From Parabacteroides faecis (lineage in GTDB: Bacteria > Bacteroidota > Bacteroidia > Bacteroidales > Tannerellaceae): 64,000 bases of DNA. The translations under genes were made by a program, and so were the position numbers. Position 1 is the first letter of the stretch. Each line of letters begins with the position of its first letter. Positions 1-64,000 of this stretch are shown here, one piece after another. Under the pieces are notes generated by a model. The model was not told the origin of the DNA. It did no database searches and was given only the letters and a program-made list of their open reading frames with translations. The DNA lies in NCBI RefSeq assembly GCF_014647375.1, contig NZ_BMPB01000001.1, forward strand, positions 62,001-126,000, written 5' to 3'.

Positions 1-1298
1 TATAATTCTTTTCTTCTTTCTTTCCAGATATCGTCTAAAGTCGCATCGGTCGGAGTGGCTCCGCGCATTTCCTGCAAAGTATTAAGCACCTTTTTGGCTT
101 CTGCTGCATTACCGGCCTGCAACTCGGCTTCAGCCTTTATCAAATAGGCTTCTCCGATACGGCAGAAAGGATATTCGGCATCTCCGATATTTGCACGATG
201 TCCGAATTTACTGATAAAATAGCCATCCTCTTCATAAACATATCCCGGGAATAACTTACGGCTGTCGGTATCTTCAAACATATCACGGAAAGAAGCACTG
301 GCACGTACCGTACTATATCCTTTCAACATATTGGTCGCCTTACTTTCTACATCTTTCGGATCTATTTTTGCTCCATATTCATATCCCTGGAAATCCGTAC
401 AGTACCAATAAAAAGAAGGAATGGAAGCATACAGATTACAAGTGTTAGATGTAAAATTGAAAAACCATAACCATTCTTTATTATGATCTTTAAAACCGGC
501 ACGATATTCCGTTTGCGACATCAGATTTTCACCGGTATAAGAACCGGCAGCAAGGGTTGCATATTTTTCAGCATTCGTATAGTCACCCATATTCAGATAA
601 GTACGGGCCAACAACAAAGCGACACCTTTCTGATTTACATACTGGGCATCCGTTCCCGTACAATGTTCGTATGCATATGTCAAGTCCGACAGGATTTGTT
701 GATAGGCTTCTTTTACCGTTGTACGCGGTACGTTTTGTGTTTCATCACTGGAACCCGGTTCGAGACGTAACAGGATTCCCTTCGAATCCGGTTGATCCGT
801 ATAGGCACGAGCAAACAACTGGGTCAACACCAAAAAGTTATAAGCACGTAAACCGTAGGCCTGGGCAATCATATCCTCTTTCTCCGTACCTTCAGGTTTT
901 AATGTTTCCGCACTGGCGATAATCGTATTGGCCTGATCGATCGATTTATAAGCAAAGCGCCAGATATAAGCGCAATAGCCGGTCCACCAGGGATCATCTA
1001 CCGGTGTTTGTGCATATTGATAAGAGAAAACAAGCCAGTTATAGGTAGAAAAACCATAAGCGCCGCTGGTCATTGTCAAATCCTCTCCCATCAGGTCAGA
1101 GGTTACCGTAGCCAACGTATGATACCGATAATCTCCCAGTTGGGCATAAGCCCCCATTAATGCGGTCTTTGCTGCGGCTACGTCTGTCATGATCGCGTCA
1201 TCCGATACGGAAGTGGAAGGCTCCTGATCCAACATATCATTTGAACAGGAATAGAATAACGGGAAAGCTATACCGAGCAATATATATTTTATTTTCAT
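1..1298 (-). CDS. SusD/RagB-family outer-membrane glycan-binding lipoprotein, partial (C-terminus beyond window)
   Basis: This is the first 432 codons of a SusD-like protein; it reads open to base 1, so the C-terminus lies outside the window. It starts MKIKYILLGIAFPLF and has a lipobox ending in YSC, so it should be a lipoprotein lidding its SusC partner on the outer membrane. A typical SusD N-terminal TPR-like part follows, with blocks such as AQAYGLRAYNFL and AEYPFCRIGEAYLIKAEAEL. The start lies 30 bp downstream of the susC stop in transcription order, so the two form a susC-susD pair. The ligand cannot be read from the sequence and no enzyme from this locus is in view. Confidence 0.93.
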   Translation of the reverse strand, partial: MKIKYILLGIAFPLFYSCSNDMLDQEPSTSVSDDAIMTDVAAAKTALMGAYAQLGDYRYHTLATVTSDLMGEDLTMTSGAYGFSTYNWLVFSYQYAQTPVDDPWWTGYCAYIWRFAYKSIDQANTIIASAETLKPEGTEKEDMIAQAYGLRAYNFLVLTQLFARAYTDQPDSKGILLRLEPGSSDETQNVPRTTVKEAYQQILSDLTYAYEHCTGTDAQYVNQKGVALLLARTYLNMGDYTNAEKYATLAAGSYTGENLMSQTEYRAGFKDHNKEWLWFFNFTSNTCNLYASIPSFYWYCTDFQGYEYGAKIDPKDVESKATNMLKGYSTVRASASFRDMFEDTDSRKLFPGYVYEEDGYFISKFGHRANIGDAEYPFCRIGEAYLIKAEAELQAGNAAEAKKVLNTLQEMRGATPTDATLDDIWKERRKEL

Positions 1299-1328
1299 AT
1301 TCGATTCTTTTTAATTATTCATTTATAA

Positions 1329-4300
1329 TTAGAAATTCAGATTAAAGCCCATCGTAAATGTTCTGGGAACAGGAATGGCCGTTAATGCATTATATCCGCC
1401 GACTCCGAAAATATCGATATCGGAATATCCTTTCCAATCATCTTTGAACCAGGTGAAGAGATTATCCGCGCTAACGAAAACCCTAGCGCCTCTCAATACA
1501 TTCGATACGGTTCCCAGATTGGAAGGCAATGTATAAGACAGTGTGATATTCTTCAGTTTAATGTTTGTCGCATCATACAGATAACGGGTAGAAACACCGT
1601 CAGAAGAATTTGTATTGTTGTTGACATATTTCGGCACATTCGTAATGGTATTGGTCGGTGTCCAGGCCGACAACTCATCTTTATGCATCTGCGCACCTGC
1701 CTGATTTCCATCATGCATGATTTGTGAATACAGTGCATCGTAAACCATACCGCCCCAGCTATAAGCGAACAACAAAGACAAATCGAAACCTTTATAAGAA
1801 AGATTCGTATTCAAACCTCCATAAAAATCTGGAGTGGCACGTCCTTGTTTTTCATAAGTGGCCTGACTGTACACATTGGTTGTACCACGGTTACCGTTTG
1901 CATCGACTTTCACCCATAACGGATCGCCATTAGCCGGATCGACGCCTACCCATGTCGGCATATAGAATTCATACTGGCTATATCCTTTCGACCAGATTTT
2001 CTTCGTGTCTGAAATAATCTGATCGTCTCCCACCAGGTCTTTAATCTCATCACGTATAGAAGACAGGTTCAGGTCAACGCTCCATTTGACAGGCGTATCT
2101 CTGAAAATATAAGCACCCAAAGTTAGTTCCACACCATAATTGGAAACCTTCGCCATATTCATCATGATCGATTCGAAACCGTTTGAAGCAGCAAGCGGAT
2201 ATTTATAAAGCAAATCCTTTGAACTCTTGTGGAAATATTCGAAGGATCCGTAAAAACGGTTCATAAAACGGAAATCGACACCCATATTGAACATTGCCTG
2301 CTTTTCCCATCTCAGATGCGGGTTGGCTAACTGGGTATGTCCTGTACCGGAAGAAGTTCCGTAAATATAATCGGCACCCGTATCCCATAAGCCTAAAGAC
2401 TGGTAACGTTCCAATCCCTGATTATTACCGGAAGTACCATAACTTAAACGCAACTTCAACTGATCCAGCCAGGTGAGATCTTTCATAAAGTTCTCCTGTT
2501 CTATTCTCCAGGAAGCACCGGCACTCCAGAATGTTCCCCATTTATTATCCTGTCCGAAGACGGAAGAACCGTCACTACGCAAACTGACGGAGAAATTATA
2601 TCGGTCATTATAAGTATATTCGATACGTCCCAGATAAGAGATCAACGTCTCTTTAGTCGTTTTGGATTGTGGGCTCAAAGCAGAAGCTCCGGAACTCAAT
2701 TCATGCATACCGTTCAAAGGGAAGGAGGTAACACCTGCCTCTACTCTCTCATAATCACTTTGCCAATACTCGAAACCGACCATCGCATTCAAATTATGAA
2801 CTTTTGCAAACTGAATCGAATAATTCAAGGTATTGGTCGATGTGTACATCACATCTGTCGTATTATAACGGTCTGCACGTCCGTTATAGGCAGGTCCGTT
2901 ACCATGTTCTTTATTCCAGTATTTAGCTTCTGAATAATGGATATAGTCAGGAGAAAACACAGTCTTGAAATTCAGTCCTTTGTATAATTGAAAATCCAAA
3001 AATGCCGAAGCCAGGAAACGATAGTTCTTACTCCTGTTCATATCCATCTGCGGAATAGCTATCGGGTTAAAGTCCAGAGAAGTCGGATTGGTAAAATTAT
3101 ACTGTTTATTACCGGAAGCATCCAGGATCGGATTTCCATCGCGGTCGGTCAGATAAACCGGTACTCCGTTAGGGAAAAGCAATGCATTATAAAGAGGGCT
3201 TGCTCCTGCACCGCCGCCTACTTCCATATTCTGGACAGAATGAGAGAAGGTTACGTTCATGCCGGCTTTCAACCAGGATGTCACCTGTGAAGATATATTT
3301 CCTTTACCGGAATATCTTTTATATGAAGCAGAAGGAGTCACACCGTCCTGATCGTAATAACCGGCAGAAAAGAAATAGTTGCTTTTATCGTTTCCACCTG
3401 TTACGTTCACATTATAATCCTGTGTCAGTGCAGTCTTGAAAATCTCGTCCTGCCAGTCGGTATCCACGATAATACGGGCACCGCTAACCAGATTCCCGTT
3501 TGCATCGATCGGCTGATCTACATTATATGGATTGAATGTGATCGCTCCCTGTGCAAACGTATTGGCCGACGAAGCAGCATCTGCCGCACTCATTCCGGCA
3601 GCCAGTTTCTGATCATAATGGGATTGCCATTTAGTACGATAAAATTCGGCCGAACTCATCATATCATAGGCCTTCGGTACGGATGAAAAGCCGAATTGTG
3701 CATTGAATGAAACAGAGGCTTTACCTGATTTTCCATTTTTTGTCGTGATCAGGACAACACCGTTAGCTGCACGCGAACCATACAAAGAAGCTGCCGCTGC
3801 ATCTTTCAATACGGTGATCGATTCGATATCCTGTGAGTTCAACGTGGCAAGTATACTGGATGAGTTATCGTTATCATCCGCCAGCTTGCTATATTTCGTA
3901 TTGGCAGAAATAGGCACACCGTCCACTACGTACAAAGGTTCGTTCGATGCATTCAGAGAACCGGAACCACGGATACGGAAAGAAGATGTCGATCCCGGCT
4001 GACCGGAAGAAGACATTACCTGCAAACCGGCCACCTGTCCCTGCAAAGATTTATCGAAAGAGGCACTGGGGGTCTGCAGTTTCGTGTTATCGATACTGGC
4101 TGCCGAACCGGTAAAAGCCGATTTCTTGCTGGTACCATAAGCCACTACTACAATTTCATCCAGATTCTGTGTATCTTCACTCAGGATAATATTCAATGAT
4201 GTTTTACTTCCGACGGCTACTTCCTGCGGGATATAACCGATATAACTTACCTGCAACACGGCATTTTTGGGAACTTCCAGTTCAAAATCACCGTCGACTC

Positions 4301-4790
4301 CCGTGATCATACCGATAGTCGTGCCTTTCACGACAACATTCGCACCTATTACAGGTTCCCCCGAAGCATCCTTCACGATGCCACTGATCTTTCTTGCCTG
4401 TTGTTTGACATTGGCAACCTGCGCTATTCTCTTACTGGAAGAAGAATACAAAACCACTATATGATCATCTATCCTATATGCAATACCTGTCCCTTTAAAA
4501 ACCATATCAAGTATTGCCCCGATCTCTTCCTGTTCGGCCTTTACCGAAATATTATTCACTTTCATACCTTCCAGGGCGAGGTCATAAGCAAAAACAATGT
4601 CGGTTTGCTTTTTCAATGATTCAACAACATTCTTTAGTGTTGCATTCGTCAATGAAAGCTCTACGCTGAATTTCTGATTCAGATTTGCAGCAGCAAAAGT
4701 TGTCTGCACAGGAGCGATCATTAAACAACACAAAGAGGCCCCAACACACCAATGCATTACAGAAGATCGACTAATAGCTCTCTTTTTCAT
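1329..4790 (-). CDS. SusC/RagA-family TonB-dependent outer-membrane transporter with STN domain (locus A)
   Basis: This 1153-residue protein has the full domain order of a signalling SusC. A signal peptide is followed by a secretin/TonB short N-terminal (STN) domain at about residues 38-100. A carboxypeptidase-regulatory-like domain begins near residue 132 (ISGIVKDASGEPVIGANV). The plug (VYVVDGVPI and ITVLKDAAAASLYGSRAANG) and the beta-barrel follow, ending in the aromatic terminus GFNLNF. It imports oligosaccharide across the outer membrane using TonB energy, with the adjoining SusD as lid. In this family the STN domain contacts the periplasmic part of a FecR anti-sigma factor, which fits the sigma/FecR pair just upstream. 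The reading frame is intact. The substrate is unknown. Confidence 0.96.
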   Translation of the reverse strand: MKKRAISRSSVMHWCVGASLCCLMIAPVQTTFAAANLNQKFSVELSLTNATLKNVVESLKKQTDIVFAYDLALEGMKVNNISVKAEQEEIGAILDMVFKGTGIAYRIDDHIVVLYSSSSKRIAQVANVKQQARKISGIVKDASGEPVIGANVVVKGTTIGMITGVDGDFELEVPKNAVLQVSYIGYIPQEVAVGSKTSLNIILSEDTQNLDEIVVVAYGTSKKSAFTGSAASIDNTKLQTPSASFDKSLQGQVAGLQVMSSSGQPGSTSSFRIRGSGSLNASNEPLYVVDGVPISANTKYSKLADDNDNSSSILATLNSQDIESITVLKDAAAASLYGSRAANGVVLITTKNGKSGKASVSFNAQFGFSSVPKAYDMMSSAEFYRTKWQSHYDQKLAAGMSAADAASSANTFAQGAITFNPYNVDQPIDANGNLVSGARIIVDTDWQDEIFKTALTQDYNVNVTGGNDKSNYFFSAGYYDQDGVTPSASYKRYSGKGNISSQVTSWLKAGMNVTFSHSVQNMEVGGGAGASPLYNALLFPNGVPVYLTDRDGNPILDASGNKQYNFTNPTSLDFNPIAIPQMDMNRSKNYRFLASAFLDFQLYKGLNFKTVFSPDYIHYSEAKYWNKEHGNGPAYNGRADRYNTTDVMYTSTNTLNYSIQFAKVHNLNAMVGFEYWQSDYERVEAGVTSFPLNGMHELSSGASALSPQSKTTKETLISYLGRIEYTYNDRYNFSVSLRSDGSSVFGQDNKWGTFWSAGASWRIEQENFMKDLTWLDQLKLRLSYGTSGNNQGLERYQSLGLWDTGADYIYGTSSGTGHTQLANPHLRWEKQAMFNMGVDFRFMNRFYGSFEYFHKSSKDLLYKYPLAASNGFESIMMNMAKVSNYGVELTLGAYIFRDTPVKWSVDLNLSSIRDEIKDLVGDDQIISDTKKIWSKGYSQYEFYMPTWVGVDPANGDPLWVKVDANGNRGTTNVYSQATYEKQGRATPDFYGGLNTNLSYKGFDLSLLFAYSWGGMVYDALYSQIMHDGNQAGAQMHKDELSAWTPTNTITNVPKYVNNNTNSSDGVSTRYLYDATNIKLKNITLSYTLPSNLGTVSNVLRGARVFVSADNLFTWFKDDWKGYSDIDIFGVGGYNALTAIPVPRTFTMGFNLNF

Positions 4791-5039
4791 ACTTTACCAT
4801 TTTAAAAATTAACATAACACACATAACTCTTCCCACGATAATTCCATTCACAGAATGAAACTTTTAAGCACCGGAAAAGCAATTAGCTAAATACAATCAC
4901 ACTTATAAATATCAATTCGTTCCTTTTCCTTATATATTAATTACAACTAATGAAATAAAACTACCTAGCCAAAAATGTATTTTTTTGATTTAATTTTTAA
5001 ATAATGCAATACAAGAGGGTGAGAAGAGGCTACAAAGAC
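4791..5039. other. fecR-susC intergenic region, locus A
   Basis: This A+T-rich gap holds the presumed susC leader. I found no clear TAnnTTTG promoter for susC. On the plus strand next to the susC start codon there is a weak element, TACTTTAC, at the same place as the antisense promoters of loci B and D, but I could not find a convincing antisense terminator. Nothing else is recognised. Confidence 0.4.
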
Positions 5040-6011
5040 TTAACGAATAGTATCTACGGGTATCCCCGTCATATAAGAAAGACGGCGAAGTGCATCGGAA
5101 GCACCTTTATGTTTTCTGAAAGAGAAGTTATAACGATTGTCTTTTATCGCTGTGGTATCCATTTTTATATTAACACCGTACAGGCTTTCTATGCTCTCAA
5201 TTATAGAGAATACTTTAACGCCCGACATAGTTATCAAATCAAAGCGCCAGGAGATATATTCATCCACATTGACATGGCGGACTTCGATTCTATCTGTTTC
5301 CTCCGAACAGACTGCTTGTTGACCCGGTTTCAAAGTTACCAGTTTTTTCCCGTCGGCACGGAGCAGTTGTACAGAACCGGATTGTAACGTGGTTTTACTT
5401 ATTGCCCCGTCAGGTGAGGTCGTTATACAAAAAGATGTTCCGACAACCTTTACCATCATTGCTTTGGTTTTCACGACAAACGGATGCAAAGTATCTTTTA
5501 CGACTTCAAAAAAGGCCTCTCCCTGCAATTCTACCAGACGTTGATCGCCTGTAAATTCCGAAGGACAGGTTAAACTGGAGTGGGTGTTTAACCAGACCAA
5601 CGTCCCATCCGGCAGGAAAACCTTTCTCACAGAATCCGGAGACTGGTTGACATAGACAATATCGGTATCCGGAGTGACTTTCGGCACCTTATATAATATT
5701 GAGATCGAGATGAAACCCAACAGGATAATAGCGGCAGCGACTGCCCAGCGTTTCCATAAATGATTAACCGTTTTTTTATTTATCGGAACGAAACGGTCTA
5801 TCCGTTCATTAATGACAGATAATGAATCTTTCAGTTGGTCCGAAGTTCTATTATCCGGGGAGATACTATGTTTTGCATGCCAAATAGCTTTGAGATCGAA
5901 AAAAGCAGCCTTATTCTCAGGAGAAGTTTTCAGCCAATCCAACAATTGTAGCTTTTCTTCTTCTGTGGCAGTTCCCGAAAGATATCTGTAAACTATAGTT
6001 TCATCCATCAT
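5040..6011 (-). CDS. FecR-family anti-sigma factor (locus A)
   Basis: This is an inner-membrane anti-sigma factor of about 323 residues. It has an N-terminal cytoplasmic sigma-binding part (YRYLSGTATEEEKLQLLDWL), one transmembrane helix near residues 95-115 (WAVAAAIILLGFISISILY), and a periplasmic FecR domain (VFLPDGTLVWLNTHSSL, LVELQGEAFFEVVKD, VVGTSFCI). A DUF4974-type end should bind the SusC STN domain. I place the start at the MMDET methionines at 6011/6008, because nine further upstream in-frame codons do not look like FecR. The gene lies 49 bp downstream of its sigma gene. The protein stops right after GIPVDTIR, about ten residues short of the final strand seen in the other FecR proteins here; the effect is unknown. 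Confidence 0.93.
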   Translation of the reverse strand: MMDETIVYRYLSGTATEEEKLQLLDWLKTSPENKAAFFDLKAIWHAKHSISPDNRTSDQLKDSLSVINERIDRFVPINKKTVNHLWKRWAVAAAIILLGFISISILYKVPKVTPDTDIVYVNQSPDSVRKVFLPDGTLVWLNTHSSLTCPSEFTGDQRLVELQGEAFFEVVKDTLHPFVVKTKAMMVKVVGTSFCITTSPDGAISKTTLQSGSVQLLRADGKKLVTLKPGQQAVCSEETDRIEVRHVNVDEYISWRFDLITMSGVKVFSIIESIESLYGVNIKMDTTAIKDNRYNFSFRKHKGASDALRRLSYMTGIPVDTIR

Positions 6012-6060
6012 GTTATACCGTTTATATATATTATACAACGATGAAGCTCAAAATACCTAT

Positions 6061-6675
6061 TCAAAATAGATTTTTTCCACCATTCGACAAAAATAAAAAC
6101 AGGAGAGTCAGTCCTGCCTTATATCCTCCCAGCTTATCCCTCAATTGCTTTAAAGCCGAATAGATATGATTATCGACTGTACTTAAAGAAATCCCCAGCT
6201 TACGGCTAATCTCCTTACTGGGCATATCCTGCAAATAGCTCAACACAAAGACTTCGCGGCAACGGACAGGAAGGCTTTCGATCGCTGCCTGCAGATCGGC
6301 CCTCAAATCCTCATTGTAAAGCCGTCGAATGATGTCGCAAGAGTCCGGATCATAATAATCATAACCCATCTCCTCTATCTCTTTTTCGCAGGAAGAGTAA
6401 TAATCATTCGCATGCTTCCTCTTCTTTAATATATTCAACGCGGAATTATATACGGAACGGAGTAAATATCCCCGGATGGAAAGTGTATCGTCCAACCCTT
6501 CCCTATGCAACCAAAGATTCAAAAAAACATCCTGCACAACATCTTCCGCATCATCGGCATCCAGCATCAGGTCGGCATAAAAGCGCACAGAAAGATAATG
6601 CAATTCATATATTTCATTAAATGCAGCACGATCTCCTCTCTTTAACCTTTCTACCAATGATACAACATTTGCCAT
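6061..6675 (-). CDS. ECF-type RNA polymerase sigma factor (locus A)
   Basis: This 204-residue sigma-70 family protein has region 2 (DAEDVVQDVFLNLWLH, about residues 41-56) and region 4 with a helix-turn-helix (LPVRCREVFVL through SKEISRKLGISLSTVDNHIY, about residues 135-175). It lacks region 3, as is normal for ECF factors. It should drive the locus A susCD genes once released by the FecR encoded just downstream. A good Bacteroidetes promoter lies 23-53 bp before the start. After region 4 the protein ends in a hydrophobic tail (AGLTLLFLFLSNGGKN), a feature shared with the other two sigma factors in the window. Confidence 0.95.
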   Translation of the reverse strand: MANVVSLVERLKRGDRAAFNEIYELHYLSVRFYADLMLDADDAEDVVQDVFLNLWLHREGLDDTLSIRGYLLRSVYNSALNILKKRKHANDYYSSCEKEIEEMGYDYYDPDSCDIIRRLYNEDLRADLQAAIESLPVRCREVFVLSYLQDMPSKEISRKLGISLSTVDNHIYSALKQLRDKLGGYKAGLTLLFLFLSNGGKNLF

Positions 6676-6697
6676 TGAGTCACACCTGTTTTGACTA

Positions 6698-6728
6698 CAA
6701 ATATATTCTTTTCTAAAAGATACACAAA
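6698..6728 (-). promoter_or_regulatory. Bacteroidetes-type promoter for the locus A sigma gene
   Basis: On the minus strand a TTTG (-33 element, 6728-6725) is followed after 19 bp by TATATTTG (-7 element, 6705-6698). This fits the Bacteroides consensus TTTG-N19-21-TAnnTTTG exactly. The expected start of transcription near 6691 leaves a leader of about 15 nt before the ATG. Confidence 0.75.
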
Positions 6729-6757
6729 ATCAAAAACAGAGTGAGATACTTTTATCA

Positions 6758-9700
6758 TCATCTCTTGCGTGCTGCCGCTGCCGCCTCCTTTGCTTTCCGG
6801 GCCTCACGGCGGGCTTTCTCTTTTGCTTTCAGTGTTTCCTTATATGCTTTTTCTTTCTGCTTACGCTCTTTTTCCTTTTGTTTAAGCCTTTCTTTATACT
6901 CACGTTCTTTCTGTTTACGCAGTTCTTCGCGAGCTTTCATCTTTGCTTTACGGTCGGCCTCTGCCTGTTTCAGTTTGTCCTTACGTTCCTGTTCGAGCTG
7001 TTTTTCACGATCGACTTTCGCTTTCAGAAGAGCTTTTTCTTCTTCTTCCTGTTTCTTCAACAGTTCGGCACGTTCTTTCGCTTTCTGCTCCTGCAATTCT
7101 TTTTCGGCTTTCTGCTGTGCTTCGAATTCCTTGCGGGCTTCTTCCTTACGGGCAGCCTCTTCCTCAGCTTCACGTTTGCGGATAGCTTCTATCTCTTTCA
7201 ATGTAAGTTCTTTTCGTTCTTCCGGAGCCTGAACAGCAGGGACAGTATCCTGAGAAGCGGATATTATCGTCGTATCAGGAACCGAAGGTTGTACGGAAAC
7301 CGTATCTGCCGGAGCTTTAATTTCCGGAACAGGAACGCTGACTACCGTATCCGGAACAGCGGTTTCCGGAATAGAATCTTTTGTAGCAGGTTGTTCTGCG
7401 GCCTTTTCTGTTTCTTCTACCGGCGTTTCTTTCTTACGTACCGATTTAATTTCTTTCGACGGGGTTTCACCTTCCGGTTGTTCTATTGCTTCCGGTTGCT
7501 CTTCATCCGGAGATTCCATACCGGTTTCAGCAGCTTCAGCCTCTGCTTCCTTTTGCTTTTCTTCTTCTACCAGCATACGATTCTTCCAGCGTGTAGCCAG
7601 TTCCGGTGCTTTCTCTCCGAAGTTTTCTTCAAAGAAGCTGATATATTCTTCCAAGGTCTTCCCACGCATCAACGTTTCGTAGTTGTCTTCAGAGATCGGA
7701 AGGATAGCCACATTCTTATCCAAAGCCTGGGCATAACCATCTTTACCGTAAATCATCTTATAATATTGCAGGATCTCTTCAATACCGGTGAATCCGCTAA
7801 TATTCAACATAGACATCGGACCTGCTTCTTCAAAGGCGAGATCGAACTCCTTCACCATAAAGTTGGCAAAGTTATAGGCAGCCACCGCAAACAACAGCTG
7901 GTTCTTATCCACACTTCCGGCCGGATACATCAGGATCATACGGTACGGAGTATTTGCTTCGGCAGTAAATGTACGGGCCGAGTCTGCGGCAGACAACGAT
8001 CCGTCTTCACCCAGGCCGAACCGCAGGTTCCAGGTCATACCTGTTATACTGCCCTGCATCAAAGTACGGCCACGAAGGATTCCTTTCAACATTTCACCGG
8101 CCAGCTCCGTCACATCGGCAGTAGGATATTTCTCTACCAACGCCTTCAGTGCTGCCTTGAAACCTTCGGCATCACCAGCCTGCACGTAAGTCAACGCATC
8201 CAGGAACATGAACTTAGGCATCAGGGTTGCCAGCGGATATTTGGCACTGACATTGCGGAAATTCCGGCGTACACTAACGGTATCGCTCGCCAGATAACTA
8301 TTATAAGTCGCCTGATAGATAGAATCCTGGACGGAATCCATCATACGTATATTATATTCATAATTCGGATCGGAAATGGCAATCGTATAATCTTCATTCG
8401 GGAAGGCATTGATCATTTTTGCCTTATACTCGGCAGCCAAAGCCGTATTACCTGTACGAAGAGCCATCAGATAAACCTGATAATAACTTTCCAGACGATG
8501 CGAATTATCCGGGAAACGGCGTTCCAACTCTTCAAATGCTTCGATCGACAAAGGCAGATCTTCCAGTTTATCTTTATAGATCATAGCCATGTTATATAAA
8601 CCGTCTTCGATAATTATATTCGAAGCATCCACTTCTTCCTGGGTAAAAGGCAATTGCTGCAAATAATATTCGCGTGATTTCGGGTCATCGGAAGCGACTT
8701 CCGGCAAACCGGCTTCCAGAGAATCGGCAGGCAAAGGTTGTCCGTCCGGTCCGACAACACCGGCTTCACCCTCGGCCATTTCCGTCTCATCCAAAGGCTC
8801 TTCGTCAAACGTCGACATTTCTTTTTTACGTCGCCGCCAGTTATCTTCCAGCGTACGGCGTCCCCATTTACGTTGGAACTGAGCCTTCCCCTGCGATACC
8901 GTCGACGGATTATAGAAATAGAAAGCTGCACCACCCGATGAAGTCGGAAGAACAATTCCTCCTGTTTCCGTACCCGGGCGGTTTATACCGGTTCCTTTGG
9001 CTGCCTGATCAGCCAGGTAAGCCTCCTTTTCTGCCAAAGCCTTCGCTTCTTCTTCCTCCTTTTTAACCTGCTCGATGATTTTATCGATGGCTGCCAACCG
9101 TTCTGTTTCCGGCATCTTTGCCAATGTCTGCAAACTATCCTGCAGATGAACGGCTTCTACATGTACAACCAATTCATCAAGAACTGCAGACAGTTTCGAA
9201 ACACGTTTAAAGTCTTTATATTCTTTCTGGATACCCGACAAAGCCCCGCTGAAACAAGGCTGGGCCTTTATATAATCGCGCATGGTAAAATAAAGATCCC
9301 CCAGTTTAATCTGGCAAATCGCTTTTTCCAGTCCATTCTGAGTACTTTTCTCAACGCCCAGTTCATAATTCTTTATCGCATTCGCCGTATCTTCCCTGTT
9401 CAGATAGACATTTCCCAACGCGTAATACACCTGGTCCAGATAGTCTTTATTCTTATCGTTCTTCGCCATCCGGTGAAGCATCTTGACAACTTTCTGATAG
9501 TTAGCGCCTGAAAAGACTTCCGTCTGACGGATACGGGCGGCAAATTCCAGTTCGTAAGGAGGGCTGGCTTTAGCTACTTCGTTAAACATTTTATAAGCCA
9601 GTCCGTCCTGATCCTGTGCAGCATAAATTTGCCCTAACAGATATTTCATGCGGGTGCGCTGGAGCTTATTCTTTTCTGCTTTGATGGCTGTCTTAAAATA

Positions 9701-10387
9701 GGGGACGGCCTCATCGTACTGTTTACTTTTTACCAGATAATCGGCATAAACTGCGGCATACTGATTCAGATTTTTCCGGGGAATCCCGTTGGTATTCAAT
9801 TTTCCCAAAATATCTTCGGACTCATAGAACCAGTCCATCTCCGAATAACAGCGAGCCTGCCACAAACGGGCCTCAGCTACTACTTCTTCGTCTTGTGCAT
9901 AATGGCGGGCAATATAGGAGAAGGTTGCAGATGCCTGCAGGAAGTCGGCATTATAGAATTGCCCCTGTCCGATCAGCAACCAGCATTTCTTCAGGAAAGG
10001 ATTGTATTCTTCTTTTTCCTGGAAAGCGCGTTGTTTGGGATCGTTACGCCAACCCGGTTTTTTGGCCGGTTTCGCTTTGATCGAGTGGAGTTTGATGGCT
10101 TTATTGCCTTTCTCGATAGCACGGTCGAAAGGGCCGCCGGTCTCTTTCTTGTCTTTAGGTTGCGCACTGATCGGATACATGTGGATCATTTCGGAATAGC
10201 TTTCCTTATACCCGGTCTGCATGGAGTTCAAGGCTTCATCAAAAGAAGTCTTTCCGTTAAAATAGATGTTGTAACGGGATGTAAAAGAATGGTAGAACCG
10301 GCTTGCCTTGGTGTTTTTCTTCGTACTGCACGACCAAAGCAAGAGTACCACGAACAATGAAATTATATAGTAAAAACCTTTCTTCAC
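6758..10387 (-). CDS. Large TPR-repeat lipoprotein, PorW/SprE-like, with charged coiled-coil tail
   Basis: This 1209-residue lipoprotein starts with a GTG codon: MKKGFYYIISLFVVLLLWSC is a complete signal peptide with lipobox and no ATG is near. The start of the mature protein (CSTKKNTKASRFYHSFTSRYN) resembles PorW/SprE, lipoproteins of the type IX secretion/gliding machinery. That assignment is from memory of the family and not certain. Several TPR units fill about residues 120-400 (for example YFKTAIKAEKNKLQRTRMKY and ALGNVYLNREDTANAIKNYE) and again about 590-760. The region near 960-1080 is rich in Pro, Glu and Val, and the last 130 residues are an unbroken Lys/Glu/Arg coiled coil. Basic residues after the Cys suggest that it faces the periplasm. 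It sits in a housekeeping island, not in a glycan locus. Confidence 0.72.
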   Translation of the reverse strand: MKKGFYYIISLFVVLLLWSCSTKKNTKASRFYHSFTSRYNIYFNGKTSFDEALNSMQTGYKESYSEMIHMYPISAQPKDKKETGGPFDRAIEKGNKAIKLHSIKAKPAKKPGWRNDPKQRAFQEKEEYNPFLKKCWLLIGQGQFYNADFLQASATFSYIARHYAQDEEVVAEARLWQARCYSEMDWFYESEDILGKLNTNGIPRKNLNQYAAVYADYLVKSKQYDEAVPYFKTAIKAEKNKLQRTRMKYLLGQIYAAQDQDGLAYKMFNEVAKASPPYELEFAARIRQTEVFSGANYQKVVKMLHRMAKNDKNKDYLDQVYYALGNVYLNREDTANAIKNYELGVEKSTQNGLEKAICQIKLGDLYFTMRDYIKAQPCFSGALSGIQKEYKDFKRVSKLSAVLDELVVHVEAVHLQDSLQTLAKMPETERLAAIDKIIEQVKKEEEEAKALAEKEAYLADQAAKGTGINRPGTETGGIVLPTSSGGAAFYFYNPSTVSQGKAQFQRKWGRRTLEDNWRRRKKEMSTFDEEPLDETEMAEGEAGVVGPDGQPLPADSLEAGLPEVASDDPKSREYYLQQLPFTQEEVDASNIIIEDGLYNMAMIYKDKLEDLPLSIEAFEELERRFPDNSHRLESYYQVYLMALRTGNTALAAEYKAKMINAFPNEDYTIAISDPNYEYNIRMMDSVQDSIYQATYNSYLASDTVSVRRNFRNVSAKYPLATLMPKFMFLDALTYVQAGDAEGFKAALKALVEKYPTADVTELAGEMLKGILRGRTLMQGSITGMTWNLRFGLGEDGSLSAADSARTFTAEANTPYRMILMYPAGSVDKNQLLFAVAAYNFANFMVKEFDLAFEEAGPMSMLNISGFTGIEEILQYYKMIYGKDGYAQALDKNVAILPISEDNYETLMRGKTLEEYISFFEENFGEKAPELATRWKNRMLVEEEKQKEAEAEAAETGMESPDEEQPEAIEQPEGETPSKEIKSVRKKETPVEETEKAAEQPATKDSIPETAVPDTVVSVPVPEIKAPADTVSVQPSVPDTTIISASQDTVPAVQAPEERKELTLKEIEAIRKREAEEEAARKEEARKEFEAQQKAEKELQEQKAKERAELLKKQEEEEKALLKAKVDREKQLEQERKDKLKQAEADRKAKMKAREELRKQKEREYKERLKQKEKERKQKEKAYKETLKAKEKARREARKAKEAAAAARKR

Positions 10388-10434
10388 GTATAATGTGCGC
10401 TCTTTATCATATAATAAACTGGAAAGAGACTGTT

Positions 10435-11247
10435 TTATTGCCTTTTCGTAAAGAATAATACAGCTTTAAGGATCAAAAAGATCATTACCAGCACCAGAAT
10501 TATGAAAGCCCCCGAAGGCACGTTCAGGAAATAGGAAAGGACCAAACCGGTCACACAGCTCAGGAAACCAAGACCGATACTTCCCCAGATGATCTTTTTA
10601 AAGTCGGAGGTAAACAAATTAACCGTTATTTGCGGTAAGGTCAGCAAGCTCATTAATAACATAATACCGACCAGGCGGATAGAGAGTACGATGGTCAGTG
10701 CAATGAAGAACATCATCATATACTCGATCCATTTGACATGGATATGCTGCGTCTTGGCAAAGTCACTGTCGAAAGCGACATAAACAATTTCACGCAGGTA
10801 AAGGGAAAAGACCGCGATCAGAACAACAGCTAATGCAGCCACCCAGATGATGTCGGTCATAGAGATCGTCAGAATATTACCGAACAAATAAGCAGAGAGG
10901 TTCGGCGAATAGCCGGGGGTAAGGAAAATAAAAATAACCCCCAACGCCATACCTAACGCCCAGACACCGGCAATTGCCGAGTCTTCCCGAACGTTCTGCG
11001 TCTTGCTCGCCCACTCCACCCCAAAAGCGGACAGGACAGAAAAGAGCATCGCCATCAGGATGGGATTCGTCCCCAGGTAAAAACCAAGTCCCAGACCTCC
11101 GAAAGAGGCATGTGTTATACCGCCGCTAATAAATACCAGCCGACGTGCGACAACGTATGTCCCAACAATACCGCAGGTGATGGCAGTTAGCAAGCTGCCC
11201 AGCAAGGCATGTTGAAAAAAAGTATATTGTAATAAATCCATATTCAT
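10435..11247 (-). CDS. Metal ABC transporter permease, ZnuB/MntB family (ABC-3)
   Basis: This 270-residue integral membrane protein has eight or nine hydrophobic segments. It carries ABC-3 family blocks: QHALLGSLLTAITCGIVGTY at the N-terminus, VFISGGITHASFGGLGLG near residues 38-55, and RLVGIMLLMSLLTLPQ near residue 190. It should form the membrane channel for zinc or manganese uptake with an ATPase and a binding protein. Neither partner gene is adjacent, so the metal cannot be decided here. An ATG two codons downstream (11241) is an alternative start. A three-unit 22-bp repeat array lies 64-129 bp upstream and could be its operator. Confidence 0.88.
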   Translation of the reverse strand: MNMDLLQYTFFQHALLGSLLTAITCGIVGTYVVARRLVFISGGITHASFGGLGLGFYLGTNPILMAMLFSVLSAFGVEWASKTQNVREDSAIAGVWALGMALGVIFIFLTPGYSPNLSAYLFGNILTISMTDIIWVAALAVVLIAVFSLYLREIVYVAFDSDFAKTQHIHVKWIEYMMMFFIALTIVLSIRLVGIMLLMSLLTLPQITVNLFTSDFKKIIWGSIGLGFLSCVTGLVLSYFLNVPSGAFIILVLVMIFLILKAVLFFTKRQ

Positions 11248-11310
11248 TCCGTATGATGGTTCGTCTTATTTGTGCAATCTTTTCTTTATATCCAGTACGA
11301 GGTGCAGAAA

Positions 11311-11376
11311 GTTTCACCAGTAAGAAACAACTGTTTCACCGTATAGAAACAAGTGTTTCATTAGGGAGAAACAATA
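11311..11376. repeat. Three tandem 22-bp repeats, each a TGTTTC-N8-GAAACA dyad (array 1)
   Basis: Units lie at 11311-11332, 11333-11354 and 11355-11376. Each has GTTTC, eight bases and GAAAC, with four bases to the next unit. The dyad TGTTTC-N8-GAAACA is perfect in units two and three and has one mismatch in unit one. The 22-bp period is about two helical turns, so half-sites would face the same side. The array lies between the small membrane protein gene and the metal permease gene, both on the minus strand. It could be an operator array or a set of three tandem hairpins in RNA. Confidence 0.8.
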
Positions 11377-11410
11377 TTTATGTCGAACACTTGTCGACGT
11401 TCTCTACCGT

Positions 11411-11830
11411 TTAATGTATTCTTCTCTCACCGACAATAAGGAATGCTTCATCCTTCAGTGCATCCGGCAGGTTCACGCCACGAAGCTGCAGGCTACGGAG
11501 CCATCCGGCCACCTCTTCCGACTGCAAGGTATAAAGCACTTCGCGGAATTCATCGACGGCATCCTCTTCATACTCATCTCCCTCCAGTCCCCGGAAACGA
11601 TCCAGTTCCTCGTCATCGTAATATTCGATCTCTTTGCTGACGGCAGCCAACAGACTGTCACGCTCACAGGTCTCATGCTGGCCGCAACATTCTTCGGGAA
11701 TTTCACGCGCTTCAGGTATCTCGCTGATCTCCCCGCGTTCCAGCATCTGCTGCAATTTTTTATTCCTGAAATAACCGGCTATGGCTGCAATAACGCCCAG
11801 CACGATAACACCAATGATAATATACCACAT
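11411..11830 (-). CDS. Small N-terminally anchored protein of unknown function
   Basis: This is a 139-residue protein with one N-terminal transmembrane helix (MWYIIIGVIVLGVIAAIAGY) followed by a short basic stretch, so the rest is probably cytoplasmic. The middle is acidic (EYYDDEELDRFRGLEGDEYEE split over residues 67-90). A Cys pair (ECCGQHETC, near residue 48) could bind a metal or form a disulfide. The end, from about residue 95, is a helical domain with AGWLRSLQLRGVNLPDALKD. I do not recognise a catalytic motif and assign no function. It sits between aroA and the metal permease gene. The start is preceded, three bases away, by four heptamer repeats. Confidence 0.75.
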   Translation of the reverse strand: MWYIIIGVIVLGVIAAIAGYFRNKKLQQMLERGEISEIPEAREIPEECCGQHETCERDSLLAAVSKEIEYYDDEELDRFRGLEGDEYEEDAVDEFREVLYTLQSEEVAGWLRSLQLRGVNLPDALKDEAFLIVGERRIH

Positions 11831-11833
11831 ATT

Positions 11834-11861
11834 AGTTGACAGTTGACAGTTGACAGTTGAT
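11834..11861. repeat. Four tandem heptamers (AGTTGAC)
   Basis: AGTTGAC is repeated three times, with a fourth copy ending in T, immediately upstream of the ATG at 11830 and between that gene and the end of aroA. On the coding strand it reads GTCAACT. It occupies the ribosome-binding region, so changes in copy number would alter the spacing there. Confidence 0.85.
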
Positions 11862-11893
11862 AATTACAAATGCCTGGACTGTCTGTTATATTA

Positions 11894-13123
11894 TTAAATT
11901 TCAGTTATATCAAACCCTGCCTGCTTTAAGTCCTCCCAATAAGCAGGATAACTCTTCGTCACCACTTCCGGCTCGGCTATTTTTAATCCCTGCGGCAAAA
12001 TCAGTGCAGCCGGGGCAAATGCCATTGCCATACGGTGGTCTTCATAGGTCGCAATAACCGGGTCCATTTCCGGTTCGCACCGTTCCCCGTTCCACTCCAG
12101 GATACTGTCATTACTGTCAGTTAGCAGATAACCCAGTTTGCGAAGTTCTGTTTTCAGTGCTTCGATACGGTCGGTTTCTTTTATCTTCAGACTCTGAAGT
12201 CCGGTGAAACGGAAGGGGATATTTAGTAACACGCAACAGACAACAAAGGTTTGAGCCAAATCCGGTTCATTGACGAAATTATAGAGTAGCTTCTTTGTCA
12301 CATTACCGGTATGTTTCAACCGGACACCCCGATCTGTGAAGACCGTTCCGACACCCAGTTGCGCAAACAGTTTCGCACCGGCGGCATCGCCCTGCAAGCT
12401 GTTTTTGAAAAGACCGAGTAGCTCTATTTCGGCATTTTTCGACAAAGCCATAATGGAATACCAGTAAGAGGCGGCACTCCAATCCGACTCCACGGTAAAA
12501 CGGATCGGTTTATATTCCTGGGGAAGTATCCTGATAGTCTGTCCGTTCCAGGTTGCTTTCACCCCGAACTGTTCCATCAATTGTAACGTCAGATCGATAT
12601 AAGGGCGGGAGATAATATTTCCTTCCAGATTTAATATCAATCCATTCTCCATCAGAGGTGCAACCATCAACAGAGCCGAAATATACTGCGAACTGACGCC
12701 TCCTGCCAACGATATCTCACCTCCCTGCAAAGCGCTTCCGAAAATACGCAAAGGTGGATAACCTTCCTTCTCGATATATTCAATGCGGGCACCTAATGAG
12801 TTGAGTGCATCGACCAGCAGTTTGATCGGGCGGTTTTTCATCCGCTCCGTTCCTGTGATCGTCCATTCACCCACTATTTTAGAAAGGAAAGCAGTAAGGA
12901 AGCGCATGGCGGTCCCGGCAGCCTTTATATCGAAATCACGACTATCGGAGTTCAGCGCCCTAACCATCACCTCCGTATCATCACAGTCGGAAAGGTTCTG
13001 TATATCATAAGGACTATAACTCAGGGCATTCAATATCAATGCACGGTTACTGATGCTTTTGGAAGCAGGAAGTTGTACGGAAGCCCGGATAGCTCCTTCC
13101 GGGCTTTTTATGAGATATTTCAT
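11894..13123 (-). CDS. aroA: 3-phosphoshikimate 1-carboxyvinyltransferase (EPSP synthase)
   Basis: This 409-residue enzyme joins shikimate-3-phosphate and phosphoenolpyruvate in the shikimate pathway to aromatic amino acids. It shows the N-terminal LPASKSISNRALILNAL substrate-binding block (about residues 18-34), the AGTAMRFLTAFLS block (about 69-81), the ETDRIEALKTELRKLG block (about 320-335) and DHRMAMAFAPAAL (about 360-372). The length is close to that of other Bacteroidetes AroA proteins. It is a cytoplasmic housekeeping gene with its own likely promoter 30 bp upstream. Codons 7-15 form a strong hairpin in the DNA, noted separately. Confidence 0.97.
   Translation of the reverse strand: MKYLIKSPEGAIRASVQLPASKSISNRALILNALSYSPYDIQNLSDCDDTEVMVRALNSDSRDFDIKAAGTAMRFLTAFLSKIVGEWTITGTERMKNRPIKLLVDALNSLGARIEYIEKEGYPPLRIFGSALQGGEISLAGGVSSQYISALLMVAPLMENGLILNLEGNIISRPYIDLTLQLMEQFGVKATWNGQTIRILPQEYKPIRFTVESDWSAASYWYSIMALSKNAEIELLGLFKNSLQGDAAGAKLFAQLGVGTVFTDRGVRLKHTGNVTKKLLYNFVNEPDLAQTFVVCCVLLNIPFRFTGLQSLKIKETDRIEALKTELRKLGYLLTDSNDSILEWNGERCEPEMDPVIATYEDHRMAMAFAPAALILPQGLKIAEPEVVTKSYPAYWEDLKQAGFDITEI
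13081..13110 (+). other. Hairpin followed by a T-run inside the 5' end of aroA
   Basis: AAGCCCGGA at 13081-13089 pairs perfectly with TCCGGGCTT at 13098-13106 across an 8-base loop. On the plus strand the stem runs into TTTTTA, giving the form of an intrinsic terminator that would stop plus-strand transcription antisense to aroA. On the aroA mRNA it is a stem about 18 nt after the start codon. Confidence 0.5.
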
Positions 13124-13152
13124 TGCTTTTGTCTGTTCTTTAAATTAGAAGA

Positions 13153-13160
13153 CAAAAGTA
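13153..13160 (-). promoter_or_regulatory. -7 element for aroA
   Basis: TACTTTTG on the minus strand matches the Bacteroidetes -7 consensus TAnnTTTG and lies 30 bp before the aroA ATG. I see no good TTTG at the -33 position. Confidence 0.5.
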
Positions 13161-13194
13161 CGGAAAATTCCGGATAGTTAGGTGACCTTTTCTT

Positions 13195-13234
13195 TTATAA
13201 TACAAACAAGGAGATACCTTAACGGCATCTCCTT
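13195..13234 (-). terminator. Intrinsic terminator ending the locus B operon
   Basis: On the minus strand AAGGAGATGCC (13234-13224) pairs with GGTATCTCCTT (13218-13208) through one G-U pair around a 5-base loop. A T-rich stretch (GTTTGTATTAT) follows. The wobble pair works only in the minus-strand RNA, so the terminator serves the DUF4998 gene that ends 11 bp earlier. Confidence 0.8.
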
Positions 13235-13245
13235 CGCTTTTTACA

Positions 13246-14409
13246 TCACTCTGTTCCTAACACATATACCTCTGATATAGAAGCAGACGGAGAACGATGA
13301 CTTTCCGTAATGACTAACTTCATGTATCGGGCCTTCTTCGTTTCTCCCAATACAATCGTCCTGGCATTCGGATTTTCCGTTTTTTCAAATTCCACTTTTC
13401 CGACAATTTCCCAACTATGGTTATCCGTACTGATTTCAATATGAGCGGTCTTCAAATCCGTATTACTCTGCCTTTTAGCGATAGTTATACATTTTACGTT
13501 TTTTACCGTATTCATATCAATCGAAATATAATGCGGTAACTGAGCCGTAGTAGCCTCCCATTCACTATGCCAAAACGTTGAAGGATCATTATCTATAATC
13601 AAAGCTGCACGACCATTGGCTCCTTCACCTGTCGGTTCTTCCGAAGAAAAATCAATTATTTTCCAAACTGTTCTGTCCAATTTCGGATATTCAGGGAAAT
13701 TATCATCCAAAGAACCATCTCCGACATAATAGGTCGGAAACTTATCGACAGGAGAATCCAGTTCAAACTGATCCAATGCATCTTTTTCAGGTAAAAACAT
13801 TGTTTTGTAATAGTACTCACCCCCTAATACATAATCGTCAATCACAGTCACGGTCTCCGAAGCCGGAATATCAATTGTTTTCTTCTCCCCGGTTTTATTC
13901 GTATAAGTAAATAAAATACCCGAAGAACTTCCGGCATCACCCCAATACAAATTGACTTTATCCGCCAATGCTTCCACTCTCTTAATTTTTCTGGGACTTA
14001 AAGTCGATTTATAAATATCCCCGTAAATAGTACCTGGTATTTCATATCCTATAGATAAACTATTATCCATCCCGACATGATACAAATTAAAAATAAACGT
14101 ACCTTCCGGCATATCATCCAAAATATGAGTGAAATAACCGTCTTTATCTATTAAGCCTCTGTCAATTGGGAAACTAATCGAATCCTGTTTATCATTCCAA
14201 TAAATTTTACCTGAAGTAATACGCGGATCCGTATTTATTTTCCACATAAATTTGATCCGATTGATTCCTCCCATAGCAGTAGCGGAATCCGCTCGCCCGA
14301 TATAATTTATTTCTCCCCGGTCCAAATATTCCTTAATATTATCATTCATTCCATCGCAGGCAAGCAGGAATAAAAATGAAAAGCAGTATAAAATAATATT
14401 TCTATTCAT
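13246..14409 (-). CDS. DUF4998-type lipoprotein with C-terminal F5/8 type C (discoidin) domain
   Basis: This 387-residue protein begins with a lipoprotein signal (FSFLFLLACDG). The N-terminal half (INYIGRADSATAMGGINRIK onward, about residues 34-230) is the DUF4998 type, usually two beta-sandwich repeats. From about residue 245 there is a discoidin-like carbohydrate-binding fold: DNDPSTFWHSEW, HYISIDMNTVKNVKCITI, and the closing ARYMKLVITESHRSPSASISEVYV. It is the last gene of locus B, 22 bp after the DUF4959-type gene. The likely role is a surface glycan-binding protein that helps the SusCD pair capture its ligand. No catalytic residues are evident. Confidence 0.85.
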   Translation of the reverse strand: MNRNIILYCFSFLFLLACDGMNDNIKEYLDRGEINYIGRADSATAMGGINRIKFMWKINTDPRITSGKIYWNDKQDSISFPIDRGLIDKDGYFTHILDDMPEGTFIFNLYHVGMDNSLSIGYEIPGTIYGDIYKSTLSPRKIKRVEALADKVNLYWGDAGSSSGILFTYTNKTGEKKTIDIPASETVTVIDDYVLGGEYYYKTMFLPEKDALDQFELDSPVDKFPTYYVGDGSLDDNFPEYPKLDRTVWKIIDFSSEEPTGEGANGRAALIIDNDPSTFWHSEWEATTAQLPHYISIDMNTVKNVKCITIAKRQSNTDLKTAHIEISTDNHSWEIVGKVEFEKTENPNARTIVLGETKKARYMKLVITESHRSPSASISEVYVLGTE

Positions 14410-14431
14410 AATTCTTATTTAATTGGATAGT

Positions 14432-15625
14432 TCATTCTTTTATTTCACCCCAGAAAGAAATTTCCGAAATGTGCATCATATCACCTCCACTCCAGGTCGA
14501 CTCTACTTCGAACCGGATATAGCGGATAGGGGGAGAATCCAAGGGGAATTCAAATTCAAATCCTTGTGCTGCATATTCTACATCTTCATTAGTTATAGGG
14601 CCGTCTTCACCCGAAGGTTTGAAACTATAACAATCCATCATATAATTCCAATCATTTTTAAATCCTCCCTGTACCCAATAACTGTTTTCATGGTTATCAA
14701 GCTTTAAACTTGTGGTACCATAAATCTTCCATCTTTTCAAATTATGATGCTTAAATTCATAACCGATTCTAGGCCATAATGTATAACGGCTTAATTTGGC
14801 AGTCACTCCTAAATCAATAGTAAAATACATGGGTGTTTTACCTGAACTGGTATGGAATCCCTGGTCACCGACAATGTCGTCAAACATTTTGTTGAATTCC
14901 CAACCACCGAGGTTTGTCTCATTATCACCCATCAGAATCTGGCGGTTAAACTTCGACTTATCCAGTTTCATTTCAAAATAAGGAGTAAAGAAACCTTTCA
15001 ATGTATCTGAATAATTATCCCAACGGTCACGGATCACAGTTGCATATTCACGCTTGGAATCATCAAATCCGTGCAAAGAATATTTGCCTTCAGTCGCACT
15101 GGTATAAACAACATCCGCCACATTCAGATCGCCGACAGAATCAGCTGCAAGCACATAAATCGTCAAATCCGATTTATTTTCATTTTTCCATTTCAACTGT
15201 ACGCCGCCAAATCCTTTTTCCATAGTCATTGACTGAAAAACCAACTCAACCGGAGGTGTTGTCGGATTAATAGTGACTTCTACCGGGTCGGATTGATTGT
15301 TACTGCGGTCTACACAGCATAATTTAATTGTTTGTGGATCTGTCGAACCAAACCCTTCTACCACTAATGAATTAGTATACATAGACGAAGTTGTATTTTT
15401 TTCCACTCCATTAATTGTATAATAAGCTTTTACACACAGTAGATCATCATCTTGCGGTAAATCATAAGTTATTTCAGCTCCGCCAGGCAAATTCTCTACC
15501 CTAGGATTCCTGATCGACCCGGGAGCAACGTTATCAGTGGCAGGCTGTCCCACAAACTCTTCCTTACAGCCGTTAAACAAAACGACCAACAAGAAGGTAG
15601 TAACAATATATAATAAACGTTTCAT
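14432..15625 (-). CDS. DUF4959/DUF5126/DUF5000-type surface lipoprotein (locus B)
   Basis: This 397-residue lipoprotein has the lipobox FNGC. The next residues, KEE, match the acidic signal that sends Bacteroidetes lipoproteins to the cell surface. The N-terminal part (about residues 25-120, with NPRVENLPGGAEITYDLP) is of the DUF4959 type. A second sandwich is at about 125-215. A discoidin-like DUF5000 domain closes the protein (TPMYFTIDLGVTAKLSRYTL to IRYIRFEVESTWSGGDMMHI). It follows susD by 29 bp. I infer a surface glycan-binding protein of the SusE/SusF type. The paired DUF4959 and DUF4998 genes are a common endpoint of susCD operons of this kind. Confidence 0.87.
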   Translation of the reverse strand: MKRLLYIVTTFLLVVLFNGCKEEFVGQPATDNVAPGSIRNPRVENLPGGAEITYDLPQDDDLLCVKAYYTINGVEKNTTSSMYTNSLVVEGFGSTDPQTIKLCCVDRSNNQSDPVEVTINPTTPPVELVFQSMTMEKGFGGVQLKWKNENKSDLTIYVLAADSVGDLNVADVVYTSATEGKYSLHGFDDSKREYATVIRDRWDNYSDTLKGFFTPYFEMKLDKSKFNRQILMGDNETNLGGWEFNKMFDDIVGDQGFHTSSGKTPMYFTIDLGVTAKLSRYTLWPRIGYEFKHHNLKRWKIYGTTSLKLDNHENSYWVQGGFKNDWNYMMDCYSFKPSGEDGPITNEDVEYAAQGFEFEFPLDSPPIRYIRFEVESTWSGGDMMHISEISFWGEIKE

Positions 15626-15654
15626 TCTTGAATCTTTTAAATTTAGTGATCAAA

Positions 15655-17577
15655 TTAATTCGAAGTTCCCCAGCCAAAATTCTGGATAAGATTAGGATTG
15701 ACATCCAGCGAGTTTTGTTTGATCGGGAAAAGATAATTCTTAATACTGAATTGAGGTTGAGTCAGAACTTTCACTTCATAGTATTCAGTCGTATTTTCAC
15801 CTTTCACATTCCATCCTGTAATCGGCTTCTTAAATTCACTTTCCGCTTCTTTCCAACGCAGCAGATCCCAATAAGGTTCGCCCTCAAAAGAAAGTTCGAT
15901 CATGCGTTCACGATGTATAATCTCACGCATGCCTTCTTTTGTATTCACTTTAGATGAATTGGTTGAATACTTAGTCCAACTTTCTTTCACCCCTTCCAGT
16001 CCGGCACGTTTCCTTACTTCGTCAATCCAAAAATAAACGTCGTTATCGGGAGTGCTTTTCGACTCATTCAATGCTTCAGCATACATCAGGTAAAGATCGG
16101 CCAAACGGATTACCGGAAAAGAATAACGTTTGGAAGTCCAGTTACTCCCATTAATAACACTTTCCACTCCCACCAGTTTCTTGGGAAGATAGCCGGAAGC
16201 CGAATATTTCTCAGCAGCTGTCATACCACCAGTCTGTCCTTTTTTCATCTGGGCATAATTCAGTTTCGAATAGTCCTGATCACCAACAACACCATTACCA
16301 TAAATGATACAACCATCGAAACTTAACGATGCATAAAACCTCGGTTCACGTTTCATATGAAGATTAGCAGTTTCATAACCTTCTTTCAGATAATAACGTT
16401 CCTCTTGCGATACAATACCTGTTTTATAACGGTTGGCATAGTCCCATGTTTTATCTTCCTCAATAGGTACACCATGGTTACTATAAAAACGCTCAGCAAC
16501 CTGGATAGTCGGCGACATCATAGAAATAACAGGGGCAGAAGCCGGGGCATTTTGTAACCTTACGGCAGCCACTTGTTGCAGAAAATTATCATTCTTTGTG
16601 GAACCCCATAGAATTTCCTTATTCCATCTTTCCGTAACAGCACCGCGTACATTTAATTTTATACGAGTAGAGTCACTAATCGGATCAAATCCTTGATAAT
16701 AATAAAGGCCTGCACCATGGCTTTCTGCAAAATCGATCGCTTGCTTTATTGCTTCGGCAGCTACAGTCCACTTTGCAGGATCATAAGATGTTGAAAATAG
16801 GTTGCGTCCTTTATTATCTTTTATATTCGTATAGAAAGGGTTGCCATTAAAAATGGGACTGGCACATAAAGTCAAGGCTTTGGCTTTTAATGCCAATGCG
16901 GCAGATTTGGTAATTCGTCCCATTTCCTGTGTCTGATTTTGGATATCATCGGGAAGATCTTCCAAACAATCATCTAACAAATCTGCTATGTATTTGACAA
17001 CATCGTCTACAGGTTCACGATATACGCGTACCTCTTCCGGGGTAGAAGAAACAGGTAGATTTTCATCCACGATTGGAATCGGTCCATACTTTCTCAATAA
17101 ATAAAAATGATAATAAGCTTTTAAGAATTTGACTTCAGATACCCATCTGACTTTCTCATATTCTTCCAGATCGACCGGTTTGTCTATATTTTCAAGGAAA
17201 ATATTACAATCACGTATAGCAATAAACAAATTACCGGCACCATTTCCTCCATCCCAGGAGTTTAATAGAGGATCGTTCGAATTCTGACCGTCTCTTGCTA
17301 ATTTCCAGGCATATAGATTATTACTATTATCAAAATACCACCATCCTTCCGGAGCGATCCAACTTTCATATCCTCCCAATAATGCTTCATTTGCATTAGG
17401 ATCAACCGGATTAGGCAAGTAAGAATAACAAGTAAACAAATATTTTTCCGCGTTAACCCGATTATTGAACGCATGGTCAATTGTAGGAATATTATCAGGA
17501 ACCACATCCAGATAATCACTGCATGAACTTAATGTGGTTAAGCTTATAAAGAGCAATAATGCATTAATTATTTTCAT
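15655..17577 (-). CDS. SusD/RagB-family lipoprotein (locus B)
   Basis: This 640-residue protein starts with a lipoprotein signal (LTTLSSCSDYLDVVPD) and is of full family length. It shows SusD hallmarks: KFLKAYYHFYLLRKYGPIPI near residue 150, ALALKAKALTLCASPIFNG near 225, and the C-terminal block RLADLYLMYAEALNES to IELSFEGEPYWDLLRWKEAE, ending with NPNLIQNFGW. It binds glycan at the cell surface and lids the SusC encoded 12 bp upstream. The substrate is not predictable, since no enzyme is encoded in this locus. Confidence 0.96.
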   Translation of the reverse strand: MKIINALLLFISLTTLSSCSDYLDVVPDNIPTIDHAFNNRVNAEKYLFTCYSYLPNPVDPNANEALLGGYESWIAPEGWWYFDNSNNLYAWKLARDGQNSNDPLLNSWDGGNGAGNLFIAIRDCNIFLENIDKPVDLEEYEKVRWVSEVKFLKAYYHFYLLRKYGPIPIVDENLPVSSTPEEVRVYREPVDDVVKYIADLLDDCLEDLPDDIQNQTQEMGRITKSAALALKAKALTLCASPIFNGNPFYTNIKDNKGRNLFSTSYDPAKWTVAAEAIKQAIDFAESHGAGLYYYQGFDPISDSTRIKLNVRGAVTERWNKEILWGSTKNDNFLQQVAAVRLQNAPASAPVISMMSPTIQVAERFYSNHGVPIEEDKTWDYANRYKTGIVSQEERYYLKEGYETANLHMKREPRFYASLSFDGCIIYGNGVVGDQDYSKLNYAQMKKGQTGGMTAAEKYSASGYLPKKLVGVESVINGSNWTSKRYSFPVIRLADLYLMYAEALNESKSTPDNDVYFWIDEVRKRAGLEGVKESWTKYSTNSSKVNTKEGMREIIHRERMIELSFEGEPYWDLLRWKEAESEFKKPITGWNVKGENTTEYYEVKVLTQPQFSIKNYLFPIKQNSLDVNPNLIQNFGWGTSN

Positions 17578-17589
17578 ATTTTACATGTA

Positions 17590-20500
17590 TTATAAACTAA
17601 CATTAATACCTAAATTTATAACCCGCTGAACAGGATATCCCAATCCGTTACCTGCCATTTCCGGATCCCACAACTTGAACTTACTGAATGTAAGCAGATT
17701 GGTTCCACTGACATAAACACGGATCATTCCTATATGAATCTTACGGGTAATCTCTTTGGGTACAGTATATCCTAACTCAGCTGATTTTAAACGGAGAAAT
17801 GAACCGTTACGCATGAACCAGGTACTTCTCTGGTTATTATTGTTGACAACATAGTCAGACAAACGAGGCCAAAAAGCATAAGGATCACGATTATCTTCCG
17901 ACCAATGACTTTTTGCAATTTTATCCAGTAATGCATTTTGAGAAACGACATTACCGTCGTCATCCGTATCAGCAAAAGGAGACAAGTTTTTCGTGTCGAT
18001 CCAAAACGAAGAGCGGGCAGACCCTTGGAAGAATGCGGACAAATCAAAGTTTTTATACCCCAGGGAGAAACCGAAACCATAAATAATTTCAGGAGTAGTA
18101 GGATAGCCGATAGGTACTTTATCCTGATCGTCAATAATTCCGTCCCGGTTAATGTCCTTATACTTGATATCACCGGCCTTATATTCACCATATTGTTGTA
18201 CTGGAGAATTTTTTACGTCTTCATCATCGACAAAAAGACGTTCCGCGATCAACCCCCATTGTTGACCGAGACTCTGGCCAATATGTGAACGCCAGGGAGC
18301 TTTTGCATAATCAGGTTCTTCATACACCCGAAATTCACTGGTTGCATACGTAAAGTTTCCTCTGACCGAAGCCCAAAGATCTTTATTAAAAGACTCCGAA
18401 TAGTCTACGGAAATATCTATACCCGAACCGAAGCTTTCTCCGATGTTTGATTGCGGACTGGCCTGAAGTCCCATTGTCGTAGGGATAGAAGAACGGCTCT
18501 GTAATATATTTTTTCTGTTTTCACGGAAATAATCAGCCTGAATCTCTAATTTCTCCAATAACCCCAGTTCAATACCATAATTTTGCTTATACGCTTTTTC
18601 CCAGGTAATATAAGGATCCTCATAACGGGAAATAGATATACCGTTTAATGAATATCCGAAATCAGTACCGAATGTATATCCCCGGTCGCCATTATCCAAA
18701 TTCACGTTAGACAGATAAAAGAAACGGTCCTTATCCTCACCGATCGCATCATTACCGACAAGCCCGTAAGTTGCTTTTAATTTCAGTTTACTGACAACTT
18801 TGCTAAATGGTTCCCAAAACTTTTCATTAGAAATAAGGTAACCAGCTCCCACCGAAGGGAAAAATCCGTAACGTTCAGAAGCTGCGAAACGTTCAGAACC
18901 GTTATAACCGAAGTTACCTTCAATAAAATAACGGTTATCGTATCCATAGGTAAGACGTCCTGCCAATCCTACATTTCGGTAAGGGAGAGAGAGTTGTAAA
19001 TCGCCGGCATTCCCTTTTAATTCTTCCCGGGTTGTAAATACCAGCAATGCACTTGTCGCATGTTTCTTATTGAATGTCCTGTTATACTGGGCTGCAGCTT
19101 CAAAATAGATCGTACTGTTCACCTCTTTTTTCCCTTCAGAATAATCAAGATATTCTTTTCCATCCTTCTCATTCAATGGCATAAGAACATAGTTGTCATT
19201 CTGTTTATCATACATCCCGATCTTATAATAAAATGGCGTATAATAGCGTGATACATCAAAATAGGAATACCGGGATGTGTTAAATAACCCTCTCACAGAC
19301 AGACCTTCTGTAATAAAACTCAAATCCTGTTTCAACTCCAATTGAGCCAAGACCAGTGTTTTACTATAGTCTTTATAACCTTTCACCATATCGGCATACG
19401 GGTTGATATGTTTCGCCCCATCATAATTACCGAACAAAATATGCTGAGAATATTTATTCGCTTTGTCAGCAGGATAATAGGCTGGGAATAAGACAGGATT
19501 CGTTCTCATTACCTTATTATACAAACCCGAACCGCCATCTATTGGTCCTGTATAATCATCAAATGTCCCATGTAAACGGACAATCAACTCTGTCGTAGGA
19601 GTTACATTTATATTTACATTGGATCGTAGCAGATATTTCTTCAGGTCAATATTACTATTAAAATTATTTCGTTTATCAACCCGAAGTATACCGTTATCCT
19701 GATTGTAGGATGCAGCTACATAATAACGAGCAACTTTACCGCCCCCGCTAATATTTAAATTAAGCCGTTGGTTAGTCGTGAAATTTTTGAACATTGTCTT
19801 TTTCCAATCAGTAGCAGGATATACATATGGATTAAGACCTTTGCCCGTATTTGCTATTTTTTCATTCGAATAAGGCAATATACCCAGCGGATTACGTGTT
19901 CTAATAGCCTCATTATGCAATTGCATATAGGTGATCGGATCAGCCAACTCCACTTCACTTGCCGGAGAAGAAAAAGAATTCTCAAAGCGGACGGAAAATT
20001 TCGCCTTACCTTCCACACCTTCTTTTGTAGTAACCAATATGACACCATTTGCACCACGTGCTCCATATAATGCCGTAGCATTCGCATCTTTCATAATTGA
20101 AAAACTAGCAATATCGTCTGTATTCAAACGGGCCAGATCTTCTGAAGATAATTCAACGCCATCGATCAAAATAAGCGGATTCGCCTTCCCTGTACCGAAC
20201 GTCGTAACACCACGAACAAAAAAATCGGCATTATCCTGTCCTGGTTCTCCGCTACGTTGATACGAAATAATACCGGACATTCTACCGGCAAGCGCTGTAG
20301 TAAGATTACTACTCGGTACTTTCAACTCAGAGGGTTTAACAGTCGTTACCGAAGCTAACACACTTTCTTTTTTCTGTTTAGCGAACGCAACAATAGTAAC
20401 TTCTTCCAATTCATCGGTCTTTTCTTTTAAAGTTACAAATAACTGTTTTTTATTAGCAACACCCAATTCCTGATCCTGCATTCCCAAATAACTGAATACT

Positions 20501-21048
20501 AATATATCCGTTTCTTTTACATCGATAGAAAAAGAGCCGTCAATATCAGTTGTTACACCACGCGGTGTACCTTTCACCTGGATGGCCACTCCGGGCAACG
20601 GTTCCCCTAAATCATCGACCACTTTACCAGTAATCTTTTTTTGCTGTAGAGTAACCGGAAGATTTGTTTTTATTTCTTCTTTCTTATTTTTTTTCGTAAT
20701 ATAAATTTGCTTGTCTACAATATTGTAAGCATTATCAGTTCCTTCAAACAGTCTATCCAATATTTTATCGACTGTTTGATCTTTTACACTAATTCCAACT
20801 CGCTTACCGGCATCAATCACTCCTTCATAATAGAATATAACGAACTCACTGTTCCGTTCAATCTCTCTGAAAACTTCTTTTAGCGTCCTGTTGGTAAGAT
20901 TCAAGGATATCTGGGTCTTTTGTGAATAGGCCAATTTTACAGAGAATTCCATGCCCCAACAAGATGTCGCAACCAGACATGCGACTACAATACACCATAA
21001 TCTTCTAAACTCACGTATTCCTACGTTAATTATTCGTTTGTTTTTCAT
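17590..21048 (-). CDS. SusC/RagA-family TonB-dependent transporter with STN domain (locus B)
   Basis: This is a complete 1152-residue protein. A signal peptide with a long n-region is followed by an STN domain (about residues 45-115, LTNRTLKEVFREIERNSEFV). A carboxypeptidase-regulatory domain starts at about residue 138 (ITGKVVDDLGEPLPGVAI). The plug (ILIDGVELSSEDLARLN, IMKDANATALYGARGANGVI) and barrel follow, ending NLGINVSL. It should import oligosaccharide and signal to the FecR encoded 129 bp upstream. Its start codon lies within CAAATGTATG, whose complement is a TAnnTTTG antisense promoter element. The predicted antisense RNA is annotated separately. Confidence 0.96.
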   Translation of the reverse strand: MKNKRIINVGIREFRRLWCIVVACLVATSCWGMEFSVKLAYSQKTQISLNLTNRTLKEVFREIERNSEFVIFYYEGVIDAGKRVGISVKDQTVDKILDRLFEGTDNAYNIVDKQIYITKKNKKEEIKTNLPVTLQQKKITGKVVDDLGEPLPGVAIQVKGTPRGVTTDIDGSFSIDVKETDILVFSYLGMQDQELGVANKKQLFVTLKEKTDELEEVTIVAFAKQKKESVLASVTTVKPSELKVPSSNLTTALAGRMSGIISYQRSGEPGQDNADFFVRGVTTFGTGKANPLILIDGVELSSEDLARLNTDDIASFSIMKDANATALYGARGANGVILVTTKEGVEGKAKFSVRFENSFSSPASEVELADPITYMQLHNEAIRTRNPLGILPYSNEKIANTGKGLNPYVYPATDWKKTMFKNFTTNQRLNLNISGGGKVARYYVAASYNQDNGILRVDKRNNFNSNIDLKKYLLRSNVNINVTPTTELIVRLHGTFDDYTGPIDGGSGLYNKVMRTNPVLFPAYYPADKANKYSQHILFGNYDGAKHINPYADMVKGYKDYSKTLVLAQLELKQDLSFITEGLSVRGLFNTSRYSYFDVSRYYTPFYYKIGMYDKQNDNYVLMPLNEKDGKEYLDYSEGKKEVNSTIYFEAAAQYNRTFNKKHATSALLVFTTREELKGNAGDLQLSLPYRNVGLAGRLTYGYDNRYFIEGNFGYNGSERFAASERYGFFPSVGAGYLISNEKFWEPFSKVVSKLKLKATYGLVGNDAIGEDKDRFFYLSNVNLDNGDRGYTFGTDFGYSLNGISISRYEDPYITWEKAYKQNYGIELGLLEKLEIQADYFRENRKNILQSRSSIPTTMGLQASPQSNIGESFGSGIDISVDYSESFNKDLWASVRGNFTYATSEFRVYEEPDYAKAPWRSHIGQSLGQQWGLIAERLFVDDEDVKNSPVQQYGEYKAGDIKYKDINRDGIIDDQDKVPIGYPTTPEIIYGFGFSLGYKNFDLSAFFQGSARSSFWIDTKNLSPFADTDDDGNVVSQNALLDKIAKSHWSEDNRDPYAFWPRLSDYVVNNNNQRSTWFMRNGSFLRLKSAELGYTVPKEITRKIHIGMIRVYVSGTNLLTFSKFKLWDPEMAGNGLGYPVQRVINLGINVSL

Positions 21049-21055
21049 ACATTTG
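21048..21055 (+). promoter_or_regulatory. Antisense -7 element abutting the locus B susC start codon
   Basis: TACATTTG on the plus strand matches TAnnTTTG perfectly. Its first base is the complement of the first base of the susC ATG. A TTTG at the standard -33 distance is absent. Locus D has the same layout at 39684-39691. Confidence 0.5.
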
Positions 21056-21061
21056 TACTGA

Positions 21062-21152
21062 TTTTTGATTTAACTGGAAAGAATTCTGCTAAAATTCTTT
21101 CTTTCAAAATTACGGCCGGATAATACCCACTATTATCCGGTTCTGTTTTTTC
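21062..21152 (+). ncRNA. Predicted cis-antisense sRNA to the locus B susC leader
   Basis: The candidate starts about 7 bp after the antisense -7 element and ends at an intrinsic terminator. CCGGATAATA (21116-21125) pairs perfectly with TATTATCCGG (21131-21140) around a 5-base loop, and TTCTGTTTTTT follows. The T-run is on the plus strand only, so the terminator does not suit the fecR-to-susC direction. The product would be about 90 nt and fully complementary to the susC leader. PUL-linked antisense sRNAs of this size (the DonS type) are known in Bacteroides fragilis. Assignment here rests on the promoter-terminator pair only. Confidence 0.55.
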
Positions 21153-21177
21153 ATTCTTCTTTTACTTCATAATTATA

Positions 21178-22377
21178 TTATTTTTGAGGTTTAACAATAA
21201 CTGATATATATTCTCTCTCTATTGTAAAATCGATAGGCATCGTCGATCCCAAGCCTGTCAATACTTTTATCATATCTTCATCCAGATTCAAGGAACCGGA
21301 ACAACGCAAAGAACCTACTGCACCACTATATGTGATCTTTTTACCATAATAATTAGACAATTTATCCAAAACGATTGAAAAGCATTCATTATCAAATGTG
21401 TAAAATCCATCCTTCCAGGATATATAATTCTCTACATTCACTTTTTTTATATCAGTAGTACCCTTCTCATAAGTGAGCCGATCAGACGGATCCAACACTG
21501 TTTCTATAGAATTATCAGTCCGTACATTCACCTTTCCTGAAACCAGAACAACCGATACTTCCTGATTGGATTCGTACGTCGAAATATTAAATTTCGTCCC
21601 TAACACCTGAACATCCATCTTCTTTGATTTAACAATGAACGGTCGTTCCTTATCCGGATAAACTTCCATATAGACTTCACCGTCTACATATATTTCCCGT
21701 TGTTTTTCATCGAATGTAACCGGATAGACGACTCGTGTATTTGCATTTACCCAAATTTTTGAACCATCAGCCAACTCTAGGAAAGATCGTTTTGAAGACG
21801 GAACGATCAACTGATTGTAAACCAGCTCACTTTTATTATTAGAGTTTGTCAGCGGTTTACGTGACGTGTTCAACTTTTGAGTATTAATATGTAGCTCTCC
21901 CTCTTTATTATACTGTAAATGCGAATTATTATCTTCAATAGTAACTTTCTTTTCATCTGCCAAAATCAATTGGATTGTTTCTACCGGACATTCAGGTTTT
22001 TGCACTCTTTCAATCGCAGTCAATTCAGGGCTTTTATGATATTTAGCATAATAAAAACTTCCCGTTGCCATTAATAATAGAAATATTGCAGCAACAGAAG
22101 AATACCAATATTTACGTAATCGTTTTTTATTATTTGTTTTGGAAATACGCTTCCAAAGAAATTCTTTATCCTCAGAAGAAAAAGTGGATTTACGGTAAGG
22201 AACAGAACAAAGAATAACTCTCACATATACAATTTCTTTAGCAAGAACTTCATCTTTATGAGCTTGTTCTTGCCAAAAAGCTTGTGATTCATCAGTCGGA
22301 TGAAAAAATGACTTCATAAAAAAATCATCTTCCAACAACTGTTCTGCCGAATAACCAGTATAGTCTTTTTCTTTCAT
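21178..22377 (-). CDS. FecR-family anti-sigma factor (locus B)
   Basis: This 399-residue anti-sigma factor is longer than usual. The N-terminus (YTGYSAEQLLEDDFFMKSFF) is cytoplasmic. One transmembrane helix is near residues 93-112 (WYSSVAAIFLLLMATGSFYY). The FecR domain covers about residues 190-300 (FLELADGSKIWVNANTRVVY, EIYVDGEVYMEVYPDKERPF, VQVLGTKFNI). The DUF4974 end is SIVLDKLSNYYGKKITY to FTIEREYISVIVKPQK. I start at the ATG at 22377; a TTG two codons upstream is less likely. An extra Lys/Asn-rich insert of about 60 residues sits between the membrane helix and the FecR domain. The gene follows its sigma gene by 59 bp and should couple the STN domain of the locus B SusC to that sigma factor. 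Confidence 0.94.
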   Translation of the reverse strand: MKEKDYTGYSAEQLLEDDFFMKSFFHPTDESQAFWQEQAHKDEVLAKEIVYVRVILCSVPYRKSTFSSEDKEFLWKRISKTNNKKRLRKYWYSSVAAIFLLLMATGSFYYAKYHKSPELTAIERVQKPECPVETIQLILADEKKVTIEDNNSHLQYNKEGELHINTQKLNTSRKPLTNSNNKSELVYNQLIVPSSKRSFLELADGSKIWVNANTRVVYPVTFDEKQREIYVDGEVYMEVYPDKERPFIVKSKKMDVQVLGTKFNISTYESNQEVSVVLVSGKVNVRTDNSIETVLDPSDRLTYEKGTTDIKKVNVENYISWKDGFYTFDNECFSIVLDKLSNYYGKKITYSGAVGSLRCSGSLNLDEDMIKVLTGLGSTMPIDFTIEREYISVIVKPQK

Positions 22378-22436
22378 TCTCAATTGTACCTAATAGGTTT
22401 TCCTATGGAGAATACAATCGAATGAAAATTTTATAC

Positions 22437-23030
22437 TCAGCAAGAATACATTTTTTTGTATAAAATGAAGAAAATAACAAGGACGGGAAAAGACTCCCGT
22501 ATTTTTTTAATCGAACGTTGTATGGAATTCTGTACCGATTGATAATTCATATCCATTAAAATAGCGATCTCTTCTATCGAAAGTTCTTCCATATAACGAT
22601 AATAGATTATTTCCCGCTGCCGGTCGGTCAACATACTCAGAACTTTTCGAACTGTTTGTTGTAATTCTTTCTGATTTAATGTAACTGTAACCTGTTCTTC
22701 CGCACACGGATCCAGATATTCACCTTCTTCCAGATCGACTTTATCAAAAAACAATTCCCGCTTTAAAAGATTATACAGGTGGTTTTTCAAACAAGTAAAT
22801 AAATAGAATTTGATATTAACCTCCGTTTTTAAACGTAGTCTATCATTATATAGTTTTACATAAACATCATGGATTGCATCTTTAACCAGAGACTCATTAG
22901 AGGTGAACTGAATACCATACCTAAACAAAATATCTGCATAGTTTTTATAGATGAGTTCAAAACTGTCATTATCTCCGTTTCTGAAACTCTTCCAAAGAAT
23001 ATTTTCTGATTTACTGCAATTCATTTCCAT
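22437..23030 (-). CDS. ECF-type RNA polymerase sigma factor (locus B)
   Basis: Taken from the ATG at 23030 the protein has 197 residues; the frame stays open to an ATG at 23126, but those extra residues are not sigma-like. Region 2 is LWKSFRNGDNDSFELIYKNY to VKDAIHDVYVKLYND. Region 4 is LSMLTDRQREIIYYRYMEEL to NYQSVQNSIQRSIKKI. It resembles the sigma factors of SusCD loci in Bacteroidetes. The end is a hydrophobic tail (FPVLVIFFILYKKMYSC). It should activate the locus B operon on release from FecR. The best promoter lies about 330 bp upstream, so the mRNA would have a long leader. Confidence 0.92.
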   Translation of the reverse strand: MEMNCSKSENILWKSFRNGDNDSFELIYKNYADILFRYGIQFTSNESLVKDAIHDVYVKLYNDRLRLKTEVNIKFYLFTCLKNHLYNLLKRELFFDKVDLEEGEYLDPCAEEQVTVTLNQKELQQTVRKVLSMLTDRQREIIYYRYMEELSIEEIAILMDMNYQSVQNSIQRSIKKIRESFPVLVIFFILYKKMYSC

Positions 23031-23437
23031 ATGAGGCATCAAATTTAGGAAAACATTTGAATCCATCAATCCTCTGACTGGATAATAAATAAAAAGAGGC
23101 GTGAGGACTGCTGATATATCTAACATTGAGGCCTTCGACTGCCCTGCTCATTGATATAAACAACAGCTCACACCCTTTTATTTTGAATATTTCCATATGC
23201 AAAAACATAGGGATATAACAAAAACAAGCATGTGAGCGTTCGCTGTCTACTATCCAAAGAGCATGAAAGTGTCGAAGTTTCAATGTTAGGATAATATCAT
23301 AAAAACGCTTCTCATAATAAATAAAATCACCTCATAGCTTAAAATGCCAGAGATTGGTTTACAAAAGTAGGAAGAAGCCTTTAGTTCCACAAATTATGAG
23401 AAACGTTTTTTCCTATTTAACTTCAGGCTTCTACAAT
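23031..23437. other. Long leader/intergenic region upstream of the locus B sigma gene
   Basis: About 400 bp separate the methyltransferase gene of locus C from the sigma start. A promoter is at 23362-23393. Between it and the gene, minus-strand GGTGTGAG (23174-23167) can pair with CTCACGCC (23105-23098) through one G-U pair, closing a loop of about 60 nt, and TCTTTTTATTTATT follows. This could be an attenuator-like fold or chance. No convincing gene is seen. Confidence 0.35.
23362..23393 (-). promoter_or_regulatory. Bacteroidetes-type promoter upstream of the locus B sigma gene
   Basis: Minus-strand TTTG (23393-23390), then 20 bp, then TACTTTTG (23369-23362) match the -33/-7 consensus fully. 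It points at the sigma gene, with an expected start near 23355. Confidence 0.65.
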
Positions 23438-24688
23438 CTAAATATTCCCATTAAATTCTTTTACCGCATCAAACATCGCGATAATATTTTCCGGCGGAAC
23501 ATCCGGTAGTATATTGTGTACGGTATTAAAGACAAAGCCACCTCCGGACGACATGATCTCCAAACGCTCCAGGACTTGTTCACGCACTTGAGCCGGTGTT
23601 CCGTTGTTCAGTGTACCGACGGTTTCTACACCACCACCCCAGAAAGTACAATCCTGTCCGAACTCTTTTTTCAGAAATTCAGGAGACATATCCATAGCAT
23701 TTGTTTGCACAGGGTTGAAGACTTCGATCCCTGCCTCGATCATATGGGGCATCAATGAAGAGATAGAACCACAGGAATGGATAAAGGTGTGCATCTGACT
23801 ATGCGATTTTACATAATCGCATAACTGTTTATGACGGGGTTTGAAAAGGGTTTTATAAGTATCCGGATCCATAAACGGACCGGTTGTCATCCCGAGATCA
23901 TCCCCGAAACGGATAATGTCAACTATATCACCGACCGAAGCACAGACCTTTTCAAGTGTTGCCAGGTGACGTTCCAGTAACTCATCCAATACGCGTTCCA
24001 CCTGGTCCGGATCACAAAGCAGGTCCATCAGGAAATTATCCATCCGGCGCAGGAAAGTTCCCCATTCAAAAAGATTGCAACCGCAAACGATCATCAACGC
24101 CTTATCCGTTGTCTCCCGCAAATGCAAAGCATTTGTTCTCAACTGTTCCCAGAAACCGTCATCGGCAGCATGATCCCAGGGACTGTGCACATAACGCGAC
24201 CACAGGACACGCCCCATCTCTTCATCCAGGCCGTCATAACTATCAGGATAGCCATCCACATAAGGGAAATAGGACTGGTCAAAGAATGTGGCACCTTTCG
24301 GCATCATTGCCAACAGGCGTTTACCGTCGGAATCATAACAATGCCAGGAACCGTTAGGTTGTTCTATGGGATTGAACCAGGCGGGATACAGAGCTTTATC
24401 GCCATTAGCCAGTATTGTCCCCTGCCAGTCGGACGCGTTCACATTAAACGTACGGCCGATATCGAGGACATCGATACCAAACTGATCGATCAACGACATA
24501 TCCGGTTGTGCCAATTGCTGTACGACATCGTATATTTGTACCGGTAAGTCGGTCCGTCCCAACTGTTTCAGCAAATTGGAATAGGCAATTGCCGAAATAC
24601 CTGAACTGGGAGTTGCTCCCATATCGACCGGAACACGGTCGGGCTCTTTATGAGCTATAGCTGATAAAACACGTTCTCTTGAAGTCAT
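23438..24688 (-). CDS. Uroporphyrinogen-decarboxylase-fold methyltransferase (MtaA/CmuA-like), corrinoid-linked
   Basis: This 416-residue cytoplasmic protein starts at the ATG MTSRERVLSAIAHKEPDRVP, the usual N-terminus of the UroD/MtaA superfamily; a TTG three codons upstream is unlikely. The fold markers IIRFGDDLGM (about 259-268) and FIHSCGSIS (302-310) are present. The His-x-Cys pair H304/C306 matches two zinc ligands of MtaA-type methyltransferases. The third ligand region reads GGFVFNTVHNILPDVPPENI, where classical MtaA has a Cys. Haem synthesis is unlikely, because a corrinoid-binding protein, a sugar symporter and a sugar mutarotase lie directly upstream in one operon. I infer methyl transfer to or from the neighbouring corrinoid protein. 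The methyl donor is unknown; an O-methylated sugar is my guess. Confidence 0.8.
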   Translation of the reverse strand: MTSRERVLSAIAHKEPDRVPVDMGATPSSGISAIAYSNLLKQLGRTDLPVQIYDVVQQLAQPDMSLIDQFGIDVLDIGRTFNVNASDWQGTILANGDKALYPAWFNPIEQPNGSWHCYDSDGKRLLAMMPKGATFFDQSYFPYVDGYPDSYDGLDEEMGRVLWSRYVHSPWDHAADDGFWEQLRTNALHLRETTDKALMIVCGCNLFEWGTFLRRMDNFLMDLLCDPDQVERVLDELLERHLATLEKVCASVGDIVDIIRFGDDLGMTTGPFMDPDTYKTLFKPRHKQLCDYVKSHSQMHTFIHSCGSISSLMPHMIEAGIEVFNPVQTNAMDMSPEFLKKEFGQDCTFWGGGVETVGTLNNGTPAQVREQVLERLEIMSSGGGFVFNTVHNILPDVPPENIIAMFDAVKEFNGNI

Positions 24689-24716
24689 AATTTTCAATTT
24701 TCATTTTTTATTATCC

Positions 24717-25745
24717 TCACTCTCTTCCACTCATTCCTATAATGAAAGAGGCAGCAACCAATACGACCAGTCCGGCATACATCCATGCTTTTGTCTTTGT
24801 ATCCGCAGCCTTCCATTCACCCCGGTACAATCCCCAAAGGGTAGCAAAGACAATAGTCAGCGACATCAATATTCCCCAAGCCGTAAACGAGAACTCCCCC
24901 ATCCGGCTTTTCCCCATACCGTAAAAGATAAAGTTGACAAACCAGAGAAAACCCGCCAATCCGCAATACAGGTAGTTGCTTGACACTGCGATATCCTTTG
25001 TCTTTACAAAAGCCTTCAGGTTATTATTCTTTTTCGACAGGAACAAACACCAAAGTGCAGTCGCCAGAAAAGAACCTCCGAACAATACGAAAAAGACAGG
25101 TAACGTCTGAAATAGCGGATCGATTCCCGAAGCGACTAAAGCGGATGAAATACCCGTACCCTGTTCTATACCCAGGGCTTGCGAAGCACCGGTTATTCCG
25201 ACAAAGAAAACCAGCACCAGTCCTTTTCCGAAATTAAGTTCCGGGTTCGCTTCCGGTCCGGCACCTTTATCTTTCCGGTAACCGGCATATCCACTCAAGG
25301 CAATGCCGACTGCGGCAATCAGCAAACCGGCTATCAACATAGTCCCTCCGGATTGTTGCAAGAGAATATTCAAACGCCCGTCGATAGCCGGAGGAATGAT
25401 CGTTCCCAGTATCATCATCAATCCCAGAGAAAGCGAGAAGCCTAACGAAAGGCCCAGATAACGCAGGGAAAGTCCGAAAGTAAGATTACAAATACCGTAG
25501 ATGATCCCCAGTAAAAAGATCCATCCCAATGTCTGTGCCGGGACACCGGACAGCACATTCATAAAGCCCGGGCAAAAAACAGAACATGCCACCAGCGGTA
25601 CGATCATATAAGCAAACAAACTATATATCAGCCAATAGTTTTCCCAAGCCCAGTCACGGGTCTTACCAAAAGGGATCGAAAAACTTCCCGACGAAAATGC
25701 CCCGATGGCTATCAGCCCGATTCCGAATAATAATTCAAATGTCAT
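24717..25745 (-). CDS. L-rhamnose/proton symporter (RhaT) family transporter
   Basis: This 342-residue inner-membrane protein has about ten transmembrane helices and begins MTFELLFGIGLIAIGAFSSGSF. The first helix leads into the conserved SFSIPFGKTRDWAWENYW block. Other RhaT-like parts are GICNLTFGLSLRYLGLSLGF and LWFVNFIFYGMGKSRMGEFS. It should import a 6-deoxyhexose such as L-rhamnose or L-fucose, or a derivative, with protons. The gene lies 28 bp before the methyltransferase and 5 bp after the corrinoid gene. The substrate is uncertain: no rhamnose or fucose isomerase, kinase or aldolase is in the window, so the sugar handled here may be a modified one. Confidence 0.87.
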   Translation of the reverse strand: MTFELLFGIGLIAIGAFSSGSFSIPFGKTRDWAWENYWLIYSLFAYMIVPLVACSVFCPGFMNVLSGVPAQTLGWIFLLGIIYGICNLTFGLSLRYLGLSLGFSLSLGLMMILGTIIPPAIDGRLNILLQQSGGTMLIAGLLIAAVGIALSGYAGYRKDKGAGPEANPELNFGKGLVLVFFVGITGASQALGIEQGTGISSALVASGIDPLFQTLPVFFVLFGGSFLATALWCLFLSKKNNNLKAFVKTKDIAVSSNYLYCGLAGFLWFVNFIFYGMGKSRMGEFSFTAWGILMSLTIVFATLWGLYRGEWKAADTKTKAWMYAGLVVLVAASFIIGMSGRE

Positions 25746-25750
25746 AACTC

Positions 25751-26467
25751 TTATTGGTTTTTTCTTCTAATATTCCGATATGCACAAGAGGCGCTGTTAC
25801 AGGCTACGATTAATTCCAACCAGTTGATATTATCCTGCGGATCACGGGCATAAGCATCCGCCCCGATCCTCTGAGCAAAATCCGCATTTAACGGTGCGCC
25901 ACCGACAACCACTTTGGTCTCGGGATATTTTGCACGGATAGTGGCGATCATCGGTTGCATATTGCTCATGGTTGTAGTCAGCAAGGCAGACATGCCGCAA
26001 ACAGCTCCGGGATGCTCGTCCAATGCCTGGATATATTTCTCGGCCGGCACATCTGTCCCCAGGTCGATCACCTCCCAACCGGAACCTTCCACCATCATAC
26101 CCGTCAGGTTCTTGCCGATATCGTGCAAGTCGCCCATAACGGTACCGATAACAAATACACCTTTCCGTTTGATCTCTCCGTTCTGAAAATAGGGCTTCAG
26201 ATGCTTCATGGCACTGTTCATCGCTTTAGCCGATAACAGCATTTGAGGTACGAATATCTTCCCTTCCGTAAACTTATTGCCTACCCGGTTCATTGCCGGT
26301 ATCAGGGCGTCATTCAATACCGATTGAGGAGATAAGCCGCTCTCCAATGCTTCCCGGGTCAATTCGTCAGCACCCGGTTGTCCTTTCATTGCCGGTGGAT
26401 AGGGCGATGCAAGACTGATCTTGCCGAATTCCACGCATTCGCCAAGTTTAATAATGATGTCGTTCAT
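25751..26467 (-). CDS. Corrinoid (B12-binding) methyl-carrier protein, MtaC/MtbC-like
   Basis: The 238-residue protein has the two-part build of methyl-carrier corrinoid proteins. A four-helix cap is at about residues 35-100 (LNDALIPAMNRVGNKFTEGK, FVPQMLLSAKAMNSAMKHLK). A Rossmann-like B12 domain follows with GDLHDIGKN (112-120), where H115 is the expected lower cobalt ligand, and then MSALLTTTM and VVVGGAPLN. I chose the ATG at 26467; a TTG two codons upstream is less likely. An N-terminal insert (YPPAMKGQPG) and a Cys-containing tail are unusual. It should accept a methyl group on cob(I)alamin and work with the UroD-fold protein. No activase or second methyltransferase is next to it. Confidence 0.9.
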   Translation of the reverse strand: MNDIIIKLGECVEFGKISLASPYPPAMKGQPGADELTREALESGLSPQSVLNDALIPAMNRVGNKFTEGKIFVPQMLLSAKAMNSAMKHLKPYFQNGEIKRKGVFVIGTVMGDLHDIGKNLTGMMVEGSGWEVIDLGTDVPAEKYIQALDEHPGAVCGMSALLTTTMSNMQPMIATIRAKYPETKVVVGGAPLNADFAQRIGADAYARDPQDNINWLELIVACNSASCAYRNIRRKNQ

Positions 26468-26506
26468 GTTCAATAATATTTAAAGCCTATTCTATTTATA
26501 CGTTAT

Positions 26507-26830
26507 TCAGTCTGTATGGAAAACCTCTTCCATAGCCGCCCACCATTCTCCGGGAGCACGGTTCTCTACCGGTTGCTGGCAGGGATCGGTGAGCTTCCAC
26601 CATTCTTGTGTGACCGGATCGGCAGCCATTCGCTGCATATCTTTTTCATAATCATTTCCGATATATTCATAATAGCTGTACAACATTCCGTCTTTATAAT
26701 AAATAGAGTAATTGCGGATATTACACTCGCTGATCATGGCCAGCACCGCCGGCCATACGGCTGCATGCAATTGCTTATATTCTTCCAGTTTTTCAGGCTT
26801 TACGCCGATAACACTTCCATAACGTTTCAT
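26507..26830 (-). CDS. L-rhamnose mutarotase (RhaM) family protein
   Basis: This 107-residue protein matches the RhaM/YiiL family in length and pattern. It begins MKRYGSVIGVKPEKLEEYKQ and continues LHAAVWPAV. It then has IRNYSIYYKDGMLYSYYEY, and VTQEWWKLTDP with the paired Trp, and it ends AAMEEVFHTD. The family interconverts alpha and beta anomers of L-rhamnose, and relatives act on L-fucose, in the cytoplasm. It is the first gene of the mutarotase-corrinoid-symporter-methyltransferase run. This supports import of a 6-deoxyhexose or a derivative. The exact sugar cannot be read from the sequence. Confidence 0.88.
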   Translation of the reverse strand: MKRYGSVIGVKPEKLEEYKQLHAAVWPAVLAMISECNIRNYSIYYKDGMLYSYYEYIGNDYEKDMQRMAADPVTQEWWKLTDPCQQPVENRAPGEWWAAMEEVFHTD

Positions 26831-26859
26831 ATTCTTCCGTCTATTAGATTAAGTATGAG

Positions 26860-26867
26860 CAAAAATA
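26860..26867 (-). promoter_or_regulatory. Possible -7 element for the mutarotase operon
   Basis: Minus-strand TATTTTTG fits TAnnTTTG and would start transcription about 22 bp before the mutarotase ATG. A clear TTTG at -33 is not present. Confidence 0.4.
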
Positions 26868-26971
26868 GCAGAAGTAAAAGAGTTGAAGTTTTCAATTTGC
26901 GTGGTTCTTTTGACTGTTTCCGAGATTTGAACAATACTATTCCTATAAAAGGATTAACTGTAAAAGAGGGA

Positions 26972-27066
26972 GTGACAGCGTATGACATCATAATGGCACA
27001 ACAGTGCCACCCTATTGGCATTGTTGTGCCATAGTAGTGACACTGGAGTGCCAATACGGTGGCACT
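26972..27066. repeat. Tandem 22-bp repeats, each a TGGCAC-N4-GTGCCA dyad (array 2)
   Basis: Units begin at 26994 (TGGCACAACAGTGCCA), 27016 (TGGCATTGTTGTGCCA) and 27038 (TGACACTGGAGTGCCA), each followed by six bases. A final half-unit TGGCAC begins at 27060, and a decayed unit begins near 26972. GTGCCA starts at 27004, 27026 and 27048, exactly 22 bp apart. The array lies 140-240 bp upstream of the mutarotase gene. It may be a multi-site operator. In RNA each unit could form a small stem. Confidence 0.85.
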
Positions 27067-27113
27067 ACCTTTAGCATAGGACAAAAGATTCCGTAAGTAG
27101 CAGACTTTCCTGT

Positions 27114-29375
27114 TTACAGCCCTACTTTATCTGTCATCTTAAAACGGAGCGTTCCCCCGTTCAGTAATTCATCGAAAGTAATATATGTCCGGTCGAGTGA
27201 ACGATCATTCAACCAGACTTTCTCTACATAGATATTTTTATCGGACAGATTCTCGGCTGTTATGACAAACTGCCTGCCTGACGACAGGTTTATCACCGCC
27301 CGGTCAAATAAAGGAGCACCTAGTTCGTAACGACCGGATACCGGGTCCATCGGATAAAAACCTAACGAACTGAAAACATACCAGGCACTCATTTGCCCCG
27401 TATCTTCATTCCCGCAGATTCCCGTCGGAGTCGTATCATAAAGAGTTGTCAATACCTCATTGACATATTTCTGTGTCTTATGGGGTTGCCCAACCTCATT
27501 ATACATATAAATAGTATGATGCCCCGGCTCATTGCCATGTGCATATTGACCGATCAGCCCGCTGATATCACCGGATACGGTTTCTCCTTCCAGCGATGAA
27601 TCCATCGTAAATAAGGAATCCAGGCGAGATGCCAGCACCTCTTTACCACCCATCAATTTGGACAGCCCGTCTATATCATGCGGGACAAAGAATGTCCACT
27701 GCCAGGCATTCCCTTCGCAATAATCATCCGACCGGTGTTCCGAGCGCAGAGGATAAAAAGGTGTATGCCAAAGACCGTCTTTAGTCTTTCCCCTTGCAAG
27801 CAAAGTGACAGGATCGATCACATTCTTATAATTCAGGGAGCGGGCCCGGAACTCTTTACTAATATCGGGATGATTTGTCAGAGAGGCGAATCGGGCAATT
27901 GCCCAGTCGTCGAATGCATATTCTAACGTACGGGCTACCGACTCCATTTCCATATCACAGGGCACGTAGCCATATTTCTTATAATTCTCCAACCCGACAA
28001 AGTACCCCATCGAATAGCCGCACGTATCTTTCATGGCTGATTCGACCATTGCCCGCATTGCCAGTTCCGTATCAAAGTTCCTGACACCATTCATATAGGC
28101 ATTAGTTATCAGGGGCATGGAATGGATACCCGTCATCTGATAAGTCTCAACGCCTGCCAATGTCCAGATAGGTAACTGCCCGGCATATCTGAAATGTTCC
28201 AAAGCTGTCCGGATATAATCCTCCATCACGTCAGGACGCAAGACAGCGATCAAAGGACAAGCGGCACGAAACGTATCCCATAATCCGATAACTGCACCAT
28301 AATAGGCAAAGCCATCCGTCTGATGTACCTGGCTGTCGGAACCACGAAACCGGTTATCCACATCAGAAAAAAGCATCGGATACATCATTACATTGTGTAA
28401 GGAGGTGTAAAAAAGCTCTTTCTTTTTCAAATCATTTGTCTCGACTTCTATCTGACCCAATACCGGCGTCCAGCTCTCTGCCGCTTCTTTTTTCAAGGAA
28501 TCGAAATCCTTATCCACCGCTTCTTTCCGGTGATTATCCTCAGCACCCTTCATATCGACTGCAGATATACCGGTTTTAACATCCAGTATCTTTTCCGGAT
28601 TCTCAAAGGTTAGGATCGCTTTCACATTACGTCCTTTCAGGGCAGAGGTCTCTTCTACACATTCGTTATCCAGGAATAACCGACACTCTTTTATCGGAGA
28701 AGAAAATGTCGTATAAAAATAAACATGTTGTTCCGGAGCCCATCCGTTAGTCAACCGGTATCCGCGGACCGTATAATCATCTACTTTTTCAAAAGACGCA
28801 GAAAAGACCGTATCCACATCGTGTTCACGCTGGATTGTACAAGCTCCCTGTGAGCCGTATTCCAGATCTATAATAACAGGGACGGAACCAGCAGACTTAT
28901 ATTTATATCGTTGCAGTCCACAACGTAAAGAAGCGGTCAGTTCCACATTCAGATCGCCGTTATAAAGATCAACCGAGTAATATCCGGGTTCCGCCCACTC
29001 TTTCTCATGGGAAAAATCGGCCTGATAATACTGGGAATATAACTCCGTAAGGCTATCTGTCTTATAGTTCAGGGGAAGAGGCAGAAATAAAATATCCAGA
29101 AAGTCGCCACAGCCTCCGCCGCTTTTATGCACATGGCTGAAGCCGACCAGACTCGTATGGTCATAATGATATCCTGAACTGTTCGCATGTGTATCAGCCC
29201 CTATCTGCACCATTCCGAACGGGACAGAAGCGACAGGAGTGACACATCCGTTCAGCCCGGTTCCAATAAATTTATTCACATACTGATTATTAGACTGAGA
29301 CTGTTCCATTTGGCAGGAGAATAACAAGGTAACCAACAGTAGTGAGAATAATCCGTTTTTATTTAATTTATTCAT
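27114..29375 (-). CDS. GH92 family alpha-mannosidase, lipoprotein (locus C)
   Basis: This 753-residue protein has a lipobox (LLVTLLFSCQMEQ). Family GH92 enzymes are calcium-dependent exo-alpha-mannosidases that cleave with inversion. Markers are the N-terminal YVNKFIGTG and VPFGMVQIGADTH, the mid block DTFRAACPLI, the acid motif YCEGNAWQW (E554 as the likely catalytic acid), and GNEDTGQMSAWYVFSSLGFY near residue 650, which holds the general base Asp. It lies 7 bp after the GH151-like gene and should work on the same glycan in the periplasm or at the surface. The linkage cannot be deduced, although most GH92 enzymes cleave alpha-1,2, -1,3 or -1,6 mannose. Confidence 0.95.
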   Translation of the reverse strand: MNKLNKNGLFSLLLVTLLFSCQMEQSQSNNQYVNKFIGTGLNGCVTPVASVPFGMVQIGADTHANSSGYHYDHTSLVGFSHVHKSGGGCGDFLDILFLPLPLNYKTDSLTELYSQYYQADFSHEKEWAEPGYYSVDLYNGDLNVELTASLRCGLQRYKYKSAGSVPVIIDLEYGSQGACTIQREHDVDTVFSASFEKVDDYTVRGYRLTNGWAPEQHVYFYTTFSSPIKECRLFLDNECVEETSALKGRNVKAILTFENPEKILDVKTGISAVDMKGAEDNHRKEAVDKDFDSLKKEAAESWTPVLGQIEVETNDLKKKELFYTSLHNVMMYPMLFSDVDNRFRGSDSQVHQTDGFAYYGAVIGLWDTFRAACPLIAVLRPDVMEDYIRTALEHFRYAGQLPIWTLAGVETYQMTGIHSMPLITNAYMNGVRNFDTELAMRAMVESAMKDTCGYSMGYFVGLENYKKYGYVPCDMEMESVARTLEYAFDDWAIARFASLTNHPDISKEFRARSLNYKNVIDPVTLLARGKTKDGLWHTPFYPLRSEHRSDDYCEGNAWQWTFFVPHDIDGLSKLMGGKEVLASRLDSLFTMDSSLEGETVSGDISGLIGQYAHGNEPGHHTIYMYNEVGQPHKTQKYVNEVLTTLYDTTPTGICGNEDTGQMSAWYVFSSLGFYPMDPVSGRYELGAPLFDRAVINLSSGRQFVITAENLSDKNIYVEKVWLNDRSLDRTYITFDELLNGGTLRFKMTDKVGL

Positions 29376-29382
29376 AGTGCAT

Positions 29383-31374
29383 TCATTTTATAATCTCCAC
29401 AATATCATGTATTTTCAAGTCAGGGACTACAAAAGTAACCTTCCCGTCAACGTAATCGAACCGTAATGGCCGTCCATCCGGTTGTAACAATACCTTCTTC
29501 GGTCTTTCTTCCGACCGGACTACGACGTTGAGATCTCTTAATTCAGGTATCTCATCGATGCCCTTCACACTCCGGTTTGCATGATCGCCGGATGTATTGA
29601 CCAATTGGATCAACATACGTCCGTCCTTTTCCGACGGGATCACATGAACCCGGTGAGAACCTTTCACAGAAACCAGAGGTTCAGGGAAGAGGTTGCCGAT
29701 CAGCTCCGACAGGAAGTCCCTGAATACAGGAGAAGTCGTTGAAAGATAAGATTCACCGATATTCATATAAACACCGGCAACTTTACCTTTACCGTATTTA
29801 TGAATCGTTGCGGCACTACCCGATGGGAAACGGAAATCATTCGTCTGATACAGCCGGGCAAGTTCTTCTGTTCCCTGCTCACAACGAATCTCACGGAATT
29901 TACCTTGTATATCGACAAAACGGTTATCAAACCCCAGGCAGGATGCCCCTCTTTCACCGACTCCCTGCACACCTAATATATCGTCAAAAAGAACGGTCGC
30001 CTCCGAACCTATAACGAGTAGATTTCCTCCTTTTTTCACATATTCCTTCAACCTGGCGATCATTTCCGGTTCCATAACCTCCCACTCGGGAACAACAATG
30101 ACCGGATATTCTTCCATCCTTTTTTCCATGTGGTGGGTCATTAAAACCTCAACAGCCTGCTGACCGTCCAGAAGAGCATTCATAATACCTCTAATCCCAT
30201 TCACACCAAAAGGTCTGTAAATATCATTCACCTTTTGTTTCCAACCTGCCGTAGAATAGAACAAGGCGATTTGCGGGATAGGTTTTATTCCTTTACAATA
30301 GTCTCTTCTTGGCAAGACAAAATCAGCAACTTCCCGCATAATATCAAATGATGCAGGTTGAAAAGACATATCCTCGTTTTGCCTGAAATACATCTGGCAA
30401 CCGCCCCCCAGACTGATTACGGCTGCCGCTTCCTGACAGAGCTGTAAGGCTGTTTTAGGAACAGAATGACGGACAAAACTCCATGCCATCAGGTCGTAAG
30501 GCAATCCTTGTCCGGCTAAACAACGGGCATTCCAATTGGCAGTGTTCAAGGCATCATCCGGATCATAATCGCCGGAGAGGAAGTCCAGTTTTATTCCGGC
30601 CGGAACCGGTTCCGGCATCAAGGCACTAAAAGCCCAATTCGAGCATAACTGGAATTGCGGAGCTACTTTTTTCAATTCTGCCGTATAATGGTCTATATAA
30701 GCTATAAACTTCTTCCGGTTGAATTCCAGCAGTATCTTGTAGTTCGGGTCTTCCGCCACAGTCGGCATATAACTCAAGCCAGTCACCTGTTTAAATTCCT
30801 CCTGAGCCTTCGGGTGGTAATCAGGATAAACCGCCCAGCTTTCTCCGTCGATCCATACACCATCCACTTTATATTTCAATGCCAGTTCCTTGAGCTGGGG
30901 GATCAATAAGCGGTCGGCATAATTACCCCAAAAGCTGGTATTTTGTCCATCCGGTTTACCGTCCGGTGCTCTTCTACCCTCTTCCGGATACAACCGTACA
31001 TAGTTTATATCCATTACTCCTGAATGATGTACATACAATGCCACATTTCTTTTGAAGGTAACCTCCCGGATCAAAGCCAGAGGATCTTTATCATATCCGG
31101 CAGCCTGTTGTCCGACCGCCGTCGGATAAGAAGAGACTCCCGGATGCCCTTTGCTATCCACCTGAATATAGTCAGGCCGCACGGCCTTTAACATGGAGTC
31201 GATCATTCCTCCGGTCAATGTTTTCCCCAGATGTTCATCCGTTAACTGGGAGTGACGGTCGAAATGAACACCCCAAAATGATTCAGAACGTGTTTTTATC
31301 TTATCCTGTGCGTTGAGCGGTAGTGTCAACGTTACAAAAATCAAGACATATATTATATTTTGCAGACTTTTCAT
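29383..31374 (-). CDS. GH151/GHL6-like TIM-barrel glycoside hydrolase, possible alpha-L-fucosidase
   Basis: This 663-residue protein begins with a Sec signal ending LPLNAQ. An N-terminal TIM-barrel follows: SFWGVHFDRHSQL, YIQVDSKGHPGVSSYPT, VDGVWIDGESWAVYPDYH and LDFLSGDYDPDD. After about residue 385 comes a domain of the beta-galactosidase-trimerisation type (YPVIVVPEWEVMEPEM, VKKGGNLLVIGSEA), then a C-terminal beta domain. This order recalls GH151 alpha-L-fucosidases and the related GHL6 family; the assignment is from memory and moderate. Candidate acids lie in GVWIDGESW. It is the first enzyme gene after the susCD terminator, and the downstream deoxysugar mutarotase and symporter fit a fucosidase. 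Confidence 0.62.
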   Translation of the reverse strand: MKSLQNIIYVLIFVTLTLPLNAQDKIKTRSESFWGVHFDRHSQLTDEHLGKTLTGGMIDSMLKAVRPDYIQVDSKGHPGVSSYPTAVGQQAAGYDKDPLALIREVTFKRNVALYVHHSGVMDINYVRLYPEEGRRAPDGKPDGQNTSFWGNYADRLLIPQLKELALKYKVDGVWIDGESWAVYPDYHPKAQEEFKQVTGLSYMPTVAEDPNYKILLEFNRKKFIAYIDHYTAELKKVAPQFQLCSNWAFSALMPEPVPAGIKLDFLSGDYDPDDALNTANWNARCLAGQGLPYDLMAWSFVRHSVPKTALQLCQEAAAVISLGGGCQMYFRQNEDMSFQPASFDIMREVADFVLPRRDYCKGIKPIPQIALFYSTAGWKQKVNDIYRPFGVNGIRGIMNALLDGQQAVEVLMTHHMEKRMEEYPVIVVPEWEVMEPEMIARLKEYVKKGGNLLVIGSEATVLFDDILGVQGVGERGASCLGFDNRFVDIQGKFREIRCEQGTEELARLYQTNDFRFPSGSAATIHKYGKGKVAGVYMNIGESYLSTTSPVFRDFLSELIGNLFPEPLVSVKGSHRVHVIPSEKDGRMLIQLVNTSGDHANRSVKGIDEIPELRDLNVVVRSEERPKKVLLQPDGRPLRFDYVDGKVTFVVPDLKIHDIVEIIK

Positions 31375-31397
31375 GTTCTTTTATTTGATTAAAACAG

Positions 31398-31440
31398 ACA
31401 ATAAAAGGGCATCCGGGAACAGCAATTCCCGGTACGCCCT
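31398..31440 (-). terminator. Intrinsic terminator between susD and the enzymes of locus C
   Basis: On the minus strand AGGGC (31440-31436) pairs with GCCCT (31410-31406), and CCGGGAA (31432-31426) with TTCCCGG (31419-31413), with a small internal bulge and a 6-base loop. TTTTATTG follows. It lies 18 bp after the susD stop and 60 bp before the GH151-like ATG, so it should lower enzyme expression relative to susCD. Confidence 0.85.
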
Positions 31441-31457
31441 CATATACTCCATAAATT

Positions 31458-33215
31458 TTAATAACCCGGATTCTCCGGAGCCAGGTTCGGATTATTGGAT
31501 ATCCTACCTGGAGTAATCGGGAAATAATAGTGTTCTTCCTTAAATACGGAAGGTACGCCCCCCATCGCATTCTCGTTCATTTCAATCCTGAACTTCCCGG
31601 TTTTCACATCATAGAATGTATAAATACCGGAGAAATTACGGGTTATGGCATCAACTGCCGTGTGCCAACGTCTCAAATCCCACCAGCGCTGGTCTTCAAA
31701 AGCAAGTTCCACTTTTCTTTCATGGCGGATCGCATCACGGGTTATATTCGTCAGCAAAGCGATACCGGCTCTTCCCCTTATCTGGTTTACAGCATCCAAA
31801 GCTTCAGAACTCTTACCTAACTCAAATGCTGCTTCCGCGTAGTTCAACAGAATCTCCCCGTAGCGGAAAACGATAAAGTCGACTTTTGTCTTGCCGGCAT
31901 CTACCGGTACCAAACCATCATCCAAATATTTTTTGACATTGAATCCGGTAATTGCTCCTCCAGCATATCCCGCAGCAGAGTAAGAACGCCCCTGAGCAGG
32001 TTTTCCCTGATAAAATCCTGTTGTAACCTTGGTCCCGTTTTCCGTGATAATACCGCCCCAGTTCTCTACGGCTTCTCCTTTCCAGATAGTTCCTTCATAA
32101 TAAACGGAAGCAAAGAAACGGGGATCTTTATTCTTAAAGAATTCATTCAAATCCCAGGGCTGACTCAGAGCCAAGGCCCTGTCGAAAGTTCCCGGCGTTC
32201 CATCTATATTCTCAAAAGACTCTACCATTTCCAGATAAACGGACGTATTACTACCTCCCCATCCGGGACAGAACTGGAACGGAGACATGAACAAATCATA
32301 GTTGCTACCCACTTGTTCGCCTGTCAACTGTTTAGAGAATATTACTTCCACATTATTCTCATCCAGGAACAATTTTCTGAAATTCTCTGCCTTATCATTA
32401 GGTAACTGATTATATAACGCAAAAACATTCGAGTCGATAATCTCTTTGGATGCCTCGTAAGAGGCTTTCCAGAAACGTTCTGCCTCATTCGCCGGAATAC
32501 CTACCAGACCATCGATCTGAACTTTACCCCAGGTTGCAATACTGGCTGCATACATGGCTGCCCTGCTCTTCAATGCCAGTGCAGCATATTTAGTCGGATA
32601 ACCGACCTCATCGCTACTATAACTCTCCGGCAAATCTTTTGCGATCTCATCCATTTCATTTATAATGAAATCATAAACATCGATCTCTTTATCCCTGGAA
32701 ACCAGCAATTCTTCCATCGGAGCATCTATCGCCTGTGCCTTTGTAATAACAGGAATGCCACCGTACCTTTTTACCATGAAGAAATAGGTAATCGCCCTGG
32801 CAAAACGGATTTTACCGGACAACACTTTCTTTTCCGGTTCCGATACGGCTGCGGATGTCTCTATCTTTTCAAGAAATTCATTCGTTTTACGAATGGTTCC
32901 ATAACGCCATTGCTCCAATAAACCGCCATCTTTATTCAGAAAACCGGCTTTCCATGTTGAATACAGAGGATGCCAGTCCCGCCCTTGACGTCCTTCGTCT
33001 GATAATCCGGAAGTAGGGTCTACCTCTTCATAACCGGAACCGTCACGGATCAGAAAATCCAATTCACTGTAGACTCCGCTGATGTATGAATTTATCAAAG
33101 CCTTATCGTTCCATACAGCCTCCTCGGATATGATATCCAACGGTGCCTTATCCATTATATCACAGGAAAAACTTCCACAAAAAAGTAATAAGTAGATAAA
33201 ATATTTTGCTTTCAT
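31458..33215 (-). CDS. SusD/RagB-family lipoprotein (locus C)
   Basis: This 585-residue protein is read from MKAKYFIYLLLFCGSFSC, which gives a proper lipoprotein signal; 22 earlier in-frame codons overlap the end of susC and are not used. SusD markers are GKIRFARAITYFFMVKRYGG near residue 140, YAALALKSRAAMYAASIATW near 205, and FRYGEILLNYAEAAFELG with VELAFEDQRWWDLRRW near the end. The terminus NPNLAPENPGY is typical. It lies 11 bp after susC and should lid that transporter. The genes that follow in transcription order point to a mannose and deoxysugar containing ligand. Confidence 0.96.
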   Translation of the reverse strand: MKAKYFIYLLLFCGSFSCDIMDKAPLDIISEEAVWNDKALINSYISGVYSELDFLIRDGSGYEEVDPTSGLSDEGRQGRDWHPLYSTWKAGFLNKDGGLLEQWRYGTIRKTNEFLEKIETSAAVSEPEKKVLSGKIRFARAITYFFMVKRYGGIPVITKAQAIDAPMEELLVSRDKEIDVYDFIINEMDEIAKDLPESYSSDEVGYPTKYAALALKSRAAMYAASIATWGKVQIDGLVGIPANEAERFWKASYEASKEIIDSNVFALYNQLPNDKAENFRKLFLDENNVEVIFSKQLTGEQVGSNYDLFMSPFQFCPGWGGSNTSVYLEMVESFENIDGTPGTFDRALALSQPWDLNEFFKNKDPRFFASVYYEGTIWKGEAVENWGGIITENGTKVTTGFYQGKPAQGRSYSAAGYAGGAITGFNVKKYLDDGLVPVDAGKTKVDFIVFRYGEILLNYAEAAFELGKSSEALDAVNQIRGRAGIALLTNITRDAIRHERKVELAFEDQRWWDLRRWHTAVDAITRNFSGIYTFYDVKTGKFRIEMNENAMGGVPSVFKEEHYYFPITPGRISNNPNLAPENPGY

Positions 33216-33226
33216 AACCGTACTAT

Positions 33227-36200
33227 TTAAAAAGTAACATTTAATCCTAAAGAGACTGATTTGGTGACAGGATATGACCAACCTCTGGTTGCATCCGGTG
33301 TTTCCGGATCCAATCCGTATTTACGCAACGGATTTATTGCAAATAAGTTTGTTCCGACAACAAACAGACGCAAATTCTCCATTCTTAAGTTACGTATCAG
33401 GCCCTTATCAAAAGTATACCCCAAAGTGAGATTTTTCAGACGCAAATAAGATGCGTTTTTATACCAGTAGTCAGAATTCCAGTTATTGGTGGTCTGACCG
33501 ATCTTTTGTCGCGGGATAATTGCGTTCCGATCATTATTCTCAGGTGTCCAACGTTCATTCCAGATAACTTTGAAAGGAGTTCTTACGCCATCGATATTGA
33601 TATTACCGGATTGCAGTTGCACATAATAATCAGCAGCTCCCTGTGCAAAGACACTCAGGTCAAATCCTTTGTATTTCATATTAAGATTGATACCGTAAAT
33701 GATATGAGGAGTACCGCCGCTTCCAATAGTGCTGGCATCCCGCCAGTCTACTTCTCCGTCATTATTCAAATCGAGTATCTTTATGTCACCCGGACGAAGG
33801 GAGGTGTTCCCCATGCCATCCATATCATATCCCAGATTGTCTATTTCTTCCTGGCTCGTAAATAAACCGTCCGATTTATAGGCATTATAGACATCGATCC
33901 ATTGACCGGACTTTTTCTTCAGACGGATGTCATCCGGATCTGTATAATCAGGTTCATCATAATGGATCCATTTCGAGCGTGACCAGGAAACATTTCCACT
34001 GATGTCATAAGAGAATTCCCCGAAATTACCCCGGTGACCGATCAGGACTTCAAAACCTCTTGTACTCTGGCTATTGATATTCTCACTCGGAAGAGTCGCT
34101 CCAAAGGTATTGGGTAATGACACGACACGGGTTCCTAACATATCATCCCGCTTTCTATAAAAGACATCGATCTCCGAATACAATTTATTATTCAATACGG
34201 ATAAATCCAATCCTACATTATATAATGTCATCGTTTCCCAGGATATATTTGTATTGGCAATACCAGTAGTTGTCAAACCGGGTACCTCTTTTCCTCCCAG
34301 TACATTATAGCCTTCAAACTTATACCCTGTAAGATACTGGAATGCACCGACGGAGTCAAAGCCTGTCTGGCTCACACCGGCACGTAATTTCAAATTATCG
34401 ATCCAGGTCAGGTTATTCTTTATAAAAGCTTCTTCCGACATACGCCAACCGGCAGAAAGGCTGGGGAAGAATCCCCATCTTTTATCCTTCGGGAAGTTCG
34501 GAGAACCATCGTAACGAGCCGTGGCTTCCAACAGATATTTTCCCTGATAAGCATAATTCGCACGAGCAACGAAACTGGCTCTTCCGGATACCGAAGCACT
34601 ACCGTTCGCCTGTTGATTGATGGTACCCCCTGCAAATAACTGGTCGATCGCACTTGTCACATAATTCTCCCTATAGGCCGAAAAGTTTCCATTATTATAA
34701 TCTATAATCTCAACCAGTGCCAAACCATTTATTGCATGGTCTTTGTTAATCACTCTATCATAATTCAAAGAGAACTGACCTGTTATAACCTGATTTTTAT
34801 GAAACTCCTGTTTCAGGGATGTCGGCATCGACTTACCATATAAAGTATAAGTATCCGTTGCATAATCATAATCCCAGATATCATTTTGCTTCGTCCAGTT
34901 CTTCCGGTCGTAAGAGACCTGCTGATAGTTCAACTTCAACTTGGCACTCAATCCCGGAACAGGGCGCACTTTGTAATTAACCGTAAATGCTCCGTTCAAT
35001 GTGTTCTTATATGTTTTATCATATCCACCCAAATCTTCATGTGTATTTATTATGGCATTGAACGGTCCCGGACCTATATGGGGAACCTTTGTCGGATCAG
35101 GAAATGAAGCATGAGAGGTCGGCGTACTATCGAAAAAGTCCATCCAGAACCACTCTTCGGAAGCAGGCCGGTTAGATTGACGGACATCGTCTTTAATCGC
35201 AGAAAGATCAAGAGAAAATGTCAGGTCGGAAGTCAGATTTACATCCAGATTCGAACGTACGTTGAATCTCCGGTAACCGGTATTTCCTCCTTTAAACATA
35301 CCATCCTGACTGAGATAACCTAAGAAAGTATAATACTTAACAACATCGGTACCACCTCTGATCGTCAGATTATACTGTTGTTGAAGTGCTGATTTTTTCA
35401 TAATCTCATCGTACCAGTTCGTACTAGGATACTGAGGATCGTTCCCTGCAAAATATTTTGCAATATCTTCTTCGGAAAATTTAGTCTGATTCTCAGGGAT
35501 ACCTGAATTGATCTGGGCCTCCCTGAAAAGAGTTGCATATTGGCCGGCATTAACCGGTTCCGGGAAATTCGTATAACTTTGGCTGGTCAACGTTCCGTTA
35601 AACGAGATATTCGGCTTACCTGACTGGCCGCGTTTCGTAGTAACCAGGATAACGCCGTTTCCTGCTCTGGCACCATAAATAGCTGCAGATGCATCTTTCA
35701 ATATAGAAACTGATTCTATTTCATTTGCATCTATATTATTGAACGATTGTTCTACGCCATCTACGATGACAAGTGCGCTTCCGAAAGAACGGATATTGAT
35801 ATCCGCAGCGTCAAAACCGGGTTGCCCGCTTTTTTGCTTGGCTATTAATCCGGGCAGACGTCCGACTAAAGCGTTCGTCGTACTTGCCACCGGACTTTTA
35901 ACCAGCTCTTCATTCTTTAAGGTAGCAACAGCACCCGTCACATTCAATTTTTTCTGTGTTCCGTAACCGACAACAACAACTTCATCCAATGATTGAGTAT
36001 CTTCCGTCATCCTGATCGTAAACGTTTTTTGACCATTCACCGGTATTTCCTGGGTATTGAATCCTATATATGAAATTTGTAGGGTTGCTTTATTCGGAAC
36101 TTCCAAAGAAAACTCCCCATCCATGTTGGTGATAGTTCCGTTTGTCGTACCCTTCTCCATTACATTGGCTCCAATAACACCTTCACCCTGATCGTCAATG

Positions 36201-36553
36201 ACCTTCCCTGTTATTTTCACAACATCTTTCTGTTGGTTAACTGTTGCCAGAGACAAGACAACCTGATGGTTTGCTTTCAAGACATAGGAAACGGCAGCCT
36301 GTCGTGCAATCAGTTCCATAATGTCTTTAATATCACCGTTCTTTACATCGATAGATATGATTTTATTCAAATCCGATAGCTCATCATTATAAAAGAAGCG
36401 ATAATCACTCACTTTTTCTATTTCTTTGATTACCTCACGCACCGGCCGGTTCTTCATTGTGAGGGAAATCTGGCTTATTGCTGCGATACTTGAAGAAACA
36501 AGTAGTATTCCACACAAAAAAGCCCGTATTAAAAACTGCTTGATGTTACTCAT
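33227..36553 (-). CDS. SusC/RagA-family TonB-dependent transporter with STN domain (locus C)
   Basis: This 1108-residue protein has a signal peptide (FLCGILLVSSSIAAISQ), an STN domain (about residues 30-98, MKNRPVREVIKEIEKVSDY) and a carboxypeptidase-regulatory domain (from about residue 112, ITGKVIDDQGEGVIGANV). The motif LDEVVVVGYGTQKKLNVTGA leads into the plug (VIVDGVEQSFNNIDANE, ILKDASAAIYGARAGNGVIL). The barrel ends SVSLGLNVTF. It should import the locus C glycan and signal to the FecR encoded 248 bp upstream. The frame is intact. Unlike loci B and D there is no antisense TAnnTTTG at its start codon. Confidence 0.96.
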   Translation of the reverse strand: MSNIKQFLIRAFLCGILLVSSSIAAISQISLTMKNRPVREVIKEIEKVSDYRFFYNDELSDLNKIISIDVKNGDIKDIMELIARQAAVSYVLKANHQVVLSLATVNQQKDVVKITGKVIDDQGEGVIGANVMEKGTTNGTITNMDGEFSLEVPNKATLQISYIGFNTQEIPVNGQKTFTIRMTEDTQSLDEVVVVGYGTQKKLNVTGAVATLKNEELVKSPVASTTNALVGRLPGLIAKQKSGQPGFDAADINIRSFGSALVIVDGVEQSFNNIDANEIESVSILKDASAAIYGARAGNGVILVTTKRGQSGKPNISFNGTLTSQSYTNFPEPVNAGQYATLFREAQINSGIPENQTKFSEEDIAKYFAGNDPQYPSTNWYDEIMKKSALQQQYNLTIRGGTDVVKYYTFLGYLSQDGMFKGGNTGYRRFNVRSNLDVNLTSDLTFSLDLSAIKDDVRQSNRPASEEWFWMDFFDSTPTSHASFPDPTKVPHIGPGPFNAIINTHEDLGGYDKTYKNTLNGAFTVNYKVRPVPGLSAKLKLNYQQVSYDRKNWTKQNDIWDYDYATDTYTLYGKSMPTSLKQEFHKNQVITGQFSLNYDRVINKDHAINGLALVEIIDYNNGNFSAYRENYVTSAIDQLFAGGTINQQANGSASVSGRASFVARANYAYQGKYLLEATARYDGSPNFPKDKRWGFFPSLSAGWRMSEEAFIKNNLTWIDNLKLRAGVSQTGFDSVGAFQYLTGYKFEGYNVLGGKEVPGLTTTGIANTNISWETMTLYNVGLDLSVLNNKLYSEIDVFYRKRDDMLGTRVVSLPNTFGATLPSENINSQSTRGFEVLIGHRGNFGEFSYDISGNVSWSRSKWIHYDEPDYTDPDDIRLKKKSGQWIDVYNAYKSDGLFTSQEEIDNLGYDMDGMGNTSLRPGDIKILDLNNDGEVDWRDASTIGSGGTPHIIYGINLNMKYKGFDLSVFAQGAADYYVQLQSGNINIDGVRTPFKVIWNERWTPENNDRNAIIPRQKIGQTTNNWNSDYWYKNASYLRLKNLTLGYTFDKGLIRNLRMENLRLFVVGTNLFAINPLRKYGLDPETPDATRGWSYPVTKSVSLGLNVTF

Positions 36554-36801
36554 TTTTAAGTGTTTTTTTAATAGTAAATGGATTATAAATAGTAACTTTA
36601 CAAGCTAAAATCGGATATAAAGATTCCCACGCGGTCAACCCGCCAGTTGACTGTGTAATAAGTATGATTTATAAACTCCGATTTAAGCTAAAAAACTTTG
36701 TATAAGGGGCAGCTTTCATCAGAAGTTGTCCCTTTCTTTTATTCTCTTTATCTATCTCATAAGCAATTCATTTAAAGTTAACAATACTCCGTTAATTCAC
36801 T
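36554..36801. other. fecR-susC intergenic region, locus C, with nested inverted repeats
   Basis: AGCTAAAATCGGA (36603-36615) and TCCGATTTAAGCT (36677-36689) form a 13-bp inverted repeat with one mismatch, and the pairing extends into the A+T-rich TATAAA flanks. Inside the loop GTCAAC and GTTGAC (about 36634-36651) make a second dyad. A plus-strand terminator follows at 36704-36743. No clear susC promoter was found. Confidence 0.45.
36704..36743 (+). terminator. Antisense-oriented intrinsic terminator upstream of locus C susC
   Basis: AAGGGGCAGCTT (36704-36715) pairs with AAGTTGTCCCTT (36723-36734) over 12 bp using two G-U pairs, with a 7-base loop, and TCTTTTATT follows. On the minus strand those wobbles become A-C mismatches, so the structure fits a plus-strand transcript, antisense to the susC leader. 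No plus-strand gene ends here. Confidence 0.55.
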
Positions 36802-37809
36802 CTATTTTCTCTCACTCAGGAGAATCGTGTCTCCAAGTGATTCGTACATGATCGGGGATGTCAGGCTGATGATCTCAAATACGTTATCCAGGCTATTATT
36901 TTTAATGACACCGGAGAAGCGGTACTGTTTGATCTTTTCTGACTTGAATTCGATCTGCACATTATACAAGCGGTTCAAACGTATAGCAATCTCATTCAAT
37001 GTTTCCCCTTTAAATGCCAGTTCATTATCCCTCCACATGCTTGCATAAGCTATATTCTCCGGACTATCAACTACCAATATTTCACTTTTCCGGCTAAAAG
37101 CAACCTGTTGGGCAGGAGACAATACAGTTGAGTGTTTTCCTGCCGTTGCCCGAATACTACCGGAAAACAATGTGGCAACAACACCGTCATCTTCTTTATA
37201 GGCTTTTACATTAAATGTAGTACCCAACGCTTCGACATCCAGTCCTCCGGCTTTTACGATAAAACGATGTTCCTTATCTTTTGCGACTTCGAAATAAGCT
37301 TCTCCACGCAAATCGACAACCCGGTCCTCCACACCATAATTACTATTATATATTATTTGTGTATGAGAATTCAGCCAGACTTTCGTACCATCCGGTAAAG
37401 TAACACTCGCCCGTTGTCCTTTTTCAGCTTCTACCATATACTCTTTAACCTCCGCCATAGACTGACGAGTATATAGATGAGAGGTTATACCGACTACTAC
37501 ACATAAAATAACAGCTGCCGCATATTGTCCCCAACGAAGCAAACGTCTCCTGTTCTGTTTCCGATCGTTCTTCTGCAGTACAATCTTATCTGTATTTATC
37601 CGGTCTCTTATCTGATTGAACATCCGGAGCTGAACCTCTTCGGAAATCTCCTTTGTTGCAGATTCATGCCAGCGCTGGCGATAGAAAGTCAAAATATCTT
37701 CCTGAGAATCAACCTCCCGGAACCAGGCCAACAACTGTTGTTCTTCTTCCGGCGAAGTTTCTCCCCGCATAAAACGATCCAGTAATAATATCTTAGTGTT
37801 ATCCATCAT
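36802..37809 (-). CDS. FecR-family anti-sigma factor (locus C)
   Basis: This is a 335-residue inner-membrane anti-sigma factor. The cytoplasmic start is LLLDRFMRGETSPEEEQQLL. A membrane helix lies near residues 92-108 (WGQYAAAVILCVVVGIT). The FecR domain has VTLPDGTKVWLNSHTQIIY, VVDLRGEAYFEVAKDKEHRF and VEALGTTFNVKAY. The DUF4974 end is AIRLNRLYNVQIEF to YESLGDTILLSERK. It lies after the sigma gene, but a strong terminator separates the two, so its level may be set separately. It should relay binding at the SusC STN domain to the sigma factor, which it may share with the divergent FecR of locus D. Confidence 0.95.
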   Translation of the reverse strand: MMDNTKILLLDRFMRGETSPEEEQQLLAWFREVDSQEDILTFYRQRWHESATKEISEEVQLRMFNQIRDRINTDKIVLQKNDRKQNRRRLLRWGQYAAAVILCVVVGITSHLYTRQSMAEVKEYMVEAEKGQRASVTLPDGTKVWLNSHTQIIYNSNYGVEDRVVDLRGEAYFEVAKDKEHRFIVKAGGLDVEALGTTFNVKAYKEDDGVVATLFSGSIRATAGKHSTVLSPAQQVAFSRKSEILVVDSPENIAYASMWRDNELAFKGETLNEIAIRLNRLYNVQIEFKSEKIKQYRFSGVIKNNSLDNVFEIISLTSPIMYESLGDTILLSERK

Positions 37810-37862
37810 CTTTATTTTATATTGTATATCCTAAAATCGTACTGTTCCCTTACAAGGGATAT

Positions 37863-37889
37863 AAAAAAAGGATGTCTTTAACATCCTTT
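37863..37889 (-). terminator. Intrinsic terminator between sigma and fecR genes of locus C
   Basis: Minus-strand AAAGGATGT (37889-37881) pairs perfectly with ACATCCTTT (37875-37867) around a 5-base loop, and a T-run follows immediately. The stem includes the last three sense codons of the sigma gene; its stop codon begins the loop. Readthrough would be needed to express fecR from the sigma promoter. Confidence 0.82.
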
Positions 37890-38474
37890 AATCATCAAAA
37901 GCATCAATATCGCCAAATTAGTATCGTCCGAAAGCTTTTGTTTTATAAAACGCAGCGCTCTATACAATTGCGTTTCAACTGTTTTTTCAGAAATAGACAA
38001 ACGGGCTGCAATCTCTTTATTCGACAGATGATGACGTCTGCTTAAATGGAAAATATCCTTTCTAGAAGGGGGAAGTTGTTCAACCAATGTATCAATATAT
38101 TCCTTTAGTGAGTCTGCATCTATATTCTCTTCCATCAGTGATTCGGTCTCTATAGACTGGTCTTTCAAAGTAATATTGACTTGTTCCGATTGCAGACGAT
38201 TTTCTGTTTCTTTATATACCAGATTCCGGGCAATAGCAAATAGATAGGAATCAAACCCCAGTTCAGGATCTATATTTGTGCGTTTCTCCCATATTTTCAG
38301 AAAAACAGTTTGCGTCAGATCTTCAGCCAGGGATTTATCATATAGAAGAGACTGGATAAAATTAAACACCCAGGAACTATATTTCCAGTAAACAACCTCA
38401 AACGCTTTTTCATCTCCCAGCTTCAAACGAAGCAAAACATCCGAGTCTATTGTGGCTATTGCGTGTTTTTTCAT
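37878..38474 (-). CDS. ECF-type RNA polymerase sigma factor (between loci C and D)
   Basis: This 198-residue ECF sigma has region 2 (DEKAFEVVYWKYSSWVFNFI, SLAEDLTQTVFLKIWEKR) and region 4 (LPPSRKDIFHLSRRHHLSNK to LSISEKTVETQLYRALRFIK). It ends in a short hydrophobic tail (NLAILMLLMIKGC). Its gene is the only sigma gene for two flanking FecR/SusC systems: the minus-strand FecR downstream and the plus-strand FecR starting 89 bp away. A perfect -7 element precedes it. It should be held at the membrane by one or both FecR proteins and released when a SusC binds its glycan. Confidence 0.95.
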   Translation of the reverse strand: MKKHAIATIDSDVLLRLKLGDEKAFEVVYWKYSSWVFNFIQSLLYDKSLAEDLTQTVFLKIWEKRTNIDPELGFDSYLFAIARNLVYKETENRLQSEQVNITLKDQSIETESLMEENIDADSLKEYIDTLVEQLPPSRKDIFHLSRRHHLSNKEIAARLSISEKTVETQLYRALRFIKQKLSDDTNLAILMLLMIKGC

Positions 38475-38496
38475 CTCTCCTCTCCGTTGACATTGA

Positions 38497-38526
38497 CAAA
38501 GATAACATTTTATCCTTAGTTCATAA
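38497..38526 (-). promoter_or_regulatory. Promoter for the locus C/D sigma gene
   Basis: Minus-strand TATCTTTG (38504-38497) matches TAnnTTTG, 23 bp before the ATG. The upstream element is TATG after 18 bp (38526-38523), an imperfect -33. Confidence 0.55.
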
Positions 38527-38536
38527 AGGACTAAGT
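38515..38536. promoter_or_regulatory. Inverted repeat midway between divergent sigma and fecR genes
   Basis: CTTAGT (38515-38520) and ACTAAG (38531-38536) form a 6-bp dyad with a 10-base spacer. It overlaps the -33 region of the sigma promoter in the 88-bp divergent gap. It could be an operator; support is weak because the arms are short. Confidence 0.3.
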
Positions 38537-38562
38537 CACTTTATATCTAACGAGGAAATTAT

Positions 38563-39534
38563 ATGAAAGAGGAACCATTTGAATTGATCATAAAATATCT
38601 GCAAGGGCAATTGGATGAACAAGGGATAAATGATTTCTATTCCTGGGTGAATGAGAATGCTGAAAACAAAAAAGTATTCTTTGAAACTAAGGCTATCTAT
38701 GATGCCTGCCATTCCAATAAAATGCATGATGATATAGATAAAAGCTGGAACCGTCTTTTGAAAAAGAAAAACAATCGGCAGAAAAAAATCAAATGGCTTC
38801 AGTTTGGCAATTACGCAGCTGTTTCCTTCATCACGGTCTGTCTTACTTCGTTATTTCTGACTCTGAATAAAGAGGAAGATAAAATAGCTACACGATATAT
38901 CGGTGGGGATGGCCTGAATGCAGACATCGTCGAACTTCCGGATGGAACACAGGTCTGTCTAGGATCAAAAACCGTATTCTATTATGAAAATGACTACGGC
39001 AAAAGGCAAAGAACTGTCTATTTGGAAGGAGAAGCCTATTTTGTAGTTGCCAAACAAAAGGATAAACCTTTTATCGTAAAAACGAAGGAACAGAATATTG
39101 AAGCGTTGGGTACTAAATTCAATGTCACTGCCTACGCTTCCGACTCCCTGCTTACCACTACATTACTGGAAGGTGTTGTTCGCCTAACAACAGACAACAT
39201 TTCCCATCAAACCGTATTAAGACCGAATCAACAATTTATCTATAACAGAAATACACATCTGACCGATATTAAAAAAGTGGATGCCAAACAATTCACTGCC
39301 TGGACAACAGGATATTACTATTTCCCGGAACAAAGTCTGGAAGCCATGTTATACCGTTTGAGCCATGTTTACGGCGTACAGTTCACTGTCGAATCTGATG
39401 CTCTGAATAAACGAACTTTTACAGGTACTTTCTACCGCGGACAAAGTATAAAAGATATTATGGAGATCATCAACCTTTCCATTCCAATCAAATACAAGAT
39501 TGACGATCATCATATAACCGTTTCTGAAATATAA
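38563..39534 (+). CDS. FecR-family anti-sigma factor without its own sigma gene (locus D)
   Basis: This 323-residue protein has the usual FecR build. The cytoplasmic start is FELIIKYLQGQLDEQGINDF. One membrane helix lies near residues 85-103 (YAAVSFITVCLTSLFLTL). The FecR domain has VELPDGTQVCLGSKTVFYY, TVYLEGEAYFVVAKQKDKPF and IEALGTKFNVTAY. The DUF4974 end is AMLYRLSHVYGVQFTV to YKIDDHHITVSEI. No sigma gene lies on its strand; the nearest is the divergent one 89 bp away. I saw no TAnnTTTG promoter on the plus strand in the gap. It precedes the locus D susC by about 155 bp and should receive its signal. Confidence 0.94.
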   Translation: MKEEPFELIIKYLQGQLDEQGINDFYSWVNENAENKKVFFETKAIYDACHSNKMHDDIDKSWNRLLKKKNNRQKKIKWLQFGNYAAVSFITVCLTSLFLTLNKEEDKIATRYIGGDGLNADIVELPDGTQVCLGSKTVFYYENDYGKRQRTVYLEGEAYFVVAKQKDKPFIVKTKEQNIEALGTKFNVTAYASDSLLTTTLLEGVVRLTTDNISHQTVLRPNQQFIYNRNTHLTDIKKVDAKQFTAWTTGYYYFPEQSLEAMLYRLSHVYGVQFTVESDALNKRTFTGTFYRGQSIKDIMEIINLSIPIKYKIDDHHITVSEI

Positions 39535-39581
39535 ATAATAGCTAATCTTAAAAATGTAAGGATATGAGTGAGTAAAGTGGT

Positions 39582-39677
39582 AAAAGAAAAAAGAAGAGAA
39601 AATCTTGCCGGATTCTCTCTTCTAAAATGTGTGAATCAATTAAACTCCCATTGCCGTGGGATCATGTTTAATCTTAA
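39582..39677 (-). ncRNA. Predicted cis-antisense sRNA to the locus D susC leader
   Basis: The terminator is on the minus strand: AGAAGAGAGAATC (39623-39611) pairs with GATTTTCTCTTCT (39604-39592) over 13 bp with one G-U pair and a 6-base loop, and TTTTTCTTTTA follows. On the plus strand the same site has an A-C mismatch and no T-run. A minus-strand TACTTTTG (39691-39684) sits against the presumed susC ATG and would start a transcript near 39677, giving about 95 nt. Position, size and orientation match the locus B candidate and the DonS-type antisense RNAs of Bacteroides glycan loci. Confidence 0.6.
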
Positions 39678-39683
39678 AACATT

Positions 39684-39691
39684 CAAAAGTA
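39684..39691 (-). promoter_or_regulatory. Antisense -7 element abutting the locus D susC start codon
   Basis: TACTTTTG on the minus strand is a perfect TAnnTTTG. Read on the plus strand it forms CAAAAGTATG with the ATG at 39691, just as locus B has CAAATGTATG at its susC start. No TTTG is found at the -33 distance. Confidence 0.5.
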
Positions 39692-42600
39692 TGAATAATC
39701 AACATATAGTTGTTTCTGTAAATCTGAAAAGAACTATAAAAATTATGAAATTAACCGTGTTAATGCTAACCGTTTGCCTGTCGCAAATGGTCGCCGCAAC
39801 TTATGCGCAAACAACAAAACTGAATGTTTCCGCTAAAGAAGAAACATTAGAAAATGTACTGAAACAGATAGAAAAACAATCGGAGTTCCTGTTTTTCTAT
39901 AATCTGGAAGAGATCAACAAAAATGAAAAAATCTCTATCAGTAAGAAAAATGCCAATATCCAGGATGTCTTAGAAACTATCGCTACAAAGACAGGCTTGA
40001 GATATACTATTAAAGACCGTCACATTGTGCTGACTACAGAGCATGCTTCAATGTCTGCCATCTCACAGCAATCACAGAAAGTAACAGGTGTGATTAGTGA
40101 TGCTATGGGACCTGTCGCCGGTGCAAATGTCATTCAGAAAGGAACTACCAACGGTACAACGACTGATATCGATGGAAAATACTCTATTGACGTACCAGCC
40201 AATGCAACATTAGTCGTTTCTTTTATCGGTTATACACCGCAAGATGTAGCAGTAAAAGGCCAAAGTGTTATCAATATTCTTTTAAAAGAAGATACACAGG
40301 CTCTGGAAGAAGTGGTAGTTGTCGGTTATGGTACGATGAAGAAAAAAGACTTGACAGGTGCTGTAGCCTCTGTTAAGATGGACGATACCCCAGTCGGAAC
40401 TGTTTCTACCGTCAGCCATGCTTTGGCTGGTAAAGCTGCCGGTTTGCAGGTAAGTACGATCAGTGCACAGCCGGGCGGTCAGTCTACTTTTCGTATCCGT
40501 GGTGCAGCTTCCTCCGATAAAGCAGGAAACGACCCATTGATCATTATCGACGGCTTCCCGGTAAGTGCACCGGATGGATTGGATAGTGGTAACCAGTATA
40601 AAGATGGTAACAAAGACAACATCCTGGGCTCTATCAACCCGAATGATATCGAATCTATCGAAGTTTTGAAAGATGCCAGTTCAACTGCTATCTATGGTGC
40701 ACGTGCCGGTAACGGTGTGATCATCGTAACGACGAAACGCGGTAAAAGCGGAGCTGCTAAAGTACAGTATTCCGGTTCTGTGTCTGTTCAGGATATCGCT
40801 AAGTCTTATGAGATGCTGGATGCTTCCGGTTTTATGCAGGCAACAAACAACTATAACCGTGAGTTGTGGTTACGTACGAACGGTGTCGGTATTTATGGAG
40901 GAAAGTCTGAATCTGAAATCGGAACTCCTTTTGTCCCGACTTATACGGCCGACCAGATTGCCAATCCGGCAAACAATACAAACTGGTTTGACGAGATCTC
41001 TCGTTTGGGTTTCCAGACTTCACACAACTTATCGATTACAGGCGGTAACGACAATACAAAGTATTTGATTTCCGGAAACTATTTCAAACAGGACGGTGTG
41101 ATCAAAAATAATGCAATGGAACGTTATTCTGCCCGTGTTAATCTGGATCAGAAATTGAGCAAATATGTGAAAATGGGTGTGAATCTGAATGTTTCACGAA
41201 ATGAATATGACAATATTCCATTAGGAGACGGACAGAATGAAAATGCAGGTATTCTGGTTTCCGCCGCTCAATTCAATCCGGCATTACCAATCCGTGACGA
41301 AAATGGTGATTATTCGATGAACTCCGACGCTTCTTTCCTGCCGAACCCTGTATCTCTACTGGATATTACAGATAAGACAACAAAAGAACGTCTGTTAGGA
41401 AATGTATTCTTTGAAGTCCGTCCGATCCAGGATTTACTGCTGAAAGCAAACTTCGGTATCGATCGTAACTACCAGAAACGTAAACAGTACATGCCGACTA
41501 CCACACTTTACGGAGCCAGAGAGAATGGTTCTGCATATGTAGCTCAGGCTGATAACTCGGATTACCTGATGGAATTGACAGCCAACTACTCCAAACAGAT
41601 CGGTGAACATAACTTTGGTGTATTAGCTGGTCATTCATATCAGTTGTTTACGTACGAAATGTTGTCAGGTAAGAGCAATGACTTCATTACAGACGGTTTC
41701 TTATATAATAACCTGGGAGCAGGTAACGCCAAACGCCCGACCGTCGGTTCTAGTGCAACAAAATCCCGCATGGCATCTTTCTTTGGACGCGTAAACTACT
41801 CTTTTAAAGATCGCTATCTATTGACCGCCACGATTCGTACAGATGGTTCTTCCAACTTTGCAGAAGGAAACCGCTGGGGTGTTTTCCCATCTGTTGCTGC
41901 CGGTTGGAGATTCCTGGAAGAAGATTTTATGTCACCATTGAAAAACGTTCTGTCCAATGGTAAATTACGTTTAAGCTATGGTGAAACCGGTAACTCCAAT
42001 GTAGGTGATGTGGCTTACAGCTACTATAAAGTTAAAGACCGCAATAATATATTCGGAGGTTCTATGATCAACGGTGTTTATCTGGATCAGTTGGGTAATG
42101 GTGCCCTGACCTGGGAAACAACACGCGAATGGAACGTTGGATTGGATTTGGGATTCCTGGACGGACGTGTCAATGTAACAGCTGAATATTATCATAAGAA
42201 TATCTCGGATCTGCTGAATGAACGTACTTTGCTTTCTTATAACGAAGTAAACAAAATCATTGCAAACGTTGGTAAAACACAAAGCCAGGGTTTTGAATTG
42301 ACTATCAATACAACGAATATCCGTAATAAAGATTTCGAATGGACTTCTGACCTGACCTTCTCTTTGTATCGTGACAAATGGAAAGAACGCGACCCGAACT
42401 GGAAGCCGAAAGCGTATGACGAATATAACGGTTGGATGCGTTACTATTCCGGTTACCTGTCAGATGGATTAGTTCAGCCGGGTGAAACAATCGACCATAT
42501 GCCGGGTGCATTGCCTGGACAGGTAAAGATTAAAGACATCGATGGTTATGTATATGAAGCTGATGGTTCTATCAAAGTAGACGAACATGGTATCCCGATG

Positions 42601-43167
42601 AAGACAGGTAAACCTGACGGCAAGCTGGATGATGCCGATAAGGTGATTTACGGAAGTAAAGACCCGGGCTACTTAATGGGATTCAATAATACATTACGTT
42701 ATAAAAACTTCGATTTCAATATCTATTTCTACGGCCAGTTCGACAAATTATCTGCCGGCAGTTACAAGAAGACTTGGATCAGTAATAACGTAAACGACTT
42801 GCGTCGTGGTTATAACCAGCCGACTTCCATCAAAGATATCTGGAGTTCAGCAAACCCGAATGGTACACTGCCTGGTTATTTCCAGACAGAAAGTGCATAT
42901 GGTACAGGTGATTATTATTACGAAAAGACCTGGTTTATCCGTTGCCGTAATATTACGTTAGGTTATAATATCCCGCTCAAGACCAGTAAACACATTTTGT
43001 CGAACGTACGTGTTTACTTTGATGTGAACAATCCGTTTATCATTACTCCGTACACAGGTCTTGATCCTGAAACCGATGTCTCAAGTGACAAGACCGATGC
43101 AGCACAGTTGCAATGGGCTTATCCGAACGTTCGCACATATAGTTTCGGTTTGGATATTACATTCTAA
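39691..43167 (+). CDS. SusC/RagA-family TonB-dependent transporter with STN domain (locus D)
   Basis: From the ATG at 39691 this is an 1158-residue transporter. ATGs at 39664 and 39745 and a GTG at 39568 are other in-frame starts; I prefer 39691 because its context matches the locus B susC and the length is similar. The signal peptide ends VAATYAQ. The STN domain (about residues 42-105, EETLENVLKQIEKQSEFLFF) and a carboxypeptidase-regulatory domain (about 122-195) follow. Then come LEEVVVVGYGTMKKKDLTGA, the plug (IIIDGFPVSAPDGLDS, VLKDASSTAIYGARAGNGVI) and the barrel, ending SFGLDITF. It should import oligosaccharides released by the GH16, GH89 and GH31 enzymes encoded downstream. Confidence 0.95.
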   Translation: MNNQHIVVSVNLKRTIKIMKLTVLMLTVCLSQMVAATYAQTTKLNVSAKEETLENVLKQIEKQSEFLFFYNLEEINKNEKISISKKNANIQDVLETIATKTGLRYTIKDRHIVLTTEHASMSAISQQSQKVTGVISDAMGPVAGANVIQKGTTNGTTTDIDGKYSIDVPANATLVVSFIGYTPQDVAVKGQSVINILLKEDTQALEEVVVVGYGTMKKKDLTGAVASVKMDDTPVGTVSTVSHALAGKAAGLQVSTISAQPGGQSTFRIRGAASSDKAGNDPLIIIDGFPVSAPDGLDSGNQYKDGNKDNILGSINPNDIESIEVLKDASSTAIYGARAGNGVIIVTTKRGKSGAAKVQYSGSVSVQDIAKSYEMLDASGFMQATNNYNRELWLRTNGVGIYGGKSESEIGTPFVPTYTADQIANPANNTNWFDEISRLGFQTSHNLSITGGNDNTKYLISGNYFKQDGVIKNNAMERYSARVNLDQKLSKYVKMGVNLNVSRNEYDNIPLGDGQNENAGILVSAAQFNPALPIRDENGDYSMNSDASFLPNPVSLLDITDKTTKERLLGNVFFEVRPIQDLLLKANFGIDRNYQKRKQYMPTTTLYGARENGSAYVAQADNSDYLMELTANYSKQIGEHNFGVLAGHSYQLFTYEMLSGKSNDFITDGFLYNNLGAGNAKRPTVGSSATKSRMASFFGRVNYSFKDRYLLTATIRTDGSSNFAEGNRWGVFPSVAAGWRFLEEDFMSPLKNVLSNGKLRLSYGETGNSNVGDVAYSYYKVKDRNNIFGGSMINGVYLDQLGNGALTWETTREWNVGLDLGFLDGRVNVTAEYYHKNISDLLNERTLLSYNEVNKIIANVGKTQSQGFELTINTTNIRNKDFEWTSDLTFSLYRDKWKERDPNWKPKAYDEYNGWMRYYSGYLSDGLVQPGETIDHMPGALPGQVKIKDIDGYVYEADGSIKVDEHGIPMKTGKPDGKLDDADKVIYGSKDPGYLMGFNNTLRYKNFDFNIYFYGQFDKLSAGSYKKTWISNNVNDLRRGYNQPTSIKDIWSSANPNGTLPGYFQTESAYGTGDYYYEKTWFIRCRNITLGYNIPLKTSKHILSNVRVYFDVNNPFIITPYTGLDPETDVSSDKTDAAQLQWAYPNVRTYSFGLDITF

Positions 43168-43200
43168 TCAGTATAAACAGATAAAAACAAAGATAAAGTC

Positions 43201-44673
43201 ATGAAAAAATTATTATATACAGTAATGTGCTGTTGCGCATTAGCCTCATGTACTAATTTGGATTCGGAGCGATACGATGCGATCAATCCGGACTTCTTCC
43301 CGACAAATGAAAAAGACGCAGAAGCCCTTGTTGTAGGAGGTGTTTATGCTCCTTTCCGTAGCGCGGAATATAGCGGTGTGTTCAGTACGGCTCATAGCTT
43401 CCAGGTTATCGGAGATATGTCAACCGATATTGCAGTCTGCTGCTGGGTAAACGACAGCTGGATTCCACTGACAACTCACAACTGGACTCCGAACCATAGT
43501 TATACTACTCTTAATTATACGGATTATGCGAAATACCTGGGTACAATGACATTAACATTGGATCGTATTTCTAATGTAGAAATGAGTGATGAAAAGAAAG
43601 CATTACTGGTGTCGGAAACTCATCTCGGCCGTGGTTGGCTGGCATTTTTACTATATGACTTCTACGGTCCTATTCCAATCCCGACCTTAGAAGATTTACA
43701 GAATCCGTTGGATGAGGTGATAGAACCGCGTGCAACCCAGGAAGAAATGACAAAGTTCATCGAAACAGAATTGACCGAATCCCTGAAAGGCCTGCCGACC
43801 CGTACAACACAATTCGGACGTTTCGACAAAGGTTTGGCATATACTGTTCTGATGAAATTCTATATGCATGAAAAGAACTGGGCGAAAGCTGAAGAATGTG
43901 GTCGTGAACTGTTGAAAGCTGAATACGGTTACGGATTAATGAGTAATTATGCAGACATCTTTACACTCGAGAACGAAGGTAATAAAGAAATTATCTTTGC
44001 TTGTACGGAAGAAAGAGGTACGAACCTGCAGTTATGGCATGACCATGCTTTACCCGGTAACTATCCGACACAGAATACTGCTATCCAGAAATGGGATGGT
44101 TATAAAGTGCCATGGCCTTTCTATCGCACATTTGAAAAAGGCGATGACCGCTTGACTGTTTTAGTCGGTGAATACGTAGGTACCGACGGGGTCCTTTTCA
44201 ATGAAGAATCTGATATCCAAAAACATGGAAATCTCTATTCGGGAGCAGTTCCCGTAAAATATGGTGAAGATCCCGAGTCTACGGGTGACGGCAGTCAGAT
44301 CGACCTGGTTGTTTATCGTTATGCAGATGTCCTGACACTGCTTTCAGAAGCAATTGTCCGCAAAGGCAACGCTGTTACTTCAGAAGCACTGGATTTGTTG
44401 AATCAGGTCCGTGTTCGTGCCAAACTGAATCCATATGTAATGGGTGATGTGAAGGGTGTGGATGACTTCCTTCAGAAAGTATTGGATGAAAGAGGACATG
44501 AACTCTGGTTTGAAGGAGTTCGCCGTTCCGACCTGATCCGTCACGGACAGTTTATCCAGAATGCGAGAGACCGTGGCTGTACGACAACGAAAGATGAATT
44601 CGTATTATTCCCGTTGCCTCAGGCTGTTATCAACGAAGGCAAAGGTAAAATTATTCAGAACCCCGGATATTAA
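43201..44673 (+). CDS. SusD/RagB-family lipoprotein (locus D)
   Basis: This 490-residue lipoprotein has the lipobox LASC (CCCALASCTN). SusD markers are HLGRGWLAFLLYDFYGPIPI near residue 145 and YADVLTLLSEAIVRKGNAVT near residue 375. ERGHELWFEGVRRSDLIRHG near residue 435 and FPLPQAVINEGKGKIIQNPG at the end complete the pattern. The start is 33 bp after susC. It should bind the incoming glycan at the cell surface and close over the SusC barrel. A strong intrinsic terminator lies about 40 bp after its stop, so susCD mRNA should be more abundant than that of the enzymes that follow. Confidence 0.96.
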   Translation: MKKLLYTVMCCCALASCTNLDSERYDAINPDFFPTNEKDAEALVVGGVYAPFRSAEYSGVFSTAHSFQVIGDMSTDIAVCCWVNDSWIPLTTHNWTPNHSYTTLNYTDYAKYLGTMTLTLDRISNVEMSDEKKALLVSETHLGRGWLAFLLYDFYGPIPIPTLEDLQNPLDEVIEPRATQEEMTKFIETELTESLKGLPTRTTQFGRFDKGLAYTVLMKFYMHEKNWAKAEECGRELLKAEYGYGLMSNYADIFTLENEGNKEIIFACTEERGTNLQLWHDHALPGNYPTQNTAIQKWDGYKVPWPFYRTFEKGDDRLTVLVGEYVGTDGVLFNEESDIQKHGNLYSGAVPVKYGEDPESTGDGSQIDLVVYRYADVLTLLSEAIVRKGNAVTSEALDLLNQVRVRAKLNPYVMGDVKGVDDFLQKVLDERGHELWFEGVRRSDLIRHGQFIQNARDRGCTTTKDEFVLFPLPQAVINEGKGKIIQNPGY

Positions 44674-44714
44674 TTCGCTGCTTTGAAGAATAAAAACTAT
44701 ATTTGCATTTTAAG

Positions 44715-44745
44715 AAAAGGCCGCTTTAACTGCGGCCTTTTTTTC
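44715..44745 (+). terminator. Intrinsic terminator between susD and the enzymes of locus D
   Basis: AAAAGGCCGC (44715-44724) pairs perfectly with GCGGCCTTTT (44732-44741) around a 7-base loop, and the T-run continues to 44744. It lies between the susD stop and the GH16 ATG at 44767, and no new promoter is seen after it. Confidence 0.92.
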
Positions 44746-44766
44746 TCTGACAAAAAACTAAATATC

Positions 44767-45939
44767 ATGAAACACTTGTTTTATACATTTCTCTCCGGTT
44801 TACTTTTTATAAGTAATATACTGCCTTCCAATGCCCAGGACTATCCTCCCAACCCTTTGGAAAAAGAAGGATACCGTTTAATTTTCCATGATGAATTTGA
44901 TGGTAAAGAAATTAATACCGATAAATGGATTCCGGAGTATTTGCCGTCATGGCCTAAAGACAGATCCGTTTGTACCCCAACTTATGAAATGAAGAATGGT
45001 ATTATCAGACTTATCATTGACAAGAACTCAAAAAATGAATTTGATAACGGTATGTATATTTCCGGTTTCATGAGTGCCAGTCGCACCGGACTGCATCATT
45101 ATGATCCAAAGAAAAAAGCACTTCACCAGATAAAAACCGAAGCAACTCAGATCAATCAGTACGGATATTACGAAATGCGTGCCAAGATGCAGGACGGCGG
45201 AGGTGTTCATTGTGCCTGGTGGCTCATCGGTTTCGAAGACGATCCGAATCAAAGTTGTGAAATCGATATATTCGAAATATTGGGAACTGATGTTAATCGT
45301 ATTTGGGCTACAGTACATAGCTGGAAAGATTCTACCATTCAATATCATACGAAACATCCGTGGTTTGCCAATAAAAAACTGGCAGAAGAGTTCCATATAT
45401 ATGGCTTCGACTGGACACCAGAAGGTGTCACTGTTTATGTCGACGGTATAGAGGTAATGAAACACAAAGCAGCAATTACTTATCCGCTTATCCAGATCAT
45501 TTCTTTCTATGATAATCGGAAAGCTAAAGATGGCTGGACAGGTACTTATGATCCGTCCGTTCCTTACCCTAAAAGTTTCGATATCGATTATATACGCATG
45601 TATAAAAAAATACCGGAAGGATATAATGCTGTTCCGGAGAATAACCTGTGCATCGCTTCTATAGAACCTGCCCGTTTACAGATAGCGGAAGGGGATGCCG
45701 TTCTACGAAACATTGACGGACACATTACCCGTGAGCTGTTATTTACTCCTTCATTTGTCAACGTACATTATAACGATGGTACTATTACACAACAATTTGT
45801 CGAATGGGAACCGTTAAGTGACGAAGCCTTCGGGAAAACTCAAAAAGAAGGAACTGTCATTGTCGACGGTCGGATCAAAGGACTACCGGAGGCATTACTG
45901 AAAGGACAAAAAGCTACGCTAATCATTACTATTAAATAA
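44767..45939 (+). CDS. GH16 family endo-glycosidase (locus D)
   Basis: This 390-residue secreted enzyme is read from the ATG at 44767, giving the signal peptide FLSGLLFISNILPSNAQ; the frame stays open to a TTG at 44683, but that stretch contains the terminator. The GH16 core has LIFHDEFDGKEINTDKW near the start and the catalytic motif EIDIFE with E165, D167 and E170 (nucleophile, helper, acid/base). An Ig-like domain of about 100 residues follows. GH16 enzymes hydrolyse beta-1,3/1,4 glucans, galactans or, in some Bacteroidetes, mucin O-glycan poly-LacNAc. The adjacent GH89 and GH31 genes favour the last, but this is inference. Confidence 0.92.
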   Translation: MKHLFYTFLSGLLFISNILPSNAQDYPPNPLEKEGYRLIFHDEFDGKEINTDKWIPEYLPSWPKDRSVCTPTYEMKNGIIRLIIDKNSKNEFDNGMYISGFMSASRTGLHHYDPKKKALHQIKTEATQINQYGYYEMRAKMQDGGGVHCAWWLIGFEDDPNQSCEIDIFEILGTDVNRIWATVHSWKDSTIQYHTKHPWFANKKLAEEFHIYGFDWTPEGVTVYVDGIEVMKHKAAITYPLIQIISFYDNRKAKDGWTGTYDPSVPYPKSFDIDYIRMYKKIPEGYNAVPENNLCIASIEPARLQIAEGDAVLRNIDGHITRELLFTPSFVNVHYNDGTITQQFVEWEPLSDEAFGKTQKEGTVIVDGRIKGLPEALLKGQKATLIITIK

Positions 45940-45949
45940 AATTAATTCA

Positions 45950-48103
45950 ATGAAAGTAATTCATCTCTTATGCTTACTGTTCATCACGGTGATAGCCGAA
46001 GCCACATCACCAGTAAAGGCTTTATTAGAGCGTATAGACAAAGGGGCTTCCGATAAATTTCTTATCGAACAGGTCAATTTTCCGGTCGATTTCTTCGAAC
46101 TGGATCAGAAAGGAAACAAAGTCGTTATCCGTGGAAATAATCCGGTAAATATTGCGACGGGATTAAACTGGTACTTAAAATACTATGCCGGAATCCATCT
46201 TTCCTGGAATGGCATGCAGGCCACGCTTCCAGAAATTTTGCCTGCCGTCACCCAAAAGGAACGCCATGAAACAGAAGTGAAATATCGGTACGATTTTAAT
46301 TATTGTACCTATTCGTACACTATGGCCTTTTGGGATTGGGAGCGTTGGGAAAAAGAAATTGACTGGATGGCCCTGCATGGGATCAATCTGCCGCTTGCTA
46401 TGGTTGGGACAGATGGTGTCTGGTATAATGTGCTTAAAAAATTAGGATACAGTAAAGAAGAGATCGACGAGTTTATTGCCGGTCCCGGTTTTCAAGCCTG
46501 GTGGTTGATGAACAATCTGGAAGGGTGGGGAGGCCCCAATTCGGATAATTGGTATAAACAACAGATAGCTCTCCAGCAACGCATTTTAAAACGAATGCGT
46601 GAATATGGCATTGAACCCGTGCTCCCGGGTTATTCAGGCATGGTTCCTCATAATGCCAAAGAAAAATTGGGATTGAACGTATCCGATCCGGGATTATGGT
46701 GCGATTACCGCCGTCCGGCATTTTTGCTGCCGACCGATCCCCGTTTTCATGAAATAGCCTCGCTTTACTATAAAGAAATGAACAAGCTCTACGGCAAAGC
46801 CAACTTTTATAGCATGGACCCGTTCCATGAAGGAGGAAGTGTTGCCGGAGTAAACCTGGATGCTGCCGGAAAAGCAATCATGCAGGCAATGAAAAAAAAT
46901 AATCCGAAAGCTGTTTGGGTCGCTCAGGCGTGGCAGGCAAACCCACGTTCTCAAATGATAGAGAACCTGAAAGCCGGTGATATGATTGTTTTGGACCTGT
47001 TTTCAGAAAGCCGTCCGCAATGGGGAGATCCTAAATCTACCTGGTATCGGAAAGAAGGGTTCGGACAACATGACTGGATTTACTGTATGCTGTTGAATTA
47101 CGGAGGGAACATCGGATTACATGGAAAGATGAACCATGTGATCGATGAATTCTACAAAGCCAAGAAAAGTCCTTTTGGCAAAACATTGAAAGGTGTCGGC
47201 ATGACCATGGAAGGAAGTGAGAATAATCCTGTCATGTTCGAATTGCTTACTGAACTACCCTGGCGTGCAGAAAAATTTGATAAAGACCAATGGATAAAGA
47301 ATTATACGTTTGCCCGTTATGGGAAAACAAACAAGACGGTACAGGATGCCTGGATATTATTAAGTAATTCTATCTATAACTGTCCGTCCGAAAATGTGCA
47401 GCAAGGTACTCATGAATCTATTTTCTGTGCCCGCCCTTCCGAGCATCCGTATCAGGTATCCAGCTGGTCGGAAATGGAGGACTATTACGATCCGGAAGAT
47501 GTGATACATGCGGCAGCTATGCTGGTTTCTGTGGCTGATCAATTTAAAGGGATTAATAACTTTGAATATGATCTGGTAGATATCGCTCGCCAGGCAATTG
47601 CAGAAAAAGGAAGGCGGATTGAAAAAGTGGTCGAAGCGGCTTATATTTCCGGTGATAAGTCTCTTTATAGAGCTTCCACAGAGCGTTTTCTGGCATTACT
47701 CCTGTTACAAGACGAATTGTTAGGGACTCGTCCGGAATTTAGAGTCGGTAACTGGATTCGACAAGCCCGTTCCATTGGTAATACTCCGGAAGAAAAAGAT
47801 CTTTATGAATGGAATGCCCGGGTACAGATCACAACCTGGGGAAACCGGAATGCAGCAAATAACGGAGGGTTACGGGATTATGCCCACAAAGAATGGAATG
47901 GCATTCTGAAAGACTTTTATTATATGCGCTGGAAAACCTGGTTTGACCATCAACTTCAAAAGCTGGAAGGGAATAATCCTGCAGAGATAGATTTTTATGC
48001 ATTGGAAGAACCTTGGACAAAAGCAACTAATTTTTATACCTGGAAACCGGAAGGAGACTGTATTCCAACTGTAAAACGTATCTTTGCGGAAGTATTTGAA
48101 TAA
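45950..48103 (+). CDS. GH89 family alpha-N-acetylglucosaminidase (locus D)
   Basis: This 717-residue secreted enzyme has a signal peptide (LLCLLFITVIAEATS) and is co-linear with human NAGLU. It has the N-terminal small domain, the TIM barrel beginning YDFNYCTYSYTMAFWDW with EKEIDWMALHGINLPLAMVG, and the all-helical C-terminal domain. The likely catalytic acids are E294 in MDPFHEGG and E421 in TMEGSENNP. It removes terminal alpha-linked GlcNAc, such as the alpha-1,4 caps of gastric-type mucin O-glycans or heparan fragments. No polysaccharide lyase or sulfatase is nearby, so a mucin role is more likely. It follows GH16 by 10 bp. Confidence 0.95.
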   Translation: MKVIHLLCLLFITVIAEATSPVKALLERIDKGASDKFLIEQVNFPVDFFELDQKGNKVVIRGNNPVNIATGLNWYLKYYAGIHLSWNGMQATLPEILPAVTQKERHETEVKYRYDFNYCTYSYTMAFWDWERWEKEIDWMALHGINLPLAMVGTDGVWYNVLKKLGYSKEEIDEFIAGPGFQAWWLMNNLEGWGGPNSDNWYKQQIALQQRILKRMREYGIEPVLPGYSGMVPHNAKEKLGLNVSDPGLWCDYRRPAFLLPTDPRFHEIASLYYKEMNKLYGKANFYSMDPFHEGGSVAGVNLDAAGKAIMQAMKKNNPKAVWVAQAWQANPRSQMIENLKAGDMIVLDLFSESRPQWGDPKSTWYRKEGFGQHDWIYCMLLNYGGNIGLHGKMNHVIDEFYKAKKSPFGKTLKGVGMTMEGSENNPVMFELLTELPWRAEKFDKDQWIKNYTFARYGKTNKTVQDAWILLSNSIYNCPSENVQQGTHESIFCARPSEHPYQVSSWSEMEDYYDPEDVIHAAAMLVSVADQFKGINNFEYDLVDIARQAIAEKGRRIEKVVEAAYISGDKSLYRASTERFLALLLLQDELLGTRPEFRVGNWIRQARSIGNTPEEKDLYEWNARVQITTWGNRNAANNGGLRDYAHKEWNGILKDFYYMRWKTWFDHQLQKLEGNNPAEIDFYALEEPWTKATNFYTWKPEGDCIPTVKRIFAEVFE

Positions 48104-48123
48104 AAACTTTTAATAATAACGCT

Positions 48124-49725
48124 ATGCACTTAAGAAAAACACTTCTTCTATCCTTTCTGACTGTATTTTTCACATTATCATGTTGGGCCGGAAGCAAATA
48201 CGAATCAAAAATCGCATCTTTAGAAGGTGAAAAATGGTGGGGAGGTATGGTTGCCTTAGGATCTCAAATGCCTTTTAAAGACAATCTCCGTCTATTCGAT
48301 CTTGCCTCTGAAAACCTGAACAATCAGAATGTTCCTCTTCTTTTATCTTCTGAAGGAAGATATATCTGGAGTGAAAAACCATTCTCTTTCAAGATAGAGA
48401 ATGGCAATTTACAAATCTTTTCAGAGTATGAAAGCTTGGAACCTGTATTGGCAGGTAATACATTAAGAGATGCTTATCTGGCTGCCTCAACCAAGTATTT
48501 TCCACCTTCGGGTCAATTACCGGATTCTTTGTTTTTCTCAATGCCACAGTATAATACATGGATTGAACTGATGTACAATCAGAACCAGGAGGATATACTG
48601 AAATATGCAGATAACATATTGAAAAACAAATTTCCGGTAGGAGTTTTTATGGTAGACGATAACTGGCAGAAACATTATGGAAATTTTGACTTCAAGCCGG
48701 AACGTTTTCCCGATCCGAAAGGAATGATCGACCAATTGCACAAAGACGGATTCCGCATTATGTTATGGATCTGTCCGTTTGTAAGTCCGGATGGCCCCGA
48801 ATTCCGTGAATTGCAGCAAAAGGGATATCTGATCAAGAAAAAAGGTACCCAGCAAGCAGCGATAATCCCCTGGTGGAACGGGTATAGCGCTTGTTACGAT
48901 CTTAGTAATCCGGGAGCGGCAGAACATTTGAAGCAACAGTTACGCAATATGCAGGAGAAATACGGTGTCGATGGTTTTAAATTCGATGCAGGTGATATAG
49001 GTCATTATAATGATCCGAGTCTGGAGTTTTATAATAAAGCAGCTACATCGGTCGATATGTGTGAATACTGGGCGAAAATAGGATTGGATTTTCCGTTTAA
49101 CGAATACCGTGCCGGTTGGAAAATGGGAGGACAGGCTTTGGTCCAGCGTTTAGGAGATAAGGATTATTCCTGGAATGCTGTAGGGCTTCTTATTCCTGAC
49201 ATGATTGCAGCCGGCTTATTGGGATATGCTTATGCTTGTCCGGATATGATTGGCGGAGGCCAGTTCGGTTCTTTTTTGGGTGTCGATCAAACCAAACTGG
49301 ATCAGGAACTGATCGTTCGTTCCTGCCAGGTCCATACATTAATGCCTATGATGCAGTTTTCTGTAGCTCCCTGGCGTATTCTCGATGAGAAACACCTGGC
49401 TATTTGCCGTGATTATGCTCATTTACATGAAAAGATGGGAAGTTACATTCTGGAACAAGCCCGCCAATCAGCTCAGACAGGCGAACCGATCCTCCGCCAT
49501 ATGGAATACGCATTTCCACATCAGGGATTTGTGGATTGCAAAGACCAGTTCATGCTGGGGGATAAGTATTTGGTAGCCCCGATCCTGACCAAAGAACATA
49601 CCCGCAAAGTTATGTTGCCCAAAGGACAATGGAAAGACGATACAGGCAAAAAATTCCGTGGACCGAAAACGATTGAGGTGGAAGCTCCTTTGGAGAGGTT
49701 GCCTTGGTTTGAGAAGATAAAATAA
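48124..49725 (+). CDS. Small GH31 family alpha-glycosidase (locus D)
   Basis: This 533-residue enzyme is shorter than classical GH31 alpha-glucosidases and is closer in build to the MYORG/YihQ-like group. It has a signal sequence (LLSFLTVFFTLSC). The barrel has GVFMVDDNWQKHYGNFDF with FPDPKGMIDQLH, the nucleophile motif DGFKFDAGD (D288), and the acid/base region YACPDMIGGG. Members of this group include alpha-galactosidases, alpha-GalNAc-ases and sulfoquinovosidases. In a locus with GH16 and GH89, removal of terminal alpha-Gal or alpha-GalNAc from O-glycans is plausible. It is the last gene of the locus, 20 bp after GH89 and just before a hairpin shared with the convergent operon. Confidence 0.9.
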   Translation: MHLRKTLLLSFLTVFFTLSCWAGSKYESKIASLEGEKWWGGMVALGSQMPFKDNLRLFDLASENLNNQNVPLLLSSEGRYIWSEKPFSFKIENGNLQIFSEYESLEPVLAGNTLRDAYLAASTKYFPPSGQLPDSLFFSMPQYNTWIELMYNQNQEDILKYADNILKNKFPVGVFMVDDNWQKHYGNFDFKPERFPDPKGMIDQLHKDGFRIMLWICPFVSPDGPEFRELQQKGYLIKKKGTQQAAIIPWWNGYSACYDLSNPGAAEHLKQQLRNMQEKYGVDGFKFDAGDIGHYNDPSLEFYNKAATSVDMCEYWAKIGLDFPFNEYRAGWKMGGQALVQRLGDKDYSWNAVGLLIPDMIAAGLLGYAYACPDMIGGGQFGSFLGVDQTKLDQELIVRSCQVHTLMPMMQFSVAPWRILDEKHLAICRDYAHLHEKMGSYILEQARQSAQTGEPILRHMEYAFPHQGFVDCKDQFMLGDKYLVAPILTKEHTRKVMLPKGQWKDDTGKKFRGPKTIEVEAPLERLPWFEKIK

Positions 49726-49740
49726 TCTGTACTATACAAA

Positions 49741-49772
49741 ATGAGAGTGATTCGGTATCCAATCACTCTCAT
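49741..49772. terminator. Bidirectional hairpin between convergent operons D and E
   Basis: ATGAGAGTGATT (49741-49752) pairs perfectly with AATCACTCTCAT (49761-49772) around an 8-base loop, 15 bp after the GH31 stop and 9 bp after the GH2 stop. T-runs on either side are weak, but placement suggests a shared terminator. Confidence 0.75.
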
Positions 49773-49780
49773 TATACATT

Positions 49781-52330
49781 TTACTCATTATACGCTTCTA
49801 CAAGTAAATGGTAATTTCCCTTTTCTAATAGAGTTGTATCAAATTCGATATCAATATCTTTGGTCTCACCTTTCAACAGAGTGAAATAATTATCATTCAT
49901 CATTATTGGAAGGATACGTTCCCCATCACCTGAGCGGACAGGAGTGACCCTGACACAGAATGCAATGGAAGAACCAACATTTTTTATAGTTGCATGAATA
50001 ATATTTTTTTCTCCCTTTTTTTGTTTTTTTGATTTTACCGCTAATTTTGCTTTAGGCAAGTTATTCAGAGCCCGGTAATCTCCTTTTTCAGTCCCTTTCC
50101 AATAAAAATTATCCGAAAGAACTATACCCTTATTATCTGTCAGTTTCAATTTAATAAAATAGACGAGGGACAAGTCCGACTGTTGTTTTTCGGCTGGCAG
50201 CAAGAGATTAAAAGCGAGCGATGCCGTATTGGAAGGAGAGTTAATATCTGCTATCCGATTATATGTTTTTACCATCGAACCATTCAGGTTATAAATCTCG
50301 GCAATAGCTTTTAATCCTGTATAATTGTAAGAACTACTATTGATTACTTTTACTGAATTATCTACCGGACTCCACTGGATATGCAAAGGTTCACAAGCTT
50401 TTTTCACGCCCCAGTAAGCGCCGTTCAAATCATAATAGTAATCATATGTCTGCCAGACGAATGAAGGGTAAGCTGATTGGCTCATCCATGTCAATATTCC
50501 GGAAGCATCTTCCCACATATGATGCTGCCAGCCTTCATACATCGCTTTGTTTACTTCGAGGTTAAGAAGTTGTGCCTTCCGGCAGAAATCTTTTATACCG
50601 GTAGCATCGCCATAGTTTTCATTTACAGTAGAGAAATATTTGTCAGGGCTGGCATTTCCCGCAGAAGGTCCGAAGAAATGTTTATTCCACATTTCATTTC
50701 TAGGCCACCAATACTCTTCCGGTATGAATTTCTTGAAACTTTCAAATGTAGTAAATACAGCGGTTCCTATTTCCGTACGGAATCCCCATCCTTTCTGCGC
50801 ATGGTCCCCAAAACCTCCCGGATATTTAGTGAAATACCAATCAGGTGTTCCATTAGTCCATGGACCGCTACCCGACAAGTCGAATTCGCGCGAATTAGCA
50901 TGATAATAGCGGTCGTTACCATCATAGACTGCCACGTTTTCCTTTAACCAGCCATTTAACGGAGGTAAAGGAACTCCCTCATTATCTCCACACCAGACGG
51001 CTATACAAGGATGATTCCTCAAACGTTTGATTTTTTCTACGGCATTTTTATTGAATGCAAATACATCGTCCGGTAGATTCGGATGCGAATTTAACCAAAA
51101 ATCATCCCATACCATAATACCATATTTGTCGCATGCCTCATAAAATTCCTCATCAGTGGTGGAGCCAATCCAGTTGCGTATCATATTATAGTGCATATCT
51201 TTGTGTAACTTGACTTTCAGGTCATATTCTTTCCCACGGCAACGAAGCATATATTCGCTCATGCCCCAGTTTCCACCTTTGACATAAATACGGGTCCCAT
51301 TTACAGACAGATGAAATACACCACCTTCGTCGTCGTAGGAATATTCCCGGATACCGAAACTAAACTCCTGTTGATCAGAGACCTTATCATTTATGACATA
51401 TTGAAGATCACAAGTATATAAGTTCGGTTCTCCATATCCGTTCGGCCACCAGAGTTCAGGTTTGTTTATATGCAGCTGTTCGCACCATTTACTATCTATT
51501 TGAAATGTCCGCTGTTTACCGGCATCAATATTAAACTCCTGGGAGAATTTAATATCACCAGGCTGAATAACACCTTTCAATATACCTTTTTGCTTTTCTC
51601 CCGTATGATTTTTTAATTCAAATTGCAATGACAGGTCTGCTTCATCCGGATTAGGGACCTTTGTCCGGACCCACGGATCGATTAAGGATACCGGACCGGA
51701 AGTCGAAATATATACATCATCCGTTATGCCGCTTAATAATCCGGGGACATAAGGCATCCAATCCCAGCTGGCACTCGATATATAAGTCGGACTTGCATAG
51801 TTTGGAATTGGTAAAGTCGGCCAGTATACCAGAACAGCCAAAACATTATTCCCTTCTTTCTTCAACAAATCAGTAATATCAAATTTACCTCTCTCCATAA
51901 AACCATCGAGTTCTCCAATGCGGTTTTCATTAAAGAATATCTCAGCCTTTCTATTTATCCCTTCAAAATTTAGCCAGATTTTTTCGCCAGCCGGTAATGA
52001 AGAAGTTGCAAATTCAGTTCTGTACCAGAAATTTCGGTCGTACTTGGACTTATCCACATTATAAGCATTATCTGCATAATTAGGATCTTTTTCCAGTCCG
52101 ACTTCCACATACGAACCGAACACTGTTCCCGGAACAATCGCTTTTACCCAAGAGGAAATATCATACCCTTCTTTATAGATGGAAATACTGTCTTTTCCTA
52201 TTTCTACTTGTGCTTTAACACGCCAATCGGCTATTTCTGCGGCACTATTAAGTGATAGCTTATCGGCTGTTGCCCCAGCTGAAAGTAGCGGGAGCAACAT
52301 TCCGATAAAACCAAAGAGATGTTTTATCAT
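49781..52330 (-). CDS. GH2 family beta-mannosidase/exo-beta-glucosaminidase-like enzyme (operon E)
   Basis: This 849-residue secreted protein (signal GMLLPLLSAGATA) has the GH2 order: jelly-roll (WYRTEFATSSLPAGEKIWLN), immunoglobulin-like domain, TIM barrel, and C-terminal sandwiches. The acid/base is E451 in WCGDNEGVP and the nucleophile E520 in FRTEIGTAVF. The barrel entry IYVKGGNWGMSEYMLRC and GIMVWDDFWLNSH resemble mannosylglycoprotein endo-beta-mannosidase and exo-beta-glucosaminidase relatives. In an operon with GH92, GH38-like and GH130 genes, cleavage of the core Man-beta-1,4-GlcNAc linkage is a reasonable inference. It is the last gene of operon E, 15 bp after a GH92 gene. Confidence 0.88.
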   Translation of the reverse strand: MIKHLFGFIGMLLPLLSAGATADKLSLNSAAEIADWRVKAQVEIGKDSISIYKEGYDISSWVKAIVPGTVFGSYVEVGLEKDPNYADNAYNVDKSKYDRNFWYRTEFATSSLPAGEKIWLNFEGINRKAEIFFNENRIGELDGFMERGKFDITDLLKKEGNNVLAVLVYWPTLPIPNYASPTYISSASWDWMPYVPGLLSGITDDVYISTSGPVSLIDPWVRTKVPNPDEADLSLQFELKNHTGEKQKGILKGVIQPGDIKFSQEFNIDAGKQRTFQIDSKWCEQLHINKPELWWPNGYGEPNLYTCDLQYVINDKVSDQQEFSFGIREYSYDDEGGVFHLSVNGTRIYVKGGNWGMSEYMLRCRGKEYDLKVKLHKDMHYNMIRNWIGSTTDEEFYEACDKYGIMVWDDFWLNSHPNLPDDVFAFNKNAVEKIKRLRNHPCIAVWCGDNEGVPLPPLNGWLKENVAVYDGNDRYYHANSREFDLSGSGPWTNGTPDWYFTKYPGGFGDHAQKGWGFRTEIGTAVFTTFESFKKFIPEEYWWPRNEMWNKHFFGPSAGNASPDKYFSTVNENYGDATGIKDFCRKAQLLNLEVNKAMYEGWQHHMWEDASGILTWMSQSAYPSFVWQTYDYYYDLNGAYWGVKKACEPLHIQWSPVDNSVKVINSSSYNYTGLKAIAEIYNLNGSMVKTYNRIADINSPSNTASLAFNLLLPAEKQQSDLSLVYFIKLKLTDNKGIVLSDNFYWKGTEKGDYRALNNLPKAKLAVKSKKQKKGEKNIIHATIKNVGSSIAFCVRVTPVRSGDGERILPIMMNDNYFTLLKGETKDIDIEFDTTLLEKGNYHLLVEAYNE

Positions 52331-52345
52331 ATAAATGAATTGATT

Positions 52346-54640
52346 TTATTTTTGTGAAAGAGAGAAAGGGCGGTCGCTCAGTGCAGTACCTCGGTTCTTT
52401 TCCGGCTGGTTGCTCATTTCCAATTTGAGAACACCGCCATTGGTTATATCACTATATTTGATAAAGTTGCGCGTATGATTATTGCCGTTCAGGCTCGCAC
52501 TTCGGATATAGACATTATCTTTACTATTGTTATTAGCCTCTATTATGAATTTATTTCCATTTTCCAAAGTAATTGTTGCCTTTGAGAATTTGGGACTCCC
52601 TAATACATATTCATCTGTTCCCGGGCAAACACTGTAAATACCTAAAGCACTTAGTACATACCAGGAAGACATGCCACCCTGATCTTCATCGCCGGGATAA
52701 CCATTCTCCGTCCCATTATACAAACGGTCCATCACCTGACGAATCCAGTATTGGGTTTTCCATGGCTGACCAGCATAATTATAGAGGTAAATCATATGTT
52801 GAATAGGTTGATTCCCTTGTGCGTACTGTCCCATCTTTGCTAATTCCATCTCCAGCATTTCATGTATTTTCGTGCCATAAGTACCATATTTTATCGTATT
52901 AGGTACAGAAAATACAGAATCGATCTTTGCTACAAACTTTTCGTCCCCCCCCATCAGAGCTATCAGCCCTTTTACATCATGAAATACAGACCAGGTGTAA
53001 TGCCAGGCATTTCCTTCACAGTATGGACCGCCCCATTCGTACGGATCGAAATCGGCCCAGGAACCGTCAATCTTTCGTCCGCGCATGAATCCGACTGAAG
53101 GGTCGTATACATTCTTGTAATTATACATTTGTTTACCGAATATATCCTGGTAAAATTTGTTTCCTGTCATTTTAGCCAACTGATAACCACAGAAATCATC
53201 ATAGGCATATTCCAATGTCTGTGCTGTTGAACCCATGGATTCCGGATAAGGGATATAACCGATCTGATAATATTCTTTCCAGAGAAAACGTCCGTTGGCT
53301 CCCCCCCAAGGACCTTTGTTCATCGCTTCGTGTGCATAAGCTTTCAGAGCTTGTTCAGGATCGAAAGTTCTGATTCCTTTTGCCCAGGCATCGGCAAGCA
53401 AAGAAATAGCATGGTTACCAATCATACCGCCGGTTTCACTGGGTGCTGACCAGGATGGTAACCAGCCACATTGTTCTTGTGCGTCAAGCAATGCTTGCAT
53501 ATAGCGTCCTTGCATGGTTGGATGGAGAATGTTCGTCAGAGGGAACTGGGAACGGAATGTATCCCAAAAGCCGTTGTCTGTGAACATATATCCATCGTGA
53601 ATCTTAGAATCGTAAGGGCTGAAATAGTAAGGTTCTCCATTCTCTTTTTCTTCATAGAATTTGTGAGAGAAGAGATTGGCACGGAACATACAAGAGTAAA
53701 ATGTAGTCATATCTTCTTCTGTACCACCTTCTACCAATACACGATTTAACAAAGTATTCCATTCGTTCCTTGCAGCCTTTTTCGTATCTTCCAGCGATTT
53801 GTGATTCCCTAATTCACGTTGCAACGTAACCATAGCCTGTTCATGGCTAATATAAGAAGAGGTAACTTTAACCTGCACTTTTACTCCTTGCTTGAACTGG
53901 ACATAAGCACCAACACCCGCACCGGAAGCAGCTAACTGACCACTTACTGTTTGATTGTCTTTATTATTCCATGTTCCGTATGCCGTAAAAGGTTTATCGA
54001 ACTGGATAACAAAATAGTTCATGAACTCTTTCGGTACAAATGCACCATTGTTCACATAACCGGTAATTCGTTTGTTTTTCGGGTCTATCTTTACATCACT
54101 CATTTTCGTATAACCATCCAGAACTACATAAGCATCACCTGTAGAAGGATAGGAAAAGCGAAAATGGACAGAACGAGTTGTCGGAGACATTTCTGTAGTT
54201 ATGCCATTATCAAATTTAACCTTATAGTAATGCGGACTACCTACCTCATTTTCGTGTTTGAAAGATAAAGCACGTTCTTCTTCACCAACAACCAGCTTTC
54301 CTAATACCGGCATTAAAGAGAATACGCCATAATCCCCCACCCACGGGCTACATTGATGAGTTTCCTGAAATCCACGTATAGTAGTAGCAGTATATTTATA
54401 TTTCCATCCGTCTCCATTTTTACCTGTCTGTGGCGACCAGGCATGCATAGGATATGGTACGGCTGTTGTGGGATAGGTATTTCCCCAGCTAAGTTCATAA
54501 GTAGAGTTTGTTCCTTGCAATGTATTGACATATTTTACCAGATCTTTCTGTGCCGATACTTGCGAGGATATGCTTATTCCTGCAATCAATATGAGTGCTG
54601 TAAATAATCTTTTGATATTGGATTTGTTGTTTTTATTCAT
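52346..54640 (-). CDS. GH92 family alpha-mannosidase (operon E, second GH92)
   Basis: This 764-residue protein has a Sec signal (LIAGISISSQVSAQ) and no lipobox. GH92 markers are the N-terminal YVNTLQGTNSTYELSWGNTY with VPYPMHAWSP, DTFRSQFPLTN, the acid motif YCEGNAWHYTW (E542), and GDEDQGGMSSWYVLSALGIY. The N-terminal block differs from the usual NPFIGT type, pointing to a distinct GH92 subgroup. It lies between the esterase and GH2 genes. It should trim alpha-linked mannose from the operon E glycan in the periplasm; the linkage is not readable. Confidence 0.94.
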   Translation of the reverse strand: MNKNNKSNIKRLFTALILIAGISISSQVSAQKDLVKYVNTLQGTNSTYELSWGNTYPTTAVPYPMHAWSPQTGKNGDGWKYKYTATTIRGFQETHQCSPWVGDYGVFSLMPVLGKLVVGEEERALSFKHENEVGSPHYYKVKFDNGITTEMSPTTRSVHFRFSYPSTGDAYVVLDGYTKMSDVKIDPKNKRITGYVNNGAFVPKEFMNYFVIQFDKPFTAYGTWNNKDNQTVSGQLAASGAGVGAYVQFKQGVKVQVKVTSSYISHEQAMVTLQRELGNHKSLEDTKKAARNEWNTLLNRVLVEGGTEEDMTTFYSCMFRANLFSHKFYEEKENGEPYYFSPYDSKIHDGYMFTDNGFWDTFRSQFPLTNILHPTMQGRYMQALLDAQEQCGWLPSWSAPSETGGMIGNHAISLLADAWAKGIRTFDPEQALKAYAHEAMNKGPWGGANGRFLWKEYYQIGYIPYPESMGSTAQTLEYAYDDFCGYQLAKMTGNKFYQDIFGKQMYNYKNVYDPSVGFMRGRKIDGSWADFDPYEWGGPYCEGNAWHYTWSVFHDVKGLIALMGGDEKFVAKIDSVFSVPNTIKYGTYGTKIHEMLEMELAKMGQYAQGNQPIQHMIYLYNYAGQPWKTQYWIRQVMDRLYNGTENGYPGDEDQGGMSSWYVLSALGIYSVCPGTDEYVLGSPKFSKATITLENGNKFIIEANNNSKDNVYIRSASLNGNNHTRNFIKYSDITNGGVLKLEMSNQPEKNRGTALSDRPFSLSQK

Positions 54641-54679
54641 TTCGTATAGTTTGATTTTATTAATTATTACATGACCTGT

Positions 54680-56620
54680 TTATTTTTCAGTGAGACCTTT
54701 CCATGAATCCGTACGAAACGGAGAAGCGAGCAGTCCGTCACTATTTACCAGGTTATTGTCTGCCGGATTATTAGACCATCCATAACGGACTGCGACCGGT
54801 TCTTTGATTTCATCGTTGAAGACAATAACTTTCCCATCATGTATATAGGCCTGTGCCCATACAAATTTCCGGTCTGATCCGGCAATAGTAAAACCGTTGA
54901 TATAGCTATATCTATTTTTATCACTGGTCGATAATCCTTTACCGACATTGGAGAAAGAAAGTATGATTTTATTTCCTTCCTTTTTCATTGACTCAAATAC
55001 AGGACCGGCTCCCAAAACATCTTGCCCATAAGCAATTTTCAAGGCATTCTGAGCCAACCGCTTACCTACATCCTGTTTGTTTCTTGGATGAATGTCAAAA
55101 GCCTCCCCTATATCGGTAATTACAGCTTGTCCGGTTTTGTGCAAGCGTAAAGTCATATTTTGTGCTTCACGTAACTCAGCCCATTCACTTTCCTGAGGTT
55201 GTGCCTCTATAGCCATAAAGTTAGCTAACTGAACCCAGATAAAAGGGAACTCGTACCCCCATTGTTTACGCCAGTCATTAATCATTAGCGGAAACAATGA
55301 ACGATATTGCCAGGCATGAGCAGCGTTATTTTCACCTTGATACCAAATTACCCCTTTAATGTTGTAACCGACCAAGGGACGTATCATGCCATTGTAAAGC
55401 AAAGACGAAAAGCTGTTAGGTCCGGAACCTGTGTTTGAAAAACCATAGGATGAACTAAGAACAGATGGTTTGTAACTCCATTCTCCCGCTAAAGGATATT
55501 TACGTCCAGCGACTTCCAGAAAAACCTCCTCATCTTTTGCAGACATGCCACCGATAGTACCTGTATCTGTCATACGCAAGGTAATTATGTTTTTTCCACT
55601 TTTCAATATACCGTCTTTAATGTGGTAGTTTCTGTTTGCAAACCAGAAATCAGTTCTTCCGACCTCAACACCATTCACATAGGTAATATCTCCGTCATCA
55701 ATACCCCCCAACTGGATGTGGCCTTCCAAGCCGGCAGTTTCATCCGGCAAGTCAATCTCTGTTCTGAACCAGACTACCCCATCTTCATTTTTCAAATCAC
55801 CGGACCAGATAGATGGGATATGAACCTTTTTCCAATCGGTCGTTTTCATAGTAGGAGCATACCATTTTTCGATCAATCCTTTATCTTTTTCCAGAGCCTT
55901 TTTGAAGCGTTCGATATCTTGCATAGAATAACCTAATGCTTTTTCCAACGTTTTACCTTTATAAGAGGCGTATACAGGGTTCTCCATAGCGGCCTCCCAA
56001 CTTGTCCAGGTTTCAATATCGGTACCTCCCCAGGAAGAATGGATTAACCCGACAGGGACATCCAACTCTTTCTCTAAAGCTTGTCCGAAGAAATAAGCGA
56101 CAGCAGAGAATGTAGGGCTTGTCAATGGGTTACATTCTTCCCATGAAGTTTCTTGTATATCGTCGCACTCATTCGTTTGTATCGTTTTAGGAACTGTAAG
56201 TAAACGGATTTGCTTATTTTCCGACTGTCGAATAGCCTCTTCCGCATTATGTGCTCCACTCAGATTAAATTCCATATTGGATTGCCCGCTACACAACCAG
56301 ACATCTCCAATCAGAATATTATCTAATGCAATAGTATTATCATGGCCTTTCACCGTCATACTAAAAGGACCTCCATATCTCATAGAGGGTAGTTCTACCT
56401 GCCAGCGACCATGCTGATCTGCTTTTGCCGTTATACTCGTTCCGTTGAATGAAACAGTAACGGTTTCTTTTTTATCCGCTTTTCCCCAGATATGAATAGG
56501 CATATCCCGTTGAAGTACCATATTATCGGAGAAGAAATGCGGCAGGCTGACAGTAGCCTGCATAAAGCTGCTGAACAATAAGCCTACAGCTAATAATGAT
56601 GGTTTGATAATCTTTCTCAT
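54680..56620 (-). CDS. Sialate O-acetylesterase-like SGNH esterase (operon E)
   Basis: This 646-residue secreted protein (signal VGLLFSSFMQA) is of the sialate O-acetylesterase type. An N-terminal sandwich (VSLPHFFSDNMVLQRDMPIH) leads to the nucleophile block WLCSGQSNMEF, where S114 is the likely catalytic Ser. VPVGLIHSSWGGTDIETWTS and GVIWYQGENNAAHAWQYR are further family blocks. A beta-sandwich insert at about residues 250-390 is of the GH2 jelly-roll kind. The family removes O-acetyl groups from sialic acid or other sugars. No sialidase or sialic acid catabolic gene lies in the window, so the true substrate may be another acetylated sugar of the mannose-rich glycan. It lies 24 bp after a GH92 gene. 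Confidence 0.88.
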   Translation of the reverse strand: MRKIIKPSLLAVGLLFSSFMQATVSLPHFFSDNMVLQRDMPIHIWGKADKKETVTVSFNGTSITAKADQHGRWQVELPSMRYGGPFSMTVKGHDNTIALDNILIGDVWLCSGQSNMEFNLSGAHNAEEAIRQSENKQIRLLTVPKTIQTNECDDIQETSWEECNPLTSPTFSAVAYFFGQALEKELDVPVGLIHSSWGGTDIETWTSWEAAMENPVYASYKGKTLEKALGYSMQDIERFKKALEKDKGLIEKWYAPTMKTTDWKKVHIPSIWSGDLKNEDGVVWFRTEIDLPDETAGLEGHIQLGGIDDGDITYVNGVEVGRTDFWFANRNYHIKDGILKSGKNIITLRMTDTGTIGGMSAKDEEVFLEVAGRKYPLAGEWSYKPSVLSSSYGFSNTGSGPNSFSSLLYNGMIRPLVGYNIKGVIWYQGENNAAHAWQYRSLFPLMINDWRKQWGYEFPFIWVQLANFMAIEAQPQESEWAELREAQNMTLRLHKTGQAVITDIGEAFDIHPRNKQDVGKRLAQNALKIAYGQDVLGAGPVFESMKKEGNKIILSFSNVGKGLSTSDKNRYSYINGFTIAGSDRKFVWAQAYIHDGKVIVFNDEIKEPVAVRYGWSNNPADNNLVNSDGLLASPFRTDSWKGLTEK

Positions 56621-56644
56621 ATTTATCGTTTATGTTATTTGTTG

Positions 56645-58960
56645 CTAATTTATTCCCCATTCTTGATTAGGAGCAGCTCCTACTTCTATTTCTAAAGCTC
56701 CTCCTGCTATTATTTCCTGATAGTCGATGTGGCACTTTGTATATGTTTTGCCATTTAACCGTGCGGATTGGATGTACACGTTTTCAGGTGAATTATTCCG
56801 CACCTGAATTGTAAACGTTTTACCTTTCCCAACCTGTATGACAATATGATCAAATAATGGCGTTGTAATTTCAAAACGAGTTTCTCCAGGGCAGACTGGA
56901 TGAATGCCGCAAGCAGTCAATACATACCAGGCAGACATTTGGCCAACATCTTCATTTCCAACTAATCCTTCGACAGCATTTTTATAGGCTTTTTCGCAGA
57001 TAAAACGACTCCATTTCTGAGTTTTCCAGGGCTCTCCCAGACGATTGTACAGGAGGGGAACATGATGTACCGGTTCATTTGCATGGTTATAATAACTGTT
57101 CCACAAAAAATCGGGAGGTGTTTTTTCAAACATATTATCGAGATCTGTAATCACAACGCCTCTTCCTCCTTTTAAGGTAACCAAACCCTCGATATCATGT
57201 GGAACAAACCAACCTTGTTGTAATTCGTTACATTCCATGCAGCCATACCATTCCTGTAAACATCCTTCTTTCGGCCATGCAACAAAAGAGCCGTCTTCTT
57301 GCCGGGGGCGAAAGCTTTTCTTTTCAGGATCATAGATGTTGCGGTATGCCTGCGAACGTTTACGATACTTCTCCTGGTCCTCCTTTTTCCGGAGCTGACG
57401 CGCCAATTCCGACAGACACCATTCTGTATATCCGTATTCCAATGTTTTGGATATTCCTATTGGGTCTGGTGTATATCCCAGTTCCCCGTTCCCAAATTTT
57501 TCAGAAGAGTTAACGGCATATTGGTAGGCCTTTTCTATATCATATTTCCGGATACCTTTCGCATAAGCATCTGCCAATACTGAAATGGCCGGATTACCCA
57601 ACATACACCCGCTATAAGCATTCAATAATTCCCAACGTTCGTAATATTCCTTTCCACTTTGTTCTGCTAACACAATTAATGAATTTAATAAATCATCAAT
57701 TAATTGTGGATTGATAATCGTCTGTAAAGGCATCTGGCTACGGAAAACATCCCATCCACTGAATATAGTCCGTTTGGTAAATGAATCGGAAATATAAACT
57801 TTTCCATCTGCTCCCGGATATTCTCCATTTACGTCGGAAAAAATACGGGGATCAATCATTGTATGGTAAAGTGAAGTATAGAAAATTGTCTTTTGCTCTT
57901 CGTTTTTACCTTCTACTGAAATTTTATCTAATGCCTTATCCCATAAAATACGACTATTATCATATACCTGACTAAAATCCCAATCCTGTATTTCAGCTTT
58001 CAGATTCTTTTCAGCGCCTTCAGGGCTGGTAAAAGAAATCCCTGCCTTCAACAATATCTGTTCATCCTTTTGCGTTTCAAACTCGGAGTAAAAACCCAGA
58101 TGTTTCCCTTTAAATTCTTTTACGCCCGGTATAATTTTTGCATCAGCAATCAATTGCTGATATGCATCACTTTCTATGTTTTCCCTTTTGCGGGGTTGAT
58201 CATCGGGTATATCGGCACTCCATACTCCATAGTTTTTTAACGGTTTGGAGAACTGAGCATAAAAGTATACGGTATAATTTGCTTTCCCTTCTCCATTACC
58301 CCAGCCTCCGCCATCCGGCGTACATATCATTTTTCCGGCAATTGTATGTTTATCCAACACCTCCACTTCCTGCCAGGTAGAGGTTCCGCCTACACGGTGC
58401 GCCAGGTCGATCTGGATACGCGACTGCTTACCAGCAGGGAAAGTAAAACGAAGCATTCCGCTATGTGGAGCGGCTGTTGCTTCCGTACGAATATTATAAT
58501 CGCTTAGAAGAACCGAATAATATCCCGCTTTTGCCTGTTCTGATTTTTTATCATAACGGGAACGGTAACCTGCATCCGGATTATCCGGTTTACCGGAATT
58601 AGTTTTCAATGGTCCGGTAGTAGGCATTACCAGAAAGTTTCCCAGATCCCCGAACCAGCCAACCCCACTCATTTGGGTGAAGGCAAAGCCTTCGATGCTC
58701 TTATGTTCATAACTATATCCTGAACCGTTATCTCCTCCGGTAATCGTGTTGGGACTTACCTGAACCATACCATAAGGAGTCGTTGCCCCCGGAAAAGTTT
58801 TTCCTAGCCCATGATAAGCTCCCGCCGCATCTACATTCGTACTAGCCCCGACAAACGGGTTGACATAATCCGATAGATGCAAAGATATTTCCGCCTGGTT
58901 GGCTACAGAGTTACAACCGACCAATGCGGTACTGACTAGAATACCTAATAGTTTATACAT
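56645..58960 (-). CDS. GH92 family alpha-mannosidase, divergent acid motif, lipoprotein (operon E)
   Basis: This 771-residue lipoprotein has the lipobox LVGC (STALVGCNSV). GH92 markers are YVNPFVGASTNVDAAGA, TPYGMVQVSPNT, DVFRSQMPLQ and GNEDVGQMSAWYVLTACGIH. The catalytic-acid segment reads MECNELQQGWFVPHDIEG where the other two GH92 proteins here have CEGNAWQ or CEGNAWH; the Glu is kept but its surroundings differ. This suggests a different linkage or aglycone. It lies 17 bp after the GH38-like gene. Together with the second GH92 it gives operon E two alpha-mannosidases that probably attack different bonds. Confidence 0.93.
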   Translation of the reverse strand: MYKLLGILVSTALVGCNSVANQAEISLHLSDYVNPFVGASTNVDAAGAYHGLGKTFPGATTPYGMVQVSPNTITGGDNGSGYSYEHKSIEGFAFTQMSGVGWFGDLGNFLVMPTTGPLKTNSGKPDNPDAGYRSRYDKKSEQAKAGYYSVLLSDYNIRTEATAAPHSGMLRFTFPAGKQSRIQIDLAHRVGGTSTWQEVEVLDKHTIAGKMICTPDGGGWGNGEGKANYTVYFYAQFSKPLKNYGVWSADIPDDQPRKRENIESDAYQQLIADAKIIPGVKEFKGKHLGFYSEFETQKDEQILLKAGISFTSPEGAEKNLKAEIQDWDFSQVYDNSRILWDKALDKISVEGKNEEQKTIFYTSLYHTMIDPRIFSDVNGEYPGADGKVYISDSFTKRTIFSGWDVFRSQMPLQTIINPQLIDDLLNSLIVLAEQSGKEYYERWELLNAYSGCMLGNPAISVLADAYAKGIRKYDIEKAYQYAVNSSEKFGNGELGYTPDPIGISKTLEYGYTEWCLSELARQLRKKEDQEKYRKRSQAYRNIYDPEKKSFRPRQEDGSFVAWPKEGCLQEWYGCMECNELQQGWFVPHDIEGLVTLKGGRGVVITDLDNMFEKTPPDFLWNSYYNHANEPVHHVPLLYNRLGEPWKTQKWSRFICEKAYKNAVEGLVGNEDVGQMSAWYVLTACGIHPVCPGETRFEITTPLFDHIVIQVGKGKTFTIQVRNNSPENVYIQSARLNGKTYTKCHIDYQEIIAGGALEIEVGAAPNQEWGIN

Positions 58961-58977
58961 CTGAAGGTCTATTTTTA

Positions 58978-61476
58978 TTATTGTTTAATTCTGAATGTCT
59001 TAATCCCGAATTGAGGAATATCAAAAGACAAAATCTGCCGGTTCTTATCTTTCCGGTAAGAATAATCTTTTATCTTTTCATTTTCCAGATTTATTTCTTC
59101 AACAGAAGCCGGAATAAACGGTAGTATAAAGGATTTCATTCCGCTTGTCCCCTCATTATAAAGACGGACAATCAAATTATCCCCGTCGTAATAAGCAGTA
59201 CTCAAAAGTAAATCCTTATCCGGTATACTTAATAAAGAAGCAGATGGTTTATCCGAAGTCGCATACAAGGCAACCAATGGTTCTCCCCTTCTGGCATTTT
59301 CAAAAGATATATGGGCTTCATTCCACATACCTCTATGAGGTAGAAAGCTGTAATTGATTTCCGTCTGTTCCTTTATGGCATAATCCCGCCCCCACAGTCC
59401 TCCACCAGAATACTGGACAGTCAGTCCCAACGGATAGTCTTCTCCATGCAAATAGCTGGTTGTATGGTCTGTAAATAGACAGAAAGCCTGATCATTCTGT
59501 TTGTCGTACAAATCCACCCAATTCAGGATGACATTATTCTTTATACTGTCCCAACGATTGAAAAAAGTATTTTTCAATTTACTTTCGCAGACATCGAAGG
59601 GTGCATTTTTGTAAACCTGCTTATGACCCGGAAGAACGGGGAAAAGCAGATGTAATTTATAACGATCATCATAATAAGTCTTACGAGATTCCTGCATTTT
59701 GCTGGTTTCTTTCCGTTCTCCAATCCTGGTATTACCTTGCCAACTAATTATCAAACGACAATCAATCCGGGGGTCTCCTTTCTTTAATGTCAAATATTGT
59801 GTAAACGGATGTCGTCCTATTTTCCCTTTGATGGAAACAGTCGTTATCAGAGCCCCATCCACTTCTACAGATACATTGGCCGGAGTTGAGGAGGAAGATA
59901 AAAAGCCTCCTTCTTCATAAAAGTTACCACGCAGCTCGTTGAAAGCATAACCTGCCTGATTGTCTATCCATTCTTTCTTTTCTTTTTTACTGTAGAGAGA
60001 TGTGATTGTACCACCTTTTTCCGGGTCAATTTCTATCCGATACAAATCATTCTCTACAAGTAAGTGGTTATTTGCTAACCTTTTGGTTTGTATCTCTTTA
60101 CTCTTTGAAACCTTACCTTCTTTCAGGGAAAAAGAAGTATATCCCATTGCGGGGACATCCGCCATAAATACGATTTCATTTTTTGATATTTTCTGATAAG
60201 GAACCGTTTTACCAGAAATATTTTTCACAACAAATGGAATGGAAGTCCAGGGAGTATTTAATTTACAATGGACTAACTCCTTACGATTTATTCCAGCCGT
60301 ATTATATATTTGTATCGTTGAGTCATCTCTTTGTTGGGGAGCAATCAGCTGATCACATATGTTATTACTTTCAGTTGTATATAAACGTACGTTCTCCGCC
60401 CAGGTTTTTCCAGTACTTCCCATGTTATTGTAAGGTACAATCCAGCAATCGTGATGTTGTGACATCAATAAGTTACGCCATGCCCTGTCGAGCGCTTTAT
60501 TATCCCAGGCTTTCCGATCGTAAAACCTCTGTAGAGTAGCTATTTTTTCGGTCTGTATCAGTTTTTGTTCGGTAACTCGTATTTCCTGCGACAGCTTTTG
60601 GAGCACCTGGCTTCCCCACATCAAAGAAACCAGCACATCCTCCTGGCTGACTCTCCAGTCCTTAGCAGGAAGTCTGTCTGTTACCTTGTTTAAATAATCA
60701 GTCCATAGAGTATAAGTTCCGGAAGATTTTTCAGGGGCTCCGAGCCAAGGTCCGTTTTTCCATCCGGCATCCTGATAACACATACCTATCGGATATGCTA
60801 TACCACCTTCTTTACAGGCATTCAGGTATTTGGAGGAATTGTTCCATGCGGTTGTCTGCCAAGTGGAGTTATCTTCCAGTTTTTCCACACTATAACGGGG
60901 AATGGTCAGCATTTGAGTATTGTCCGGACCGATCCAGTTCACTAAGTCATCTCCGTAAGCTATCATATATCCTCCATAGCAAGTATCCGGGTTCTTCAAT
61001 ACAGCATACCGGAAACCAAACAAACGGAGTATTTGTGGCAACGCACTGGTGAAGCAGGGCTCTTCCACGGCATATGTGTGGAATGAAAGTGTAGGAAAAT
61101 GAACCCTCAACAGGTTCATACCATAAGAAAACTGCCGTATCAGGCTTTCCCCCGAGATATTGTAACAATAAGGTTGTGAATAGGTGGGGTTAGTGAATTC
61201 AATAAGCCGTCCGTCTTCTTTCGCCAGGAATTGTTGAAACTCTCTATATGTATCCGGTACCCAAACTTTAACAGAGTCAAATGTTTCCGGTTCCAATTCC
61301 AGATTAATCCGCCAGCCCGGATATTCTTTCAGTTTATCCATCATGAATGCAGTTTGCCATTTAGGGTAATGTCCGAACACACCTCCGTGATATCCGTCGG
61401 CAAAATAGACAGACTGGGCATGTAATCCTCCTAACCCTATCAGGGTAATAAGTGATGATACGATTTGCTTTCTCAT
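58978..61476 (-). CDS. GH38-like alpha-mannosidase with divergent N-terminal motif (operon E)
   Basis: This 832-residue secreted protein has a signal ending GGLHAQ. The N-terminal domain starts YFADGYHGGVFGHYP (residues 24-38). The C-terminal beta domains (LLVENDLYRIEIDPEKGGTI near residue 455) and LMSQHHDCWIVPYN near residue 340 resemble GH38, whose enzymes usually have HHDAITGT there. Classical GH38 begins with an H-x-D zinc pair and has a D-P-F-G nucleophile segment; here I see GYHGG and EEPCFTSALPQI instead. It therefore belongs to a GH38-related branch with changed active-site wording. Alpha-mannosidase activity is the best guess given two GH92 neighbours. Confidence 0.75.
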   Translation of the reverse strand: MRKQIVSSLITLIGLGGLHAQSVYFADGYHGGVFGHYPKWQTAFMMDKLKEYPGWRINLELEPETFDSVKVWVPDTYREFQQFLAKEDGRLIEFTNPTYSQPYCYNISGESLIRQFSYGMNLLRVHFPTLSFHTYAVEEPCFTSALPQILRLFGFRYAVLKNPDTCYGGYMIAYGDDLVNWIGPDNTQMLTIPRYSVEKLEDNSTWQTTAWNNSSKYLNACKEGGIAYPIGMCYQDAGWKNGPWLGAPEKSSGTYTLWTDYLNKVTDRLPAKDWRVSQEDVLVSLMWGSQVLQKLSQEIRVTEQKLIQTEKIATLQRFYDRKAWDNKALDRAWRNLLMSQHHDCWIVPYNNMGSTGKTWAENVRLYTTESNNICDQLIAPQQRDDSTIQIYNTAGINRKELVHCKLNTPWTSIPFVVKNISGKTVPYQKISKNEIVFMADVPAMGYTSFSLKEGKVSKSKEIQTKRLANNHLLVENDLYRIEIDPEKGGTITSLYSKKEKKEWIDNQAGYAFNELRGNFYEEGGFLSSSSTPANVSVEVDGALITTVSIKGKIGRHPFTQYLTLKKGDPRIDCRLIISWQGNTRIGERKETSKMQESRKTYYDDRYKLHLLFPVLPGHKQVYKNAPFDVCESKLKNTFFNRWDSIKNNVILNWVDLYDKQNDQAFCLFTDHTTSYLHGEDYPLGLTVQYSGGGLWGRDYAIKEQTEINYSFLPHRGMWNEAHISFENARRGEPLVALYATSDKPSASLLSIPDKDLLLSTAYYDGDNLIVRLYNEGTSGMKSFILPFIPASVEEINLENEKIKDYSYRKDKNRQILSFDIPQFGIKTFRIKQ

Positions 61477-61504
61477 GGTACTAACTGTTGGTCTGTTTTC
61501 ACTT

Positions 61505-62896
61505 TTACATCTGTATTAATTCAATTCTTCTGATTTTGGGTTGAGCGATCGAATAAATCATGTTTACAAGTACCTCCATTTCTTTATTCCATGCTTCGCG
61601 TATTTCAGGATGCATCGCTTTGGTGAAATTATCAATATGTCCCTGCAAGAAAATGTTGGCATTCAGATTGGCTCGAATAGAATCCATCGCTACATGATTA
61701 TCGGCAAACAGAAGTCCTTTATCTTTCAAAATAGCAAATTCAGTCCAGGCATATTCTCGAAAACGTTTTTCTATTTCCCAACGTTCTTCGTTCAGATGCA
61801 TGATTTTTACTGCTTGTTGATATTGGGGCGTCTGGGTCAACTCCGCCATATTGATACCTTTAGCCAGGTCTCCCGCGGGAAAAGTTGCCATTTCTTCTCC
61901 GTCAATTTTCAGGGTATAATTGCCTTTCAAACCTTTAACCCGCAACACTTCCTGATTAATATCCTGTATAAGAGGCACATATTGAGAAGCCATCGACTGA
62001 CTCCTTTTTTTACCCCAACCACGTGGTACTGTATCTAAAGGATAAGGCAAAGCTTTTGCCAGGTAGCTAAAAGAGAGGTTACCGTTTTGGTTTTCCACAT
62101 TACTAATGTAACAATTGTTTTGCGTTTCTACTCTTTTGTTTGTAGCATTTACACAAATTTCAGCGACTGACTTTCCGGCAAGTCCCTGTGATTTAAGAAA
62201 GAAATAAGCCATCAGCATATTCCCATCGTTATCCGGGTGGATACGGTCTCCCTGCATTAAAGTGAACTCAGGATTCTTCGCTTGTTGTTCTGCGTTGATT
62301 TGTAAAATGGGGTTATGGAAATCAACGAAGGCCCAGTTGTTTTTCTTCGCAGCATCAATCTGCATGCCTATAATTTTCCGAATTGTTTCATTTTTGTTCG
62401 GGAACGGTTTATTATCCGCATTTTTCCAGGTTTCATCGTAAGGAGAACCTCCTATCAAAACCACTTCCGTTTCCGGATGTCCTTTCATTATTTTCTGCAT
62501 AGCCTGAAACGTGGTATCCACTCTTTGTAGTTGCTTTTCAACAAACTGAGCTGCATCATCCCGGAAGTATTCATAATAACCGCTGTCATTCATCCCAAAC
62601 GTCAAAGTCAGAACAGTCGGCTTTTTTGCATACGCATCTTCTTCCAGACGCTTGAGCATATCCCAGGATGCGTCCCCTCCGATACCTGCACTATACATTT
62701 GCATACGCTGATCCGGAAAACGGGTCATATAATATAACCAGATATAAGAATGGTAATGTCCTCCTTCGGTAATACTATTTCCAACGAAGACCACCCGGTC
62801 GCCAGCTTTAAACGGTTCCGGAGCTTTTTGGGCAGACAAAAATTGCACAGCCAATAAAGCTGAAGCTATTAATACTATTAATTGTTTCATTTTCAT
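61505..62896 (-). CDS. SGNH/GDSL-family hydrolase (operon E)
   Basis: This 463-residue secreted protein is read from the ATG at 62896, which overlaps the stop of the GH130 gene as TAATG and suggests translational coupling; the frame stays open upstream but gives no signal peptide. The signal is IASALLAVQFLSAQ. The SGNH blocks are FVGNSITEGG (S41 as likely nucleophile), AGIGGDASWDML, TLTFGMNDSGYY and the Asp-His pair in GDRIHPDND. The family contains esterases that deacetylate sugars. The last 200 residues form a helical part of unknown role. It probably removes an acyl group from the operon E glycan. Confidence 0.87.
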   Translation of the reverse strand: MKMKQLIVLIASALLAVQFLSAQKAPEPFKAGDRVVFVGNSITEGGHYHSYIWLYYMTRFPDQRMQMYSAGIGGDASWDMLKRLEEDAYAKKPTVLTLTFGMNDSGYYEYFRDDAAQFVEKQLQRVDTTFQAMQKIMKGHPETEVVLIGGSPYDETWKNADNKPFPNKNETIRKIIGMQIDAAKKNNWAFVDFHNPILQINAEQQAKNPEFTLMQGDRIHPDNDGNMLMAYFFLKSQGLAGKSVAEICVNATNKRVETQNNCYISNVENQNGNLSFSYLAKALPYPLDTVPRGWGKKRSQSMASQYVPLIQDINQEVLRVKGLKGNYTLKIDGEEMATFPAGDLAKGINMAELTQTPQYQQAVKIMHLNEERWEIEKRFREYAWTEFAILKDKGLLFADNHVAMDSIRANLNANIFLQGHIDNFTKAMHPEIREAWNKEMEVLVNMIYSIAQPKIRRIELIQM

Positions 62897-64000
62897 TAAA
62901 ATTCTAATTGTTTGTCGGAAACTGCAACAGCTACAAATGAGTCTGCACAGCCGTAATATAGATACCATTTGTTTTTATAATATACCAGCCCTTCGATAAA
63001 AACAGTTCCTGCTGGGTACTGGCCACTTTTTTCAAAATCATCCGTAGGTTGCAGGAATGGTTTATCCAGGCGGGCTATTACTTTTGTCGGATCTTTCTGA
63101 TCGAACAAAACCTGACCTGCACAATAAGAGTTGGCTGGATAAGCGGTGTCCCCTTCGGTTCCGGCTCTGTTTTTCCCGTTGTATAATAACAGAATGCCTT
63201 TCTTGGTAAGGATGGCGGGAGGACCACATTCCGTTAAATGGCTATCAAATTTACCTGGACGGGGAGAGAATAGCTTCAACAAATTACCATCTTTATCTAC
63301 AAGCGGTTCCCAGTCCGTCAGATTATCGGAGGTTGCAGCATATACATTCTGTTCTCCCCAATACATGAAATATCTGCCATTGATCTTTGTAATAACTTGT
63401 TTATTCCCCTTTAGTGTGGTTACGATAGAGGCAGATTTAGACGGTTCGTCATAAAATCGACCTTCATATGCTTTGCCAAATGCCGGCCCGTGTTTTGTCC
63501 AGTTTACTAAATCTTTGGATGTAGCAACAGCAAGACGGGGTACTTTTCGGTTCCATTGTGTATATAGTAATACATATGTACCATCTTCAGTCATTGCTAC
63601 ACGTGGATCTTCCGTTCCTCCAGGACACTCATTCGCTTCTTGCGAATCTTTCGCAGGGTAGAATGCAGGGGTAGTTTTCCTTGTAAAATTAAGCCCATCA
63701 ACAGAGGTTGCATATCCTAAACGAGATGTTCTGGAACCAATCCCCTGTGCCGAATTATCCTCTGCACGGTAAAGAACGACAATTTCATTCTTGTAAATAG
63801 TTGCGGCCGGATTGAATGTGTCGCTTTCTTCCCAGGCAACAGAGTCTTCCCGCATCGGACAGTAAAACTTTGTACTTCCCTGCGGAGAGATAATCGGATT
63901 CTTACCGGCTGGGCGTTCGAAACCATCCAGACACCAGTCTGTAGTGTCTACTGCGACAGTTTCTGTACTTTTCTTTTTCATTTCGCATGAAGTGAATGCT
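62896..64000 (-). CDS. GH130-like five-bladed propeller enzyme, lipoprotein, N-terminus beyond window
   Basis: The frame continues past the first ATG (63981) to the window edge. The upstream codons read AFTSCE just before MKKKSTE, a lipobox. The true start therefore lies outside and the protein is a lipoprotein; Lys-rich residues after the Cys suggest it faces the periplasm. Over 360 residues are visible. GH130-type blocks are FNPAATIYKNEIVVLYRAED, GGTEDPRVAMTEDGTYVLLY, ECGPPAILTKKGILLLYNGK and the closing YYKNKWYLYYGCADSFVAVA. Family members are mannoside phosphorylases (cytoplasmic) or beta-1,2-mannosidases. Export favours a hydrolase over a phosphorylase. Confidence 0.85.
   Translation of the reverse strand, partial: AFTSCEMKKKSTETVAVDTTDWCLDGFERPAGKNPIISPQGSTKFYCPMREDSVAWEESDTFNPAATIYKNEIVVLYRAEDNSAQGIGSRTSRLGYATSVDGLNFTRKTTPAFYPAKDSQEANECPGGTEDPRVAMTEDGTYVLLYTQWNRKVPRLAVATSKDLVNWTKHGPAFGKAYEGRFYDEPSKSASIVTTLKGNKQVITKINGRYFMYWGEQNVYAATSDNLTDWEPLVDKDGNLLKLFSPRPGKFDSHLTECGPPAILTKKGILLLYNGKNRAGTEGDTAYPANSYCAGQVLFDQKDPTKVIARLDKPFLQPTDDFEKSGQYPAGTVFIEGLVYYKNKWYLYYGCADSFVAVAVSDKQLEF

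Follow-up and report, generated by a model that had tools for sequence, protein, structure and literature searches.

Cytochrome P450 enzymes are monooxygenases that need O2, and three-component corrinoid O-demethylases use an ATP-dependent activase together with an MTII that is a pterin-binding tetrahydrofolate methyltransferase. Typical examples of the three-component systems are MtvB, OdmB, VdmB, and MtoB, which have an MTI/CP/MTII make-up according to the consulted part of PMC13222342. Type 1 mlp clusters, described by Kountz and Balskus (PMC10418091), contain a corrinoid protein and more than one UroD-superfamily protein along with a RACE activase and selenium/sulfur genes, and the same source provides the rule that S-methyltransferases carry a His-Cys-Cys zinc set; its text has no occurrence of 'fucos', 'sugar', 'rhamnos', 'glycos', or 'bacteroid'. 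In the marine-bacterial split methionine synthase/glycine betaine demethylase MtgBCDE (excerpts of PMC12478193), a corrinoid carrier joins demethylation to methionine synthesis; reactivation falls to separate modules, and the donor is glycine betaine, handled by a pfam06253 enzyme. On sugars, a cytochrome P450 oxidatively demethylates 6-O-methyl-D-galactose from porphyran and yields formaldehyde (PMC10033563, in part). A search of the open-licence literature, with subscription papers outside its scope, returned no paper in which sugars are demethylated by a corrinoid system, which does not prove that none exists.

The window analyzed here is a 64,000-nucleotide stretch of the Parabacteroides faecis genome, and it contains a four-gene cassette in the order rhaM-corrinoid-rhaT-MT1, entirely on the minus strand (Table 1). 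A preliminary description had reported four closely packed genes for RhaM, corrinoid, RhaT, and UroD-fold proteins, and both the coordinates and the Pfam matches agree with it. Intergenic gaps within the cassette are 5-39 bp, varying with the choice of start codon, and 283 bp separate the GH92 gene from rhaM. Upstream on the same strand, the SusC, SusD, GH92, GH151-like, and ECF sigma/FecR genes have the make-up of a SusCD polysaccharide utilization locus. The GH151-like gene at 29383..31374 has 6tvk ('Alpha-L-fucosidase') as its sole PDB match (24.4 bits, E 7e-5). The scanned genes flanking the cassette include no rhaA, rhaB, or rhaD to accompany the transporter, so the locus does not have the form of an L-rhamnose catabolic operon. 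Within the window, neither a cobalamin riboswitch nor any other known RNA reached the Rfam gathering score, and no match to a Bacteroides promoter consensus was found; promoter-like sites numbered 26, compared with 20.1 (sd 4.5) in shuffles, and terminator-like sites 14, compared with 8.1 (sd 2.7), and neither count was given weight in the interpretation.

Table 1. Genes of the cassette and of the adjoining polysaccharide utilization locus, in window coordinates.
Feature	Position	Strand	Evidence and remarks
MT1, UroD-superfamily methyltransferase, proposed sugar O-demethylase	23438..24688 (from likely ATG)	-	PF01208 E 1.1e-24
RhaT-family sugar symporter	24717..25745	-	PF06379 E 9e-56; below NCBIfam RhaT cut-offs
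Corrinoid protein, GDLHDIGKN	25751..26473	-	PF02607 + PF02310; likely start ATG 26467 (238 aa)
RhaM-family mutarotase	26507..26830	-	PF05336 E 7.8e-34; NCBIfam YiiL_rotase 45.9 bits, < 99.6 cut-off
GH92 (alpha-mannosidase family)	27114..29375	-	PF07971 E 1.6e-161
GH151-like putative alpha-L-fucosidase	29383..31374	-	PF01120 24.5 bits (cut-off 25.2); PF08532 29.9 bits
SusD-like lipoprotein	31458..33281	-	PF07980 E 3.5e-54
SusC-like TonB-dependent transporter	33227..36553	-	TIGR04056 932 bits
FecR-type anti-sigma factor	36802..37809	-	PF04773, PF16344
ECF sigma factor	37878..38474	-	PF08281, PF04542

The window holds a UroD-superfamily MTI and a small PF02607 + PF02310 protein with DxHxxG, as expected of a corrinoid O-demethylase. 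In the consulted parts of the sources above, the MtvB/OdmB/VdmB/MtoB systems share these components and also the MTII and activator found in intact cassettes, but the present genes differ in their context of sugar uptake genes and fucosidases, in a MetH-type activation domain, and in a UroD-type His-Cys-Cys MTII. Type 1 mlp clusters likewise combine a corrinoid protein with two or more proteins of the UroD superfamily, and the three MTII proteins aligned share their His-Cys-Cys set. They differ in their RACE activase and selenium/sulfur genes, and MT1 lacks the His-Cys-Cys set. As in MtgBCDE, a corrinoid carrier would join demethylation to methionine synthesis, except that the proposed donor is a sugar ether and the enzyme is of UroD type. 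As in the P450 route, whose substrate is algal, a methyl ether would be removed from a sugar after glycan breakdown; unlike that route, the one proposed here would work anaerobically and would retain the methyl group.

MT1 has at least 7,998 relatives at E 1e-3 or better among the 8,000 candidates scored, and D266, D267, H307, C309, and H394 (numbering of the 419-aa reading) are invariant in an alignment of 27 homologues. Its zinc set is His-Cys-His rather than the His-Cys-Cys of S-methyltransferases, which excludes MT1 from type 1 mlp clusters; the His-x-Cys pair of the preliminary description is present, with the correction that the third position is His, not Cys. The AlphaFold2 model (pLDDT 87.5) has the methylcobalamin:CoM methyltransferase 4ay8 as its best Foldseek match (E 2e-11) and also matches UroD decarboxylases. 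A PDB search with the MT1 sequence alone gave no match, and an MT1 profile gave weak matches to 4ay7 and a UroD.

We propose, with a probability of roughly 0.6, that the cassette serves to import an O-methylated 6-deoxyhexose and strip it of its methyl group, the likeliest substrate being an O-methyl-L-fucose freed by alpha-L-fucosidases. Judging from the protein families involved, the released sugar would be imported by RhaT and its anomers equilibrated by RhaM, after which MT1 would take the methyl group off the ether oxygen and load it onto the corrinoid protein's Co(I). In intact cassettes, the His-Cys-Cys MTII would then hand the methyl group to a thiol, most plausibly homocysteine to give methionine, and a free-standing MetH-type activation domain would rescue oxidized cobalt; in the window genome, both of these steps may be supplied by the paralogues encoded on contig C4 or C22.

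The neighborhood of MT1 was surveyed in 78 anchored loci (80 minus L059 and L083, whose anchor ORF was not recovered), with SusC, RhaT, RhaM, GH29, and other families called by single-query bit-score thresholds that may miss distant members. Of the 78 loci, 60 have RhaT or RhaM no more than 5 kb from MT1 and 33 have a GH29 fucosidase in that range, whereas a corrinoid gene is this close in only 8. Comparison of near and far genes in the same loci gave 46/452 vs 0/292 for RhaT, 34 vs 0 for RhaM, and 36/452 vs 6/292 for GH29, with no enrichment of the corrinoid gene around MT1. All 51 fucosidase-like proteins scanned (47 of 51 cluster members, four short ones being omitted, plus 4 from further genomes) match PF01120, and in the spirochaete locus L068 MT1 is accompanied by a mutarotase together with an ABC transporter of the sugar type. 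These counts, together with a stand-alone corrinoid protein in most MT1 genomes, support the part of the earlier proposal that links a corrinoid methyl-transfer module with the uptake of deoxysugars. Conservation independent of SusCD loci had been named as grounds against that proposal; a window-like SusC occurs within 5 kb of MT1 in 1/78 loci, and therefore this objection applies in part, although sugar genes remain the constant partners of MT1. GH92 was rejected as a conserved partner, being near MT1 in only two of the loci listed (L033 and L041), which leaves mannose as the least supported of the sugars suggested at first.

We read the substrate as probably a fucose rather than a rhamnose. 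Identical chemistry on O-methyl-L-rhamnose is a doubtful alternative, although the transporter and mutarotase belong to the RhaT and RhaM families, and the window genome has rhaBATD-like genes (on contig C2) and no FucI above the cut-off. Rhamnosidase families also appear around MT1, with GH106 in L022 and in at least 2 of 61 sampled neighbors and GH78 in at least 2 of 62, in Pfam tallies that cover 123 of the 158 listed neighbor proteins, name at most 25 families each, and may hide single further cases. Against rhamnose stand the GH29 genes in 33 loci and the presence of FucI above the cut-off in five of the six MT1 genomes examined (RhaA in 6/6). Moreover, it is the C22 paralogue of the window genome, not the window cassette, that sits among rhamnosidases; its 74% relative in G270 adjoins a GH78-like gene, and its 59% relative in G007 has no adjoining GH78-like gene and a rhaA-rhaT pair about 5 kb away.

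Three other Parabacteroides loci carry two more genes between those for the corrinoid protein and RhaT, one encoding an MTII (a second UroD methyltransferase) and the other a MetH-type activation protein. The intact order is rhaM-corrinoid-MTII-activator-rhaT-MT1 in L006 and L008, and L007 follows it without a detected rhaM ORF; L010 has GH29-corrinoid-MTII-activator-rhaT-GH95-MT1, and L101, from another family, has the run rhaT-rhaM-MT1-GH29-corrinoid-MTII-activator. The activator of intact cassettes is a PF02965 activation-domain protein, and the MTII proteins, 332 to 335 aa long, have a thiol-type His-Cys-Cys set in the three aligned. The window has lost the MTII gene, along with the greater part of the gene for the activation protein, through a deletion of 1,653 bp that corresponds to 7225-8877 in L006; the approximate deletion junction, from blastn breakpoints and the sequence around it, is 25798..25806 (minus strand). 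The corrinoid protein is consequently fused to the last 16 residues of the deleted protein. An assembly artefact was rejected because 23 distinct 238-aa database proteins among the 120 listed carry the fused form; 21 of the 120 end in an identical 8 residues and 2 more differ by one residue. The second methyltransferase and activator thought earlier to be elsewhere or not needed were thus once part of the cassette, were deleted here, and have paralogues elsewhere in the genome.

This deletion and the fused tail, seen in so many distinct proteins, might mean that the window cassette has been decaying since MTII and the activator were lost. Such decay is unlikely, given a dN/dS of 0.035-0.05 relative to L006 across all four genes, an average that includes time before the deletion, with no internal stop, and given two paralogous sets with MTII and activator genes on contigs C4 and C22. 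With its own genes deleted, the window genome would therefore need these sets for the two steps. Apart from MetH, three corrinoid sets were found in the genome, each of them among glycan-degradation genes. No RACo-type activase turned up next to the window's MT1; G007 encodes a RACo protein alongside its corrinoid gene, and another occurs in one sampled neighbor set.

As for the acceptor, the MT1 genome G233 has a PF02574 homocysteine S-methyltransferase gene at its corrinoid operon, and in G247, where MT1 is represented only by a 35% paralogue, a gene resembling a homocysteine S-methyltransferase by eye adjoins the corrinoid gene. With the His-Cys-Cys set of MTII, this makes tetrahydrofolate, the acceptor first suggested, less well supported, and we read the methyl group as probably passing to a thiol, perhaps homocysteine. 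On the donor side, characterized UroD-superfamily methyltransferases use methoxy-aromatics or haloalkanes (PMC13222342, in part) and methyl-S/Se compounds (PMC10418091, in part), so that an aromatic aglycone or a methyl-sulfur/selenium compound merely travelling with glycans might be demethylated instead. This is improbable, since the recurring partners of MT1 are sugar symporters, mutarotases, and fucosidases, L068 has its mutarotase and sugar-type transporter, and MT1 lacks the zinc set of S/Se enzymes.

A sugar O-demethylase of the proposed kind would depend on a corrinoid protein, and we infer this dependence from co-occurrence at genome level. A stand-alone corrinoid protein is encoded elsewhere in 46 of 49 genomes whose MT1 locus lacks one; these genomes account for 50 of the 80 loci, and in none of the 50 did the neighborhood survey place a corrinoid gene inside 5 kb. 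The background at 1e-30 is 41/295 Bacteroidales genomes (46/295 if five genomes with a match in a 720-1024 aa frame are included), the counts among the 295 being made by hand on open frames of < 400 aa; this is a rough comparison because the corrinoid queries differ, the 49 genomes span several phyla, and completeness is unstated. At 1e-60, a stand-alone corrinoid protein occurs in 10/11 genomes in which MT1 has a match at that same threshold vs 31/295 Bacteroidales overall (P 4e-10), the 11 including 34-35% paralogues in G112, G176, and G247, a 43% match in G228, and a 49% fragment plus a 33% paralogue in G014; all five genomes with MT1 at >= 60% identity have one (P 9e-6). That MT1 is a UroD-fold enzyme without corrinoid use, the corrinoid gene being an incidental neighbor, would suit the 8/78 loci, the absent near/far enrichment, and the fold match to UroD decarboxylases, but is very improbable in view of this co-occurrence and an NCBIfam hemE score of 25.7 bits vs a cut-off of 302.95. 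On the same scores and genome-level coupling, HemE was rejected as an identity for MT1.

O-methylated sugars cap plant, algal, fungal, and invertebrate glycans, and 2-O-methyl-fucose is a component of plant RG-II. The term 2-O-methyl-fucose also occurs in the consulted part of PMC10707938. B12-dependent demethylation is known for plant aromatics; we found no description of it for sugars, and, to judge from these sequence comparisons, a gut bacterium appears to carry genes for applying it to a sugar, probably a form of fucose. A broader possibility, put forward tentatively and at less than even odds, is that anaerobic Bacteroidota and several other phyla possess a family of B12-dependent sugar O-demethylases, in which UroD-type paralogues are matched to glycosidase families (this MT1 to GH29, the C22 type to GH78), share a corrinoid carrier, and pass methyl groups to homocysteine, so that methylated glycans would feed methionine synthesis. 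If true, the corrinoid route would explain the use of O-methyl caps by anaerobes, the P450 route encountered requiring oxygen, would provide a substrate class for a large set of UroD proteins, and would tie glycan degradation in the gut to the supply of vitamin B12 and one-carbon units.

On the minus strand of the window, genes for an ECF sigma factor, FecR, SusC, SusD, a GH151-like protein and GH92 are followed, after a 283-bp spacer, by rhaM, the corrinoid protein gene, rhaT and MT1, a UroD-superfamily methyltransferase read here as a corrinoid-dependent O-demethylase of an O-methyl 6-deoxyhexose. All four cassette genes exceed Pfam cut-offs in the profile scan, and the closest relatives of MT1, at 96% and 92%, are on contigs labelled P. 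goldsteinii and P. gordonii, respectively. The GH92-rhaM spacer contains a hairpin that is long but imperfect (MFE -50.3 kcal/mol, z -4.7), and six diverged partial matches at other sites in the 6.66-Mb genome suggest that it is a dispersed palindromic element. Another SusCD locus, which has an ECF sigma/FecR pair of its own and also encodes F5/8-type, DUF4998 and DUF5000 proteins, lies directly downstream of MT1; in L006, a Parabacteroides locus with an intact cassette, the gene right after MT1 is 409 aa long and matches the one for EPSP synthase in the window.

Alignment to L006 reveals a stretch absent from the window that encodes a 332-aa UroD protein (MTII; PF01208, E 2e-54) together with almost the whole of a 233-aa MetH activation-domain protein (PF02965, E 8e-8). 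The junction is clean, and because the window corrinoid protein continues into the activation protein's final 16 residues, the loss lies on the window's side. Among the matches listed, 23 distinct 238-aa database proteins share this fused form at 98-100% identity, 21 with identical last eight residues and two with one difference. P0146, a 227-aa protein labelled P. goldsteinii, has a different C-terminal end, which by eye seems to read into an undeleted neighbour gene. Genes left in the window cassette show dN/dS values of 0.035-0.05 against L006.

Coordinates of the features discussed
Feature	Sequence	Position	Strand
Second SusCD locus	window	13246-23126	
Imperfect hairpin	window	26965-27105	-
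MTII and activator stretch absent from the window	L006	7225-8877	
Corrinoid operon with UroD-thioredoxin fusion	L016	12425-15350	

Eighty loci with MT1 relatives were taken and 78 of them anchored, with neighbours counted within 5 kb. RhaT was found at 46/78, RhaM at 36/78 and either at 60/78 (27, 22 and 35 of the 40 loci that cover 5 kb to either side), GH29 at 33/78 (21/40) and an AraC-type regulator at 24/78 (16/40); a corrinoid gene was present at 8/78 (6/40), and a corrinoid, MTII or activator gene at 11/78 (8/40). All 51 fucosidase-like proteins scanned (47 of 51 cluster members, four short ones omitted, plus four from fetched genomes) matched PF01120. In a near-far contrast of the same loci, RhaT, RhaM, AraC and GH29 were enriched near MT1; the corrinoid gene was not (P 0.33). 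SSF-family symporters, 8/62 neighbours in the L059-L085 sample, perhaps replace RhaT at some loci. Since the sole non-Bacteroidota locus scanned, from a Spirochaete (L068), pairs MT1 with RhaM and a sugar-type ABC transporter, MT1 is linked to sugar transport rather than to SusCD. Genome G257 carries rhaT, rhaM, MT1, GH29, corrinoid, MTII and activator genes in a single run, with AraC divergent.

Local synteny alone argues against a need for a corrinoid protein, and co-occurrence was therefore tested genome by genome. MT1 matched at 1e-60 in 11/295 Bacteroidales, ten of which had a stand-alone corrinoid protein at the same threshold, as against 31/295 overall (hypergeometric 4e-10, counted by hand); the exception, G228, is 80% complete. 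With MT1 at >=60% identity, the corrinoid protein occurred in 5/5 of these genomes (P 9e-6), and within the genus, where 5/39 genomes hold close MT1 copies, again in 5/5; in one of these, G300, the two genes lie on different contigs. Fifty MT1 loci that have no corrinoid gene at 5 kb or less represent 49 genomes, 46 of which encode a stand-alone corrinoid protein at 1e-30, against a Bacteroidales background of 41/295 (Fisher P 4e-29, a rough comparison).

The window's genome has two further corrinoid methyl-transfer sets. That on contig C22 (L093/L113; corrinoid, MTII and activator, joined by a 355-aa UroD protein) lies next to genes of GH106 and GH78 type as well as a SusC-like one, and that on C4 (L094/L114; a 419-aa UroD protein with 34% identity to MT1, corrinoid, activator and MTII) adjoins GH3, GH38, NAGLU (GH89), GH97 and GH120-like genes, together with one for a SusD-like protein. 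Elsewhere, corrinoid operons at L014, L016, L021, L026 and L099 encode a UroD-thioredoxin fusion (checked against Pfam for L016 alone) along with a CobW-type GTPase, these proteins replacing the His-Cys-Cys MTII; all except L099 also encode a MetH-type activation protein. In one Bacteroidales genome (L103, G007:C18), a stand-alone corrinoid gene beside a RACo activase adjoins, by eye, formate-tetrahydrofolate ligase- and pterin-type methyltransferase-like genes, which would fit a role in a Wood-Ljungdahl-like route.

The cassette parts are individually of known kinds. Searches of a library of openly licensed papers turned up no description of such a cassette, and to our knowledge described O-demethylases differ in being without sugar uptake and fucosidase partners, a MetH-type activator and a UroD-type MTII.

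As to the sugar, a fucose type appears about twice as likely as a rhamnose type, given GH29 beside MT1, GH95 in 2/61 sampled neighbours (one being L010), the window's GH151-like gene and FucI above cut-off in 5/6 MT1 genomes examined. Rhamnose is favoured by RhaA in 6/6 of these genomes, scattered GH106/GH78 neighbours at the sampled loci, and the window's genome, which has a rha gene row and no FucI above cut-off. The RhaT/RhaM family names also point to rhamnose; the window proteins fall below the NCBIfam rhamnose cut-offs, so the names do not identify the sugar. Mannose, offered in the preliminary description, is the least supported, its sole support being GH92, which is not conserved at MT1 loci. 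The C22-type methyltransferase adjoins GH78-type genes in the window's genome and in G270, not in G007, which suggests that rhamnose may be served by a separate methyltransferase paralogue of its own.
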